A stretch of 64,000 nt of DNA, taken from positions 87,294,441 to 87,358,440 of the forward strand of contig NC_088914.1 of the NCBI RefSeq assembly GCF_963576675.1, given 5' to 3'. A model generated the notes under the pieces. It saw only the letters and a program-made list of their open reading frames with translations. It was not told where the DNA came from and ran no database searches. This DNA comes from Euphorbia lathyris (Eukaryota; Streptophyta; Magnoliopsida; Malpighiales; Euphorbiaceae). The translations under genes and the position numbers were made by a program. This document shows positions 1 through 64,000 of the stretch, piece by piece; the stretch's first letter is position 1, and every line of letters starts with the position of its first letter.

Positions 1-63
1 ATCAATCGCTTCGACCGTCTTGTTTCAGGTTTTCGTCACAGGTCCTCCGACTCGGTGTCTACA
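1..63 (-). repeat. Start of the 3' LTR of the Tat/Ogre element
   Basis: Positions 1-63 match 17414-17476 with a single G/A difference. Read on the minus strand both begin TGTAGACACCGAG. This short overlap is the only part of the 3' LTR in the window, but it fixes the LTR outer boundary at 63 and 17476. Confidence 0.93.
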
Positions 64-78
64 GTTGCCCCTACTTTT
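64..78 (-). other. Polypurine tract (plus-strand primer) of the Tat/Ogre element
   Basis: On the minus strand AAAAGTAGGGGCAAC lies directly before the 3' LTR (TGTAGACA). A purine-rich run at this position primes second-strand DNA synthesis in LTR retrotransposons. Bases 79-262, between it and the tandem array, hold nothing I recognise. Confidence 0.8.
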
Positions 79-262
79 CTATTTTGACAGTGATGTGTGT
101 GGTTCGAAAACGTTTTTTGTTAACGTAACACATGCAATGTAAAACATATAAAAGTAAAAGACACGTAACGAGTAGGAGGAAACATACCTGACCTTTGCGC
201 TGCGCGCTCCGGCGTTGCTCTCTGACTGCATCAGACTCTGCTTCGGGCTGCACCCTAATTCA

Positions 263-846
263 CGACTGCGGGGATAATGGCTAAACAGCTACCCTATTTC
301 AAGATTGCGGGGATAATGGCTAAATAGCTACCCTATTTGTGACTGCGGGGATAATGGCTAAACAGCTACCCTACTTCGAGATTGCGGGGATAATGGCTAA
401 ACAGCTACCCTATTTCAAGATTGTGGGGATAATGGCTAAACAGCTACCCCATTTCAAGATTGCGGGGATAATGGCTAAACAGCTACCCTATTTCAAGATT
501 GCGGGGATAATGGCTAAACAGCTACCCTATTTCAAGATTGCGGGGATAATGGCTAAACAGCTACCCCATTTCAAGATTGCGGGGATAATGGCTAAACAGC
601 TACCCTATTTCAAGATCACGAGGATAATGGCTAAATAGCTACCCTATTTCAAGATTGCGGGGATAATGGCTAAACAGCTACCCTATTTCAAGATTGCGGG
701 GATAATGGCTAAACAGCTACCCCATTTGAAGATTGCGGGGATAATGGCTAAACAGCTACCCTATTTCAAGATCGCGGGGATAATGGCTAAACAGCTACCC
801 TATTTCAAGATCACGGGGATAATGGCTAAATAGCTACCTTGATTTG
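263..846. repeat. 39-bp tandem array A (about 15 units) in the element's 3' region
   Basis: About 15 head-to-tail units of 39 bp, each with GGGGATAATGGCTAAACAGC, then TACCC and ATTTCAAGAT. Units differ by a few point changes. Because 39 is 13 codons, the plus strand reads open between in-frame TAG-containing units. I regard those ORFs as by-products of the period, not genes. The array lies between the PMD gene and the polypurine tract. Variable 3' regions with tandem repeats are known in Tat/Ogre elements. Confidence 0.95.
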
Positions 847-1240
847 CGACTGTGGTGAAGATGGCTAAAAAGCAACTCCGGTCAGCGACCAAGAGTCAAA
901 TGGCTAAAAAGCAACTTCGGTCTGCGACCGAGAGTCAAATGGCTAAAAAGCAACTTCGGTCCGCGACCGAGAGTCAAATGGCTCAAAAGCAACTCCAGTC
1001 TGCGACCGTGAGTCAAATGGCTCAAAAGCAACTCCGGTCTGCGACCGTGAGTCAAATGGCTAAAAAGCAACTTCGGTCTGCGACCGAGAGTCAAATGGCT
1101 CAAAAGCAACTCCGGTCTGCGACCGTGAGTCAAATGGCTAAAAAGCAACTTCGGTCTGCGACCGAGAGTCAAATGGCTCAAAAGCAACTCCGGTTTGTGA
1201 CCGTGAGTCAAATGGCTAAAAAGCGGGGGCTGTTTCTGGA
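847..1240. repeat. 39-bp tandem array B (10 units)
   Basis: Ten units at exactly 39-bp spacing: the ATGGCT core occurs at 861, 900, 939, 978 and on to 1212. A unit reads GAGTCAAATGGCTAAAAAGC followed by AACTTCGGTCTGCGACC. It shares the ATGGCTAAA..AGC core and the period with array A, so the two arrays look related. Two sub-variants (GGCTAAAAAG and GGCTCAAAAG) alternate in places, suggesting higher-order amplification. Both strands stay open for about 130-150 codons, which I treat as an artefact of the period. Confidence 0.95.
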
Positions 1241-1655
1241 TTTTCTTACCATACTGTTGTCTGTATTTTCTCACTGGAGCTATCATCTCGACGATTCGAT
1301 GGGCACACGTCTTAGTCCGAAATGAAATAGACTAGTGATTGTTTTTCTATTGACTGTCGTCTGTATTTTGACTGGTGTCACTGTTCTGTAAAAATTAGCT
1401 GTTGTCTGGAATTGATGTTTTGACAATGTTGGTCACTGTCTGGGAGAAACGCAGGCTGAAACGGACTGCAAATCGGAGGTATGTGCACCTGGTAATTAAT
1501 TATGTACTTTTTACCTTTATGTCAAATCGTACTTTTTTCACTATTTACGGGAATGCCATTCCCTTTTCCTATATAAGGTGGTGGGGTTTCATTCCAATCC
1601 CACACCTTCTCTCTCCTCTTTCTCTCACTAGACTTCAATTTGGATTATTCTCGGG
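1241..1655 (+). promoter_or_regulatory. Putative promoter and 5' UTR of the antisense PMD gene
   Basis: A canonical TATA box (TATATAAG, 1570-1577) lies 79 bp before the chosen ATG at 1656. It is followed by a pyrimidine-rich stretch (1605-1635) that looks like a plant 5' UTR. This suggests the PMD gene was captured with its own promoter and can be transcribed against the retrotransposon. The rest of the interval shows nothing distinct. Confidence 0.5.
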
Positions 1656-4600
1656 ATGAATTTAGACGAATGGGATGGCACCAGAGGCATGGACGAGGTT
1701 TATGTGAACCTGGATAGAGTGGATACCTTCCACGACCCTACGACACACTTGAGCAGGACACGCTGCAACGAGGTAAGTGGTTTCTCACTTTTATTTGATT
1801 TGGACTCTAGGCTTTAGCACTCCTATACGAACATGATTTGCATGCTAACTCTTAGACTGCCTTAGAGGACTTTAGCTAGAAAATGTGAATTCCTTTATTT
1901 ACACGTAACACCTGTTTGTTTTTGTAAGAATGCGCGCTATATGCATGTGAATAGTACACTACGAATTTATGCATGTTAACAGTAAAAACGATGTGAATAG
2001 TAAAAACGTGAATAGTGCACGTGAAATAGTAAAAACGTGAATAGTGCACGTGAAAAACTTAGCTAATGCACGTGAATAGTAAAAACGTGAATAGTGACAA
2101 CGTGAATAGTAAAAACTTAGCTAATGCACGTGAATAGTAGACATGAATAGTGCACATGAATAGTAAAAATGTGAATAGTAAAAACTTAGCTAATGCACGT
2201 GAATAGTGAAAACGTGAATAGTAAAAACTTAACTAATGCACGTGAATAGTAAAGCCTAATCTATGTTCCTCGTCACCTGTAGACGAGTGTGGATAAAAGA
2301 ATTGACTAAACCTTACATAAATGATCCTACGGGAGAGATTTTTACAGAAAATCGGCCCTAATTGACCGGATGAACGAATACCTAGTTTTAACGCGTTCTC
2401 ATCACTCGCTTGCCTTAGGAGTTGTATTTAAATTTTCTTATCTTGTTCCTCTTTAGCTCATCAAGATTTCCGGGACCACTGCCGAGGTTCTTTCATAGTA
2501 TGATAGGCTGAGCGCCGCGGCGAGAGCCCGCGTGCAGGAGTTGGGCTTCGGACCCTTCATTGCAGCGCTGCCCCGCACCAACGGGGTGTGTGATCCCTTT
2601 GGCCTACGGGCCCTGTGTGAACGGTGGGTTGACTCGACCCACACCTTCCACCTTTCCTTCGGGGAGATGACCATCTCGCCCCGAGATTTTTCATTACTGA
2701 CCGGATTACGAGGGAGCAACACTTCCGTCCCTTTCCATTATGGCATGATGCGACCGCGGGTCGATGCTGCTAGGCTTGCCGCCTTGATAGGACCAGGAGT
2801 TCCTCTATGCGCCAAGTCTACCCCGGTGAAGTTTATTTCGACTGCTAGCCTCTTGAGTAGACGGGACTTCTGTGAGACTGATGCTACTGATCTGGCGGTT
2901 CGTAGCTTCCTTGTATATGCTCTTAGCGAGACGATTTTGGGCACGAAGGGCGGAAAGGTGCATGCGGGTCTCATCCAGGCCCTTAGCGATTTAGATGCCG
3001 CAGGTTCCTATGATTGGGCGGGGGCAGGCTTAGCTTTTCTCTACAAGTTTCTAGACCTGACTTGCCGGAAGCGTAAGGATTTCGGTGGTTACACCTTTGC
3101 TCTGCTGGTACGTGATGCCTTCTTGATTCGCCCGTCTTTGTTTTTTTTTTCTTTCTCACACTCCTAGTCCTTGTTTATACCGCAGGTGTGGGCGTACGAG
3201 AGACGCATCCTTCCCAGTCGGTCTCGACCTCGATTGAGAGCACAGAGGCCGCCTTTTATGGTTCGATGGAGAGATTTCGATCTGAGCGCTGAGAGGAGGC
3301 GGACAGTGCCATGGCTCCTAGATCGGATTGACTCATTAGTCCTCACACAGGTAGATTTCGCTTAGTCTTGCTAGACTTTGGCTTGAGTCTTTCTGACCCT
3401 TTTCCTTGTGCATATTTTTAGATTAAGTTCAGGTGGGACGATCTTGACTTTGGTCCCGAGTATGCATACACATCGATGATCCAGGAGCAGCAGTGCGTGC
3501 TCACCGGCCCTTGTGTGCGGGCGTGGTATTTGGGAGATCGAGGCATCACCGGAGTGAGTGATGTTCACTGGACGCCGGGGGAGATTCCCGTTTCCATGTT
3601 TGCTGTGCGGACTCTGCCCTTATCGACCATTCGTCGAGATCTGACCCATCATTTTGTCGGTAGAGTGGTCTGGGTTCACGCCCGAGGCCGCGAGCCTTAT
3701 TTGTCCACTTTACTGAGCGCGAGGGATGCCCCGGCGGCAGCGATGGAGGTAGATCCGGTGGCGGACGTGTTTTCGAGAGAGGCGGTCGAGGCCGTCTTTG
3801 GTCAGGCGGAGGTTCCGGTAAGTGATTCCGCCCTCTTTTCATTTTATCCATGGTATGCTCAGAGGTTTTATTGTGTGTTTTTTTTTTGCTTTTTTTGCAG
3901 GAGGGATCCTGGCGGAGTGCCCACCTATCTGATTTTTTCGACGATACTCGGGCTCAAACACCGGTGTGCGAGCGGCCCTATTTTGTCGGCGAGTCCTCCA
4001 GTGCAGCTCGACCGGAGAGGTCGTCCATAGGCGTGCCTATACCAGACTATGGGAGAGATTATGCTACGATTTGCTATGACGAGTCCGGGGCACCTTATGC
4101 GGGATTTGAGGCGGTCCCTCCTATCTTCTCCTCGAGGGTCCCGTTTGATCCCTCGGACGCTTTTCTGACCACGAGAGAGACCTGTACGGATTACGTAGGG
4201 CTGTCTGGTTATTTCCAAGACCGCCTCAGCTTGCGCTGCACCGATCACCTGGTATGTATCATTACTGTACTTTAGTGTAGTGAAATGTATGCATGTATGT
4301 ATGATTTATGTTTTCGCCTATGCTGCCTTTTATCTGTGTTTTTTTTCTTTTTCTGTAGAGTGATCTGCATGCCCATGAGCGGAGACAGAGCGAGCTAGTG
4401 CGGGAGGCTGATGCCAACGACCACTGGTCGAGGATGATGCGACGGGAGACTGAGGGTCGCCTTGCCGTCGAGGAGAGGGCACGTGATGAGTCGATCAGCC
4501 GCCTTGCTGCAGAGGAGAGAGCACGAGCTGCTGATGAGAGAGCATGGGTTTCTGATGAGAGAGCGCGAGTTTCTGATGAGAGAGCGCATGCTGCCGAGGA

Positions 4601-4670
4601 GACACTATCTGCGGAGCGGGCATCTCACCTGAGAGATTTTGAGAACTATTGGAACTTCCCTCCGTATTAG
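1656..4670 (+). CDS. Plant mobile domain (PMD) protein gene, six exons, antisense inside the retrotransposon
   Basis: Exons inferred from GT-AG sites, all phase 0: 1656-1772, 2457-3107, 3186-3350, 3422-3817, 3901-4251, 4359-4670 (663 codons). Exon 2 carries the PMD signature: LGFGPFIAALPR, then THTFHL, GEMTIS and DFSLLTGL. Exon 3 opens with VWAYERR, another typical PMD stretch. The last exon is a charged coiled coil with repeated SDERAR units. PMD proteins (MAIN/MAIL-like, aminotransferase-like plant mobile domain) occur as host factors in meristem and silencing pathways and also inside transposons. An in-frame TAG at 2496-2498 near the start of exon 2 would truncate this model unless another start (after 2498) or acceptor is used. 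The gene lies between integrase and the polypurine tract, so it is cargo of the element. Its introns survive because they are antisense to the element RNA. Confidence 0.78.
1930..2262. repeat. Short irregular repeat (GTGAATAGT) within PMD intron 1
   Basis: More than a dozen copies of GTGAATAGT, mostly followed by AAAAAC or GCAC, with a recurring AACTTAGCTAATGCAC. Spacing is irregular (about 12-30 bp). It fills much of the 684-bp intron 1 (1773-2456). Confidence 0.8.
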
Positions 4671-5143
4671 GCTTGTTATGTATTGCTTTGTAGCTTTCAT
4701 TATTGCTTTGTAGCTTTTATTAGAGTTTCCCCGATGTATAGCTGATGTATAGGGAGTGGGGTGGATAGTAGGTAGGCTTTTTGTGAAAAGTAGGATAGGA
4801 AATGTATAACCCGTGATTCATATTACCATGCATTCGGTAGATTATAATGATTCCAATCATTCTCGTCAAATATATTCATGCCTTTATTTATTTACAAACA
4901 ACAGAAATACTTAGTCTCTTATACATTGTTTTTGTAATTGCTCAAGTTATAACTATTGTTACCAGGACCCGCCTTTCGGTTTTCGGATCCCGGCGATTTT
5001 TCTCCTCTCCTTTTACTATCCCGGAATTTTTAAATGAGTGCCCTTTCGGGTTTTCACCCATTGGGATTTCCCTTATTGTTGCATAGGTCGCCCTTTGCGG
5101 GTTTTCAACCTATCGGGAATTTTTCTTTATTTTTCCTTTTTTT
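4671..5143 (-). other. Spacer between integrase stop and the PMD gene
   Basis: No coding potential. On the minus strand, motifs of the type GAAAACCCG.AAAGGGC recur about three times between 4968 and 5125. I recall similar motifs just 3' of integrase in Tat-type elements and read them as element 3' non-coding sequence. The PMD 3' UTR must overlap the right end of this spacer. Confidence 0.55.
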
Positions 5144-6637
5144 TTACGAAAAGTATTTCTTAAGCCTATCCAGATTGGTAGGTTCGGAGAATTCCATGCC
5201 GTCCATTGTGGTTAACTTCACCGCTCCTTTGCTTAGTATCTTCTTCACGACGAATGGTCCTTCCCAGTTAGGCCTAAACTTGCCCCTAGGGTCGGTGTGC
5301 GTCACACGAATCTGTTTCAGCACCAAATCTCCTTCTTTGATAGGACTGGTCTTGACTTTTTTATTGAAAGCCCGAGCCATCCTTCTTTGATATAACTGTA
5401 CATGGTAAAGGGCTTCTATCCTTTTCTCATCAACTAAAGCCAACTGCTCACATCGCCTCTTCACCCATTCCGCCTCGGGAATTTCTGCTTCCACTGCGAT
5501 TCTCAACGATCGCTTTTCAATCTCAATCGGCAGGACTGCTTCTGTTCCGTATACCAAAGAGAATGGTGTTGCCCCAGTCGAGGTTCTGACTGTCGTGCGA
5601 TAAGCCCACAACGCGAGTGGGAGGTGCTCATGCCAATTCCGATGTGATTCCACCATCTTTACGAGGATCCTTTTAAGGTTCTTATTAGCTGCTTCTACTG
5701 CCCCATTAGCCTGTGGACGGTACGGAGAAGACCTGTGATGTTCAATGCCATATTCTCGAAAAAGATTCCTTACTTCCCCCTGAAACTGGACTCCGTTATC
5801 CGTGATCATATGATGAGGCACTCCGAACCTGGTGATCAAGTGTTTTTCAATGAACTTTCTCATCTGCTTGGATCCCAGTTTGCTAAACGACTCTGCTTCT
5901 ACCCATTTGGTGAAATAATCGATGGCGACTGCAATAAACTTATGTCCATTTGAAGTATTAGGCCTTACTTCGCCGATGATGTCAATGCCCCAGGCAGCGA
6001 ATGGCCAAATAGGTGCTAGCACATGTAGTTCCATGACCGGAAGATGACTGCAATCGCCGTGGATTTGACAATCGTGACATTTCTTCGCATACTCGTTACA
6101 ATCTCTTTCCATGGTGAGCCAATAGAAGCCTTGCCTAATAATTTTCTTAGCTAGTACTGCTCCTCCCATATGGGCTCCACAAATTCCCGAATGTACTGAT
6201 TCCATCGCCTCGCGGGCTTCCCCCGCATCCAAGCATCTGAGTTGTAATCCATCAACGTGCCTTTTGTAAAGCAAGTCGTTGTGGATGATAAACTGACGGG
6301 CTAGCCTTCTAATCACAGCTTGATCCCTAGGTTCTGACTCTGCCAGATATGTTCCATCTTTCATGAAGTTCACGATATCGAAATACCACGGTTTTTCATC
6401 GGCCCCTAACAGCATTACGTCTTCGTAGCACGGTTTGTGAGATCTTCTCAATACTAATGGTTTCGAAGCAAGGTTCCGGGGGTTGTCCCAAACTGATACC
6501 AAAGTGGCCAAGGCATCCGCGGCCTGATTCTGAGCTCGAGGAATGTGATAGAAGCGACATTCTTTGAATCTCAATGCCAACCCTTCTAGCTGATCTAGAT
6601 ACGGAAGTAGCCTTTCCTCCCTTACCTCCCAGTTTCC
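5144..6637 (-). CDS. pol: Tat/Ogre pol, second part: end of archaeal-type RNase H plus integrase
   Basis: Same reading frame as the upstream pol part but separated from it by a TAA at 6638-6640. The first residues finish the archaeal-type RNase H, with the family IPRAQN..ADALA motif near 6510-6540. Integrase follows: zinc-binding HHCC (HSGICGAH and CHDCQIHG) and the catalytic D,D,E triad in WGIDIIG, MITDNG and VEAANKN. The C-terminal domain ends in LKKYFS before the stop. Counting from the TTG at 6580, the triad residues are D200, D261 and E296. All catalytic residues are present. Integrase joins the cDNA to host DNA, here apparently into copia-1. Confidence 0.92.
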   Translation of the reverse strand, partial: GNWEVREERLLPYLDQLEGLALRFKECRFYHIPRAQNQAADALATLVSVWDNPRNLASKPLVLRRSHKPCYEDVMLLGADEKPWYFDIVNFMKDGTYLAESEPRDQAVIRRLARQFIIHNDLLYKRHVDGLQLRCLDAGEAREAMESVHSGICGAHMGGAVLAKKIIRQGFYWLTMERDCNEYAKKCHDCQIHGDCSHLPVMELHVLAPIWPFAAWGIDIIGEVRPNTSNGHKFIAVAIDYFTKWVEAESFSKLGSKQMRKFIEKHLITRFGVPHHMITDNGVQFQGEVRNLFREYGIEHHRSSPYRPQANGAVEAANKNLKRILVKMVESHRNWHEHLPLALWAYRTTVRTSTGATPFSLVYGTEAVLPIEIEKRSLRIAVEAEIPEAEWVKRRCEQLALVDEKRIEALYHVQLYQRRMARAFNKKVKTSPIKEGDLVLKQIRVTHTDPRGKFRPNWEGPFVVKKILSKGAVKLTTMDGMEFSEPTNLDRLKKYFS

Positions 6638-9600
6638 TTATGCCTGTTCGATGATCAACTTGGAGTCACCCCAAATTTCGACATATGATGCTCCCAGTGC
6701 CGCTAATGACTCTAAACCATAAATGCACGCTTCATATTCGGCCATATTATTAGTGAGAGGGAAGGATAACTTCTTCGCCATCGGGATTCTTTCTCCTTCT
6801 GGTGAGATAAGCAGTACTCCTACTCCGACTCCACTCGAATTAACCGCTCCGTCGAAGAACATTTTCCATGGTATAACTTCGATTTCATTCAAATGTTCAT
6901 CGGGGAAATCATAGCTTATCTCTTCTTCTTCTGTATTCAGGGGTTGGTTGGCCAGAAATTCTGCCACGGCCCTCCCTTTGATAACCTTCTTCGTCACATA
7001 TTCAATGTCAAACTCGGATAAAAGCAACAACCATCTGGCTAACTTCCCCGTCAAGGATGGAGTTCGGTATAGATACTTCACGGGGTCCATCCGAGAAATA
7101 ATGATCACTTTATACGATTGGAAATAGTGCCGCAGTTTCTTCGTCAACCACACCACTGCCACACATGTCTTTTCGATCATGTTGTATTTGAGCTCATACT
7201 CTAGGAACTTCTTACTCAAATAATACACCACGTGCTCCACACCGGTGTCTCCCTTTTGAGCCAACATTGCTCCAATAGATCGCTCCTCAATCGCTACATA
7301 GAGGAGAAGCGGCTTTCCTAGTTTAGGCGGTCTCAGCACTGGCGGATTAGACAAATAGCTCCGGACGCTCTCCAAAGCTTGCTGACACTTATCATTCCAA
7401 ACAGCGGGTTGGTCTTTCCTTAGCAACTTAAAGATTGGCTCGCAGATTGTGGTGAGTCTCGCTATGAACCGACTGATATACTGAACCTGCCCCAGAAACC
7501 CTCTCACTTCCTTCTCATTTCTCGGCGCCGGCATTTCCTTTATAGCCTTCACTTTATCGGGATCCACCTCAATTCCCTTATTTCCAATTACATAGCCTAA
7601 GATTTTCCCCGACGAAACGCCGAAAAAGCACTTCTTCGGGTTTAACCTTAGCTTGAATTCTGCAATTCGGGCCAAAAACTTCTCGAGTGCGGCAAAATGC
7701 CCTTCCCTTGTCTCTGATTTGACCATCATGTCATCCACGTAGACTTCTACCTCCTTGTGTATCATGTCATGGAACAGGGCTGTGGCCATTCTCTGATAGG
7801 TTGCCCCGGCATTTTTCAAACCAAATGGCATTACTCTATAACAGTATGTCCCCCACTCAGTTGTGAACGAGGTTTTCGCTTTGTGCTTTTCGGCCATCTG
7901 AACTTGCATGTAGCCCATGAAACCGTCCACATTCGTGTGTAAGACGCTTGATGCTGCACTGTCGATCAATACATCGATATGAGGCAATGCGAACTCATCC
8001 TTGGGGCATGCCTTGTTAAGATCTCTGTAATCCACGCACATCCTCACTTTGCCATCCTTTTTCGCGATGGGCACTACATTTGCGACCCAAGGGGGATAGT
8101 CGATCACTTCGATGAATCCTGCTTCTAACTGCTTCTTCACCTCCTCTCTGATCTTATCTGCCCATTCGGGTCTCATACGTCGGAGCTTCTGCTTCACGGG
8201 CCTCGCCTCGGGATATGTTGGAATACGGTGAGTTACGATTGATTGATCGATTCCAGGCATGTCTTCGTATGTCCAAGCGAATACAATTTCGTATTTTTTA
8301 ATTATTCTCTCAAATTCTTTTCTCTCTTCAATAGTTAATTCTTGAGCAATTTGTATAAGTTTAGGATTTTCATCCGTACCAAGATTGAAAGTTGACATTT
8401 CTATCGTATTGATTTCAAATGTAGGCATGTTATATGAATGAGAATGCATGGAATGATCATGATCGACATCAAGCAAGTAAGCAAAATCAGAATTCATTTC
8501 ATTGATAGCGTGGGTGATTACATCATCGGACTCAAACAAAGCAGTAATACAATTTTCATCCTCAGGGTTCTCGGGCTCCTCATGAACCTTGGAGGTACTG
8601 GGCTCGTCCACCGCTCCCGCAGTCGCTTCGATGGTGATGACCTGCTCCTCGGCATTTAAATCCAGCATCATGATCTCCTCGACAAAGCAGCTCGTCTTTC
8701 CTTTGCCCCAGTCGGCGACATCATTGAAGATTTCAAACCCTGGCAGAATCTTTCCTTCCGTGCTGGTCCACGACTCGGAGGTTCCCGAATACGGCTTTCC
8801 ATGCCCCTCGCTTACAAAATGCTTCCTCAAGCCTATTTTTCCTTCTGCACTCATGTTGGATGGACTCCCCTGCTCATATCCCAAACCCCTCCGGGTTTTC
8901 TGACTTTTAAAATCCGGAAACTCCGACAACCCCTGATGGTGTGCTCCTAATCCTATTCCCGGGATGAAACCTCCCTTCATCATCTTTACCACATCGGTGG
9001 TCATGCTCGACTCGTAAATCCCAGAGACTTGGAATCCGGAGAAAAGTTGAGGCTCAATTCCCAATGCTGCCACCGAGCTCAGTTTCTCAGCTCTAATTGT
9101 CACTATCTCCTCCCCGAAGGGGAACTTGATCATCTGATGGAGTGTGGAGGGCACACCTCCCAACTTGTGGAACCATGGGCGTCCCAATAATACAGCAAAG
9201 GTTACCGGGATATCCAGCACCGTGAACTTAGTTTCTTCCTCATGCGGCCCCACTTTCAACTTGGCCTTGAAGACTCCTTCAATGTGCCTACGGCTGTCGT
9301 CATATGCTCTGATCACTGTTTCAGAAGCTGTCAAGTCTCCTCTCTCTACTCCCAACCTCGACAAGAGTTTCAACGGACAGACATTAATAGCCGATCCATC
9401 ATCGACCATCACACAGCTAGTCTTCTTCCCGTTAATTTCCGCTCGGATATACAATGGCTTATTATGAGCCTTCCCCTCTTCTAGAAGATCTTCGTCGGTA
9501 AATGTGATCTCAGTCTTCTTTCGGGCCATAATTGCCCCTACTAGCGCTGCCGGCTCGGTATCGGTGGAAATAACCAAATTCTGCAACTCCTTCATCAGGT

Positions 9601-9730
9601 TCTCACGATGGTACTTAGAATGGCATAAAACTTCCCAGACCATAGACTTAGCTTGCGTCTTCTTCAACTGTTCAAGAACTTGGTCATCGGGCTTAGGAGC
9701 CGACCCTTCTCCAATCTCAGTCTCTACCAT
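6638..9730 (-). CDS. pol: Tat/Ogre pol, first part: protease, G-patch, RT, RNase H, start of archaeal RNase H
   Basis: 1030 residues. Aspartic protease around 95-190 with VMVDDGSAINV (D110/D111), the DxGS form seen in Tat-type proteases. A G-patch-like segment (MKGGFIPGIGLG, then RRGLGYEQG) spans about 250-290. Reverse transcriptase spans about 500-720 with VDGFMGY (D602) and YVDD at 664-667. The first RNase H (about 805-930) lacks the usual first catalytic Asp (YVAIEE). A second, archaeal-type RNase H begins at WKMFFDGA (D960), with NNMAEYEA and WGDSKL. This second RNase H marks the Tat lineage. The frame ends at TAA 6638-6640 inside that domain and continues in the same frame beyond it, so the break is one nonsense mutation. 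The start overlaps the gag stop (ATGGTAG), placing pol in a different frame from gag. Confidence 0.93.
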   Translation of the reverse strand: MVETEIGEGSAPKPDDQVLEQLKKTQAKSMVWEVLCHSKYHRENLMKELQNLVISTDTEPAALVGAIMARKKTEITFTDEDLLEEGKAHNKPLYIRAEINGKKTSCVMVDDGSAINVCPLKLLSRLGVERGDLTASETVIRAYDDSRRHIEGVFKAKLKVGPHEEETKFTVLDIPVTFAVLLGRPWFHKLGGVPSTLHQMIKFPFGEEIVTIRAEKLSSVAALGIEPQLFSGFQVSGIYESSMTTDVVKMMKGGFIPGIGLGAHHQGLSEFPDFKSQKTRRGLGYEQGSPSNMSAEGKIGLRKHFVSEGHGKPYSGTSESWTSTEGKILPGFEIFNDVADWGKGKTSCFVEEIMMLDLNAEEQVITIEATAGAVDEPSTSKVHEEPENPEDENCITALFESDDVITHAINEMNSDFAYLLDVDHDHSMHSHSYNMPTFEINTIEMSTFNLGTDENPKLIQIAQELTIEERKEFERIIKKYEIVFAWTYEDMPGIDQSIVTHRIPTYPEARPVKQKLRRMRPEWADKIREEVKKQLEAGFIEVIDYPPWVANVVPIAKKDGKVRMCVDYRDLNKACPKDEFALPHIDVLIDSAASSVLHTNVDGFMGYMQVQMAEKHKAKTSFTTEWGTYCYRVMPFGLKNAGATYQRMATALFHDMIHKEVEVYVDDMMVKSETREGHFAALEKFLARIAEFKLRLNPKKCFFGVSSGKILGYVIGNKGIEVDPDKVKAIKEMPAPRNEKEVRGFLGQVQYISRFIARLTTICEPIFKLLRKDQPAVWNDKCQQALESVRSYLSNPPVLRPPKLGKPLLLYVAIEERSIGAMLAQKGDTGVEHVVYYLSKKFLEYELKYNMIEKTCVAVVWLTKKLRHYFQSYKVIIISRMDPVKYLYRTPSLTGKLARWLLLLSEFDIEYVTKKVIKGRAVAEFLANQPLNTEEEEISYDFPDEHLNEIEVIPWKMFFDGAVNSSGVGVGVLLISPEGERIPMAKKLSFPLTNNMAEYEACIYGLESLAALGASYVEIWGDSKLIIEQA

Positions 9731-12537
9731 GGTGCCTTTCCCTCGGCCACACGACCTGATCTCATCATTACCGCAATTTCCGGCTCATCATCTGATTCGT
9801 CCCAGATGTTAATAGGAACCCTTCGATTAGCATCCTCCTCGTCCGAGGAACTCGCCCAAATGTCTACGACCATTAAATCCATGACGTGAGGAATACTCGG
9901 ATTCAGGAAAAAGGGATCCGCCGATCCAAACAAAGCCCAACCTATCAACTCATCATAGTCACGGAGGGACACTCTACTCATCCTTCTCGCGGCCAACGAA
10001 ATAGCACCTCGTTGTATGCACATAAGCTGCACCTTATCGCTCATTGTCTCATTACACTGCTCATAACGGTGCCTCCACCTTCTAGCATAATCCACAAAAT
10101 GTTCCTCGGGGAATTGCCTAATCCTGTCCAGATCATCCAGGGATCCCGTCCATGGAATGTATATTTCATATCTCGCCACAAAGGCATTTCGGAGCGGTAT
10201 CCAATGGCACATCTCTTCCTCTGACAGACCCTGATGCCACAATAAGGCTTCACCCATCAAGGTTTCCGGAAAATGTTCATGCAACTCACACTGTGGAAAT
10301 CCAGCGTTATACATATGATCGCGGAATATCCTTGCATGCTCCACAGGATCCCGGTATCCACCATACCTAGGCATCGCTAACACCGCATCGGGTGTTTGGT
10401 AAGATGGGGAATCAGGGGTTTGCTCTGCTAGCATCCATACCGTATACTCCTTGATAAATCTCTTCGTCATAGCTGCCCAATCGGTCTTAACGTACATCGG
10501 CAGCGACATATACCACATCAGTGGTTCACCCATCAGTGAATTACAAAACAAGCTAGTGATCTCTTCTTCTTTGAAACTTAAAGCTGTCATAGCCGACAAG
10601 TAGAAGTGAAGGTGCTCCATAGGGTCCTTATTTCCGTTATACTTGCTCACCCTCGGCAATGGACGCTTGATGGGTCCAATCTGCATTGCAAAGTGCTCCG
10701 CAATTCTATCTTCAGCTCTTTGATACTTTTCTAGAAACAAATCCGACAACCGATCCCAATCGTGCTTGCAAGAGTCGGGTAATGAATGGAACCATTCCAA
10801 AGGCTCACCTACCAGCGAATGGTGGAACCACTGAGCAATTTTATCTACCCCGAAGGATTCAATAAACATGTCGTGCATATACTCACGCAAGTGCACTTCG
10901 GGATCCCTTCCTCCACTAAACAAACCCAAATTTGGCACGATAGTCCGAGACGACCTTTCTCCGATCTCTTCGGCACTATCCTCGTCGTATGGTGCTCCAC
11001 CATCCGATCCTTCCTCCATTGGTTCGTCCGCTTGTTCCTCACCCAAGAAGGACACATACAAACCATTTCCCACATTGCTTCTTTCGACGGAGTCCAACAG
11101 CTCCTCTACATCTTCCTCAAAAGATTCCATCACCACAGTTTCCGTCAAACCAGCTCCGATCGCGCTCACCCTATGATTAGGCAATGGATTGCGCCTAACG
11201 GAGGGGTTTGCTGACGAAGGATCAGCTATCTTCTTCTCCTCAATCAAATCTTGGATTTCGTGTTTCAGCCTCTCGCAATTCTCAATCGTATGTCCATAAC
11301 TGCTGTGGAATTCATAATACCCTCTAGCCTGAATCTGCGGAGTAGGTTGAGCTTTTTTATACGGGGTAAGGGCTTTTAACAATCCCTTCTTCTGCAGACG
11401 TTCAAAAACTTTCGCATAGGTCTGATCGAACTTGGCGAACCGCCTCTTTTCGATGGCATTAAGATCAACCACTTTCACTGCCGCAGATTCTGTACTCGCG
11501 CTAGGCCCTCCGGCACTATATCCAGACTTCGTCCACTTGGTATAAGCTTTCTTCGGCTCCCCATCTCCTTCGACAGTCAAGGCACAACTATACATCTGAT
11601 TGAAATCTGTGAACGGCATATATCTCAACTCATTCTTAATATATGGCAACGTGTTGCCAACCACCATTCGGATCTGATCCTGCTCAAGCGGCTTCTGTTT
11701 CATGACCGCGGCCTTAGCCCTCCATCTTTTCACGAAATCTGAAAGGGATTCCCCCGTCTGCTGCTTAGTGCTCTCTAACTCTTTCAAAGTGACTTCCAGC
11801 ATGGTGTTAAAGCTATACTGAGCGATGAATGACTTCGCCAACTCCTTCCAATCCTTCTTTGTCACCATTGGCAATGCATGGAACCATGTGAGGGCAGCCC
11901 CCTCCAGGTAGGTGTTAAACAGCCCCAGGACTTGATCCTCAGTCAGGATCGTGTACTTCATTACTGCAACATACTGATTCATGTGAGCGGTGGGATCTCC
12001 AGTTCCATCGAACTTTTTCATGTCAGGGAGCCGGAATTTCAGAGGCAAAGTTGTTGCTGTCAAACAATTCTTCAAGTTATAGAAATCTTGACTCCCGGAG
12101 CTTCCTCCGCGCAAGTCCTGCACTTCCTGTGTGATGTGTTGCCTCCACTCCTCTTCCTTAGCTTTCTCCTTCTCTAACTGTTTTCGGACATAATCCTGAT
12201 AATCCTCCTCATTCCCAAAGCGAGGGCCATCGTTCACCTCATTCTCAGCACGCTTACTACCACTCTTGTTGTCCTTCAGTGCTAACTCAGCTAGCTGGGC
12301 CAAGATTGCGGCCAATTGATCGTTGATATTATTCACAGAATTCTCCAATTCAGCCACCTTCTCGTCGGTTGCAGACATACTGACGGAAGACTGAGTATAC
12401 TCGGATGAAGACGATTCAGAAGCCACAACTACTGATTCGGGACTGTCTACTCGCAACTGATCAAACTGTCTGACAAGCCGATCACTCTCGCGAAACCACA
12501 ACCGCTTAATGATGACGTCTGCGCGAACGGTATCCAT
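9724..12537 (-). CDS. gag: Tat/Ogre Gag polyprotein with four gag-core modules
   Basis: 937 residues from the ATG at 12537 (the frame is open further to 12633, with another ATG at 12555). A coiled coil lies at about 58-87. A classic retrotransposon gag core follows (about 170-313; FDGTGDPTAH, LTWFHALP). A zinc-knuckle-like CxH motif lies at about 407-424 (YEFHSSYGHTIENCERL), lacking its first Cys. After an acidic linker the gag core recurs three more times, starting with DPEVH (545), DPMEH (638) and DPVEH (730). In all four modules Asp, Trp, Trp and Tyr fall at i, i+37, i+49 and i+60. Modules 2 and 3 are half-length; module 4 also has the downstream RRWR segment, like module 1 (KRWR). Gag forms the particle that packages element RNA. 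The stop overlaps the pol start as ATGGTAG. Confidence 0.9.
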   Translation of the reverse strand: MDTVRADVIIKRLWFRESDRLVRQFDQLRVDSPESVVVASESSSSEYTQSSVSMSATDEKVAELENSVNNINDQLAAILAQLAELALKDNKSGSKRAENEVNDGPRFGNEEDYQDYVRKQLEKEKAKEEEWRQHITQEVQDLRGGSSGSQDFYNLKNCLTATTLPLKFRLPDMKKFDGTGDPTAHMNQYVAVMKYTILTEDQVLGLFNTYLEGAALTWFHALPMVTKKDWKELAKSFIAQYSFNTMLEVTLKELESTKQQTGESLSDFVKRWRAKAAVMKQKPLEQDQIRMVVGNTLPYIKNELRYMPFTDFNQMYSCALTVEGDGEPKKAYTKWTKSGYSAGGPSASTESAAVKVVDLNAIEKRRFAKFDQTYAKVFERLQKKGLLKALTPYKKAQPTPQIQARGYYEFHSSYGHTIENCERLKHEIQDLIEEKKIADPSSANPSVRRNPLPNHRVSAIGAGLTETVVMESFEEDVEELLDSVERSNVGNGLYVSFLGEEQADEPMEEGSDGGAPYDEDSAEEIGERSSRTIVPNLGLFSGGRDPEVHLREYMHDMFIESFGVDKIAQWFHHSLVGEPLEWFHSLPDSCKHDWDRLSDLFLEKYQRAEDRIAEHFAMQIGPIKRPLPRVSKYNGNKDPMEHLHFYLSAMTALSFKEEEITSLFCNSLMGEPLMWYMSLPMYVKTDWAAMTKRFIKEYTVWMLAEQTPDSPSYQTPDAVLAMPRYGGYRDPVEHARIFRDHMYNAGFPQCELHEHFPETLMGEALLWHQGLSEEEMCHWIPLRNAFVARYEIYIPWTGSLDDLDRIRQFPEEHFVDYARRWRHRYEQCNETMSDKVQLMCIQRGAISLAARRMSRVSLRDYDELIGWALFGSADPFFLNPSIPHVMDLMVVDIWASSSDEEDANRRVPINIWDESDDEPEIAVMMRSGRVAEGKAPW

Positions 12538-14438
12538 TAGTATGTATGCATGCATGATTCGTGGTGTGTGCGTTTTTTTATTTACGATTATAAGATAAGA
12601 AGAACAAACGTTAGTTCTAATTACACGTATCACAACATCTCTCTTCCACCCTTATTCCTCCACACACTCGTTGGTCCAGGTCTCTTTCCTAGGATTTTGG
12701 TTTTGGGCTCACATTGCGGTCCAGGGGACGCGTGATGCCGTCGATTATTGTGGAAAAATAAATCATTTATCAGACAATACAGTTCGTTTTGACGTATCAA
12801 CGTTCAGTGACTAAGAAATCGACCAAGTTGGATTGTCCTTTTGGAATAACTCATCTTTCGTCCTTTCGTGAGACGCATTAGTTCGGGTTTTGACTCCTTT
12901 TGAGCGCATCTCAGTTTTTAGACGTGGTTCGAGTTATTCTTCTAGTCCAATCGTTCGTTATTGTCAATGACTCATTCCCTTTTATTCGTGTGGGTTCGTG
13001 TCTCGATTTTTGGATTACAACGGGATCTTTTGGGTCTATCGAGAGACGTAACCACGTGTTTATTTAGTGATGGAATCATTTTTGGATTTTATTTTAGGGA
13101 ACGGACTCATCGCGTAACGCGTTTGTTCTTAGCGTCGAGGATCCGTTTGCTCATTTTGCTACGTGAAAAGACGGCGAGTCTTATTTTGAGCGCACGGTAA
13201 TCTTTCGGCTAATTACAACTCTTTGTTCCTTCCAATCCACGGGATATATCATCTCAGTGTGGTTAGAGAAAATCAACATTTCGTTGAATCGCGTGTTTGT
13301 TCGAAGCGAGGATATCACCGTTTTCTTTCCTTTAGGCGCGAATTTAAGCAAACACGTATATCGGGCCATATTTCTTGCAGTTTTGGTAACGGTCGAAATG
13401 ATCGAGTCGTTAGTCAAAACCCGCAGTCTCGTCCATATGGCGCAATTATATGGTTTGGCTTAATTCAACTTCGAGATTTTAAACGGGGTATACTCTCGTC
13501 CGAGGCACGTATTCAACGACATTGGTTTATTTTCTTTAACTACTCGCGGGATTAACATATATCGTAGATTTGGAATGATTTTGGTCGATTAGTTCATTTT
13601 TCTTTTCTTTATTTTCTTAGTCACCTTTTGCGGACACGTCCATTTCTCTTAAGAACGACACGAGGCATAACGTAAAAGCTCGTCTTTCATTCGGAAGGGA
13701 CGGGCTACTTGTGCGAAACTTTTCACGTTACGACAGGGTCGTTCGAAACAGAAATGTTCTTCATTTTCGTTTCGTCATGATCTCGTTTTTTCCTAACTTA
13801 TTTAAAGAATGTGAATAACGGCTACTGTTAATATAGTCTTTTGTATCGAGATGTAACTATCCTTAAGATTCATACTAATACGTGCTTACGTCATAACGTA
13901 TTTCCTGAACACGTGCCTTCATCGGGACACCGAAAGGGACAAGGCGGGTCGCACATGTTCATTCATATGAGATGACTAAGCCGTCTTTAGTTCAAATCGT
14001 TTCGATGTTTTAGGGTAATTAGTATGTCGATTCATGAGTATATATTAACGCATCGTCTCATTTTCTTTACATAATTTAGGATTAGACACGTATCATGGCG
14101 GTTTGAAAACACGAACTGATTCAATTATCACATCAAAAATAGTAACGGGTAATCCTATGGAAACTTCTAAGGCTACTATATGCTGACACGGCTGACCGCG
14201 GGACCTCACAGGACCGCACAGATTCGCCCCTAATGAATGGATGGGGACCCTCTGGCGCCTTACTGTAAGGGGGAACTTACGCTAGCCTCTTTCGAGTGAC
14301 GAATGGACTCTCGCTAGAGGTTTCGCGGAAATTACCCAAAGGGTTTGCAATAATGCTCGTGAATGCATACGAAAAGAAGTAAAACGATCCGTCCCCGTTA
14401 AGGGCTTAGTGCATGCCTTCCGGAATCAAATTTCTCGC
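12538..14438 (-). other. Long untranslated leader between PBS and gag
   Basis: About 1.9 kb without a convincing reading frame on either strand. Ogre elements often carry an extra ORF1 before gag; I see none here, so it is absent or decayed. Short ORFs at 12961-13200 and 13181-13555 look random. Confidence 0.6.
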
Positions 14439-14457
14439 TTCCCCAGCAGAGTCGCCA
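14439..14457 (-). other. Primer-binding site of the Tat/Ogre element
   Basis: Minus-strand TGGCGACTCTGCTGGGGAA begins two bases after the LTR end (CTAACA). This TGGCGACTC..TGGGGA form is the one I associate with Tat/Ogre elements (thought to match a tRNA-Arg 3' end). The tRNA identity is from memory. Confidence 0.82.
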
Positions 14458-16821
14458 CTTGTTAGACGAGGTGCCGCGGCCTAATCTCCCGGGCGGACCG
14501 GGGGATGGACAACCTCATGGCGACGTAAGCGGTGATTGGCGCCGAAAGCAACCAATCGTGGAATCAAGCTGCTCGGCAGGACCGGAGCTCGGAGATATGG
14601 AAGAGTCGCCACCCACGAATGGGAAAATGAACACCGATCCCTTGCGGGAGACCGGTGTGGGTTCGGGAAACTTAGGTACGAGCCGAGAAGGCTAGCTCCT
14701 TTCCGGAGAAAGGCTACTAGGCACCCCGACATCGCCCGGTTATGAACCACCGGCCTCCTACTCAGCATGTTAGGCGATAACGGACTAATCGTATGCTTCT
14801 TTAAGTTTAAAATTCATTTGAAACCCTTTTCTTTCTCTTTTTAGAAACCGTTTTGAGCATATGATATTGAAAAGCCACATTAGTAAAGAATCGCCCATTT
14901 ATGTTTATACATACACAGAGAGGGGGAAGAAAGAAGTGGTTTATTTACAACCGTGTTAAATATTATGTCGTGTGCTTATTCTACATTAACTTATTTCCCC
15001 AAAACGGATTTATTTACATGGTTCGCACCTTAATCGCCGTCGGAACGATTAGGGTGCGTTTCAAAACCCCGTTTGATGAAGTTCACTCGAATCGCCGTTG
15101 GAACGACTCGAATATTTGAAAACGTTTGAGATAAAAACCTTTAATGAGAAAACGTGGTTAAACATACAAGTCAATTTTACTTTGTACAAATTCTTTAAGA
15201 AAATGGTTCAAAACTCTATTATTTGCCAAGAAAACGATTTTAATTACAATGTTCGCTTAATCCGTCGTTGGAACGGGCTAAGGTTTTAAAACGTGATATT
15301 TTGAAGACGGTTTGAAATATTAACAAGAATGCCTCTATTTATTTACATTACAAAAAAAACATTAGTTTAAATAATTCAATTTGAAAACTCTCTTTTTGTG
15401 ATTTATTTTCCCCTTTTTATTTAATGTACTCTTTACCCATTGTAATTACAATAATAACCACATTTAAGCCCAAAATTAATTTTTCAAAGTGAAGCCCATT
15501 AGAAACATGGACTCACAAATGGCCAAAAGAGATAAAGAAAATAATATAGATATATATTTACACATTTTAGCCCAAAAGACATAAAATAAGAGTAAAAGAA
15601 AGTATACTATCTAATACATATATAAGAAAGAGTAATGAAAATAATATATTTATACTTTAAATATATGAAAATAGTAGATGAAATTCATAAATAAGAAAAT
15701 AGCATTTATCACTCAAAATAACTCTATTTATCGATAATTAACATAACCCAAATATACTCCGAAACTATATATATATACATAACTAATATAATCTTAATGT
15801 CAAAAAGACTATATGTTTATCCCCTAATATCTACTAATTGTCTCACAAAATACCCAAGTAAATAACATTTAAAATAGATTTTAATGTGACTTAAACAAAT
15901 AATAATAAGAAAAAAAGAGAAAATAATACATACATATATAAAAATAAAATGGAACACCACTCTTCTAAAATAATTATATATGTTAAAATTCTAAAACAAT
16001 TTGAAAATCATATATTACTCAACTATATATATATATATACCAAGGATTAGAAGTCTAAGAGTTAAGAAAAGGGGACCGAAATGACATTTTTTACATTTTG
16101 GTAGATTTACGACGGAAAATCCGTCGGTAAACAGCCTTTAGTGACAGAATTGGCAAATTACAGCATCACTCCAACGTTTTCCAGATTTGTTCAAAAGCAT
16201 TAAATTAAATCTAATTCAATCGTTTTGGACTTCCGAACTACCAAAGATGGATCATAGTCGAAAACGGAAGTTCCTAAAACGATGTTTTTATTTTAAAACG
16301 TTATTTGGAAACCTCTTTTAAATAAAAAAACTTATAATTACAACATTTTCGATACCCGAACTACCTTTTTATCGGATCACGGTTCGTATTGGGATATCCA
16401 AAACGAGGTTTTTATTTTAAAACAAAACCGAATTTTATTTAACACGAAACGAAAATTAAATAAATACGTTAACTAAATAAAACGTGACAAAATAAATAAA
16501 TAACTAAAGGAATAAAAACTATAGCATAAAAAAATAAATAGAAGGAGAGAATAAATTAAATAAAATAAAGAGTCTAGTCCTCGGATAATACCTTTAATTC
16601 AGTATCTGACAGTTGAAGCCGATTGATTCCACGAACCGCGAGCTCCCGTTTTTTATGAAAAATTTAGTAAAAATTGAACTTAAGAAATTTAGAGATTTTC
16701 AATTTTAGGAAAAAAAATGTTTTTTTCCCAAAAAATCCACTTCCTCTCTCTAGAAAAATATCTAGTGTGAGAATGCTCTCCCCCAAAAAATCCTCCCTTC
16801 CTTTACCTTGGGATCCGTGCC

Positions 16822-16829
16822 CTTATATA
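16822..16829 (-). promoter_or_regulatory. TATA box of the Tat/Ogre 5' LTR
   Basis: Minus-strand TATATAAG in the context CCCTATATAAGGG. Transcription would start about 30 bp further, near 16790-16795. It lies about 20 bp from the block of GC palindromes at 16848. Confidence 0.65.
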
Positions 16830-16847
16830 GGGAAACGGATCCCGGAA

Positions 16848-17060
16848 CAATGGGCGACGCCCAAAAAAATTTGGGCGTCGCCCATTGTTGTTGGGTGGCC
16901 GCCCAACCTAGTGTTGGGCTACCGCCCAACCTTGTTGGGCGGCCGCCCAACATGAGTTGGGCGAGCGCCCAACGCGAGGTTGGGCGCCCGTGCCCAACCC
17001 TCATCGGGCGTCCGCCCGACGCGTTGGGCGTTCGCCCGACGTGGTTGGGTGCCCGTCCGG
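16848..17060. repeat. Tandem GC-rich palindromes in LTR U3
   Basis: Eight to nine consecutive near-palindromic units of the form GTTGGGCGnnCGCCCAAC, about 21-23 bp apart. The first (16848-16887) is a 40-bp perfect inverted repeat, 18-bp arms around AAAA. They end about 20 bp upstream (minus strand) of the TATA box, so they sit where promoter-proximal sites would be. Confidence 0.9.
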
Positions 17061-17476
17061 TGACCCTCGGGGCGTGCCCCGCACCATCGGACGCGTGCAC
17101 TCCGTGGCCGCCGAGCGCGCGTTCCGCGCAGCCAGACGCTCCACGTCGCGGCCGCCGAACGCGCGCCTCGCGCTGCCAGGCACATGTGCTCAACGGCCCA
17201 TGAGGGCGCGCACCGTCAGCGGTCCCAGGCATTGCTCGGACGTCGAGAGCGTGCCACTCGCGGTGCATCCGACGGACGCCGCTCGCACGTCCCGAGCCGT
17301 CAAGCGGGCATTCGACCATCGTCGTCCGCGTGCGGGATGCCGTTGCGTGCCCGCGCCGTGCCGTTAATTTTCCTCAGCTTATTATTCTTTATATATTTTT
17401 CAAAACTTCCGGAATCAATCGCTTCGACCGTCTTGTTTCAGGTTTTCATCACAGGTCCTCCGACTCGGTGTCTACA

Positions 17477-17778
17477 AGGGCAGTTTCTAACGCATAGCCC
17501 CAGAACGACTTTGGAAGTAAGGCCATGCTCATCATGGATCGTACCATATCTAATAGGGTACTGGTTCTCCTCTCGGATACACCATTGTGTTGTGGTGTAT
17601 AGGGAGGTGTCCATTGTGAGCATATCCCACATTCAGTTAGATAATTCAGAAAATCATCTGAAAGATATTCGCCACCTCGATCGGATCGAAGCGTCTTTAT
17701 TTTCCTTTCTAATTGATTTTCCACTTCATTCTTGAAGCATTTGAATTTCTCAAAAGCTTCTGATTTGTGCTTCATCAA
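17477..17778 (-). pseudogene. Copia-1 integrase core fragment
   Basis: About 100 residues of copia integrase. LRSDRGGEY holds the second catalytic Asp and PQHNGVSERR the catalytic Glu. The frame then runs into WGYALETA and is cut by the Tat/Ogre LTR, so the last residues of the open frame (to 17449) are encoded by the LTR. It is frameshifted from the upstream integrase fragment. Confidence 0.88.
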
Positions 17779-17803
17779 GTAGACGTAACCATATCAGGTA
17801 TGG

Positions 17804-18130
17804 TCATCTATGAAGCTTATGAAGTATCTGAATCCTCCTCTTGCTTGGACTGACATAGGACCGATATACATCTGTATGAATAAGTCCTAGAGTGTCTGAT
17901 ATACGCTCACCTTTATTGCTAAAGGGTGTCTTTGTCATTTTACCTTTTAAACATGATTCGCATGTTTCCAATGATTCATGATCGATTGGATCTATAAGCC
18001 CATCTGAATGTAGCTTTAGCATGCGTCTCTTGTTTATATGGCCTAAACGACAATGCCACAAGTAAGTTGAATTATCTATCTTATGTCTTTTCGTATCAAT
18101 TGCAAAAACATGAGTTTTATCATCTAACAC
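17804..18130 (-). pseudogene. Copia-1 GAG-pre-integrase and integrase zinc finger fragment
   Basis: Contains the copia zinc-binding motif, H..H in WHCRLGHINKRRM and C..C in CESCLKGK. This is followed by LIHTDVYRSY, the region of the first catalytic Asp. It lies in a different frame from protease (18120-18464) and from the core at 17477-17778, so at least two frameshifts separate these pieces. Confidence 0.85.
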
Positions 18131-18464
18131 ATAAATCCCATTTTGTGATATTCCTGAAAAAAAAGATCGAATCTTTATAAAAATTGCAACTATTGTTCTT
18201 TATTGAAGTATGAAAACCGTCGTCAACAAGACGGCTAATAGAAATAATGTTACGAGACATCTCAGGAACGTATAAACAATTCCTTAATTCTATTACAAGC
18301 CCAGCGGGCAAAGGTAAAACATAATCTCCAATTGCGAGGGCGGCAACTCTTGCTCCATTTCCCACTCGCAAGTTTATGCTTCCTTTCTTTAGTTCCTTAG
18401 TCTGATTTAGCTCCTGCATATTCGTACAAATATGAGATCCACATCCGGTATCAAGTACCCAAGA
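18120..18464 (-). pseudogene. Copia-1 protease fragment
   Basis: Same frame as gag but after a TAA at 18465-18467. The active site DTG is intact in WVLDTGCGSHIC. The text continues through LRNCLYVPEMSRNIIS, a typical copia post-protease segment, and ends at a frameshift near 18120. Confidence 0.85.
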
Positions 18465-19325
18465 TTAAGACAGTGAAACTGTATTTATTTCAATATAAAA
18501 CATACCAGATGTAGAAGCACCGCCTTTTCCCTTCTTGAGGGTGGCTAGATACTCCTTGCAGTTTCTCTTCCAATGCCCGTCTTTACCACATAAGTGGCAT
18601 TCTCCTTTGGGCTTCTTCACTTCCTTTCCCTTGGACACAACTTTCTTACCTTTCTTGGGATGTTTAGGATTGGGAAAATTCTCTTTCCTTTTCTTCGATC
18701 CCTCAATTACAAGAGCCGATATGGTCTTGTCTTTCTTCATATTGGGCTCAACTGACTTGAGCATGTTTGCAAGCTCTTCAAGAGAGGTTTGCAAGTCATT
18801 CATCTGATAGTTCATAATGAACTGTGAATAACTTTCTGGGAGGGATTGAAGAATTAAGTCAACACTTAATTCGTTATCCATCGCAATTCCAATACTAGAA
18901 AGTTTGGTAATGTAGCCAATCATCTTGACACAATGTGTCATGACTGATGTGCCCTCTTGCATCCTGCAATGATATAACAGCTTGGATATCTCGTAGCGTT
19001 CGCACCTGGTTTGTTTCCCAAACAATTCCTTTAGGTGCATGATGATGGAATAGGCATTCATCTCCTCATGTTGCCTTTGTAATTCCGATGTCATCGATGC
19101 AAGTATGATGCATCCGGCATGATCGTCATCAGCCTTGTGCTTCTGATAAGCATCAATTTCCTCAATGGGAGCATCATCTTCAGGGACAGGGGGTATCGAT
19201 GTATCAAGTACATACCCAATTTTCTCGAACTTCAAAACAATTTTGAGGTTGCGAAACCAGTCGGTGAAGTTTGAACCATTCAGTTTGTTATCGGTAAGAA
19301 TGTTTTGTAGATTGGTTTTAGTCAT
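18465..19325 (-). pseudogene. gag: Copia-1 Gag
   Basis: 286 residues opening with a real ATG. It has the copia gag pattern LNGSNFTDWFRNLK, a long helical region, and a zinc knuckle CHLCGKDGHWKRNC (Cx2Cx4Hx4C) near residue 240. The frame stops at a TAA (18465-18467) directly before protease in the same frame. Ty1-copia elements normally read gag-pol as one frame, so I read this as a nonsense mutation. Confidence 0.87.
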
Positions 19326-21093
19326 GATTTTAAGAGTGTGTGTTTAAACAAAACCTGAGAGTGAGAAAGAGTAAACGTATGTCATTCATTTGCTTTAAAG
19401 TATATCAATCTAAAATTATAGGTCTTTTAATTTATTTTAGATTGCTCCCACTATTTTGCCAAATTAATAACCCTCCATATTAATTCGAAGAATTTCACAA
19501 ATCCTTTAGCCAACAAGCTAGTCCCATTTGTTAGGTAGATTCATGCAATCAATCACATCTCGAATGTGATTCCTAGGTTATTGGGTTACTAACCACATTA
19601 GTAACTAATATGTCATTCATATTAATCCCAACCATCTTGCCCATTAGTTTATGACAACATGAGTTTGCCCATCCAATTATCATACTCTAATTTAAGTATT
19701 ACCCCATATTCATGAAAGAACGATTTTCGATAATCCAGGTGTTACCATAAGACCCCGAGCTTGAGTTTACCCAACAACCCAAAGGCCCCCAGTACTGCCG
19801 GCTGAATTATAATATTAGGGAGGGGCAACCGATTTTAATAACTTGCTTATTTACTTAACTTTTTAACGAGGGATTTTATTTAAGTCTCATAATCTAACTT
19901 AGTCTTGATTTGCTTTAGCATACATCAGACATACATACATTCACATACATTGGCGTTATGGACATATCATCTAAATTATTCCGTCGAGCCAGAGACGGAA
20001 TAAAAGGGGCAAACCTAAGGAAATACTAACTATTACATATTTCTCTTTAGGTCCTCCGTCTTCTCTATGGCGCCTTGAAATTACATATTAATTTCTATAC
20101 TACTATAAGAAAACTTCAATTGAATTGAAGGGAATCAGATGAGAGGAGAAATTACAATAGATAGTAGAAAGGCAGGACGCGCAGGCCCTATTTCAAAAAT
20201 ACCAAAAGACTAAAAGAGGGTCCAAATATGTCCATAACTCCAAACATGCATAGACTCAATTAAATAAATTTAATTGGTTGATTATATAACCGGCTTATGT
20301 AATATTTAGGTTAATCACATTAACTCATCAAATTAACTTTCATCTAATTTTACTTCTAATCGTTTTGTATCTTTATATTAATCCTTAGATTAATATAACC
20401 ATATAAAACGTCGATTATGCATGTCCCAATTATTTTGATTTCAATTCATTTAACACTTTGATTTACAACTTGGTAAAAACAAACTTTTAAACGAATTTTT
20501 CATTCGATAATCAAAACAGAAAACTATTGATTTTCGAAACATATATATATATATATAAATTATTTACAAGCCGATTTTAACAATTAAAATCAAGTGGGAT
20601 TCGGGCCGGAGGCCCGAAACTGGGCTGCTGCCGTTTGGCAGCAGCCCCGCGGCTGCGCACGCGGCTGCTGCCGCGAGGCAGCAGCTGCGCGACAGCGGTT
20701 GGTCGTGCCGTGAGGCGCGACCCGAGCCGCTGTCGTATTTTTTTTTATAAATATAAATATAAATATATATATATATATTAGATTTTAAAACGGTTTTAAA
20801 AACGATTTTCAGAAATAGGAAAAACTACAATAGATTTCCGTTTTATCTTTTAGAATTAATAAAACTAATTTTATTAACCTAACTATAAAACAAATAGATT
20901 TTGTTATAATGATTATCAACCGAAATAATTAGGAACATACGCATAATCAATTTTAATTAACAATTAACTAAAATTTATTTATCTTTAGAATTAATTAATC
21001 AAACAATTTGTTAATTAATCCTAACCATAAATATTTATTCAATCCTATTGAAAAACTTCTAAATTTTCATATATGAAATAACGGATTTAACGA
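19326..21093 (-). other. Copia-1 untranslated leader with GC-rich hairpins
   Basis: Non-coding, AT-rich interval between PBS and gag, unusually long for a copia leader. At 20602-20735 it holds four consecutive strong inverted repeats in an otherwise AT-rich stretch: GGGCC/GGCCC; GGCTGCTGCC/GGCAGCAGCC twice; and GACAGCGG/CCGCTGTC enclosing GGTCGTGCC/GGCGCGACC. The position fits an RNA dimerisation or packaging signal, but that is inference. Confidence 0.65.
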
Positions 21094-21107
21094 TGGCTCT
21101 GATACCA
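21094..21107 (-). other. Copia-1 primer-binding site
   Basis: Minus-strand TGGTATCAGAGCCA, the standard plant copia PBS complementary to the 3' end of initiator tRNA-Met. It starts one base after the LTR end. Confidence 0.93.
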
Positions 21108-21108
21108 C

Positions 21109-22972
21109 TGTTGGAAATTAGGCTAAGGTATAGCAGCGGAAATATAAAATTTTTAGCCTACTTCCTTTTAACCATAGGATCCGTTAATCGTTATTTCATA
21201 TAAAGAGGGATAAGAAGGAATACCTTTTGAAGAACAATCTACCGTTGTTAAAGAAGCGCGCACAATTCTTCTTCGAGATCCCAAGCACGAAGTATAACAC
21301 GGTGAGGTTAAGATAGAATCAACCCTTATGAGATGCAACCAAAATAGATTGCCTCTAATTAACCAACACAAGATCAAAGAGAAAAGGAGATGAATGTAAT
21401 TAATCAATCGACGGAAGCCGTATGAATTCTTGTCCACGAAAACGGGAAGTCGAATTCTCTTTCTCTCACTAGCTAGGGATTTCGAAAATCACAAAAGGGG
21501 AGGGGATAGGCCTAGTCGAAATTCACACATTAGGGGGGTATATATAATAACTTGTATCTAAACCCTAGTTAGATAGGAATAGGTTACTTAATAGGAATTC
21601 AATTCGGAATAGGATTCCTAATTATTATCTTATAATATATCTAATATATTTAGGATAATAATAAATAACCTAATTGGATAATAATATGAGTATATTAATC
21701 TAATTAAAACTCCTAATTTAATTATCTCTCTTAATTAATTTAATTCACAAACCTAATCAAATTAGGATTAAAGGAATTAAAATAATTCCTAACTTATTAT
21801 ATACAAATTTCGGCCTCCCCTAATTAAATGGGCCTTACTGGGCTCATTTGGGCTTCCATCTATTAATGACATCCATCTCTCTTTTGGTTCCAAGTCTTAT
21901 GTGTGATCCATTAGGTTCTTACTACTTCTGGCCGTATGCAACTATTAAATTAATTTCTTCAAGAATTATATTTAATCCTTGCATAACGGAATGATGTACT
22001 GAGTATGTTATTGGCAAGTCTGTAATCATTCCCCCAGAGTCCGTTAAGAAGACAGGTTGATTCTGTCGTTAACCCTTCCGTATTAGTTACAGTATAATTC
22101 GATCCTTTATCAACTATATCCTTGAACTGAATCTTATGACTATGGATGATGTCAAGTCACATATAGCGAGACGTTCGTTTTACTTGTTCAGGCCGAGTCA
22201 ACTCAAGTAGATAGGTTAAGTGAAATCTGTATTTCAAGTCTTAAGCTATCACCTTGCAAGGATTTAGAGTCGAGTCTTCCACAAGCGATCCTTGGATATA
22301 TCTCCCATTAATCGGGAGTGATAAATGCTCAATCCAATGTATAACTACCCTGACATTACTTCCTGTGACACACAACCTTTGCAATTCACACCCCAGAGTC
22401 ATCTCTGTTAAGGATCGTGGGACTGCAGGATCAAAGTCTCACATTCAGTAATTCAGGATGACCAATTAACATTCCTTTGAGTCTGAGGATTACTTATACC
22501 TATTAATACCAATGAGATGAACAGGTGACAATGATGAATCTATCCATCCTGTTATCTCAAATCGGATCCCCAATCCTAATGAACGACGTTTCATCGGATC
22601 TATGTAACTGTCCAGATATCTATATATATGAAGCTTGTGAGATCAGCTTTCTGTCGGACAGAAAACATTGTTACATACAAGTCTCAACTGTGATATATCA
22701 ATCCTAAACATATCACTTGACTTGGAGTGGTTTTAAGTTTATTAGTTTATTATAAAGTTTTGTCTCACTTCATGCTTGTATGAACACTTTATAATCACTT
22801 TAAACAAACTTACGGATTTCCTTTTATTAGACTTTATTTAGTGCTTTAAAAGGGATTGCCTTTATATAGTTATAAAACATATATCTCATTAAAACAAATG
22901 ATATAAAGAACAATTCATTTACATTAAGTTTGTATCCTGCAACAATTGTCTATAGGATACTAAACCCCAACA
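21109..22972 (-). repeat. Copia-1 5' LTR (1864 bp)
   Basis: Minus strand begins TGTTGGGGTTTAGTATCC at 22972 and ends CCAACA at 21109, next to the PBS. The ends form the short inverted repeat TGTTGG/CCAACA. The right-flanking 5 bp are cccgt (22973-22977); the partner target duplication lies outside the window. No second copy is present for confirmation. Confidence 0.85.
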
Positions 22973-23157
22973 CCCGTCTCCTTTGAGCTCAACGTTGAGT
23001 GTTTTTGCTATCTCCCTTAACTCTTCTTCTCAAAAAATTGCAGATACATCAGTTGTAATCAAATCAAATCTCAACTCAAGGATTGATTTCATTTCGGTAA
23101 TTACAAGTCTATATTTCTTAATTCGTGTTTCTGTTTTGGGTTTTTAACTTTTGTTTG
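22973..23157. other. Non-coding block, part of an inverted duplication with 62.8-63.1 kb
   Basis: The block (with 25016-25290, after removal of the solo LTR) is the reverse complement of about 62755-63115. Shared marks are TCTCAACTCAAGGATTGATT and ATTTCGGTAATTACAA. The function of the duplicated sequence is not recognised. A pyrimidine-rich start and an ATTGCAG site recall a 5' UTR exon. Confidence 0.7.
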
Positions 23158-25015
23158 TGTTGGCCCAAAATAAATAAATTTTATTTTATATATATATATA
23201 ATGCTTGTTTGTCAATTTTAGGATATAGTTTTCATTGTATCTAGAAAATAATAATGATAAAATAAAAATAATAAATACATTCGTAAATTCATCCCAAATA
23301 CGCGAGGCGTACATCTTCATACGCGGGGCGTACTCCACACATCCAAAGGCGTTTCAGGATTAGGAGCACGTTTACGCGGGGCGTGCATTTCCATACGCAG
23401 GGCATATACCGCGCATCCGAAGACGTTCCACTTCAGAGACTCGTTTACGTGGGACGTACCCTTCCATACGCCACGCGTAAACGTCATCGACAGAACGCGC
23501 AAGCTTTAGAAGCCCTGATACACAGGGCGTAACCTCTCTTCCGACAGCAGTTGGAAACAGTCAACAGCAGTTAGTGGGAGTTGAAGAAGTTAAGTTAGTT
23601 GATGATGTGGCAAGTTAGTGGGAGAGAATTTCAAGGGGTAGTTGGTGAATAATTACCAAAATGCCACTGAATAATTACCAAAATGCCACTCCAAAATACT
23701 ATAAATAGACCCCCTCCCCTTCATAAAAAATCACTCAATCCAACACAACAAAACCCCTTCCTAAGGTCCCTTTCAATGCTCTCTAGTTCTTAGTTCTAGT
23801 TCTTAGTTCTTAAGTCCCTTTGTTCTTAGTTCTTCAAGTTCTTTCTTTCGTTCTTCGTTTTTTTTTTAACTTCGATTCCTCTTTTAGCTCTTCTTTAGCT
23901 CCAATTAAAGTTCCAATAGCCTCTTTCCAAGTTTTTCTAATTCAATTTAGTATTCCAAGTCTTTAATTTGCTCAATTCCTAGCTAGAGCTCTGTTTTCAA
24001 ATCGATTTTCCAGATTCGTCCAATTACTTTCAAAGCCCGATTGCGTCTATTTAAAGTCATTTTTTGCTTTCAATCCCTTCGACAAAGTTGTTCCTGACGT
24101 CTTGAAGTTCAATCTAGTATATTTATTTGCCCAATTCCGTGCCCAGAATCTCTATTTACAAGCCGATCTGTCCAGCCCAAATCCTTTTAGACATTCTGTT
24201 TCCAGAATTTTCCAGATTCGTCCAGTTATTTTCAACTCCCAATTTTGTCTACTTAGCATCCGTTTTAGCCTTCGATCCCTTATAGAAGTTTGTTCCTGAC
24301 CTCCTGAAGTTAAATTTAGCCTATTTACTCGTCCAATTCCGTGTTCTTAAGCATCCAAACGAGCCTCCCGAAGTTGAGGGTTAAATCTGCCCCATTTGCC
24401 TACCAACGTTTTACCATTGCCAAGATCATATACCGTACGGGCCCGACCGGTTGCAGCTCTCCAAGGACCTCGCACCGACACCAAAATTCAACATCAATCC
24501 GAGATAGCTATTATGGCTCCAAGTTTGTTGTTGAATTCCAATTTATTTTAATTGCATTTCAATTCCTTGTATTTGATTTGTTCTTCCAGTTCAATTGAAT
24601 CAGCTATATGTTTAGTATAGAAGTTCTTCAATTGTAATTCATTTTCAATTTCATGCTTACCTCAAACACATGTATTCAAACCTTGATTTACATCAATAAA
24701 ATACCGATTTTTCACCAAATCTCGTGTTAATTTTGCACCTTCAATTTCTTTACTTTTCCCGTCTTCAATCTATACGCTTAGCTTAAATAAAAACAATTTA
24801 TCTCGCAAAGTTTCTATAACGGCGCGAGAGACCCAAGAGGGACTTTTTCAATCCTTGCGTCCCTCGCCAATCGTTTCGTTTAGAATTCAAGTTTTGGCGC
24901 GCAAATTCCATAAACTTAACCATTTTAATTGAGAGGTAATCTTCTCTGGCACGCCCGCACCCTAACCACACGTGACAAGGTTGAAAATTAGCATATTCGC
25001 AAAATATCGCTAACA
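23158..25015 (+). repeat. Solo LTR (1858 bp) with 5-bp target duplication
   Basis: Starts TGTTGGCCC and ends CGCTAACA, flanked by the direct repeat GTTTG (23153-23157 and 25016-25020). The uninterrupted target is seen in inverted orientation near 62970. No coding region, PBS or second LTR adjoins it, so recombination between two LTRs has removed the interior. A TATA box (TATAAATA, 23700-23707) gives the orientation. U3 holds GC-rich degenerate repeats of TACGCGGGGCGTAC (23295-23530) in otherwise AT-rich sequence. Confidence 0.88.
23700..23707 (+). promoter_or_regulatory. TATA box of the solo LTR
   Basis: TATAAATA followed by a C-rich stretch, then a long pyrimidine-rich transcribed-looking region. 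The solo LTR may still act as a promoter reading rightward. Confidence 0.55.
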
Positions 25016-25985
25016 GTTTGTAATTCTATCTTTTGTTGAAGTTTATGCATTATAAGACATTGATTTACTTACAAACTATCTTTTGTTGAAGTTTATGCAT
25101 TATAAGACATTGATTTACTTTAATCATTTCACCAATTCCGTTATTATCATGTCGAACGCAATCTGCCTTTTGTTGAATTTTGCAAATGCTTGGTCCTCTA
25201 ATCCTTTTGTTAACATCCCTTTGTTTCTTCCCCTCAATAGCCATTGGTATTTTCCTTTGCTTTGCTTGAAGTGACATTAATTTAATACTCAATTGATCCG
25301 AGGCTATACTCAGATCAGTCTTTCTCTTCCTCTCTGTTAGCTTCTTCTTTCTCAATTGAGTATTAAATTGATCAATCAGTTCATATCCTAATGAAATGGT
25401 AAAAGGTTCAAATCGGGATGTTAGAAAGAAATTAAGAAAGAGGAGAGAGACAAGAGAGAGAAAAAGAGGAGAAAGAAAGGAGAAGAAAATTAAAAAATTA
25501 AAAAGAGATGGAGAAGATGATATAATTGATTTTTATTTTTTATTTTGGGGTTTATTTATGATAATTAGATAATAATGGATATTAATTTATAAAATAAATA
25601 AATATAAGAACTAAATTAACTCTTTTTCCTTTGACTTTTAACACCGTTAGTCAATTTGGTATGTGTTTGCTAACGGAATGAAACTCACGGTACCATTTTG
25701 CAGACTTTTAAACCACATAGGTATTGTTTGAAAACAGGTGTAACCACAAAGTTTATTTTTGTACTTTTCCCTTTAAAGTATATATAAATGTTTTTTTAAT
25801 TAATATTTTATATTATCAAAATAATAGATGATAAAATTGATAAAAGAGTAATAAATAGTTTGATTAATTGAAATTAAAAAGTACCAAATTTATTAAAATA
25901 TAGATATAGTACAATATAAGGAGTATATAAAAAAAATTAAAAAATCATTCCAAAACAACATATGCAAAATTAGTATAATATAAAT
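25016..25985. other. Non-coding block; 50-bp tandem duplication
   Basis: 25016-25290 continues the inverted duplication shared with 62755-62945. A 50-bp unit (core TTTTGTTGAAGTTTATGCAT) is duplicated at 25026-25075 and 25076-25117. The duplicate is absent from the inverted copy, so it arose after the duplication. The weak minus-strand ORF at 25065-25355 has no recognised relative. 25400-25985 is AT-rich and purine-rich with nothing recognised. Confidence 0.6.
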
Positions 25986-26446
25986 TAGGTTTAATACATC
26001 ATTTGTCCCAATAGTCCCCCTAACTTGCATAAAATGTTCAATTAGCCCCTTGAACTTGTGCAAAATGTAATCAATTGATCATTCGGTTCCAAAAAAAGTA
26101 AGTTAAATGCAGAAGATGTATTGCACTCATCTTAAAAAAGTAAAACAACCAAGATCAGAGTATGTGGTTCTAATATTAGAGAAGATAAGTTTTATAGTTT
26201 AGCAAGTAATATCTTCATTTTTAATTTATTTTTTAATTATGTAATAACATTCTAAAATTCGTGGAATACATTTTCCGCATTTGACTTATTTTTTTTTGCA
26301 ACTGATTGATCAATTGATTACATTTTACGCAAGTTTATGGGGCTAGTTGAACATTTTTTGCAAATTCAGAGAGCTATCGAGACACTTTAAAAATTCAAAC
26401 GACCAATCAAATTTTTTGAACAAGTTCAAATGATATATTAAGCCTA
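25986..26446. mobile_element. MITE with TAGG(T/C)TTAATA terminal inverted repeats
   Basis: Left end TAGGTTTAATACATCATTTG. The right end reads, in reverse complement, TAGGCTTAATATATCATTTG. Sub-terminal text is also inverted (AGTTCAA, TTGATCAATTGAT). About 460 bp, no ORF. Superfamily undetermined. Confidence 0.7.
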
Positions 26447-27095
26447 TAAATTAATTTGGTCGAAGCCCATAAGGTAAGTGTTTACAGAAAAGGATAAGGT
26501 ATACAATGCATTCGTAGAAAACGACAAGTTAAACTTTTCAAGGTTCAGCATATGTGGTGAGGAAATATATCCCACATCGAAACATTGAGGGAGAGAAAAC
26601 CTCTAATATAAATTAGTTACACTCGTTGAGTAATCCAAAATAATTGGACTCGTTTCAGTACTAGTTGATTACCGTTTTATTTGATTACTTCAGTGCATTG
26701 ATATCATTGACTCGAAATATATATAACCGGATTAAATATATATTTTTTTTAAAATTCAAAACGAGCCGTTCAGTGAGTTTTGAGCTCGAAAGGAGCTTAT
26801 ATCGAGCTCGAGCATAGCTCTAAATTCTAGCCAAACTTATATCGAGCTCAAGCAGAGCCTTGGACTCTAAAATTCTAGCTAAACTTATATCGAGCTTGAG
26901 TCGAGCTTTAAAATTTCGGGCTTGTAAGACCTAAAGTATTAAATTTGGATTAAAACGGACAATATTACATGATATTTAAATATTGGACCAGATAATAGCA
27001 TTAGCACTAAAATCTTTATTATGGTATTAAACTAGCATTAGCACTAAAATCTTCAAATTTCATTAATTATTACAAATAAAAAACAGAGATCACCA
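26447..27095. other. Non-coding; orphan USE-like motif and a three-unit repeat
   Basis: A plant snRNA-type upstream element (ATCCCACATCG, near 26570-26580) is followed by an ATATAAAT about 25 bp later, with no RNA body I can recognise. At 26796-26915 three units share AACTTATATCGAGCT(C/T)GAG. No coding sequence. Confidence 0.5.
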
Positions 27096-27397
27096 TAGTT
27101 ATTAAAGGCACATGGCGCACTAAGATGTAAGGGGTCCTGGAGCCTTGGCGCACGGCAATGGCGCACGCCATAGCGAGACAAGACGCACTTTCAAAATTAA
27201 AAATTATAAACTATAAAACTAACATAAAAATGCAATGAATACTAAATTATAAAAATATCTTAAAGCATAAATAAATTTTAAAATGCAAAATAAACTCTAT
27301 ATTAGAAAGATAAAGTTGAATACTAAATTCGTAGTGTTTTTCTTTCTACTAGACTCTGTCTCTTCCTCTTCAAATCATAAACGTACTCTGTTTCTTC

Positions 27398-27874
27398 TGT
27401 TAGAAAAGATTAATCCAAAATAAACAAACACAGAAAGAAAACATGAATAGTAAACATGAACAGTAAACAGGAAATTAAAAGGAAAGAGATAGACAAATCT
27501 GAGGCCTGTATTAGCAGTTTCCTTAAGACATATCTTGCCGCTATTGACAATCGTCTCCCAGGATACAACAGATTACGCAAGCGAACTCTTACCGAGTGTA
27601 TAATAGCTATCACCGGAGTAGAACAAAACAACAGGTACAGATAGCAGAAATGTTTCAGAGAATAATATTTCAAAGTATTTAATCTGATAGCTCCATCATA
27701 TATATATAGAACTTGAATAGACATGTCTGTTCTCGAATGAACACGACTATTCATGAACGAACGCGACTGTTCATGAACTGACACGACTAATCATGAACGA
27801 ACACAAATGTTCATGAACAAGGATGACTGTTGGAATTTATACTAATTTCATTTATATATATAAATTTTCCAACA
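27398..27874 (-). repeat. Copia-2 3' LTR (477 bp)
   Basis: Minus strand starts TGTTGGAAAATTTATATATA at 27874, after the purine tract ATGTGGGGGAT, and ends TTTTCTAACA at 27398. Repeats of GTTCATGAAC/GTTCGTTCATGA (27730-27830) occupy the U3 start. A TATATATATA lies near 27700. The end at 27398 is inferred from the CA terminus only, since no second LTR is available. Confidence 0.7.
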
Positions 27875-28396
27875 ATCCCCCACATAAATGAAATTGGAAA
27901 CGAGACGATTAGGATGTGGTGATAACTTTCTACAGCTGATATCTGCATAGGATAGGTAGCTAATGTGCCTTGAACCTTCCCTTGTGAAAGTATATTTACT
28001 TTACTGGCTGACTAGTAGACGCGATGCTTTGAACTATTCTGCCGTTTGTGTAAACAGTGATATACCCCACACAGATATCAACATAATCCGGTATAGGTTC
28101 TCATGGTTATGTTCATTATGGTCATGAACATCGCCTGGTTCTGCGAGAGTTTAAGAGTACTAGGCCCTCACTAGTCTCCATCGAAGCGACCCCACTTCAC
28201 TCTAACATAGGTGATTTTATTTGCTCAGAATTTCTGATGCACAATGTATCATTAAAAGCATATAGCTTATCCTTTTTCCGTTGGTGTCACTGTTTACATC
28301 TAGGAATGGACTAGGGTTTAACCCCCTACAGTGAACGCATAAGGTTTATGCAATTAGGTTGTCCCTTTGAACCTAGATCTTGGGATCTCCAGTCAA
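27875..28396 (-). other. Copia-2 3' untranslated region and polypurine tract
   Basis: Non-coding sequence between the RNase H stop and the 3' LTR. It ends in the plus-strand primer ATGTGGGGGAT (minus strand, about 27875-27885). No reading frame of note. Confidence 0.7.
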
Positions 28397-29980
28397 CTAG
28401 GTAGGGTTTTCCTTCACATAACGCCTCTTCTCTATGGGCTTTAGTCCCATTCCTTTCGATGATTTTTCAACTTGATCTCTATTTAACCCTTTGGTTAGCG
28501 GATCCGCTATGTTATCCTTTGATCCAACAAAATCAACAGAAATAACACTTGTTGAGATCAGTTGTCTAACGGAGTTATGTCGACGACGCATATGTCGATG
28601 TTTACCGTTATATATCCCATTCTGTGCTCTCTTAATCGTTGCTTGATTATCACAATGTATACAAATTGTGGGCACAGGTTTGGACCACATAGGAACATCC
28701 TCCAAGAAGTTTCTTAGCCACTCAGCTTCTTCTCCTGCTTTATCTAAAGCTACAAACTCAGACTCCATAGTGGATCTCGTTATAATTGTTTGCCTTGAGG
28801 ATTTCCAAGATACTGCTCCTCCTGCTAGAGTAAACACATATCCACTCGTGCCTTTGGAATTTTTTATATCAGATATCCAACTTGCATCAGAGAATCCTTC
28901 TAACACGGCAGGCTCTCTCGTATAGTGCAATCCATAATCACGAGTATATCTTAAATACCGAAGTATTCTTACAATGGCTTTCCAGTGGATTTCCTCTGGA
29001 TTACTCGTGTATCTACTTAAACTGCTGACAGTAAAAGCAATATCAGGCCTTGTACAACTCATGAGATACATTAGACTGCCTATAACTTTTGCGTATTCTA
29101 CTTGGTTAACGCTTTCACCTTTATTTTTACATAAATGTTGGCTAGTGTCGATTGGAGTTCTGGCAATACAAGAATCATTCTTACTAAACTTGTCAAGAAT
29201 CTTGTCCACATAGTGTGACTGAGTCAAGATGATACCACTAGGTGAACGTTTGATTTGGATACCCAAAATCACATCTGCGAGTCCCATATCTTTCATATCA
29301 AACCGTGAGTTTAACATGTCTTTGGTACTCTTCACCATCTTGTCATTACTTCCAACAATAAGTATGTCATCAACATACAAACACAAAATGATATATCCTT
29401 CATTTGTAGTTTTGACATAAATACATTTATCACACTCGTTTATTTGATAGCCGTTTATCATCATGACATCATCAAACTTCTTATGCCATTGTTTTGGTGC
29501 TTGCTTTAATCCATATAAAGACTTCACCAATTTACAGACTTTTCTTTCTTGACCTGGAGCTACACAACCTTCGGGTTGTTCCATATAAATCTCTTCATCA
29601 AGATCTCCATTCAAGAAAGCTGTCTTAACATCCATTTGATGTATTTCAAGGTTCCGCAAAGCGGCGATTGAAAGTATCATCCTAATAGATGTTATCCTAG
29701 ACACGGGAGAGTACGTGTCAAAGTAGTCAAAACCTTCTTTTTGTCTATAACCTTTTATAACCAATCTGGCCTTATACTTATCAATTGTTCCATCTGCTTT
29801 CATTTTCCGTTTGAAAATCCATCTAGAGCTTAGTGGTTTCGTTCCCGGAGGAAGATCTACTAATTCCCATGTATGGTTTTGCAATATGAATTCAATTTCA
29901 CTCCTTATAGCCTCTTTCCACAAAGGGCTTTCCGTTGAGCTTACAGCTGCCTTGTAGGTCTGAGGCTCTGCCTCTACCAT
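28397..29980 (-). CDS. Copia-2 reverse transcriptase and RNase H
   Basis: About 527 residues, open from the frame change near 30035 to the stop at 28397. RT (about 35-270) shows [29 protein letters not shown] (catalytic Asp) and YVDD in [12 protein letters not shown]. RNase H shows [27 protein letters not shown] and a DPLTKGL tail, all expected for copia elements. RNA is copied into cDNA within the particle. Catalytic residues are intact. The real polyprotein starts upstream in gag; the start given here is only the first Met of this frame. Confidence 0.92.
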
Positions 29981-30012
29981 ATAGGTTAGAAAATCTGGAC
30001 CAAATGATTTTT

Positions 30013-32268
30013 CTACCCTAGCTCTCTTACTCCTTCTAGGCTCAGCCTCTTTTCAACATCAGTTTCTTGTTGAGGGTCCTGACTGTTATCATCAACAGTT
30101 TCTAAAGTCCGTTTGGGTCTCGAACCGTCTTCTCTTTCCTTACAAGGAAATATATTTTCAAAGAATGATGCATTCTTTGATTCCATGATGGTGTTCTTAT
30201 GAATCTCAGGATTTTTAGATTCATGCACAAGAAATCTATATGCCTTACTATGAAGCGCATAGCCAATGAAAATACAATCCACCGTCTTTGGACCTATTTT
30301 CATTCTTTTTGGCAATGGAGCCATTACCTTAGCAAGACACCCCCACACTTTCAAGTAATTATAGGTAGGTTTTCTTCCTTTCCATAATTCATATGGGGTC
30401 TTGTCTAATTTCTTACGGGGCACTCTATTTAAAAGGTGATTTGCCGATAAGATAGCTTCCCCCCACATGTTCTGTGGCAACCCAGAACTGTTTAGCATTG
30501 CGTTCATCATTTCCTTTAAGGTACGATTTTTACGCTCCGCCACTCCATTAGACTGAGGAGAGTATGGTGGTGTTACCTCGTGAATAATACCATGTTGCGA
30601 GCTAAATTCCCCAAATGGTTCAACATATTCACCACCACGATCACTTCTCACCACTTTAATCTTTTTATTAAGTTGGTTTTCCACCTCTTGTTTATAGAGA
30701 ATAAATTTCTCTATAGCCTCGTCTTTGCTTTTAAGCAAATATACATAGCAATATTTGGTACTATCATCAATGAAAGTAATAAAGTATTTATTACCTCCTC
30801 TAGTTTGAATAAACTTTAAGTCACAAATATCACTATGTATTAGATCAAGTGGTTCTGTTTTTCTTTCCACGGAATGGAATGAACATTTTGTTAATTTTGA
30901 CTCTACACAAATTTCACATTTATGTTTATAATCAATTGGGAATGAAGGGATATGATCTAAATTAATTAATCTACGCATCGTATTAGAATTAACATGTCCA
31001 AGTCTACCATGCCATAAATCAAATGACTCAATGATATAAACGGAAGAAACGTCATTCTTATTAATATTCATTGAACTTGGATTACAAGAAATTGCATTAA
31101 ATTTCCACATCCCATTGGATACATATCCTTTTCCCACATACATTCCCCCTTTAGTCAAAATAAACTTTTCGGCTTCGAAGACCATCCTAAAACCATGTGT
31201 ACTAAGGATGCTTCCTGAAACCAAGTTCTTCCGAATTTCTGGAACATACAAAACATTCTGCAGTTTTACTTCCTTTCCAGAAGTCATCTTCAGAATTACA
31301 GTCCCATTCCCCTTGATCATTGAGGTAGCAGAATTTCCCATAAAGAGCTTCTCTCCAGTTTGAGGAGTCAGTTTAGCAAAGGAATCCTTATCACAACAAA
31401 CGTGACGTGTGGCACCAGTATCTAGCCACCATTCCCTTGGGTTGGAATCAATCATATTGACTTCCGACACCACAGCACATAAATCAATCTCTGATACATC
31501 TTGTTCAATGGTTTCCATTACATGTGTTTCATTTGGCCTAAACCTCTTTGGTCGCTTGCAATTAGATGACATGTGACCCTTTCTGTTACAATTGTAGCAT
31601 TTTCCACTGAATTTGGTATTTTTGGATATGCCACCTTTAGGACCCAATATCCGCTTCTTGCCTTTGCCTTTCTTGGAGTTCTCATTTGTCTCCACCATAT
31701 TTGCCTTAGCCACAGACTGACTAGCCATATTGGAGACTTTCTTCTCCGTGCCTCTATTGTCCTCCTCAATTCGGAGTCGGACAATAAGTTCCTCAACTGT
31801 CATTTCCTTTCGCTTATGCTTAAGATAATTTTTGAAATCTTTCCATCCAGGCGGCAATTTTTCTATTATTGCTGCCACTTGGAACGATTCAGAAATTGAC
31901 ATACGTTCGACATGGATTTCATGGATAATTAGTTGTAAATCTTGCACTTGACTTACAACTTTCTTAGAATCTACCATATTATAATTCAGAAATTGCCCAA
32001 CTAAGAATTTCTTAGCCCCAGCATCCTCTGATTTATATTTATGGTCCAGAGATTCCCATAATTTCTTTGCCGTTTGCTTGACTTGGTAAACACTGTAAAG
32101 TGCATCAGTCAAGCCGTTTAAAATATAATTACGGCAAAGGAAGTCAGAATGCTTACATGCTTCCATTGCATTAAAGGCAGTAGTAGCATCTACCTCATCC
32201 TCTCTGATTACAGGAGGATCATCCTTTAAGGATTTAGCCAAATTAAGCATAGTAAGGTAAAATAACAT
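30013..32268 (-). CDS. Copia-2 Gag (main part), protease and integrase
   Basis: 751 residues. A UBN2-type copia gag lies at about 20-190. The zinc knuckle [14 protein letters not shown] (Cx2Cx4Hx4C) lies near 223-236. The protease active site DTG is in [13 protein letters not shown] (about 283). Integrase follows: HGRLGHVN...CEICVESK zinc finger, [19 protein letters not shown] and [11 protein letters not shown] (D,D,E intact). The frame leaves the true frame near 30035, close to an AAAA run, and ends at 30013; RT follows in another frame. Upstream, the TAA at 32269-32271 separates it from the gag N terminus in the same frame. Confidence 0.92.
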
Positions 32269-32271
32269 TTT

Positions 32272-32457
32272 TTATTGCCACGTTTTAAAATTCACACCTG
32301 TGAATTTTTCAGGACGTTCACTGTGGCTGACAGAAGTTGGCATAGATACTGGCAGACGAGCAGGCGGTGGAATCTCCATGTTCTGATTCACATTAGAACT
32401 AGTTCCGTTTGTATTCTCAATCTCAACCTTTTTTTTTTTCTCTGAAACTTCAAACAA
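32272..32457 (-). pseudogene. Copia-2 Gag N-terminal fragment
   Basis: In frame with the main gag but cut off from it by TAA 32269-32271. It includes ERPEKFTGVNFKTWQ, the typical start of a copia gag core. The likely true start is the internal ATG of MEIPPPARLP. Further upstream the frame meets a stop within a few codons and the sequence ceases to look like a retrotransposon. Confidence 0.78.
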
Positions 32458-32704
32458 ATTAAGTTAGAAACAACTGCCCCTAACTGCCAAACATTCCAGA
32501 AAAAACTACTCCTAATTGCCAAACATTCCAGAAAACCGCCTCTAACTGTCAAGGCACGCCTTGATACGCCTTTGGCAACTTCTCTTGACGCACAAGGCGC
32601 GCGCCATGGCGATTGTGCCTCGCCATGGCAGCCTCATGGCGCTAAGGCCTGCGCCTGGTGAGTCATGCGCCATAGACGCGTCTTAGGCGCGCCATTAATA
32701 ACTA

Positions 32705-33239
32705 GTTATAAAATGAACACCAAATTATAATGCTAGAAGATAAGAAATGAAGTGTCAATAATACTCCAAAAATAAAGCTCAGTTTTGGTTAATATGTTAT
32801 CTTACAATGTAAAAAAAGGAGAAACATATAATATGCTTCATTCTAATTTAAGATGAATGAAACAAATTAAGCTATAAAAATATTTCTATAGGAGAATCAT
32901 CCTTTTCTTTCTCAGATGATGGCGAATGGCCAGAAAATGCAATAATCTAGAGTGTATAATCCACTTTGATGATGGCTAGAAAATTGAAAATCATCACAAA
33001 AAATATGCATTAATTTCATGATTTCTCTGATAAAAAAACGCAAATTTTAATGTTTCCGACTTGTAATCCTCCATTTCTGGGATTCTCAGGTTGAACGCAT
33101 CAATTATTTTTCAGGTCTGTGATTTTGGAGAAAGAACTTTCAATTTTGATCAAAATTATAAGGACAAAAAAGTCAAAATAGGAGCGATGATAAGTAAAGC
33201 GGAGACAGTATTTAGCAATCCACTATTTTTATAGTATAG
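32705..33239. other. Non-coding; first copy of a ~200-bp direct repeat
   Basis: About 32795-32970 recurs at about 33830-34005 (shared AATTTAAGATGAATGAAACA and AATTAAGCTATAAAAATA). The MITE at 33240-33788 lies between the copies. No coding sequence is recognised. Confidence 0.65.
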
Positions 33240-33788
33240 GAATAAGGTGCAAAAATACCCCCTTAACATTTACAGCAGGAGCAATTTTATTTCTAATGTC
33301 TAAAATGGATCAATTTTACCCCTAGGGTTGGCGGCTAACAACAATTTTTTACTTCTAGCATTGACAAATTGGGTCAATTTGAAAAGCAATTCATCAAAAT
33401 GTCTTCTCGATCATAAATTTTATCATCTACGCCTCACATGTGAGCTATTTTATCACTCATTAGTAACAAATCATAAACATGAGTAAAAGTGAAACATATT
33501 TGATTTTTTTTTTTAATATACTGTTTTTTCTAGTACAAGTTGGACAAAAAACTTCAAATATTTCACCAAATTTATAAATATTAATCTCAAATTCTATTAT
33601 CAAATCACAGAAAATATGAATTTTTTTTAGAACCAAATAATATGCAATTGGTGCGAAATAAGGAACATAAATATACGTCTTATAATAATGTCTGAAATTA
33701 ACCCAACTTGTAAAATTACTCTTGAATCCCAACGTTGAGTAAAATTGCTCATGACTATAAAAGTTAAGGGTATTTTTACACCTTATCC
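33240..33788. mobile_element. MITE family A, copy 1
   Basis: Left end ATAAGGTGCAAAAATACCCC; right end, reverse complemented, ATAAGGTGTAAAAATACCC. About 550 bp. The interior matches copy 2 at 42563-43141, including GAGCAATTTTA, a GTCTAAAATG..CAATTTTACCC stretch and AATTCATCAAA..GTCTTCTCG. No transposase. Confidence 0.8.
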
Positions 33789-34149
33789 TTTTATATATAA
33801 CATTTATCATTTTTATTGACAGGAATAAAGCTTTATCTTACAATGGAAAAAAGATATCTTACAATAGAAAAAGGAGAAACATATCATAAATATTCTAATT
33901 TAAGATGAATGAAACAAATTAAGCTATAAAAATAATTCCATAGGAGAATCATTCTTTTCTTTGTTAGATAAATGGCTAGAAAATGCATCATTCAAGGCAC
34001 TTCCATGTGAGAGATACATCATCTCTTCCATTCTCATAGCTCCATAATTTTGGATGATCATGAGAGATGACACCACTAGTTGAATTATAGTGTACTCTGT
34101 GATTTCAGGAGTGGTCAATGAATACATCCAAAGATATTCTCTTTGCAGT
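33789..34149. other. Second copy of the ~200-bp direct repeat
   Basis: 33830-34005 repeats 32795-32970 with scattered differences. The minus-strand ORF at 33924-34127 crosses the repeat and shows no known motif. Confidence 0.6.
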
Positions 34150-34285
34150 TAACATGGGACTCCTAACTTGGATCTTGGAAAAATGCTATACGGTTAAATT
34201 AACTTAGCAACCAAGGACTAAATCCTTGGGCAACCAAGGATTTAGGTTGGTAACGCGGCTCTCACTCGGTTGAAATAGCTGTTGA
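34150..34285 (+). ncRNA. snRNA-type RNA unit, remnant copy 1 (no promoter)
   Basis: Diverged body of the RNA family described at 60418-60675. It retains GGATCTTGGAAAAATGCTA, a CCAAGGATTTAGGTTGGTAACG stretch in two pieces, GGCTCTCAC and GCTGTTGAGCTC. USE and TATA box are absent. Probably a dead copy. Confidence 0.5.
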
Positions 34286-34394
34286 GCTCATTCTTTCAAA
34301 ATAATTTACTGTTATTTAGGGTATATTATTTTAATTCTAAATAAAAAAAATCATAGTAAACATGATATTAAATATTTTTAATTTTTAATTTTTT

Positions 34395-34680
34395 TCATTC
34401 TATGGGTCTTAACAGTCGCAACCTCATCAAAGCTATTAAAAGGCTTTGCTCCTCCTTTGAGTTCGTAGAGTTCAGACACATTTTTAGAGAGCAGAATCGT
34501 GTTGCTGATCGCTTGGCGGCGGCGGGCCATGAAGGGACGTTAGGCGTTACTACCCTTCCTGTTTCCCCTAGTTTCATCTCTCCTCTTCTCTTAGAAGATA
34601 GAATTGGGATTAGCTTCCCTAGGCTAATTCCTGGGTAGTTTGTTATTGTTCGTTTTTCTTTTCCTTTTCTACCAAAAAAA
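34395..34680 (+). pseudogene. 5'-truncated LINE tail encoding the end of an RNase H
   Basis: The open frame to 34638 reads FEFVEFRHIFREQNRVADRL, the last conserved part of the RNase H found at the C terminus of some plant L1-type LINEs and related RVT_3 proteins. A short 3' UTR and an A-run (about 34672-34681) follow the stop. Similar AT-rich text (TTCTAAATAAAAAAA, ATAGTAAACATGATATTAAA) lies on both sides at 34318-34393 and 34722-34796. Only the last ~80 codons of the protein remain. Confidence 0.65.
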
Positions 34681-35040
34681 AATTAATTTTAATTTTTAAA
34701 TTTGAGGTAGTGAACGTTTAGTTTTATATTGTTTTAATTCTAAATAAAAAAAATTCATAGTAAACATGATATTAAATAATTTTAATTTTTTAATTTGAGG
34801 TATCCAGCTCCCTGAACTTGTCCAAAATAATAGATTAGCCAAGTTTCCGGTTACTGGCCGCAATGGTTACTGTCCGGACCGCCAGTTCCCGATTCCATCC
34901 GATTTGTTGCATTTTGCAACAAACCAGTTTAACTCGGACTTCGATTTTAACCTACATTGCAGGAAACTTCAATTTTATGGATATAATGAAGTTGTAACTA
35001 ACAAGAAACACTCTGTTAAAATAATGCAAAACGTTATTAC
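34681..35040. other. AT-rich non-coding flank
   Basis: Contains the second copy of the ~75-bp direct repeat (34722-34796). 34975-35040 corresponds to intron sequence next to the dihydroorotase exon, with donor GTAATA read on the minus strand at 35035-35040. Confidence 0.5.
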
Positions 35041-35204
35041 CTCCTCAAAAACCTTGGCATAAAATGAAAGGGCAACTGGAGCATTGTAAATTCCAGCACA
35101 TCCACAAGGGCATTCTTTTCTCATCCTTTCATGAGGAGCACTATCACTCCCAAGGAAAAACCTTATGTTTCCAATGATCACAGCCAAAGCACAAATTATG
35201 TTAA
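35041..35204 (-). pseudogene. Dihydroorotase exon fragment, copy 1
   Basis: Minus-strand reading gives [18 protein letters not shown], then [12 protein letters not shown] and AKVFEE at a GTAATA splice donor. This is the C-terminal active-site region of plant dihydroorotase (pyrimidine biosynthesis, third step), including the Asp-His of DSAPH. Only this exon is present. The rest of the gene is not adjacent, and the sequence changes abruptly near 35215. The exon end (EE before the donor) agrees with the start of the last exon found at 62374. A second copy lies at 58706-58870. Confidence 0.8.
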
Positions 35205-35766
35205 AAGGGATATAGGAGGTAGGATACGGAAAAACAAAGGGATAACTTATTTAGATGAAAAAGTCTAATTTGTCCCTCAAATTTTAGTATTTATTTCATT
35301 TGTTGTGCTTTAAAATTTTTGTAGGGTATTCCAAATATTTTTCAAGTTAATTTTAATCTTTGAACTTTTTAACAACCTAAATTTGTCCATATATTATTGT
35401 AGTATCAATATCTAATAAAATTAATTAAATTTATTGTACCAAAAAATACTATTATCTATCATTTTAAATATATTAGTTATTCCATTTTTTGTGTTTTGAA
35501 AATTTAATATTGTGTTCCAAATATTTCTCAAGTTATTCCATTTTGAAAATTTAATACAATGTTCCAAGTATTTCTCAAGTCGGGTTGATAGATTAAATTT
35601 AATTAATTCCAATAATATAATTTTTATTTAAATTTGGATAGGGATAATATAATAAAATGAATCATTTTATCCCTATCCTACATATCAAACATGGGATAAT
35701 AAACAGTATTATCTTATTTTTATCCATATCCCTATCTCAACATTTATCCCCATAGAAAAAGTGATT
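35205..35766. other. AT-rich non-coding; loose repeats
   Basis: A motif like TTCCAAATATTTCTCAAGT recurs three times (about 35330, 35515, 35560). Nothing else recognised. Relative to the paralogous segment at 58.8-59.0 kb, about 35215-36950 is extra sequence, so this and the following palindrome look inserted. Confidence 0.5.
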
Positions 35767-36946
35767 AGTGGGTTCACTTGTTTTACAAAATAGACCAACC
35801 ACTGATTTTGCATCTCGTTTTTTTCACGATCGCTATTGGATAAAGCAATCTATTCATAGTCAGTTATCACTAAAACAACTCACTTTTTCCCAGGTCAATG
35901 TTCATTATTTTTAAACCTCTTTTTGGCTAGATAAGCTCCTTAATTTTGTCAATTATTACTTTTAGCATTTTTAATCAAACATATATACATAAGAGCAACT
36001 TAAAAAATAGATACTATATCATAGTAAGATATATCTTCTATTTTTTATAAGTTAGATTTTTCTTCAACCGAAGCTGATAAGATCAGGAGCCTACATGTGC
36101 CTGACCATGGGAGGCGTGCAAACCAAATGATATGGAACTCAACTAGGGGTCCAAAGAGTTAACTAACCTCCAACAGGACGTCTAATACCAATTTCAGTAC
36201 TGTTGCACCGCCAATGGTGCATCCTCTGGCGGCATATGTGGATACTTTCCGGGCAAAATAGATTACGGGAGAGAGAAAGCATCATTGCTTTGCAGCTATC
36301 AAACTCATTAGACCCGCTATAAAGGGGGTCAAATGAGTTTGATAGCGACAAAGTAATGACACCCTCTCTCTCCCATAATCTACTTTACCCGGAATATATC
36401 CACATGTGTCGCTAGAGAATGCACTATTGGCAACAGTACTGATATTGGTATTAGAAGCCATGATAGAGGTTAGGTTAACTCTTTGGGGCCCTAGTTGAGT
36501 TTCAGATTGTTGGTTTACACGCCTCAAGTGGTCGGGCACATGTAGGACTTTGACTTTATAAGCCTCGTGTATCAGATTCAGCTTCGGCTGGAAAAAAAAT
36601 CTAACTTATAAAAAATAGAAGATATATCTTACTATGATATAGTATCTATTTTTTAAATTGCTCTTATATGTATGTTTGATAAATAATGATTAAAAATGCT
36701 AAAAGTAATAATTGACAAAATTAAGGAGCTTATGTAGCCAAAAAGGGGTTAAAGGTTAAAATAATAATAATAATAATAATGAGCATCAACATGAGAAAAA
36801 GTAGGTTATTTTAACAATAATTGACTAAGAATAGATTGTTTTTGTTTTTTAAATGAAGAATAGATTGCTTTATCCAATAGCGATTGAGAAAAAAACGAGA
36901 AGCAAAATCGGTGGTAGGCCTATTTTGTAAAACAAGTGAACCCACT
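35767..36946. mobile_element. Foldback element 1 (about 1.18-kb palindrome)
   Basis: Ends AGTGGGTTCACTTGTTTTAC and its complement GTAAAACAAGTGAACCCACT. Inverted matches continue almost to a central axis near 36320, where AACTCATT and AATGAGTT flank a short loop. Arms of about 550-600 bp carry indels but match along most of their length. No transposase. The paralogous block at 58.8 kb lacks it, which supports insertion. Superfamily not determined. Confidence 0.82.
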
Positions 36947-37045
36947 TCCAGTAAAGGTGTTTTGCATCCTCCACATGATGTAAAATGCAACACTATAAAA
37001 TTTGTAATGCTAATTAATGCCACAAGTTCCAGTGGAAAATCCTTT

Positions 37046-37450
37046 TTTTTTTGTAGGAAAGAAGCATCTTTGAACCTCTAATCTTTTCGATTTTTATTCA
37101 TTGAGCCTCTTATCTTCCAATTTGACACATTAAGCCCTCAATCAATCATAATTGCCATTGAACCCCTGTTTGTCAAACTACTCATTGCATATGCTTTTGA
37201 AATTGTATCTTTTAGAGTTCAAAATAAGGTTTTTACAATTTCCTTATAGCCATATCGCATTAACAAAAACTATTTTCACACAGTCAAAATTCAAATGTAA
37301 ATGAAATGAACAAGATTCTATTAACCAAAGTTTTTGTTCAAAACTGACTTTTCTAGTCATCATGGGCTTAATGTGTGAAATTATGATTAATCAAAGGCTC
37401 AATGTGTCAATTTGAAAGATCAAGGACCTCAAAATGGTTTTTTTTGTAAT
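37046..37450. mobile_element. MITE-like inverted repeat
   Basis: Text near the left end (TTGACACATTAAGCCCTCAA, CATAATTGCC) recurs inverted near the right end (CTCAATGTGTCAA, TTAATGTGTGAAATTATG). About 400 bp, non-coding. A truncated copy of the left part is at 58950-59060 in the duplicated segment. 36947-37045 is shared with 58880-58950. Confidence 0.55.
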
Positions 37451-38059
37451 AATCTAACTAAATGTTGCTCTAATATCCAATAAACAAATAACGTTCTAGG
37501 ACAAAAGCTTCTAAATATTCAGTGTTCATGTGCTATATGTTAAATCAGCCTATTATGACATTTAAATCATGTGATTAGGCATGGACATTTAGCATTTGAA
37601 ACTCTTCCTAAAAGATGGCTATGGCACTTACCGTGGGTTTCTCTCTTGAAAACAGGAAGGCAATAATTATGACGGTTGCCGCCACAAGATTAGATGTACA
37701 TTAAGTATTATATATGACGGTTAAAGTTTATCTCTACAATGCATTTCATAATTAAGAATAAATTATATATCATGTGCAACGAATACTTCATCGGCCATCG
37801 CAAATAAAGCTTTTTCCACTATTGCGGATTTAACAAATCTGATCAATGAACAACGAGATAGATACCATTTTATTGGAAAATACTTTGTATAAGAAAAAAA
37901 ATAGTACATCTATTACATTTTCATCAGTAAGATCCAACATATAAACCTGGATCATAATAGAATTTCTCAAACTATAACAATGACTTCTCTTGTGGTAATA
38001 ATAAGCTGGAGTTAGGTTGAAACTAATCCAATAACCCAAAATGGTCCATCAACAACCAA

Positions 38060-38460
38060 ACAAGAGTAATAAAATCTCATCATTTGCTTAATTGTTGAGC
38101 AGTTGCACCACAATGACTAGCACCATATGATAACGATTCTACCCAAACTTGGCTCACTATCTTCCATTTCTTGTCTTTCAAATCTTTTGCTAACATACAT
38201 GCTTTGAACAACACAGACAAACTCTCATTTTTCTTCACAAAATCATTTGTTTGAAAGCATGTATCAATATTAAGTACCATTTTACATGCTGTCTTTACTT
38301 TTTGTGGCCTCAATCCTCTTTCTCTTAAAGAATCTTTTTGCGTTCACGCAGTTATCCTCATATCTTAGCTTTGTCATACCCGCAATTGTTGTCATCATAG
38401 TTGGTCTCCATATTAGGATATATAACATGTAATCTGACAAGATGTTGCTGAATTCTCTTG
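38060..38460 (-). pseudogene. DUF594/DUF4220-family gene fragment, left arm
   Basis: Minus-strand reading shows ILSDYMLYILIWRPTMM, AGMTKLRYEDNC..AKRFF, RIEATKS and KWKIVSQVWVESLSYGASHC. These are conserved parts of the C-terminal DUF594 region of the plant DUF4220/DUF594 family (function unknown). The tail around QQLSK is present but out of full length. Captured fragment, not a whole gene. Better preserved than the right-arm copy at the RYEDNC..AKRFF segment. Confidence 0.78.
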
Positions 38461-38564
38461 CTTCACAATCTTCAGCGTTGTCTGTCTTCTTTTCTCCACT
38501 ATACAGCAGCTCAGTTACATTTATAGTGGAGAAAAGAAGATAGATATCACTGAAAATTGTAAAG

Positions 38565-38985
38565 CAAGAGAATTCAGCAAGATCTTGTCAGATTACATGT
38601 TATATATCCTAATATGGAGACCAACTATGATGTCAACAATTGCGGGTATGGCAAAGCTAAGATATTAGGATACCTACGCGGACACAAAAAAAAAAATCTT
38701 TAAGAGAGAGGATTGAGGCCACAAAAAGTGAAGACATCATGTAAAATGGTACTTAATATTGATACTGACTTTCAAACAAATGATTTTGTAAAGGAAAATG
38801 AGAGCTTGTCAAAAGATTTGAAAGATAAGAAATGGAAGATAGTGAGCCAAGTTTGGGTAGAATTGTTGTCATATGGTGCTAGTCATTGTGGTGCAACTGC
38901 TCATGCTCAACAATTAAGCAAAGGACGAGATCTTATTACTCTTGTTTGATTGTTGATGGGCCATTTTGGGTTATTGGATCAGTTT
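38565..38985 (+). pseudogene. DUF594/DUF4220-family gene fragment, right arm
   Basis: Mirror copy of 38060-38460. It reads ILSDYMLYILIWRPTMM, then a stop (TAG in ATATTAGGAT) and an A-run disturbance near 38685. KDLKDKKWKIVSQVWVELLS and GATAHAQQLSKGRDLITLV follow, with a downstream GHFG. The HAQQLSKG..LIT stretch is the classic DUF594 end. It lacks about 8 codons present in the left arm (around VLFKACMLA). Confidence 0.78.
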
Positions 38986-39310
38986 TAACCTAAAACCAGC
39001 TTATTATCACCACAGGAGAAGTCATTGTTATAGTTTGAGAAATTCTATTATGATCCAGATTTATATGTTGGATCTTATTGATGAAAATGTAATAGATGTA
39101 CTGTTTTTTTTTTCTTATACAAACTATTTTCCAATAAAATGGTATCTATCTCGTTGTTCATTGATCAGATCTGTTAAATCCGCAATAGTGGAAAAAGCTT
39201 CATTACCAAAGCCTTATTTGTGATGGCCGATGAGTATTCGTTGCACATGATATATAATTTGACATTCGTGATGCTTAATTATGAAATGCATTGTAGAGAT
39301 AAACTTTAAC

Positions 39311-39937
39311 AAGTACTAGGGAAAGTACAAAAACAAAACTTATGGTTTCACACATCTGCAAAAACGCTGATATGGTTGAAAAGTTTGCAAACACTGATCT
39401 AAGGTTTCCTCTAAGGAAGATCACCAGCCTACTACTCATAGCATTATATAATCCGCGAATTCTACAAACGTTGATAACGATACCACAAACCCAATTAAGA
39501 TTCCTCAAATCATAAACCACATAGCCGCTTTACATCAAATTAGAATTACAACTTCGTTAGAAGGGAGGAACTCACTTGACACCGACTGAGACTGTTTTGC
39601 AGCGTATTGAAGGATTTGCTATAGGCCTTCTCTAATAGCAGTCTGCCTATCAAATATCGCTTGAAACCTACATTCATCAAGCACAACCCATAAGCACAAA
39701 CCTAGACATAATCCTATAATGGAAAGGGGATAACGAATACCCTCATTGGCCTATATTGTGATGTATATATTAAGGTGTACTGAATTTAACTCATAACATT
39801 TTGCTTCATCGTAAGTTTTAAATCTGAAGGAGAGACCAAGTAGAGCAACTTAAGGTTGGCTAGCTGGAGACAATGTTTCACGCATATACAACAACAAAAA
39901 GAAAAGGCATCCCACATTGCAATTTAACTTCATTGTG
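39311..39937 (-). pseudogene. Duplicated block D1 with a membrane-protein-like fragment
   Basis: About 39480-39880 is shared with D2 (60040-60310) and D3 (60834-61200). The minus strand at about 39520-39750 reads in one frame NEGIRYPLSIIGLC..LWVVLDEC and FQAIFDRQTAIREGL, then TAG, then QILQYAAKQSQSVSSEFL. It suggests one hydrophobic segment followed by a hydrophilic tail. I do not recognise the family. Because it is broken in all three copies it is probably a pseudogene fragment. Confidence 0.4.
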
Positions 39938-40185
39938 AATTGCTGCAGTGTATCCCACATACAGTCCAAATTATGTATTATAAATAAACGCCTATTTGTT
40001 GTTTTCTGATTTAAATTTGGGGCTAACTCCATAAGTTCGGTCTGTGTTAGAGCTGCTGAAACGGACCTTGGAAATACTAAACGGTTAATAAATAACCTTA
40101 GTTGTCAAGGATTTTTTAGTTCAGTAACGTGGCTCTAACGCGGTGGAAATCCACCCGAACTGTTGAGACCCCACATGACCTGATG
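39938..40185 (+). ncRNA. snRNA-type RNA unit, copy 2 (disrupted promoter)
   Basis: The body is nearly identical to copy 7 (60503-60660), from TTTGGGGCTAACTCCAT to CGAACTGTTGAGA, but the closing GGCCCC is altered (GACCCCAC). TATAAATA is at 39979-39986. A USE-like ATCCCACAT (39952-39960) lies too close because about 15 bp are missing. Probably inactive. Confidence 0.6.
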
Positions 40186-41150
40186 AACATTTAAAGAAAC
40201 ATAGCTATTTTTACCAGATTCTGAGGCATACCTTTTACCTGTTTACACAACCTAGAATGACAAACAGATTCTCTGTTTGACTGCTTTCTCCTCTTTCTCT
40301 TTTATCTCTATCATCCTAATGACAATGATTAACAACATGATCATTGTGAACAAGTATATCAGGAGATGAAGAAGCCAGCAAATTAAATACAGAATCCTTT
40401 TAAATCCCTCAACTTTGTAAGCTTTCCATAGGATACAGCTATTTCAACAAATTTATAGGCAATTAACGAGCATAAGCAAGTTATTGTATAGGGTTGATAT
40501 ACTCTCTGAGCCACAAAAACTTCCATTTTAATTTTGTAGTTTTTGTTATGTTTCCCCAAATTGATATACTCGACCAATGCATAACACTTCCCATCAGCAT
40601 CCGTACAGAAAAATCAATATAAACCAACATAATAAGCATAAGCAGAGCAGAAATCTAAAGTTAAAATTTCATTAGAATGAGATAATCATTATAATCAGAT
40701 AGAAGAAAACCTCACACAAAGATAGAAAAGAAAAGCACCAATATATATCACTCACACCCTACTCACAAATTAATATATCATGGCAGAGGAAACTCAAAGA
40801 ACACAAAAAAAAAATAGAAATTGAAAACTTACATGATAGAGTGAAGACCGAGCTTCCGAAGAAAGGAAAAGTTCAGAGGTCCGAAAGCAGATGGATTAGG
40901 TCGGGGAAGAATGGAGGAGAGGGATTAGGTCGGTGAAAAATAGAGAAAAGGGTTAGCTTGAGGTTTAGATCGGAGAAGATGCCGCCTAAAAAAAGAGGTA
41001 TTAGACTGGAGCAGAAAAACGGATTAGGTCGGAGAGCACAGGAGTGAAATCGTCGATCTTCAGAAGAGGGCGGCTTGTCGAGCTGGAAGAAGAGAATAGT
41101 GGAGAAAGAGAAAGGGGGTTAGGGTTCTATCTTTATCTGTTGTCATTTTA
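40186..41150. other. Non-coding interval
   Basis: No coding or mobile features supported. 40840-41110 is purine-rich (GGAAAAG, GGATTAGGTCGG recurring three to four times), like a transcribed 5' region, but no ORF follows. Confidence 0.4.
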
Positions 41151-41159
41151 TATTTCTTA

Positions 41160-42500
41160 GGATAAGATATCAAAATACGCTTAAGGTCTTGTTTGGATGG
41201 AGTATTTTAAAGTAAAGTAATGTAGGAAAAGATAAGTGAAGTGAATGAAATAATTTGGTATATTTGGATAAAAGGTAAGGTAAGTGATGGTTTAATAATG
41301 TAATTGTGTTTGTTTTGATGGTAAGGTAAAGTAAGGTAAGGTAAGGTAAGTTATATACAAAATTACTTTTATATCCAAACAATGTCTAATTTTAAAATAA
41401 AATATAGAGGGTAATTTTGAAAAAGAAAAATCTGTCACCTCTCTACCCTCCAATTTGGGGTGTAAAGAAAATCAGCCAAATTTCACCTCACCTACCCTCA
41501 CTTACTATTACATTCAATTACACCTCAAAACAAACAAGATTAGCTACCCTCACTTACCCTCACTTACTTTAAAATACCTCCATCCAAACAAGTCCTAAGG
41601 TTTTTGGAGAAGTACCAATTTAGGCTCAACATTCAAAATAGCACCAATATAGGCTTAACGTTTACAACATAATATCAATTTAGGCTTAATGTTTACAATA
41701 TAGCATCAATTTAGGCCTCACGTACAAAATAGCACCAATATAGGCTTAACGTTTACAAAATAATACGAATTTAAGCTTAACGTTTTACAAAATATATACA
41801 ATTTAAGCTAAACGTCATAATTAAATTAATCATATTATATTCTTTCCCTATTAACTTTATATGTTCTTATTTATTATAATACAATTAATTAGTATTCTTG
41901 CCAATTAAAATCTTATATTTGTTTTTCATAAATGATTCCATGACTACTAAATTTCATTTCTCATGTAATATATGCAAACTAAAAGTAATTGAATATCCAC
42001 AATATTTCGAACACTCACATGTATCAATATTATCTCAGTGTTCAAAATATTATAGATATTCAATTACTTTTAGTTTACATATATTACATGAGCCATGAAA
42101 TTTAGGAGTCATGGAATGGTTGGTGAAAAACAAATATAAGGTTTTAATGGGCAAGAAAACTAATTAATTGTATTATAATAAATAAGAAAATAGAACTAAA
42201 TAACAAATAACATATAAAGTTAATAGGAAAAGAATATAATATGGTTAATTTAATTGTGACGTTTAGCTTAAATTGGATATATTTTATAAACGTTAAGTTT
42301 AAATTCGTATTATTTTGTAAACGTTAAGCCTATATTTGTGTTATTTTGTACGTGGGGCCTAAATTGATGCTATATTGTAAACGTTAAGCCTAAATTGATA
42401 TTATGTTGTAAACGTTAAGCATATATTGGTGCTATTTTTAACGTTGAACCTAAATTGGTACTTTTCCAAAAACCTTAGACCTATTTTGGTACCTTATCCC
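41160..42500. mobile_element. Foldback element 3, Mutator-like MITE with 9-bp target duplication
   Basis: Begins GGATAAGATATCAAAATA and ends with the near complement TATTTTGGTACCTTATCCC. It is flanked by the perfect 9-bp direct repeat TATTTCTTA (41151-41159, 42501-42509). Arms carry degenerate units of AATTTAGGCTTAACGTTTAC and its complement; the axis is near 42040. The 9-bp duplication suggests the Mutator superfamily. A Tourist-like MITE is nested in the left end. A partial relative of the right arm lies at about 51690-51805. Confidence 0.85.
41185..41595. mobile_element. Tourist-like MITE nested in foldback 3
   Basis: Terminal inverted repeat GG(T/A)CTTGTTTGGATGG at both ends, flanked by TAA (41182-41184, 41596-41598). 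The 3-bp TAA duplication and the end sequence fit PIF/Harbinger (Tourist) MITEs. Contains AAGGTAAGGTAAGG and the complementary CCTACCCTCACTTAC. Removing it restores the foldback 3 terminus. Confidence 0.85.
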
Positions 42501-42562
42501 TATTTCTTATTTCTTTTTTTCTTTATTTTTCTGTTTTATTCATTTTTTAATTTCTTTTTTAA

Positions 42563-43141
42563 GGGTTAATGTGCAAAAATACCCCTAACATTTTGGGCCA
42601 TGAGCAATTTTACCCCTAACGTCTAAAATGGTGCAATTTTACCCATAACGTTGGAAGCTGAGAGCAATTTTACCCCTAACGTTGATAAATCGGTTCAATT
42701 TGAGAAATAATTCATCAAACTGTCTTCTCGGTCATGAATTTTGTCATTTATAGTTCACATTTGCGTCATTTTATCAATAACAAATCACAAGCATATGCTG
42801 AGATGTAAAAAAAATAAAAAAATATACTATCTTTTTGTACGAATTAGACAAAAAAAAATCAAATAATTCACCGAATTTATAAATATTAATCTCCAATCCT
42901 ATTATTAGATTATAAAAAATATGAAATCTTTTTTTTAAAACGAATTGTTATATAATTGGTGCAAAATAAAAAACAAAAATATGTGTTTTATAATAGTGTC
43001 TGAAATTTGCCTAACTTATCAACGTTAGAGGTAAAATTGTTCATGGCTTCCAACGTTATGGGTAAAATTGTACCATTTTAGACGTTAAGGGTAAAATTAC
43101 TCCTGACCCAAAACGTTAGAGGTATTTTTGCACCTAAACCC
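42563..43141. mobile_element. MITE family A, copy 2
   Basis: Left end GGGTTAATGTGCAAAAATACC; right end complement GGGTTTAGGTGCAAAAATACC. About 580 bp. Arms contain inverted copies of CAATTTTACCC..AACGT text. Same family as 33240-33788. Confidence 0.82.
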
Positions 43142-43142
43142 T

Positions 43143-43303
43143 TTTTTTATTTTGCTAAAAATGGACACCAGTTTTACTTTTCATTTTACTTTTCACTTTC
43201 TCCGACTTGGAAAATTATTAGCGACCAAACTGGTCGCAATTTAGTGACCGATTTTGTTCTAGTCGGTGATATCAGTAGCTAACTAGCTATTTTCTTATAG
43301 TGT
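43143..43303. mobile_element. Probable CACTA-type transposon end (partial)
   Basis: Reverse complement of the right edge reads CACTATAAGAAAATAGCTAG, followed by sub-terminal TAGCGACC-like motifs (GCGACCAAAC, GTGACCGA). This is the form of plant CACTA (En/Spm) ends. The other end is not found, so only a fragment is called. Confidence 0.5.
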
Positions 43304-43756
43304 GAAAAGAAAACGGAGCTAACGCTTCAACTCCCAAGCACGAAGGACGACCCATCAAACAATTAATCCTCCTTTGCTTTTGCTATTGATGGCATGACAT
43401 TCTATTAGAAATGGAATATTGAAGTCTTAGCTCAAAAGAAAGAAGCATAACAGGGGATTTCAAAATCTTAGCTTTTTCTTTTCTCTTTCTTTTTATCGAA
43501 GTGAATAGGCACACTTGCGATATTGATTCATCATTCTTCTATGGACTTATTCTTGGACCCAAAATTCCTTGTAAACTTCAATCTTTTGTTGGAGAAAGAC
43601 GCTTCTTAGAAATCGGGTACCGGCCTCTCCCGCCCCTCCCTGAGAAGGACACATAACTCCCGTTTACCAAGCTAGTACACTTAGCCTATCCCACATCGAG
43701 CCAGAGTCCAAAAGTATGAAACAAACAATTACAATTACATTTTACAATTATATTTA
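43304..43756. repeat. Repeat unit U, copy 1 (upstream part)
   Basis: 43540-43740 is shared with 50876-51050 and 54490-54660 (units U2, U3). Common text includes CTTCAATCTTTTGTT, CGGAGAAAGG, GGCCTCTCCCGTC, TACACTTAGCC and GAGAGTCCAAAAGTATG. In U3 the unit runs directly into the promoter of an RNA copy. Non-coding. 43304-43540 has nothing recognised. Confidence 0.7.
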
Positions 43757-44338
43757 GCCCTAATTCCTTTCCAGCCCCTTAAACTTGTAACTTTTTTTCA
43801 TTTAGCCACTTTAACTTTAGGTCTTCCAATTTAGCCACTTAAACTCAAGACCTAACCCTTTTCCAGCCCCTTAAACTTATAACTTTTTTTCATTTAGCCA
43901 CTTTAACTTTAGGTCTTCCCATTTAGCCACTTAAACTCAAATATTGTAACTCTTTTGGCCTCTTTTTCCAAATCAAAATTAAAAAAATTAGCAATTCGTC
44001 AAATGTAGTTGTTAATTCATCATAACCAATTAAGTTATTAAACAACTAACCCCATAATTTGGACATCCATAAAACAATCTTTCCGGATTTGAGGGTTTCC
44101 GTGATACTTTAAGTGGTGAAATTTTACCGTTATATAGCCTAGAGGAATAGAAATTTAATATCCTACGCGCCTCCTAATGTTTGGAAAGACAACAAGTGAC
44201 ACGTAAGTGCCATGTAGGCTTATAAGAGCTAAAGGTGTTTCATTTGTTGAGTTTAAGTGGCTAAATGGGAACACTCTAAGTTTAGGTGGCTAAATGAAAA
44301 AAAGTTACAAGTTTAAAGGACTGAGAAGGGGTTAGGCC
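43757..44338. mobile_element. MITE with ~100-bp inverted ends and 9-bp target duplication
   Basis: Flanked by TTATATTTA (43748-43756 and 44339-44347). The left end GCCCTAATTCCTTTCCAG resembles the right-end complement GGCCTAACCCCTTCTCAG. Inner text CTTAAACTTGTAACTTTTTT..CATTTAGCCAC is inverted at the other end. The left arm is itself duplicated in tandem (43757-43846, 43847-43960). A 9-bp duplication points to a Mutator-like element. It interrupts repeat unit U between its upstream part and RNA copy 3. Confidence 0.78.
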
Positions 44339-44354
44339 TTATATTTAACAACAT

Positions 44355-44540
44355 GTATAAAAGTCAGTTATCCCGGATATACATAATATCTAATTCATGT
44401 ATTAATAAATAAACTGGTACTTATTTTTCTTTAGATTAATTTTGGGGCTCGCTTCAGTTCCTTACGTGAGAGCTTTTGAATCGGACCTTCGAAATCCACT
44501 CGAGTTGTTAAGCTGACCCCTTACAATAAAATTATAAATT
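44355..44540 (+). ncRNA. snRNA-type RNA unit, copy 3 (internal deletion)
   Basis: Degenerate USE (TATCCCGGAT) and TATA (TTAATAAATAAAC), then TTTTGGGGCTCGCTTCAGTT, GTGAGAGC, GAATCGGACCTT and directly GAAATCCACTCGAGTTGTTA. The central hairpin and the P3 return strand are deleted. Probably inactive. Confidence 0.5.
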
Positions 44541-44654
44541 CTTTAAGGAATTAATTCCATCTAACTGTTATTTCATTGTTTAAATAACTTTGTAATTAAT
44601 TTCAAAGAAGCCTAAGCTTTAAAAATCATCTAGGATAGTTTATTTGTAATTAAT

Positions 44655-44712
44655 AAGAAGTTACTGATTCTTCATCAAAAAAAAAAAAAAAAAAAAAAGA
44701 AGTTACTGATTC
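44655..44712. repeat. A-run flanked by a 16-bp direct repeat
   Basis: AAGAAGTTACTGATTC (44655-44670) is repeated at 44697-44712 with TTCATC plus about 22 A between. It looks like a minimal target-primed retrotransposition scar. A third partial AATAAGAAGTTACTC at about 44720 allows simple tandem duplication instead. 44713-44870 is non-coding. Confidence 0.45.
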
Positions 44713-44875
44713 AAAAAAACAAATAAGAAGTTACTCAAACTTAAAACAATAAAAACACGATATACAAGAATAGAAATGGACATTATCCTGCAGTCTGTGT
44801 ATCTCACAATACGAGCCTTTTGAATTAACTTAGAGTATCCTTTGAATCTTTGTGGTTATCTTGAGATAAAGTGAA

Positions 44876-45375
44876 CTATTGAAGATACAAGCTTAAAGAT
44901 AGGGTTTTTAGAGAAGAAGAAGAACAGTTCGAATAAACTAGAGAAGAAGAGTAGAGACTTTTGGTTTTCCTTTCTCGAAAGAATGATGGGGTGAGTAAAT
45001 GTCCAAGTACAAATCACAAGACTTTAAGTCCTCCTCCTTTACACGCAAACAGACATCCAAAGGCAGTTTGGTCCTTTTGCTTCAGCTAGGGGTAATTTCG
45101 TCTTTTCCAACCCAATGGCACATTCTAAAAGAGGTCCATTACATTGTAGTGTCCCCTACCACATCCAATTGTATCCCAAAGGCATCTCCACCATCCATCA
45201 CAATGATTGTGATCAAATGGTCATCATCATGACACTTGTCTTATTTTTTCTTGCTCACTAAGTTTACTTGATAAACAATCCTAGCATTTAGATATAAATG
45301 TAATAGTTAGAAGACATTTTAATTTTAATGAGAATTTTGAATATTCAAGGATATTTTTACCTCATTCAATTAATA
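44876..45375 (+). repeat. Copia-3 5' LTR
   Basis: Starts TATTGAAGATACAAGC and ends TTCAATTAATA next to the PBS. Shared boundaries with the 3' LTR plus the TGAAC duplication fix both ends. The termini TATT/AATA are an inverted pair but not the usual TG...CA. Confidence 0.9.
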
Positions 45376-45387
45376 TGGTATCAGAGC
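45376..45387 (+). other. Copia-3 primer-binding site
   Basis: TGGTATCAGAGC immediately after the LTR, complementary to initiator tRNA-Met. Confidence 0.93.
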
Positions 45388-45420
45388 AAATCTGAATCTT
45401 CTCATTTTGAGTAAGCACAA

Positions 45421-46017
45421 ATGGCTGCCCCTATAATCAACTTCGACAGCCCCTACCACCTTCCACCGAATGAAACTCCGGCCTTATCCCTCGTCTCGCA
45501 AGAGCTTTCCGGATCCAACTATCATCAATGGTCTCGGGCCGTTAAAGTTGCCCTCATGTCCAAGAACAAATTTTCGTTTGCTGATGGAACCATCAAGGCG
45601 CCAGCTTTGGATGATCCAATGTACAACCAATGGGAGAGATGCAACAACATGGTCATCTCGTGTATAAACCATGCTATCTCCCCCTCCATTGCTCGAAGCA
45701 TTATGTGGTTGGATAAGGCGGAGCAGATATGGGCTGATCTGAAGGAGCATTTTGCTCAGGTAGATTCGTTGAGGATTTTGGAGCTCCGACGAGAGATCCA
45801 TAGCCTGATACAAGGTAACAGAAATGTTACTGAATATTTTACTAATCTAAAGATACTTTATGATGAACTATTGAACCTGCGACCCATGCCCAAATGTACG
45901 TGTCGGACGGCGTGCAGCTGCGGTGCCTTCAAGATCTTACGAGATCAACAAGACGCGGACCAAGTGATCACATTTTTACAAGGATTGAATGTATCCTACT
46001 CCACCGTATGCTCCTAG
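45421..46017 (+). pseudogene. gag: Copia-3 Gag (N-terminal part)
   Basis: 198 residues from a real ATG 34 bp after the PBS. It matches the copia-like gag N terminus plus UBN2 region: ALSLVSQELSGSNYHQWSRA, KNKFSFADG and HSLIQGNRNVTEYFTNLK, then a Cys-rich CTCRTACSCG typical of this subgroup. A frameshift near 46000 (after LQGLNVSYS) ends it. The zinc knuckle downstream (about 46229-46275, CTYYGNTGHTEDIC) has lost its second Cys. Confidence 0.88.
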
Positions 46018-46364
46018 ATACTCCTCATGGAGCTGTTGCCGTCGCTCAACAAGGTTTATGCCTTGTCTATTCAACATGAACGGAAGATTGGCCTAGTACC
46101 TGTCAAATAAATAGAGGGAAATGAAAGCAATTCGTTCGCAGGTTTCACTAACACACAGGGAAGGCAAAACAACAATCGAAACAATAACTCAAGATATGCG
46201 AATCGAAAAAACAACAACAGAAATACATCCTTGTGCACTTATTATGGAAATACAGGTCATACTGAAGACATATGCTTCAAGAAACATGGCTATCCGCCGA
46301 ACTATGGGAATAGAAAAAAGGAGGGAATCCTTTCAGAACTAACCAACCCAAGGCCAACTCAGCA

Positions 46365-46907
46365 GTGAATCAGGGCAAAGACAATGGGGATTCTGGTGAG
46401 GAAGATAACAGGCAGGCAAACGCAGAACCGTTCACTCTAACCAAGGACCAGTATCAGACGCTAGTTGCCCTATTGCCACTGAGCCATTTAGGAAAGGCCC
46501 CAGCCTCAGGCAGCAGCGTCAACACCTTTGTTAAGGGAGACAGTTCTGGTAAAAGCCTAAACCTTAACTCTGTTTCATCATGCTGGATAATAGAAACAAG
46601 AGCCACGGACCACATCATTTGTGACACAAAACTATACACTTCATATACAAAAATTGACAAATGTTGGGTAAACCTGCCTAATGGAGAAAAGGTCAAGGCA
46701 GAATATGTTGGTACTGTAACCCTAAGTCCGCGACTCGTCTTGCATAATGTCCTGTGTATACCCGCATTTGATTACAACCTCATATCCACTAGTAAATTGC
46801 TAGACACCGGTGATTTATGTGTTGTGATAACTGGGTCCATGTGTGTGATACAACAAGTTGAAAGAAGATTGACTTGGCTAAGGAGCATGAAGGCCTTTAC
46901 TATTTAG
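46365..46907 (+). pseudogene. Copia-3 protease region
   Basis: 180 residues. The protease active site reads WIIETRATDHI instead of the expected W..DTGATDH: both the catalytic Asp and the Gly are replaced, so the enzyme should be dead. Downstream LVLHNVLCIPAFDYNLISTSKL is the usual post-protease segment. A frameshift near 46880 joins it to the integrase fragment. Confidence 0.85.
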
Positions 46908-47296
46908 AGTACCAATTGCCTAGTAGTCATTTTTCTGTTTTTTCAATTAAAGAAAATGTATGGCATCAGCGTTTCGGCCACCCCTCTTACGAGAGAATGA
47001 AAGGCCTCGGTTTACTTTGTAATGACATTGATTCATCTAAAGAAATACCATATGACATTTGCCAAAAAGCCAAACAGAAAAATACATCATTCTCAAATAG
47101 TCATAGCATAGCGAAAGAATGTTTTGACTTAATACATGTGGACATATGGGGTCCTGCCATGGAATCATACTCTAGCAAGCGTTATTTCCTAACTATACTT
47201 GACGATCATAGCAGGTATACATGGGTAACATTAATGCAAACGAAAGGGGAAGCAAGCACAACACTACAACAATTCTGTGCATACGCCAAAAGATAG
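46874..47296 (+). pseudogene. Copia-3 GAG-pre-integrase and integrase start
   Basis: Zinc-finger region HQRFGHPSYERM, then the DICQKAKQ site (one Cys lost), followed by FDLIHVDIWGP with the first catalytic Asp. It ends at a TAG just inside a duplicated 176-bp segment (47251-47595). Confidence 0.85.
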
Positions 47297-47595
47297 TTCA
47301 GCAAAGACATAAAGATGATTAGAACGAACAATGGCCCTGAGTTCATCATGAAGGATTTTTACGCTACAAACGGAATCATACATCAAACATCAAACATCAT
47401 GTCCAGAGACACCACAACAAAACGGCAGCAAGCACAGCACTACAACAATTCTGTGCATACGCCAAAAGACAGTTCAACAAAGACATAAAGATGATTAGAA
47501 CGAACAATGACCCTGAGTTCATCATGAAGGATTTTTACGCTACAAACAGAATCATACATCAAACATCATGTCCAGAGACACCACAACAAAACGGC
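47251..47595 (+). repeat. 176-bp tandem duplication inside copia-3 integrase
   Basis: 47251-47426 recurs at 47427-47595 with few changes and a 7-bp size difference (an extra CATCAAA in the first unit). 176 is not a multiple of 3, so the duplication shifts the frame. Both units encode IRTNN.PEF, where the second catalytic Asp of integrase has become Asn. Confidence 0.9.
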
Positions 47596-48837
47596 AGTGT
47601 AGAAAGGAAACATTTAGACATCATGAATACCACAAGGGCACTCATGTTTCAAAGTTCTTTACCCAAAAGGTTTTGGCCCGAGGCGGTCAGTCATGCAGTC
47701 TATCTCATAAATAGGCTACATTCGACACCTATCCTAGGACAGACCCCTTATCAGAGGCTGTATGGAGAAAAAAGCAACTCAGAGGATCTCAAGGTTTTCG
47801 GGTGCTTAGCATATGCATCATCACTAGACAGACACAAGAGCAAATTCACGGAAAGAGCCATCAGATGTGCATTTATGGGATACAGGCATGGCACAAAGGG
47901 ATACAAACTCCTCAATTTAAACACTAACATTCTTTTCTTTTCCAGGTATGTCAAATTTTTTGAGCAATACTTCCCATTTTCAGAAGCAAATCAAATTACA
48001 GAACAATTTTGCAGTGAGGAAGAATTAGACTCGTTGCACACCGTAACCATGTTTGATGATGAGGAAGAAATCCCAGACACAGACATCCAAGCAAGAATAC
48101 CAGAAATAACACAACATGTGGATGCAGTACATACGGACAATCATGAACCCATAGAAGCACAGAATATAAACACCCAACCAGAAAATGAAAGACCACAAAG
48201 AACCAGAAGAGCGCCAACTTATCTCAGAGACTATCATTTGGCCCTAATACAAGGTTCGTCATTGCCTTGTCTTACAAATTCCCCACATGTTCTTTCCAAA
48301 CACCTCTCATACGAGAAGCTTTCTCCGGCTAAGAAAGTTTTTTCCCTTAACCTCACTTGTCACAAAGAACCTGCAACATTCAGAGAAGCTCAGTCAGACC
48401 AGAATTGGGTGAAAGCTATGAAAACTGAGCTACTAGCCCTAGAGGCAAATCAAACATGGCATCTGGTCGATTTACCTGAAGGGAAAAGACCCATAGGATG
48501 CAGATGGGTCTACAAGATAAAGCATAAAGCGGATGGTAGCATCTCGAGGTACAAGGCCAGACTAGTGGCAAAAGGGTATACCCAGCAGGAGGGCGTTGAC
48601 TTCACGGCAACATTTGCTCTTGTTGCAAAATTTACAACTATCAGAATACTCTTAACTCTAGCCATTAAAAGAAATTGGCGCATCCACCAACTAGACATAG
48701 ACAATGCTTACCTGCATGGGGATCTGCATGAGGATGTCTACATGACTCTGCCTCCAGGGATTGAGCCGTTACATATCAAGCAAGTACGCAAGCTTAACAA
48801 AGCCCTGTACGGGCTTCGACAAGCTGGACGGCAATAG
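47491..48837 (+). pseudogene. Copia-3 integrase end and reverse transcriptase start
   Basis: 448 residues. Integrase: IRTNNDPEF (catalytic Asp lost) and PQQNGSVERKH (Glu kept), then the proline-rich linker. RT: ALEANQTWHLVDLPEGKRP, CRWVYKIK, RLVAKGYTQQEGVDF and HQLDIDNAYLHGDL (catalytic Asp kept). It stops at TAG 48835-48837 after ALYGLRQAGRQ. The YVDD motif follows out of this ORF at about 48946-48957 (ILVYVDDIILAG), before another frameshift in an A-run near 49000. Confidence 0.88.
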
Positions 48838-49097
48838 AATGCCAAGCTCACGGCAACTATCAAACAAATGGGTTTTTCTCAATCCACCACAGATCCTTCC
48901 TTATTTACCAAAACCGAGTCAGAACACATTACTACAATTTTAGTCTATGTAGACGATATTATACTGGCAGGAAGTGACATGCAGGCCATCACCATGGTAA
49001 AAAAAACCGTCTGAATGACATCTTCAGCATCAAGGATCTGGGGATCATACACTACTTCCTTGGTTTTGAGTTCTCACACACCAGTCACGGCCTCCAC

Positions 49098-49890
49098 ATG
49101 ACACAAAGAAAATATATGTTAGAGTTTCTACAAGAAATGGGATTCATTGACTGTAAGCCAGCCTCATCCCTAGCACTACCAAACTATAAACCTAGCCAAA
49201 ACGAAATACTACTACCAGATAACACACCATACAGACAACTCATTGGAATATTACTCTACCTTACACATACAAGACCAGATATTGCATTCATTGTAAATCA
49301 ATTATATCAACGTCTTGTACAACCAACCATAGAAGATCAAAGTAGAGCTCAAAGGGTGTTACGTTACCTCAAAGGGACTGTTGGGCTAGGGTTGTTTTTC
49401 CCCGTCATCAACGACCTTCAGCTGCAGGCTTTTACGGATTCCGACTGGGCAAATTGCATGAAAACACGAAGATCGGTGACTGGGTACGTCGTTTTTCTCG
49501 GATCCGTCTTGATCTCATGGAGATCGAAGAAGCAAAACACGGTCTTCGTCGGAAGCAGAGTACCGCGCCATGGCTTCCACCTTCTGCGAGCTTCATTGGC
49601 TCACAAATCTCCTCCGAGATCTGCACTCACCGCCGACCACCGCTTCTCTCCTCTTCTGCGATAATATATCAGCCATGCATATCGCCCAGAACCCAGTTTT
49701 CCATGAAAGAACGAAGCATATAGACATCGATTGCCATGTCATCCGCGAGAGAGTCCAGGCCGGTCTCATCCGCCTCATGCCGATTCCGCCAGCCTTACAA
49801 CTCGCCGATTTGTTCACCAAAGCACAACACTCGCCGCAGTTAAGGTTCCTCTTGAGCAAACTAGGCTTGAAGAACCAGTATCAAGTCTAG
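49098..49890 (+). pseudogene. Copia-3 RT end and RNase H
   Basis: 49098-49557 reads TQRKYMLEFLQEMGF, RPDIAFIVNQLYQ and AFTDSDWANCMKTRRSVTGY (RNase H Asp). A frameshift near 49555 moves the text to the frame of 49570-49890, with MASTFCELHWLTNLL, LFCDNISAMHIAQNP, TKHIDIDCHVIRERV and LADLFTKA. It ends in a stop at 49888-49890, 12 bp before the 3' LTR. Confidence 0.87.
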
Positions 49891-49902
49891 TTTGAGGGAG
49901 GA

Positions 49903-50404
49903 TATTGAAGATACAAGCTTAAAGATAGGGTTTTTACAGAAGAAGAGGAAGAATAGTTCGAATAAACCAGAGAAGAAGAGGAGAGACTTTTGGTTTTCCT
50001 TTCTCGAAAGAATGATGGAGTGATTAAATGTCCAAGTACAAATCACAAGACTTAAAGTCCTCCTCCTTTACACGCAAACAGACATCCAAGGGCAGTTTGG
50101 TCCTTTTGCTTCAGCCAGGGGTAATTCCGTCTTTTCCAACCCAATGGCACATTCTAAAAGAGGTCCATTACATTGTAGTGTCCCCTACCACATCCAATTG
50201 CATCCCAAAGGCATCTCCACCATCCATCACAATGGTTGTGATCAAATGGTCATCATCATGACACTTGTCTTATTTTTTCTTGCTTACTAAGTTTACTTAA
50301 TAAACAATCCTATCATTTAGATATAAATGTAATAGTTAGAAGACATTTTAATTTTAATGAGAATTTTGAATATTCAAGGATATTTTTACCTCATTCAATT
50401 AATA
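49903..50404 (+). repeat. Copia-3 3' LTR
   Basis: 502 bp, about 97% identical by eye to the 5' LTR; begins TATTGAAG and ends TTAATA, then the TGAAC duplication (50405-50409). Confidence 0.9.
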
Positions 50405-50869
50405 TGAACATTTCGAGATAATCTTTAATGACCAACGGTGCATTTAACACTTTTAAGATAATTTCCAATGGCCAGCAGTGTATTTAACTCTTTCGTAAAC
50501 AATTGAACATTGGTCATTTAACACTTTGGAGATAATCTCCAATGACCAAGCGTTCATTTAACTCTTTCGTAAACAATTAAATTTTTTTTAACTGTTTGAA
50601 TTTAAAGAAATAATAATTGAGCTAAGCTATAAAAGTATTTTCACCTTTAAATTTCAAAATCATCAATTTATTCATAATACCAAGTTGGGCAAGGTCGGAC
50701 CTCATCATAAAAAATACTAATATTATGTTCACGTATTCAGCACTAATATATATCAATTGATTTTAAAAAGAAAATTAAGTTTTTTTTTTTTGTAATTTCA
50801 AAACAGATTTAGAAAACTTTTGCTACTGATGACATGCATTCTTTTTGCGAAAGAGTCTTTAATGTTTCC
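50405..50869. repeat. Short imperfect repeat and AT-rich spacer
   Basis: 50405-50582 holds three irregular units around GATAATCTCCAATGACCA and CATTTAACTCTTTCGTAAAC. 50583-50869 is AT-rich with nothing recognised. Confidence 0.6.
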
Positions 50870-51054
50870 TTGTTCTTATTCTTGGACCCATATTTCCTGC
50901 TGAACTTCAATCTTTTGTTCGGAGAAAGGAACTTCTTATAAATCGGTTACTAGCCTCTCCCGTCACTCCCCAAGGAGGACACAACTCTGATTTGTCAAGC
51001 CGATACACTTAGCCTATCACACATCGAGCGAGAGTCCAAAAGTATGTAATAATA
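50870..51054. repeat. Repeat unit U, copy 2 (upstream part)
   Basis: Matches 43540-43740 and 54490-54660. It is split from its downstream part (52325-53040) by the Emigrant-like element at 51055-52324. Confidence 0.75.
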
Positions 51055-51472
51055 CAGTAAAACCTCGATAACTGCATATCCTTGGGACCGGAGAAAAATA
51101 TTCATTAAGCGAGATTATTTATTTATCGATAAATGAATAAATTATTCGTTTGTCGATAAATCAATATTTATTATTTTATAGATAATTTTCCATACTTAAC
51201 ATGAAATTTGAACATATTGAATTGACAGTTATTCGACTTTATAACTATTTTAATAGCATAGTATATATTTGAGGCAGTTTTTTTATGATCAATCTGTATC
51301 TGGTAGATTTATATATTAACATTTTGGCGAGATATTTGAAACTGTGTTAACTGTAGAATAAATATTTTAAATATAATTGGCGTTTGAAAAATAAATAACG
51401 AGTAAAAACAATCAACTATATATGAATTTTTTCAGAAGAAATGACTTCTAGTCGATTGATTGAAAGGTTTTG

Positions 51473-51504
<32 letters not shown>

Positions 51505-52324
51505 TTGGCCTAATGCTTCCACAACCCCCTCAACTCATCGAATGTCCTATTTACCCCCTTAACTCCATAAAAGTGGTATTTCTCACCCCCTCAACTTGCT
51601 CATTTATCCCCCCAACTCATAGAATGTCTATTTACCCCCTTAACTCCATAAAAGTGATATTTTTCACCCCCTTACAATCCGTTATCGAAGCCTAAATTGA
51701 TAACTTTTTTTAAACGTTAAACCTATATTTATGCTATTTTGTAAGTGAAACCTAAATTGATACTTCCTCAAAAATCATAGGCCTATTTTGGTACATTATC
51801 CCTGCATATAATGTATTTAACTTGTTTATATTAATGTTCTTGTTATTTGTATTTTTTGTTCGTTCTTTCTCTTTTCAACTTTTTTTTACTACTATAAAGG
51901 GATAATAAATACCATTTTTATAGAGTTAAGAGGGTAAATATGATCATAAGTGGTGAGAAATACCACTTTTATGGAGTTAAGGGGGTAAATAGGATATTCG
52001 ATGAGTTGAGAATGGGTAAAATGATAAATTTGGACAAGTTAAGGAGGTGAGAAATACCATTTTTATGGAGTTAATGGGGTTAAAAGGACATTCGATGAGT
52101 TAAGGAGGCTGGAGAAGCATTAAGCCATATATATTTATTGTATGTAATTCGATAATTATTAATTTATATTTTCATTTGGCCCTTAAGGATTTAAATATTT
52201 TTATTACTTAATGCATTTAGCGATGTTATTACTTTAGTCTATTGGCCCAAGTCGGGACCGAAAGAATTTATTATATAAACGAGGTTATTACTTTATCGAA
52301 TATTCATTTATCGAGGTTTAACTG
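51055..52324. mobile_element. Emigrant/pogo-like element (1.27 kb)
   Basis: Ends CAGTAAAACCTCGATAA and, complemented, CAGTTAAACCTCGATAA, flanked by TA. The interior keeps the family phrase GGGACCGGAGAAAAATATTC and its mate GGGACCGAAAG. CAGTAAAACCTC ends with TA duplications are typical of Emigrant (pogo-like, Tc1/mariner) MITEs. No transposase. About half its length is a nested MITE (51507-52127). Confidence 0.82.
51507..52127. mobile_element. Foldback MITE nested in the Emigrant-like element
   Basis: Ends GGCCTAATGCTTC / GAAGCATTAAGCC. The arms carry inverted copies of TACCCCCTTAACTCCATAAA..TATTTCTCACCCCC, twice per arm. Inserted into an (AT)n stretch (51478-51504). It encloses about 110 bp related to the right arm of foldback 3 (51690-51805). 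Confidence 0.8.
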
Positions 52325-52373
52325 TAATTACAATTACATTTAACAACATATATAACTCAGTCATATACAAGTC

Positions 52374-52560
52374 ATCCCACATCGATTGAAGATATATACA
52401 CGGTCTCATTTATGTATTATAAATAAACAAGTGCTTGCATCTTTATTTGATTGAATATGGGGTTAGTTCCAACTCCATCAGTGTGAGAGCCGCTAAATCC
52501 GACCTTGGAAATATTAAACAGTTAAAATTAAATAACCTTAACACCTAAGGAATTATTCAA
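52374..52560 (+). ncRNA. snRNA-type RNA unit, copy 4 (3' truncated)
   Basis: USE ATCCCACATCG (52374-52384) and TATAAATA (52418-52425) with exactly 33 bp between. Then GGGGTTAGTTCCAACTCCAT, GTGAGAGCC and GACCTTGGAAATATTAAACA. Homology ends near 52550, so the return strands of P1-P3 are missing. The promoter looks sound. Confidence 0.65.
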
Positions 52561-53040
52561 TAAACCCAATTCAATGTTTTTTTGTGTTGTAATAGTATTA
52601 ACTTGTTTGGGTCTTATATCGTCTTTTCAGATTATATATAATTTTGTTATGCTTTATATGATAACTTTTTAAAATATAAAAAGTTATGGTACTGTTTTTA
52701 AATATTTAATGTCAAAAAATCCGTTAAGTCTGCCAATATCATGTTAGAAAGTCATGTATTGTGTATATAACAAATCTAGGAGGTTCGAATCAAATTTGCA
52801 AGTAATAATTATAATTTATTATCTTTATTAATAAAGTGGTGTAAAAACACGAGAGAATATAATGATTTTAAATATTTATATCGTTTTCAGGTTAACATAT
52901 CAATCCTAACCAAAAAATTTACATGTTAGTTTTGTGTCAATTTAAAAAATGACATATTACCTAATAAAGTAAACTCAAATACAAAAAATTTGTGTCATGT
53001 AACTGGATCGTGTGTACTTTTGTCACCTCTAATCGTAATA
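52561..53040. repeat. Repeat unit U, copy 2 (downstream part)
   Basis: 52690-53030 matches 55200-55590 (shared GGAGGTTCGAATCAAATTTG-like text, ATTAATAAAGTG and CATATCAATCCTAACC). Non-coding. Confidence 0.75.
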
Positions 53041-53470
53041 CATCGGTTGTCTTTATTAGATATGGATATTTCTGCTGTAATTTAGGAATATAATTGATTT
53101 GTAATTATCATGTTCACACATATATCTTGTGTATATATATCACATTATCAATGAATGGAAATGCAAGGATTCTACCTTTATCATGGTATCATGAGCCTAA
53201 TTTCTTTCCTAAAAACTCTCTCCTAAAATTTCTCTCCCTAATCCCACCCAAATCTCTTCTTTCTCTCTTCCTCATTCTGCTGTTCTTCATCCCTAAAAAC
53301 TCTACTGCCACCATGCCAAACAATGAACAAAACAATGGTGCCGCCGCCGCACCAACTCATCCGGCCCTCTCCATTATCAACATTACCTCCTTTATTCGTG
53401 ATCCTCTCGAATCCGGCAAAGGCCTCTATACCACTTGTATTTGGTTTTGGTCCAAAACTTCTAACTTCAA
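53041..53470 (+). mobile_element. Copia-4 5' remnant: LTR end, PBS, start of gag
   Basis: An LTR-like AT-rich tail ends in TTTATCA at 53183, followed by a PBS TGGTATCATGAGC (53184-53196) and a leader. An ATG at 53313 opens MPNNEQNNG, then HPALSIINITSFI, the usual start of a copia gag. Similarity fades near 53455 (WFW), where a duplicated block begins. The left LTR boundary is not fixed. The ORF runs to 53690 but the later part is not gag. Confidence 0.65.
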
Positions 53471-53489
53471 TTCTAATCTTTTGCTCAAA

Positions 53490-54470
53490 AGAGCCTCAAA
53501 ACCAAACCGAGCCGACCGAACCAACCCGAGTTTCAAGACAAGTTTTAATTTGCTTGAGGTCGGGTCGAGTTTCGAGACAGGTTGTAATCTGATTGAGGTC
53601 ACCTTCTTAGGCATGAGCTCAGTTTGTTTTCTTAACAAGCTCGAACCAAACTATCGAACTCAAATTGTTGTTCAAACTCGGCTCAAATAACAATTTATAT
53701 TCAAGCTCATCTCGAATAACAAATTGCTTATTATTCACAAGCCGCATTTAAATTAAAATTATTCATAAGCAAGATCTGTTCAAATAACAACTTGCTTATT
53801 ATAGCTCATTTTCTCAACTCAAATTTAAAAGCTCAGCTCAATTCAAGACTTTGAAAACTATAGTTCGCCCCGATATATTAACCCATAAAAACCAAAGTGA
53901 ACCAGTAAGCCGGAATCAAATCAGTAAACTGGATTAACAATCAGTTATCTATTAATTTTTAAAAAAAAATACTTTAAATTCTACAAGGACTTTTGTAGGG
54001 CAGTCAGTACTACTAACCATGCCGGATTTGAACTCATCTTCACTCTCTAATTTATATAGACTCTCTATTTTTCCTATTGTGTCCGATGTGGAATAGTGAA
54101 AATAAGAAAAGCCCTGTAGAAAGAACTCATGAAAACGCGAAAATAAAAAAAAACACGAAAACGGGAAAAATTATGGAAAACACGAAAACTTGAAAAAATA
54201 TGGAAAACGGGAAAACGTGAAAAAACACAAAAACGTGAAAGCTGTTAAAAATACGAAAATGTATTATTGGGGGAAACACAAAAACGTGTTTTTAACGAAA
54301 ATGTATTATTGGGGGAAACACAAAAACGTTAAAAACACGAAAACATGAATACACAAAAAGTGAAAAAAGGGAACACACGAAAATGCAATGAAATGGTAAG
54401 AACACGAAAACGTGAAAAACACAAAAAAAAAATATGAAAAAAATATTAATGTTAAAAACATGAAAAATCA
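53490..54470. repeat. Duplicated block S, copy 1
   Basis: Matches 56245-57130 in the same orientation: GTTTCGAGAC, CTCAAATTGTTGTTCAAA, AACAATCAGTTATCTATTAA, AAGGACTTTTGTAGGGCAGT and then A-rich AAAACRYG arrays (54120-54470). Non-coding. The spacing is about 2.7 kb. Confidence 0.85.
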
Positions 54471-55590
54471 GTTACCGGCTTCTCCCGTCTCTCCCCGAAT
54501 TCCTGCTGAACTTCAATTTTTGTTCGGAGAAAGGCACTTCTTATAAATTAGTTACCGGCCTCTCCCGTCTCTCCCCAAGGAGGAGACCTAACCCGGGTTT
54601 GTCGAGCTGGTACACTTAGCCCACATCAAGCGAGAGTCCAAAAGTATGTAACAAATAATTACAATTACATTTAACAACATATATAACTCAGTTATATATA
54701 AGTCATCCCACATCGGTTGAAGATATATATAGACTATCTCATTTATGTATTATAAATAAACAGCTACTTGCATCTTTATTTGATTGAATCTGGTACTAGT
54801 TCCAACTCGATCTGTGTGAAAGCCGTTGAATCGGACCTTGGAAATGCTAAACGGTTAAAATTAAATAAACTTAGCATCCAATGATTTATTTCGGTAACAT
54901 GGCTCTTATGCGGTGGAAATCCACTCGAGTTGTTGAGTTGGCCCCTACAATAAAGTTATAAATTTTTAAGGAATTAATTATATTAACTGTTATTATAATC
55001 TTTACAATAATAAATATTTTGAATTGTCATATTCCAATTATTAGTTCAATAAATTTCTTCAAAGACATCTACTAGAACTTTGTCACTTTCAGATTCATCT
55101 TAGTAGTAAACCTAATTCAAAAAAAATTTGTGTTAACTTGTTTCGCTTAGTGTCAATTTTATGTCGTCTTTTCGAATTATATGTAATTTTGTTGTGCTTT
55201 ATATGATAATGGTACTATTTTTAAATATTTAATATCATTTTTAAATTAGTATGTTAACACAAACTATAAAAAAATCCGCTAAGTCCAACATCATGTTAGA
55301 AACTCAGGTATTGTGTATATAACAATTTAGGAGGTTCAAATCAAATTTGCAAGTAATAATTATAATTTATTATCTTTATTAATAAAGTGACGTAAAAACA
55401 TGAGAGAATATAATAATTTAAAATATTCGTATCGTTTTCGGGTTAGCATATCAATCCTAACCCAAAAATTTACGTGTTAGTTTCGTGTCAATCTAAAAAA
55501 TGACATATTACCTGATTAAAAAAAATGACGCATTACCTAATAAGCTAAATTCAAATACAAAAATTGTGCCATGTAATTGGATCGTGTGTA
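54471..55590. repeat. Repeat unit U, copy 3 (uninterrupted)
   Basis: The most complete U unit: upstream part (54490-54660), RNA copy 5 (54705-54975), downstream part (55200-55590). Comparison shows where copies 1 and 2 were broken by later insertions. The motif GTTACCGGC.TCTCCCGTCTC occurs twice at the start (54472, 54550). Confidence 0.8.
54705..54975 (+). ncRNA. snRNA-type RNA unit, copy 5 (complete)
   Basis: USE ATCCCACATCG (54705-54715), TATAAATA (54751-54758), spacing 35 bp. The body runs from about 54785 to GGCCCC at 54940-54945. Helices: CAACTCGA (54803) with TCGAGTTG (54925), TGCTAA with TTAGCA, GTGG/CCAC hairpin. Start GGTACTAGTT has lost the GGGGC partner of GCCCC. A 3'-box-like CAATAAAGTTATAAA follows. 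See copy 7 for the family description. Confidence 0.7.
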
Positions 55591-56244
55591 CATCATTAAA
55601 TGCTTGTATATATTTAGTTTATTTCTGTATTTATATTTCAATCAATATACTTTCAGGGAAATTATTCAATACATTCTTAACCTAACATTTACTATCCCAA
55701 CAATAAGATCAGTTCTTCGATCCATTTGGACTTTTTTCCCTTCTTATAATTTTGATCAAAAACTGAAAATTCTCTCCCCAAAATCACAAATCCGAACAAC
55801 AATAATTGTAATTATAAAAATAATTGATGCGAGACAACCCGAGAACCCTGGAAATGGATGAGTACTAGTCGGAAACATTAAAATTTACGTTTTTTTTTAT
55901 AAAAAAAACCATGAAATCATACATATTTTTTATGACGATTTTGCATTTTTGGTCACAAAAAATTAATTTATGCTTCGGCAGATGAATCTCCCGCCTGGCC
56001 AAGCCAGATGGGAGATTCATCCGCCTAGACATAAAACATGCGGATTCTCTCAAAAAAAAAAAAATGTTTTGAATTTTTTTTATGAAAATGGTAAAATTGT
56101 TCAAATGGAGACGACGATAAGTAATTTGGAGGCAGTAAATAACAACACCCATTTTTAAATGCTTTCAATTCACCGATTCAATGTTGGCCAAAAATCTTTA
56201 TTATTCTCTCTCTTTGCAACTGAGCTTTAGGGCTCTAAACAGAC
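55591..56244. other. Non-coding; a short strong hairpin
   Basis: 55980-56022 forms a hairpin: GATGAATCTCCC then CCTGGC pairs with GCCAG then GGGAGATTCATC, about 17 of 19 positions, loop of a few bases. The flanks (AAAAATGTTTT, GACGACGATAAGT) recall text near 33200. No coding sequence supported. Confidence 0.5.
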
Positions 56245-57130
56245 TGAAGACCGAACCAAACCGAGTTTCGAGACGAGTTTTAATCTTTTTGAGGTCACCT
56301 GCTTAGGTATCGGCTCGGTTCGTTTTCTTAACGAGCTTACGAGCTTGAACCAAGCTATCAAGCTCAAATTGTTGTTCAAATTCGGCTCAAATAACAAATT
56401 ATATTCAAACTCATCTCGAATAACAACTTGCTTATTACTCACAAGCCGCATTTAAATTGAAATTATTCATAAGCAAGATCTGCTCAAATAACAACTTGCT
56501 TATTATAGCTCATTTTCTCAACTCAAATTTACAAGCTCAGCTCAATTCAAGACTTTGAAAAATATAGTTTGGCCTGATATATTAACCCATAAAAACCAAA
56601 GTGAACCAGTAAACCGGAATCAAATCAGTAAACCGGATTAACAATCAGTTATCTATTAATTTAAAAAAAAAAAATACTTTAAATTCTACAAGGACTTTTG
56701 TAGGGCAGTCAGTACTACTAACCATGCCGGATTTGAACTCATCTTCACTCTCTAATTTATATAGACTCTCTATTTTTCTTATTGTGTCCGATGTGGGATA
56801 GTGAGAATAAGAAAAGCACTGTAGAAAGAACTCATGAAAACGCGAAAATAAAAAAAAAATACGAAAACGCGAAAAATTATGGAAAACACGAAAACATAAA
56901 AAACATTATAAACACGAAAACTTGAAAAAATATGGAAAACAGGAAAATGTGAAAAAACACAAAAACGTGAAAGCTGTTAAAAACACGAAAATGTATTATT
57001 GGGGGAAACATGAAAACGTTAAAAACACGAAAATGTAAGAACACAAAAAGTGAAAAAATGGGAAAACACGAAAATATAAGGAAATGTTAAGAACACGAAA
57101 ACGAAATATGAAAAAAAAAAATAATGTTAA
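56245..57130. repeat. Duplicated block S, copy 2
   Basis: Second copy of 53490-54470. It shares the GGGATAGTGAGAATAAGAAA and CTCATGAAAACGCGAAAATA segments and the following A-rich array. Confidence 0.85.
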
Positions 57131-57720
57131 TAACATGAAAAATGTGTTTTTAACATTTTTTCACGTTTTCGTGTTTTTTGGCTTTCACATTTCACATTTT
57201 CTTGTTTGTTGTGTTGGTTCACGTTTTCATATTTTTCGCTTTTTTGTCATGTTTTCATGTTTTTTTTTGTCTTCCATTTTTTCACATTTTAGCTGTTTTC
57301 ACGTTTTTATGCTTTTCATTTTTTCCGTCTTTTCGCGTTTTCCACGTTTTTGTTCTTTTTATTTTTTTCCGTTCTTTTGCGTTTTCACATTTTCCTATTT
57401 TTTGTATTTTGTCACTTTTTCGTGTTATTCACACTTTTGTTTTTTTTTTTTTGCATTTTCTCACATTTCCGTGTTTATTTTTTGTTTTTGCATTTTCGTG
57501 TTTCCATTTTTTTCACGTTTTTGTATTTTTCGTATTTTGTCACATTTTTTTCGTGTTTTCACGTTTTTCGTTTTTTGTGTTTCCGCATTTTTGGATTTTT
57601 CAAGTTTTTATATTTTTCGCATTTTACAACCTTTTCATGTTATTCACGTTTTTTCATTTTTTTTGCATTCTTCATGTTTTCGTGTTTTTCATTTTCTCAT
57701 GTTATAATGTTAAATGTGAA
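56830..57720. repeat. Inverted array of degenerate AAAACRYG / CRYGTTTT repeats
   Basis: Left half (56830-57130) is A-rich with many AAAACACGAAAAYG units. Right half (57135-57720) is T-rich with TTTTCACGTTTTYGTG units, that is, the same repeat inverted. The strand switch is near 57135. The long Phe-rich ORF at 57084-57707 is an artefact of the T-rich half. Confidence 0.8.
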
Positions 57721-58113
57721 TTAAGAATATAATTTTCATATGATTTTTTAACAACAGTTGAACCTCGATTCAACCTCTAACCCAGTTTTTTTACCAATCC
57801 GGTTTTAACAATCATGGTAATAACAGAATACAATATGCAGCACGATAATATGATTAATGACTGAGGAGACAATTTCATTAATCATATATGAAATTATACC
57901 AGTTTTTACAGATAAAATTGTTCTCGCCTACGAATAGGGAATTCTGTACATTATCCCATAATAGTTAAATTTAGTTCCTCCTCAATAATTTAATTATTAG
58001 TTCCTTCTCTAAAACTGAATCATCAATCAAAATTTCAATGCTTTCCACTCCCAATTAGAATTTCACACCAAGAATCCCACATTGCAATTTAATTTCATCA
58101 TGAATTGCAGTGT
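57721..58113. other. AT-rich non-coding interval
   Basis: Nothing recognised except a short stretch near 58060-58113 shared with D1 (CCCACATTGCAATTTAA.TTCAT) leading into an snRNA-type promoter. Confidence 0.45.
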
Positions 58114-58165
58114 ATCCCACATCGGTTGAAGACTCACACATTGTCTAATTTATGTATTATAAATA
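58114..58165 (+). promoter_or_regulatory. Orphan snRNA-type promoter (copy 6)
   Basis: USE ATCCCACATCG (58114-58124) and TATAAATA (58158-58165) with exactly 33 bp between, as in the other copies. About 20 bp after the TATA box the text no longer matches the RNA body, so this is a promoter without its RNA. Confidence 0.6.
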
Positions 58166-58705
58166 AACGCCTCTTTGTTTCACATATTGTCCAACGGCTG
58201 AAGGCTCATCACATGTCAAAAAAAAAAAAAAAATCAGCTACAAATAATTAAGAAATTTGAAAGTTAAGAAGGCCACTCCCACATCGAAATATGCTTGCTT
58301 AAGTTATTTGCTAGGTCAGGGGAACAGGGGCACAAGAGGTATTTTCCATCTTGGTTCTGTCCCGTTTACAACCCTAAAGACGAAAAGATCAGCTCTTAAC
58401 AGGTTATGAATACCCATAGAACAACTAGACAAGAAATGAAAATCAACAAGATAACTGGAAGCCAAATATGCTTAGAAGAGCCTCAAAAACATGCTGCTAA
58501 ATTTTTTTAAATCCTATATATTTTACAAATATCGTTTCATGATTTTCGGTTTCAGTTTCCGTTTCCATGTAACATAATCCCAGACCTATTCAGGCAAAGC
58601 ATACAGGTAATTTTGTGGCTTCTAAAAACATTATATGAGGATAAGTTCCGAATATAATGAAGTTGTAAACATTATATGAGGAAAGAACACTCTATGTAAA
58701 ATTAC
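58166..58705. other. Non-coding interval
   Basis: Includes an A-run (58218-58232) and another isolated CTCCCACATCG (58276-58286) with no TATA at the right distance. The right end (58650-58705) is the intron next to the dihydroorotase exon. Confidence 0.45.
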
Positions 58706-58870
58706 CTCTTAAAAAACGTTGGCATAAAGTGAAAGGGCAACTGGAGCATTGTAAATTCCAGCACATCCACAAGGGCATTCTTTTCTCATCCTTCCATGAG
58801 GAGTACTATCACTCCCAAGAAAAAACCTTCTGTTGCCACAAGTCACAGCTAAAGCAATTGCTTCTCCTAC
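58706..58870 (-). pseudogene. Dihydroorotase exon fragment, copy 2
   Basis: Minus-strand reading: [40 protein letters not shown] and YANVF, then TAA where copy 1 has GAG, then GAG and the GTAATT donor. Same exon as 35041-35204; the Ala after DS is Thr and the Glu after PH is Gly, so it is decaying. The upstream side reads GEAIA before LAVTC and then loses similarity. Confidence 0.8.
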
Positions 58871-59362
58871 ACGAGACATAACGTAAAATGCAACACTATA
58901 AAATTGGTAAGCTAATTAATGCCATAAGTTACAGTGGAAAATCCTTTATTTTTTTTGTAGGAAAGAAGCATCTTTAAACCCCTAGTTTTTTCAATTTTTA
59001 TTGATTGAGCCTCTTATCAATCAATTATAATTGCCATTAAGCCTGTTTGTCAAACTACTTAGCTGTAAACATCTAATTAAATTAAAAGAGCTGAGATCAA
59101 AACATCCCAATTTTAACTTGGAATCCTAAAAAACAATTTATAACTTCTAGATTTGAGCCTAGGTGCACCTCTAGCAAGGTGCTAGGCTGAAAAAGGCGCA
59201 CTCAAACGCGAGCTCTTGAACAAACCACGCCTTTTGAACATACAAAGGGATGTGAAAGAACTTAACAAAAGGAGTGGAGGACAAAATCATTATGTCTTTT
59301 TTAACACAGATAGAAAGCAACTGCAGTGAAGGCTGCAATAAACAGTTGCTTATACCTGAAAA
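58871..59362. other. Duplicated flank shared with 36.95-37.18 kb, then non-coding
   Basis: 58880-59060 matches 36965-37190 (AAAATGCAACACTATAAAAT, AGTGGAAAATCC, GGAAAGAAGCATCTTT). With the exon copies this shows that 34.97-35.2 plus 36.95-37.2 kb and 58.65-59.06 kb are one duplicated segment. 59061-59362 has a small GGCGCACTCAAACGCG patch and nothing else recognised. Confidence 0.65.
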
Positions 59363-59837
59363 CTATGTTGCACGGAAACGGAAACGGATACGGAAACTGA
59401 AACTGAAACGGAAACGATACTGGGAAACGTAATTTCTGAAAAACATAGGAAACAGAAACGTGGGGGAAACGTGAAATATTAAAAATATAGGGGCATATTT
59501 ATAAATATTAAAAATATAATAATACATTAAATAAACAAGATTGAAGAATAAGATGAAGAAAGTTCAAGCTCAACAAGTAATTATCTCCTAAATACAAAGT
59601 TTCAATTTTTCTAATCTTAGATTAAACAGGAACTCCAAAATAGAAACTTTGAGTTTCTAGAATTTTAATCGAAATAGGTGGGGAACACCATTTAAAAATT
59701 GAGAAACACGATTCATATTTTTGGTAATTACGGAAACGTGTCCGGAAACGTTTCGTATCAGTTTCTGAGAGTTTCGGTTTCCCACATCTACCGGAAAGGG
59801 GGAAACGCTTGTCATGAAGAGTTCCCGTGCATTATAG
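59363..59837. mobile_element. hAT-like MITE with 8-bp target duplication
   Basis: Starts CTATGTTGCACGGAAACGG and ends CCGTGCATTATAG, flanked by the perfect direct repeat CCTGAAAA (59355-59362, 59838-59845). Many GGAAACG motifs inside, in both orientations near the ends. 475 bp, no transposase. An 8-bp duplication fits the hAT superfamily. Confidence 0.82.
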
Positions 59838-59959
59838 CCTGAAAATAAACAATTCTCATTACAGATGCAAACAAACCTCCTTTTTATCTTCAACAGGTTT
59901 CAGGATCTACTGAGGCATTTTTACAAACACATAGCAAGCAATAAATGAAAAAGGACAGG

Positions 59960-60417
59960 AAACTTACAGTGATAAACCATTCTTCACGAAAGGAATGAAC
60001 CTAACACATCTGAACTGAATCGTGAAGATTCCACAGATCATAAACTATATACCAACTTTACATCAAATTGAAGGATCTGCTATAGGCCTTCTCTAATAGC
60101 AGTCTGCCTATCAAATATCGCTTGAAACCTACATTCATCAAGCACAACCCATAAGCACAAACACAAACATAATCCTATAATGGAAAGGGGATAACGGATA
60201 CCCTCATTGGCCTATATTCTGATGTACATATTAAGGTGTACGGAATCTAACTCATAACATTTTGCTTCATCGTAAGTTTTAAATCGGAAGGAGCGACCAA
60301 GTAGAGCAACAAAAAGAAGGCATCCCACATCGGTAGAATTTAACTTAATGTTTCAGGCCTGTATAACAACAAAAAGAAGGCATCCCACATCGGTAGAATT
60401 TTACACCAAGAATCCCA
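59960..60417 (-). pseudogene. Duplicated block D2 with the membrane-protein-like fragment
   Basis: Block D2 (59960-60735) and block D3 (60738-61500) are a tandem duplication of about 760 bp; D1 is at 39.5-40.2 kb. The minus strand at about 60085-60215 again reads GIRYPLSIIGLCLCLCLW and ECRFQAIFDRQTAIREGL before a TAG. Family not recognised. In D3 a deletion fuses CRFQ to another frame. Confidence 0.45.
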
Positions 60418-60675
60418 CATCCCACATCGGTTAAAGGCTCACATAGGGTCCAATTTGTGTATTATAAATAAACAACTATTTGTTGTTTTCTGATTTAAAT
60501 TTGGGGCTAACTCCATCAGTTCGGCCTGTGTTAGAGCTGCTGAAACGGACCTTGGAAATACTAAACGGTTAATAAATAACCTTAGTTGTCAAGGATTTTT
60601 TAGTTCAGTAACGTGGCTCTAACGCGGTGGAAATCCACTCGAACTGTTGAGATGGCCCCTCCAATAGAGTTGTAA
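60418..60675 (+). ncRNA. snRNA-type structured RNA unit, copy 7 (complete)
   Basis: USE ATCCCACATCG ending 60429, TATAAATA at 60463-60470, 33 bp between: the Pol II spacing of plant snRNA genes. RNA expected from about 60495. Body 60503-60659 closes with GGGGC (60503-60507) and GCCCC (60655-60659). Further helices: CAGTTCG (60517) with CGAACTG (60640); GTTAGAGC (60530) with GCTCTAAC (60616); CCTTG (60550) with CAAGG (60590); ACTAA GGTTA with TAACC TTAGT; hairpin GTGGA/TCCAC (60627-60638). A 3'-box-like CAATAGAGTTGTAA (60662-60675) follows. It does not match U1-U6, U3, 7SL or the telomerase RNA template as I know them. Either an unrecognised stable RNA or a mobile repeat driven by such a promoter. 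Confidence 0.68.
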
Positions 60676-60737
60676 AATTTTAAGGATTTAATTCCGTTTT
60701 TGAATCTTTACAATAATTAATTTTTTTTTGAATTGTC

Positions 60738-61234
60738 CAATTGGAAACTTACAGTGATAAACCATTCTTCATGAAAGGAATGAATCTAACACATCTGAAC
60801 TGAATTGTTAATTCTCTAATGTCCGACTTTGTCCTATAGCACAAACCCAATTAAGATTCCACGGATCATAAACTATATACAGGCTTTACATCAAATTAGA
60901 ATTACAACTTCATTAGAAGGGAAGAACTCACTTGACACCGAGACTGTTTTGCAGCGAATTGAAGGATCTGCTATAGGCCTTCACTTGAAACCTACATTCA
61001 TCAAGCACAACCCATAAGCACAAACACAGACATTATCCTATAATGAAAAGGGGATAACGGATACCCTTGTTGGCCTATATTTTTAGCTTTTATTGTGGTC
61101 ATTGTGATGTATATATATTAAGGTGTACTGAATCTAACTCATAAGCCTAAATCTGAAGGAGAGACCAAGTAGAGCAACCTAAGGCTGGCTGGCTGGACAC
61201 AATGTTTCAAGCCTAAATCTCAGCACAAAGAAGG
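60738..61234 (-). pseudogene. Duplicated block D3 with the membrane-protein-like fragment
   Basis: Third copy of the block. It shares AAACTTACAGTGATAAACCA with D2 and TTAGAATTACAACTTC with D1. The reading frame is more broken than in D1/D2 (a stop after PLFIIG and an internal deletion of about 30 bp). Confidence 0.45.
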
Positions 61235-61490
61235 CATCCCACATCCGTGAACAATTGGATACCATCTATTTTGTGTCTTATAAATAAACCTACTTGGTTT
61301 TTCTAATATCATTAAATCTGGGGCTTCCTCCACCTCGGCCTGTGTGAGAGTTGACGGACTGGACCTTGGAAATGCTAAACAGTTGAGTAATCAACCTCAG
61401 CAGCTAAGGATTTAGTTCAGTGTTTTAGCTCTTACGCGGTGGATATCCACTCCGGGTGTTGAGTTGGCCCCTACAATTGAGTTAAAATTT
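61235..61490 (+). ncRNA. snRNA-type structured RNA unit, copy 8 (complete, best 3' box)
   Basis: USE-like ATCCCACATCC (61236-61246), TATAAATA (61279-61286), spacing 32 bp. Body 61320-61471 closes GGGGC with GCCCC. Helices: CACCTCGG (61331) with CCGGGTG (61452), CTAAAC-AGTTGA with TCAACC, CCTTG with TAAGG, GTGAGAG with CTCTTAC. The 3' signal CAATTGAGTTAAA (61474-61486) fits the plant snRNA 3' box CA(N)3-10AGTNNAA. Sequence differs from copies 5 and 7 at many paired positions while pairing is kept. Confidence 0.7.
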
Positions 61491-62196
61491 CAAGGAATTT
61501 TAAGGTTTCAAGTTCAATGAATTTGTACATTGTAACATGGATAAATTACCTCTTCACAGAGTAACCAAGTAGATTCAGATCCAGATGATTAAGGAATTAA
61601 AACTCTATTCTAGTTCTTCCATATCCTAGGTTAGAAGCGTAATAAGCCTGAAGGTAAAGCTGAAGGATAAAATAGTTAATTTCGGAACTGCAATTGAATG
61701 AACAAAATAAAAATAAAGTCTAGACCACAATAAGAAGGCTATGTTACCAAAAATTACTCAGAAACAGCAAAATTGCTCCAAAAACCTTGGAATTTGAGGT
61801 CTCCTTGCATAATAAAATCCCTTGAGAATTTCAACACTCTCGTAGTTGGTCCGTCTCTTTCTCATCTCCTAACTAAACATCCACAAAAAACGATCCAAAT
61901 TTTCTGCTGAATTCAATTTGAAAACCTCCAAAGCTTTTGTAGAGTTTGATTAGGTGATCTTCCCTCCTCAAAACCGGAAATCAAGCTCCTTGAACCCGAA
62001 AAAGGATAAACTAAGAAGTCCATAAATAAGTTTCCCAGCTGAAATAAGATTCATTAAAAATTAATGGATTTTTGTATATTTGAACTTTAATGTTATAAAA
62101 TGTAAAATTCACTTTTATATCAAGAAATGAAATTTAAGAATCATAATATTAATAGCGCTATAATTGAGAGTGCTTTACCAGTTGAAATGGTCAAAA
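61491..62196. other. Non-coding interval
   Basis: No ORF or repeat recognised. It lies 3' (minus strand) of the dihydroorotase last-exon fragment and may include its former 3' UTR. Confidence 0.45.
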
Positions 62197-62374
62197 TTAG
62201 GAGGAAAACCATGGTTGCCAGTGAAGTGTTTGTCCAGCAGACATTGGAATGATATCTCCAAATGAGAATGAGAAAGACTCAGGCACCTTCCAGGGAGTCT
62301 TGGTTTCTTGGAAGTCCATAGAAGTCTGGTCCATTGAAGCTTGTAAATGCCTCTAGGTTATCAAGTGCACCAGC
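62197..62374 (-). pseudogene. Dihydroorotase last-exon fragment
   Basis: Follows a TTTTTAG acceptor on the minus strand (62375-62382). It reads [20 protein letters not shown] and LPRN, then a deletion/frame change. The other frame then reads [20 protein letters not shown] and LHWQPW before a stop (62197-62199). This is the C terminus of plant dihydroorotase. It lies upstream, in minus orientation, of exon copy 2 (58706-58870), the wrong order for one gene, so the pieces are rearranged or from different copies. Confidence 0.82.
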
Positions 62375-63387
62375 CTAAAAAGACACAATAAGATTGCATC
62401 AAGTTCAATGGAGGCAGCATATTTAACGATCGGGAGTCTCAGAATGCTTTTTCCATATTCCGGGTAAATCTTAGTTATAAATTAAAGACATGAATAATGC
62501 AACATGACAATTAGAAATCACATCTCCAGCATCAACTGACCTAACAAATATATCCCCTCCAAGTTGACCATAAAAGCCGTCCCCCCCATCCCCCCTTCCC
62601 TCCGAACTTTGAAACAGCTGATTAATCCCTCAAACTTGTTTAAAGTGAACTATTAGCCTCATGAACCTGCTTAAAGTATGTTCACTTAGGACTTACGGGA
62701 GTTAATAATCTCATTTCAAGCAAAGGAAAATCCTAATGACAGGCCGTTGATAACTATGCACAGAAGAGCCAAAAACACCAAAGGAAAATCCTAATGACTA
62801 TTGAGGGGAAGAACATGAACAAACAAGGGGATTTGAAATTCAACAAAAGGCAGATTGCGTTTGACATGATAATAACGGAATTGGTGAAATGATTAAAGTA
62901 AATCAATGTCTTATAATGAACTTCAACAAAACTTGAAAATTCAAGATAGAATTACAAACAAAAATTCAAAACCCAAAACAGAAATACAGATTTGTAATTA
63001 CCGAAATGAAATCAATCCTTGAGTTGAGATTTGATTTGATTTTATTTCAGTTTTCTGTATGCAATTTTGTTACGAATAATGTACCTGCAATTTTGTGAGA
63101 AGAATTTTGTGAGAAGAAGAGTGAGCTTCTGTTGATATAGCTGCGATTTTGTGAGAGAGTAGTGTGAGCTTCAGTTGATGGCACGTGCAGCACACACGCA
63201 CGTGCTGCCGATTAGGGTATACATAGTATCTATGAAAATTAGAATTTAATTAAATTGTATTATAATTTATGAATGAATTGAGTTTAATAAAGTTAGTAAA
63301 ATACAGCTTTGGAAAATTATATGATTTGATTTGGTTGACTTTTGAATTTTTAAAATGTGTAGATAAACTGATTAGGTTGGCTTTGTC
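62375..63387. other. Non-coding; inverted counterpart of 22.97-25.29 kb
   Basis: 62755-63115 is the reverse complement of 22973-23157 joined to 25016-25290, without the solo LTR or the 50-bp duplication, so it shows the pre-insertion state. Near 63075-63170 GAAGAAGAGTGAGCTTC.GTTGATA-like text recurs twice. 62375-62754 has nothing recognised. Confidence 0.65.
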
Positions 63388-63464
63388 TTTTTTTTTTGGT
63401 TACAACTGAAAACAAGAGCGAAAAACACCGAACGAAAAGCTAAACGAAAGGAAATGAAGCTACA

Positions 63465-63812
63465 TTACGTAGCAACCAGACGAGGGAGAGCGACTCCTTG
63501 GAAATCATCTCTGAGAAGCGGAGCAATCTCAGGAGGAGCATCAACCAACACAGTGACTCCAACATTCTGATCTGCTGTTTTGTTAGCTAGGAAATCCGCA
63601 CATCTATTCCCTTCACGATACACATGGGCCACTTTATATTGATCAATCTTAGTAAGAAGTTGTTGAACCGACCATATAAGACCACGAGCCAGATGGTGAG
63701 GAGGGCAACTATTCTTGATGAAGGAAATAGCTTCCGCACAATCTGACTCTATTTCTAGCTTACTGGCCCCGACAGCAATCGCCACCTGCAGCCCAGATGG
63801 TGAGGAGGGCAA
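63465..63812 (-). pseudogene. LINE-type RNase H (partial)
   Basis: Reads GLQVAIAVGASKLEIESDCA (the LEIESD catalytic Asp), EAISFIKNS and KVAHVYREGNRCADFLAN (final conserved region, catalytic Asp in CADFLA). Upstream, 63697-63902 is a 104-bp tandem duplication. Beyond it the minus strand resumes with RDSDGNWVRGF and, in another frame, NSFEAELWGL. So the domain is complete in outline but broken by the duplication and a frameshift. Confidence 0.75.
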
Positions 63813-63902
63813 CTATTCTTGATGAAGGAAATAGCTTCCGCACAATCTGACTCTATTTCTAGCTTACTGGCCCCGACAGCAATCGCCACCTGCAGCCCAG
63901 TG
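63697..63902. repeat. 104-bp tandem duplication in the LINE RNase H
   Basis: The segment from GATGGTGAGGAGGGCAACTA to CACCTGCAGCCCA occurs twice in direct succession with no visible difference. 104 is not a multiple of 3, so it disrupts the frame. Near-identity suggests a very recent event or an assembly artefact. Confidence 0.9.
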
Positions 63903-64000
63903 ATCAAACCCCAAAGCTCCGCCTCAAAGGAATTCCGGAACCAATATTATGAAGGAAGCCTCGAACCCAATTGCCATCTGAATCTCTGATCAAGCCACCA

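What the first reader, a model, noticed from the sequence alone, without database searches (positions are those of the whole stretch)
9949..12036. Gag with four gag-core modules in identical register
Seen directly: the Gag frame contains four segments of the type DPxxH ... GExLxWxxxLP ... W ... Y. In each, Asp, Trp, Trp and Tyr lie at i, i+37, i+49 and i+60 with no gap. The modules start at residues 181, 545, 638 and 730 (from ATG 12537). The last three repeat every 92-93 residues, and all follow the zinc-knuckle-like motif, where Tat/Ogre elements normally go on to protease. Modules 1 and 4 also share a downstream R-W-R segment. The frame is intact over the whole length, so selection has kept it. 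A capsid protein with four covalently linked gag cores would be an unusual architecture; I know of no described plant element with it.
Basis: partly seen in the sequence, partly recalled or inferred. Interest (0 to 1): 0.88.

Follow-up and report, generated by a model that had tools for sequence, protein, structure and literature searches.

The report
Plant retrotransposon Gag with repeated capsid domains
A jumping gene in caper spurge makes a shell protein that carries four copies of the front half of the usual capsid domain instead of one, and the extra copies look kept by natural selection, so its particles may be built in a way not described before.

Summary
The Gag frame (ATG 12537, 937 aa) has four capsid (CA) modules in exact register. 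HMMs built from module 1 relatives find four CA N-lobes but only two C-lobes: N+C, zinc knuckle, N, N, N+C. So it is not four full gag cores but one CA plus an N-N-(N+C) unit in the spacer between NC and protease. The element is a complete, about 20.4-kb Ogre-like Tat retrotransposon of Euphorbia lathyris. In the same genome all 49 scored matches (this copy included; 14,228 first-look candidates) span the whole Gag at 96-100% identity. In related subfamilies (67-69% identity where measured) 19 of 20 fetched loci have the same order of modules. In a tree each module groups by position, so the architecture is older than the subfamilies. Shared polymorphisms give N/S ratios of 0.07-0.10 in modules 2-4 against 0.07 in CA1; the copies were picked by protein score, which lowers all values. 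The modules are constrained protein, not a relic. My searches found no description of such a Gag. Best reading: the extra CA unit takes part in particle assembly; that step is inferred. Not tested: other species, the particle, Gag cleavage.

The parts
9724..12537 (-). Gag frame of this copy, 937 aa from ATG 12537; family start probably Met54 at 12378
11818..12036 (-). Module 1, CA N-lobe (residues 168-240)
   Evidence: sequence match to Arc and HMM of module 1 family
11548..11817 (-). Module 1, CA C-lobe (residues 241-330)
11242..11325 (-). Zinc-knuckle-like NC segment (about residues 405-432); in this copy tyrosine stands where the relatives have the first cysteine
   Evidence: alignment with P0002-P0004
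10711..10944 (-). Module 2, CA N-lobe alone (residues 532-609)
   Evidence: N-lobe HMM 45 bits, no C-lobe hit; Pfam 25.0 bits; not modelled with confidence
10432..10665 (-). Module 3, CA N-lobe alone (residues 625-702)
10162..10389 (-). Module 4, CA N-lobe (residues 717-792)
9883..10161 (-). Module 4, CA C-lobe (residues 793-885)
   Evidence: C-lobe HMM of module 1 family, 18 bits at residues 799-868; not modelled with confidence
9727..9882 (-). Gag tail / linker to protease (residues 886-937)
6638..9730 (-). Pol frame: protease, G-patch, RT, RNase H, start of archaeal-type RNase H; ends at an in-frame stop
5144..6580 (-). Rest of Pol in the same frame: end of archaeal-type RNase H, integrase
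14460..17476 (-). 5' LTR, 3017 bp, flanked by target-site duplication GCCCT
14440..14457 (-). Putative primer-binding site
   Evidence: assignment to tRNA-Arg is recalled, no tRNA was aligned
1..63 (-). First 63 bp of the 3' LTR; the rest lies left of the window (L049)
2532..3167 (+). Antisense ORF with plant mobile domain (PF10536), a common extra ORF of Ogre elements

Best explanation
This is an Ogre-like Tat Ty3/gypsy retrotransposon of Euphorbia lathyris whose Gag carries a second, expanded capsid unit, N-lobe + N-lobe + (N-lobe + C-lobe), between nucleocapsid and protease (shown). The unit is old, is shared by diverged subfamilies of this genome and is under purifying selection about as strong as on the normal capsid (shown, with copies picked by protein score). 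The mechanism I think most likely (inferred): N-lobes of CA build the rings of five or six in the dArc capsid, so the covalently linked N-lobes assemble into or onto the same shell, either as linked ring subunits or, after protease cleavage, as a second capsid protein that co-assembles with CA1. This may suit a particle that must hold an unusually long RNA (element about 20.4 kb).
Against: No particle, cleavage or binding data exist, so the role in assembly is inference. No oligomer was modelled. Foldseek E-values were weak (best 0.13 and 0.20), and module 2 and the C-lobe of module 4 were not modelled with confidence. Module 2 and the N-lobe of module 4 evolve faster between subfamilies (58% and 47% identity against 78% for module 1), which could mean a different role from CA1. 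Window-family copies were picked by best protein score, and the second subfamily only by open frames, which lowers all N/S values; I know no reason why it should favour one segment over another. In the second subfamily CA1 is not more constrained than the modules, and the N-terminal region (0.23) is like both.
Confidence: 0.55

Rival explanations
1. Modules 2-4 are cut out by the element's protease and act as a Gag-derived regulator that interferes with assembly of its own or competing Gag, as Ty1 p22/p18 does.
For: Ty1 p18 is a single CA lobe that associates with Gag and restricts transposition (PMC8458377, passages). The genome holds a protease-less subfamily that keeps the same Gag, so competition between Gags is plausible. 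Module 4 N-lobe and module 2 are the fastest-evolving modules.
Against: In the family form modules 2-4 are in the Gag polyprotein, so they would be made in the same amount as CA1, unlike p22, which has its own transcript. Module 3 is as conserved as module 1 (77% and 78%).
Confidence: 0.2
2. The extra N-lobes are peptide-binding adaptors that recruit host factors, like the mammalian Arc N-lobe, and not shell parts.
For: The mammalian Arc N-lobe binds peptides; in dArc the same site lies in the middle of the capsid rings, so binding and assembly may exclude each other (PMC8121366, passages). Modules 3 and 4 match Arc N-lobes. Isolated N-lobes without C-lobes fit a binding array.
Against: No ligand is known; the pocket was not analysed; dArc N-lobes did not bind the peptide that human Arc binds.
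Confidence: 0.15
3. A chance in-frame duplication or capture with little or no function, carried along in one recent burst.
For: Three database proteins, one of them 97% identical, end after the NC spacer without modules 2-4. P0003's own locus lacks the modules in the 3.4 kb fetched (L079). One of 40 fetched sister copies (L027) has a stop at residue 502, close to where P0002 ends.
Against: Present in 49 of 49 scored matches and in 19 of 20 loci of diverged subfamilies; purifying selection; modules share only 41-48% DNA identity with each other, so they are old. P0003's locus is the exception among 20, and P0002 is probably one truncated copy (its place was not located); the Hevea protein is untested.
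Confidence: 0.03
4. Assembly artefact, or an unrelated host gene fused to gag.
For: None found.
Against: Same structure at dozens of places on many contigs; the modules are CA domains by profile and fold.
Confidence: 0.01

Closest known systems
Ogre subclade of Tat Ty3/gypsy elements
   Same: Archaeal-type RNase H between RNase H and integrase, 3-kb LTRs, plant mobile domain ORF, tandem repeats near the 3' LTR, NC before protease
   Different: [quoted passage not shown] here Gag has four N-lobes and two C-lobes, and protease and RT share a frame
Arc / dArc capsid proteins (related to Ty3/gypsy Gag)
   Different: One N-lobe and one C-lobe (PMC8121366, passages); host genes
Ty1 p22/p18 and Drt2
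   Same: Isolated CA lobe made by a retrotransposon or derived from it, acting beside full Gag (PMC8458377, passages; Drt2 seen only as a PDB title)
   Different: A C-terminal lobe made from a separate transcript; here N-lobes within the Gag polyprotein
Orchid Ogre-like elements with 2-ODD domain; planarian Burro giants
   Same: Large gypsy elements that took up extra domains (PMC9289625 and PMC6431247, passages)
   Different: Foreign domains, not copies of capsid; the orchid screen filtered out Gag-type domains before counting, so it could not have listed this
TR-GAG elements
   Same: Gag-only non-autonomous elements, like the protease-less subfamily seen here (name seen in a search listing; what they are is recalled)
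   Different: No statement on repeated CA lobes seen; no TR-GAG paper was opened

Membership tests
Retrotransposon Gag capsid (Retrotrans_gag, CA fold) | Matches the family profile in each module | tested here: met
   4 stretches in full Gag, 3 in residues 505-937; module 3 cut out alone is below the cut-off
Retrotransposon Gag capsid (Retrotrans_gag, CA fold) | N-lobe followed by C-lobe | tested here: not met
   Met for modules 1 and 4; modules 2 and 3 have no C-lobe, so these two are isolated N-lobes and not full CA units
Retrotransposon Gag capsid (Retrotrans_gag, CA fold) | Fold like solved capsid N-lobes | tested here: met
   [not shown]
Tat clade of Ty3/gypsy | Second, archaeal-type RNase H domain | tested here: met
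   RVT_3 after RT_RNaseH in the pol frame and again at the start of the integrase frame; interrupted by one stop in this copy
Ogre subclade | aRH between RH and integrase (shared with Retand) | tested here: met
   feature from PMC6317226
Ogre subclade | Plant mobile domain in an extra ORF (57% of Ogre elements) | tested here: met
   PF10536, E 6.2e-20, antisense ORF; frequency from PMC6317226
Ogre subclade | PBS complementary to tRNA-Arg | tested here: inconclusive
   PBS sequence located; not aligned to a tRNA here, assignment recalled; feature from PMC9289625
[quoted passage not shown]
   Protease and RT in one frame; 7 stop-free Gag matches lie in open frames of 2470 codons. I therefore say Ogre-like
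Ogre subclade | Position in a reverse transcriptase tree | not tested
   No reference RT sequences were fetched
Ty1 p22-like Gag restriction factor | Made apart from Gag and blocks particle function | not testable with these tools
   needs expression

The most novel reading that the evidence does not exclude
A retroelement lineage has evolved a multi-lobed Gag in which a second capsid unit of three N-lobes and one C-lobe is linked to the ordinary capsid and is an obligate part of the shell, giving a particle lattice (mixed or linked rings, or a larger shell for a 20-kb element) unlike any known retrovirus, Arc or Ty3 capsid.
Probability: 0.35. Interest if true: 0.88.

Novelty: new variant of a known kind. 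Interest (0 to 1): 0.74.

Why it matters
The solved Gag and Arc capsids that I know of (recalled) use one N-lobe and one C-lobe per subunit. A high-copy plant element whose Gag keeps four N-lobes and two C-lobes under selection makes it possible to ask directly how far the CA lattice can be rebuilt, whether the lobes can be uncoupled, and whether capsid expansion goes with very long RNA genomes. It also shows a blind spot: a domain survey of plant retrotransposons that sets Gag domains aside cannot see repeated Gag domains.

Tried and rejected
Homology by protein database: residues 505-937 found nothing in two searches (5811 and 2960 candidates, none at E <= 0.001 and E <= 10). Residues 1-540 found three relatives, of 7992 candidates scored, that all end after the NC spacer. 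This first looked like evidence that modules 2-4 were peculiar to this copy; the genome searches spoke against that. Viral contigs: two scans, no relative. Bacterial and archaeal contigs: one scan, no relative. Solved structures by sequence: the tail alone and modules 2-4 alone gave only unconvincing matches; the full Gag gave Arc; the mixed profile gave Arc (E 2.4e-07) and, weakly (E 0.6 to 1.8), retroviral CA C-terminal domains. One search compared modules 2-4 with an alignment that contained the same Gag, so it was a self-match and is not used; one search replaces it. The structure model of residues 505-937 is poor overall (mean pLDDT 41.6).

Programmed frameshift: the gag stop overlaps the pol ATG (ATGGTAG) with GGGAAAG upstream, which suggested -1 frameshifting. 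The RNA shows no unusual structure (z -0.05), and seven other Gag matches lie in open frames of 2470 codons, so I take the break as private to this copy (inference).

Own duplication after the Euphorbia-Hevea split: at 25 of 74 sites where three Euphorbia Gag copies agree and differ from Hevea Gag, modules 2, 3 and 4 match Euphorbia 4, 7 and 2 times and Hevea 4, 5 and 3 times, so nothing ties them to the Euphorbia Gag. Duplication before that split and capture from another element cannot be told apart. A first dN/dS script stopped with an error part-way and was rerun; between subfamilies dS is saturated for several segments, so only values within a subfamily are used. In one search the support printed for m1 (85.8/79) is a rerooting slip; one search reads the split as 93.1/91. 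Wanted and not obtained: other Tat families of this genome, by a search with the Hevea protein, and copies chosen without regard to protein score.

Papers: the phrase 'two gag domains' was counted in PMC7755394 by the search but is not in the main text held; 'tandem gag' in PMC13172572 means GAG, POL and ENV in a row; the other rows were judged from title and abstract start only.

Full report
What was checked. The Gag frame on the minus strand runs from ATG 12537 to a stop at 9724-9726. The spaced motif D-x36-W-x11-W-x10-Y occurs at residues 181, 545, 638 and 730 only; of 20,000 shuffles of the protein 25 held at least one match and none two. Pfam's Retrotrans_gag finds four stretches in Gag and three in residues 505-937 alone.

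So Gag reads: N-terminal region, CA1 (N+C), zinc knuckle, spacer, N, N, N+C, linker, then protease in pol.

The element. LTR start TGTAGACACC at 17476, LTR end 14460, primer-binding site 14457-14440. The 3' LTR begins at 63 and continues left of the window; it was fetched as L049. The 3017-bp 5' LTR matches it at 98.2% with 48 substitutions, K2P 0.016; with substitution rates that I recall (7e-9 and 1.3e-8 per site and year) this is 0.6 to 1.2 million years. Both ends carry GCCCT. The element is therefore complete, about 20.4 kb by arithmetic, and inserted in a copia element (the copia frame beside it was read by eye; copia gag further on). It has an archaeal-type RNase H and an antisense plant mobile domain ORF, which the 2019 survey reports in 57% of Ogre elements (PMC6317226, passages). 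I call it Ogre-like because no RT tree was made and the prevailing Ogre intron arrangement is not met. The species follows from P0003, named Euphorbia lathyris by its source, which is 100% identical at one place in the window's own genome.

Is it more than one odd copy? The window's genome (1.02 Gb) was searched with the whole Gag: 14,228 first-look candidates, only the best 49 scored, and all 49, this copy included, span query residues 1 to 935 or more at 96-100% identity; 29 of 49 have no stop inside the match. For 7 of those 29 the tool gives an open frame of 2470 codons, so the family form is probably one gag-pol frame (inference). Of the 48 copies other than the window's I fetched 40; 14 of the 40 carry stops.

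The database relative P0003 ends soon after the zinc knuckle region. A genome search with it scored 95 of 16,819 candidates. I fetched 20 of these places, chosen mostly for long open frames, and looked for each module separately. The one exception is P0003's own locus (L079), which lacks everything after the knuckle within the 3.4 kb fetched. The 10 open ones are 67-69% identical in protein to the window copy. A tree of N-lobes from eight of these Gags (the window and 7 of the 10 open loci) with Hevea and P0003 puts every module with its counterparts of the same position (splits, SH-aLRT/UFBoot: m2 98.5/98, m3 75.7/71, m4 98.7/100; m1 with Hevea against modules 2-4 93.1/91). The four modules had thus become distinct before the subfamilies split. 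Modules 2-4 are no closer to Euphorbia module 1 than to Hevea module 1, so they are at least as old as the split of those Gags or were captured from elsewhere.

Selection. Among 41 copies of the window family, changes seen in two or more copies give N/S per site of 0.07 in CA1 (11 N, 43 S), 0.07 in module 2, 0.09 in module 3, 0.10 in module 4, 0.04 in residues 54-160 (4, 26), 0.17 in NC plus spacer and 0.13 in the tail. Changes seen once give 0.26 to 0.99. Because the copies were the best protein matches, these values are biased low; I see no reason for the bias to favour one segment. Among 10 open copies of the second subfamily, pooled over 45 pairs, dN/dS is 0.17 and 0.27 (CA1 N and C), 0.28 (m2), 0.15 (m3), 0.22 and 0.20 (m4 N and C), 0.23 (residues 54-160), 0.36 (NC and spacer) and 0.31 (tail). 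Between subfamilies module 3 is as conserved as module 1 (77% and 78%), module 2 58% and module 4 N-lobe 47%. In this copy, residues 505-937 have no stop in 433 codons (chance about 8e-12 from base composition), and codon usage fits the sense frame.

A second observation from the relatives: in none of the 19 loci was any of pol residues 1-300 found at E below 1e-4. Pol similarity begins at pol 317-324 in 17 of 19 and at pol 401 in two; in 8 of 19 the frame ends at the same place in what was pol. This subfamily is protease-less and presumably non-autonomous, yet 10 of the 20 fetched loci keep the multi-lobed Gag open, and it is under constraint.

Mechanism. Shown: the modules are CA lobes, belong to Gag, are old and are under constraint. 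Inferred: they serve in the particle. N-lobes form the pentamers and hexamers of the dArc capsid (PMC8121366, passages). Linked N-lobes could fill several places of a ring, or, cut out by protease, form a second capsid protein. Rivals are a Gag-derived regulator as in Ty1 copy number control (PMC8458377, passages) and a peptide-binding adaptor as in mammalian Arc (PMC8121366). Nothing here decides between them; the strong constraint on module 3 and the presence of a complete CA in module 4 favour assembly.

Known or new. Searches for repeated Gag or capsid domains in the open-access library listed nothing that I could recognise as such a Gag; two suspicious phrases were followed up and were not. 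Passages of three plant papers (PMC6317226, PMC11963269, PMC7264820) speak of GAG and of extra ORFs, not of repeated CA. A screen for extra domains in plant LTR elements filtered out Gag-type domains beforehand (PMC9289625, passage) and could not have listed it. No paper was read whole, and most subscription papers are not in the library, so this is no proof of novelty.

Limits. One species. No expression, particle or cleavage data. Gag copies picked by protein score. The genome search machine answered only two of many requests, so other Tat families of the genome were not examined.

Noticed in passing
L062-L078, L080, L081 (19 of 20 fetched relatives): Related subfamilies lack the protease and G-patch part of pol; 8 of 19 share the place where the frame ends in former pol. 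A protease-less, presumably non-autonomous lineage that keeps the multi-lobed Gag.
   Followed up: partly
9724-9730: In this copy the gag stop overlaps the pol ATG in another frame (ATGGTAG), with GGGAAAG just upstream; no RNA structure support, and some other copies lie in long frames that would hold gag and pol together.
   Followed up: partly
about 6638-6640, minus strand: One in-frame stop inside the archaeal-type RNase H splits this copy's pol.
   Followed up: no
about 11314-11316, minus strand (residue 408): The zinc knuckle of this copy has tyrosine where three database relatives have the first cysteine.
   Followed up: no
2532-3167 and 3476-4030, plus strand: Antisense plant mobile domain ORF between integrase and the 3' LTR; the second ORF, with no Pfam match, may be its next exon (exon idea is a guess).
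   Followed up: no
252-838 and 861-1224: Two 39-bp tandem arrays, 15 and 9 copies; the unit is 13 codons, so a repetitive frame stays open on the plus strand.
   Followed up: no
16871-16999: GC-rich short repeats with palindromic core in the 5' LTR.
   Followed up: no
8873-8983, minus strand (pol residues 250-286): G-patch domain between protease and RT; also reported in plant gypsy elements including Hevea (PMC9289625).
   Followed up: no
17477 onward; 18465-19325; 28397-32268; 45421-49664: The element sits beside copia sequence on the same strand (copia gag at 18465-19325); two further copia elements lie in the window, with coding sequence split into separate frames.
   Followed up: no
P0002, P0003: Public protein entries for this Gag end before modules 2-4; P0003's locus lacks them and P0002 is probably a truncated copy, so protein searches with modules 2-4 find nothing although the genome holds many copies.
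   Followed up: partly
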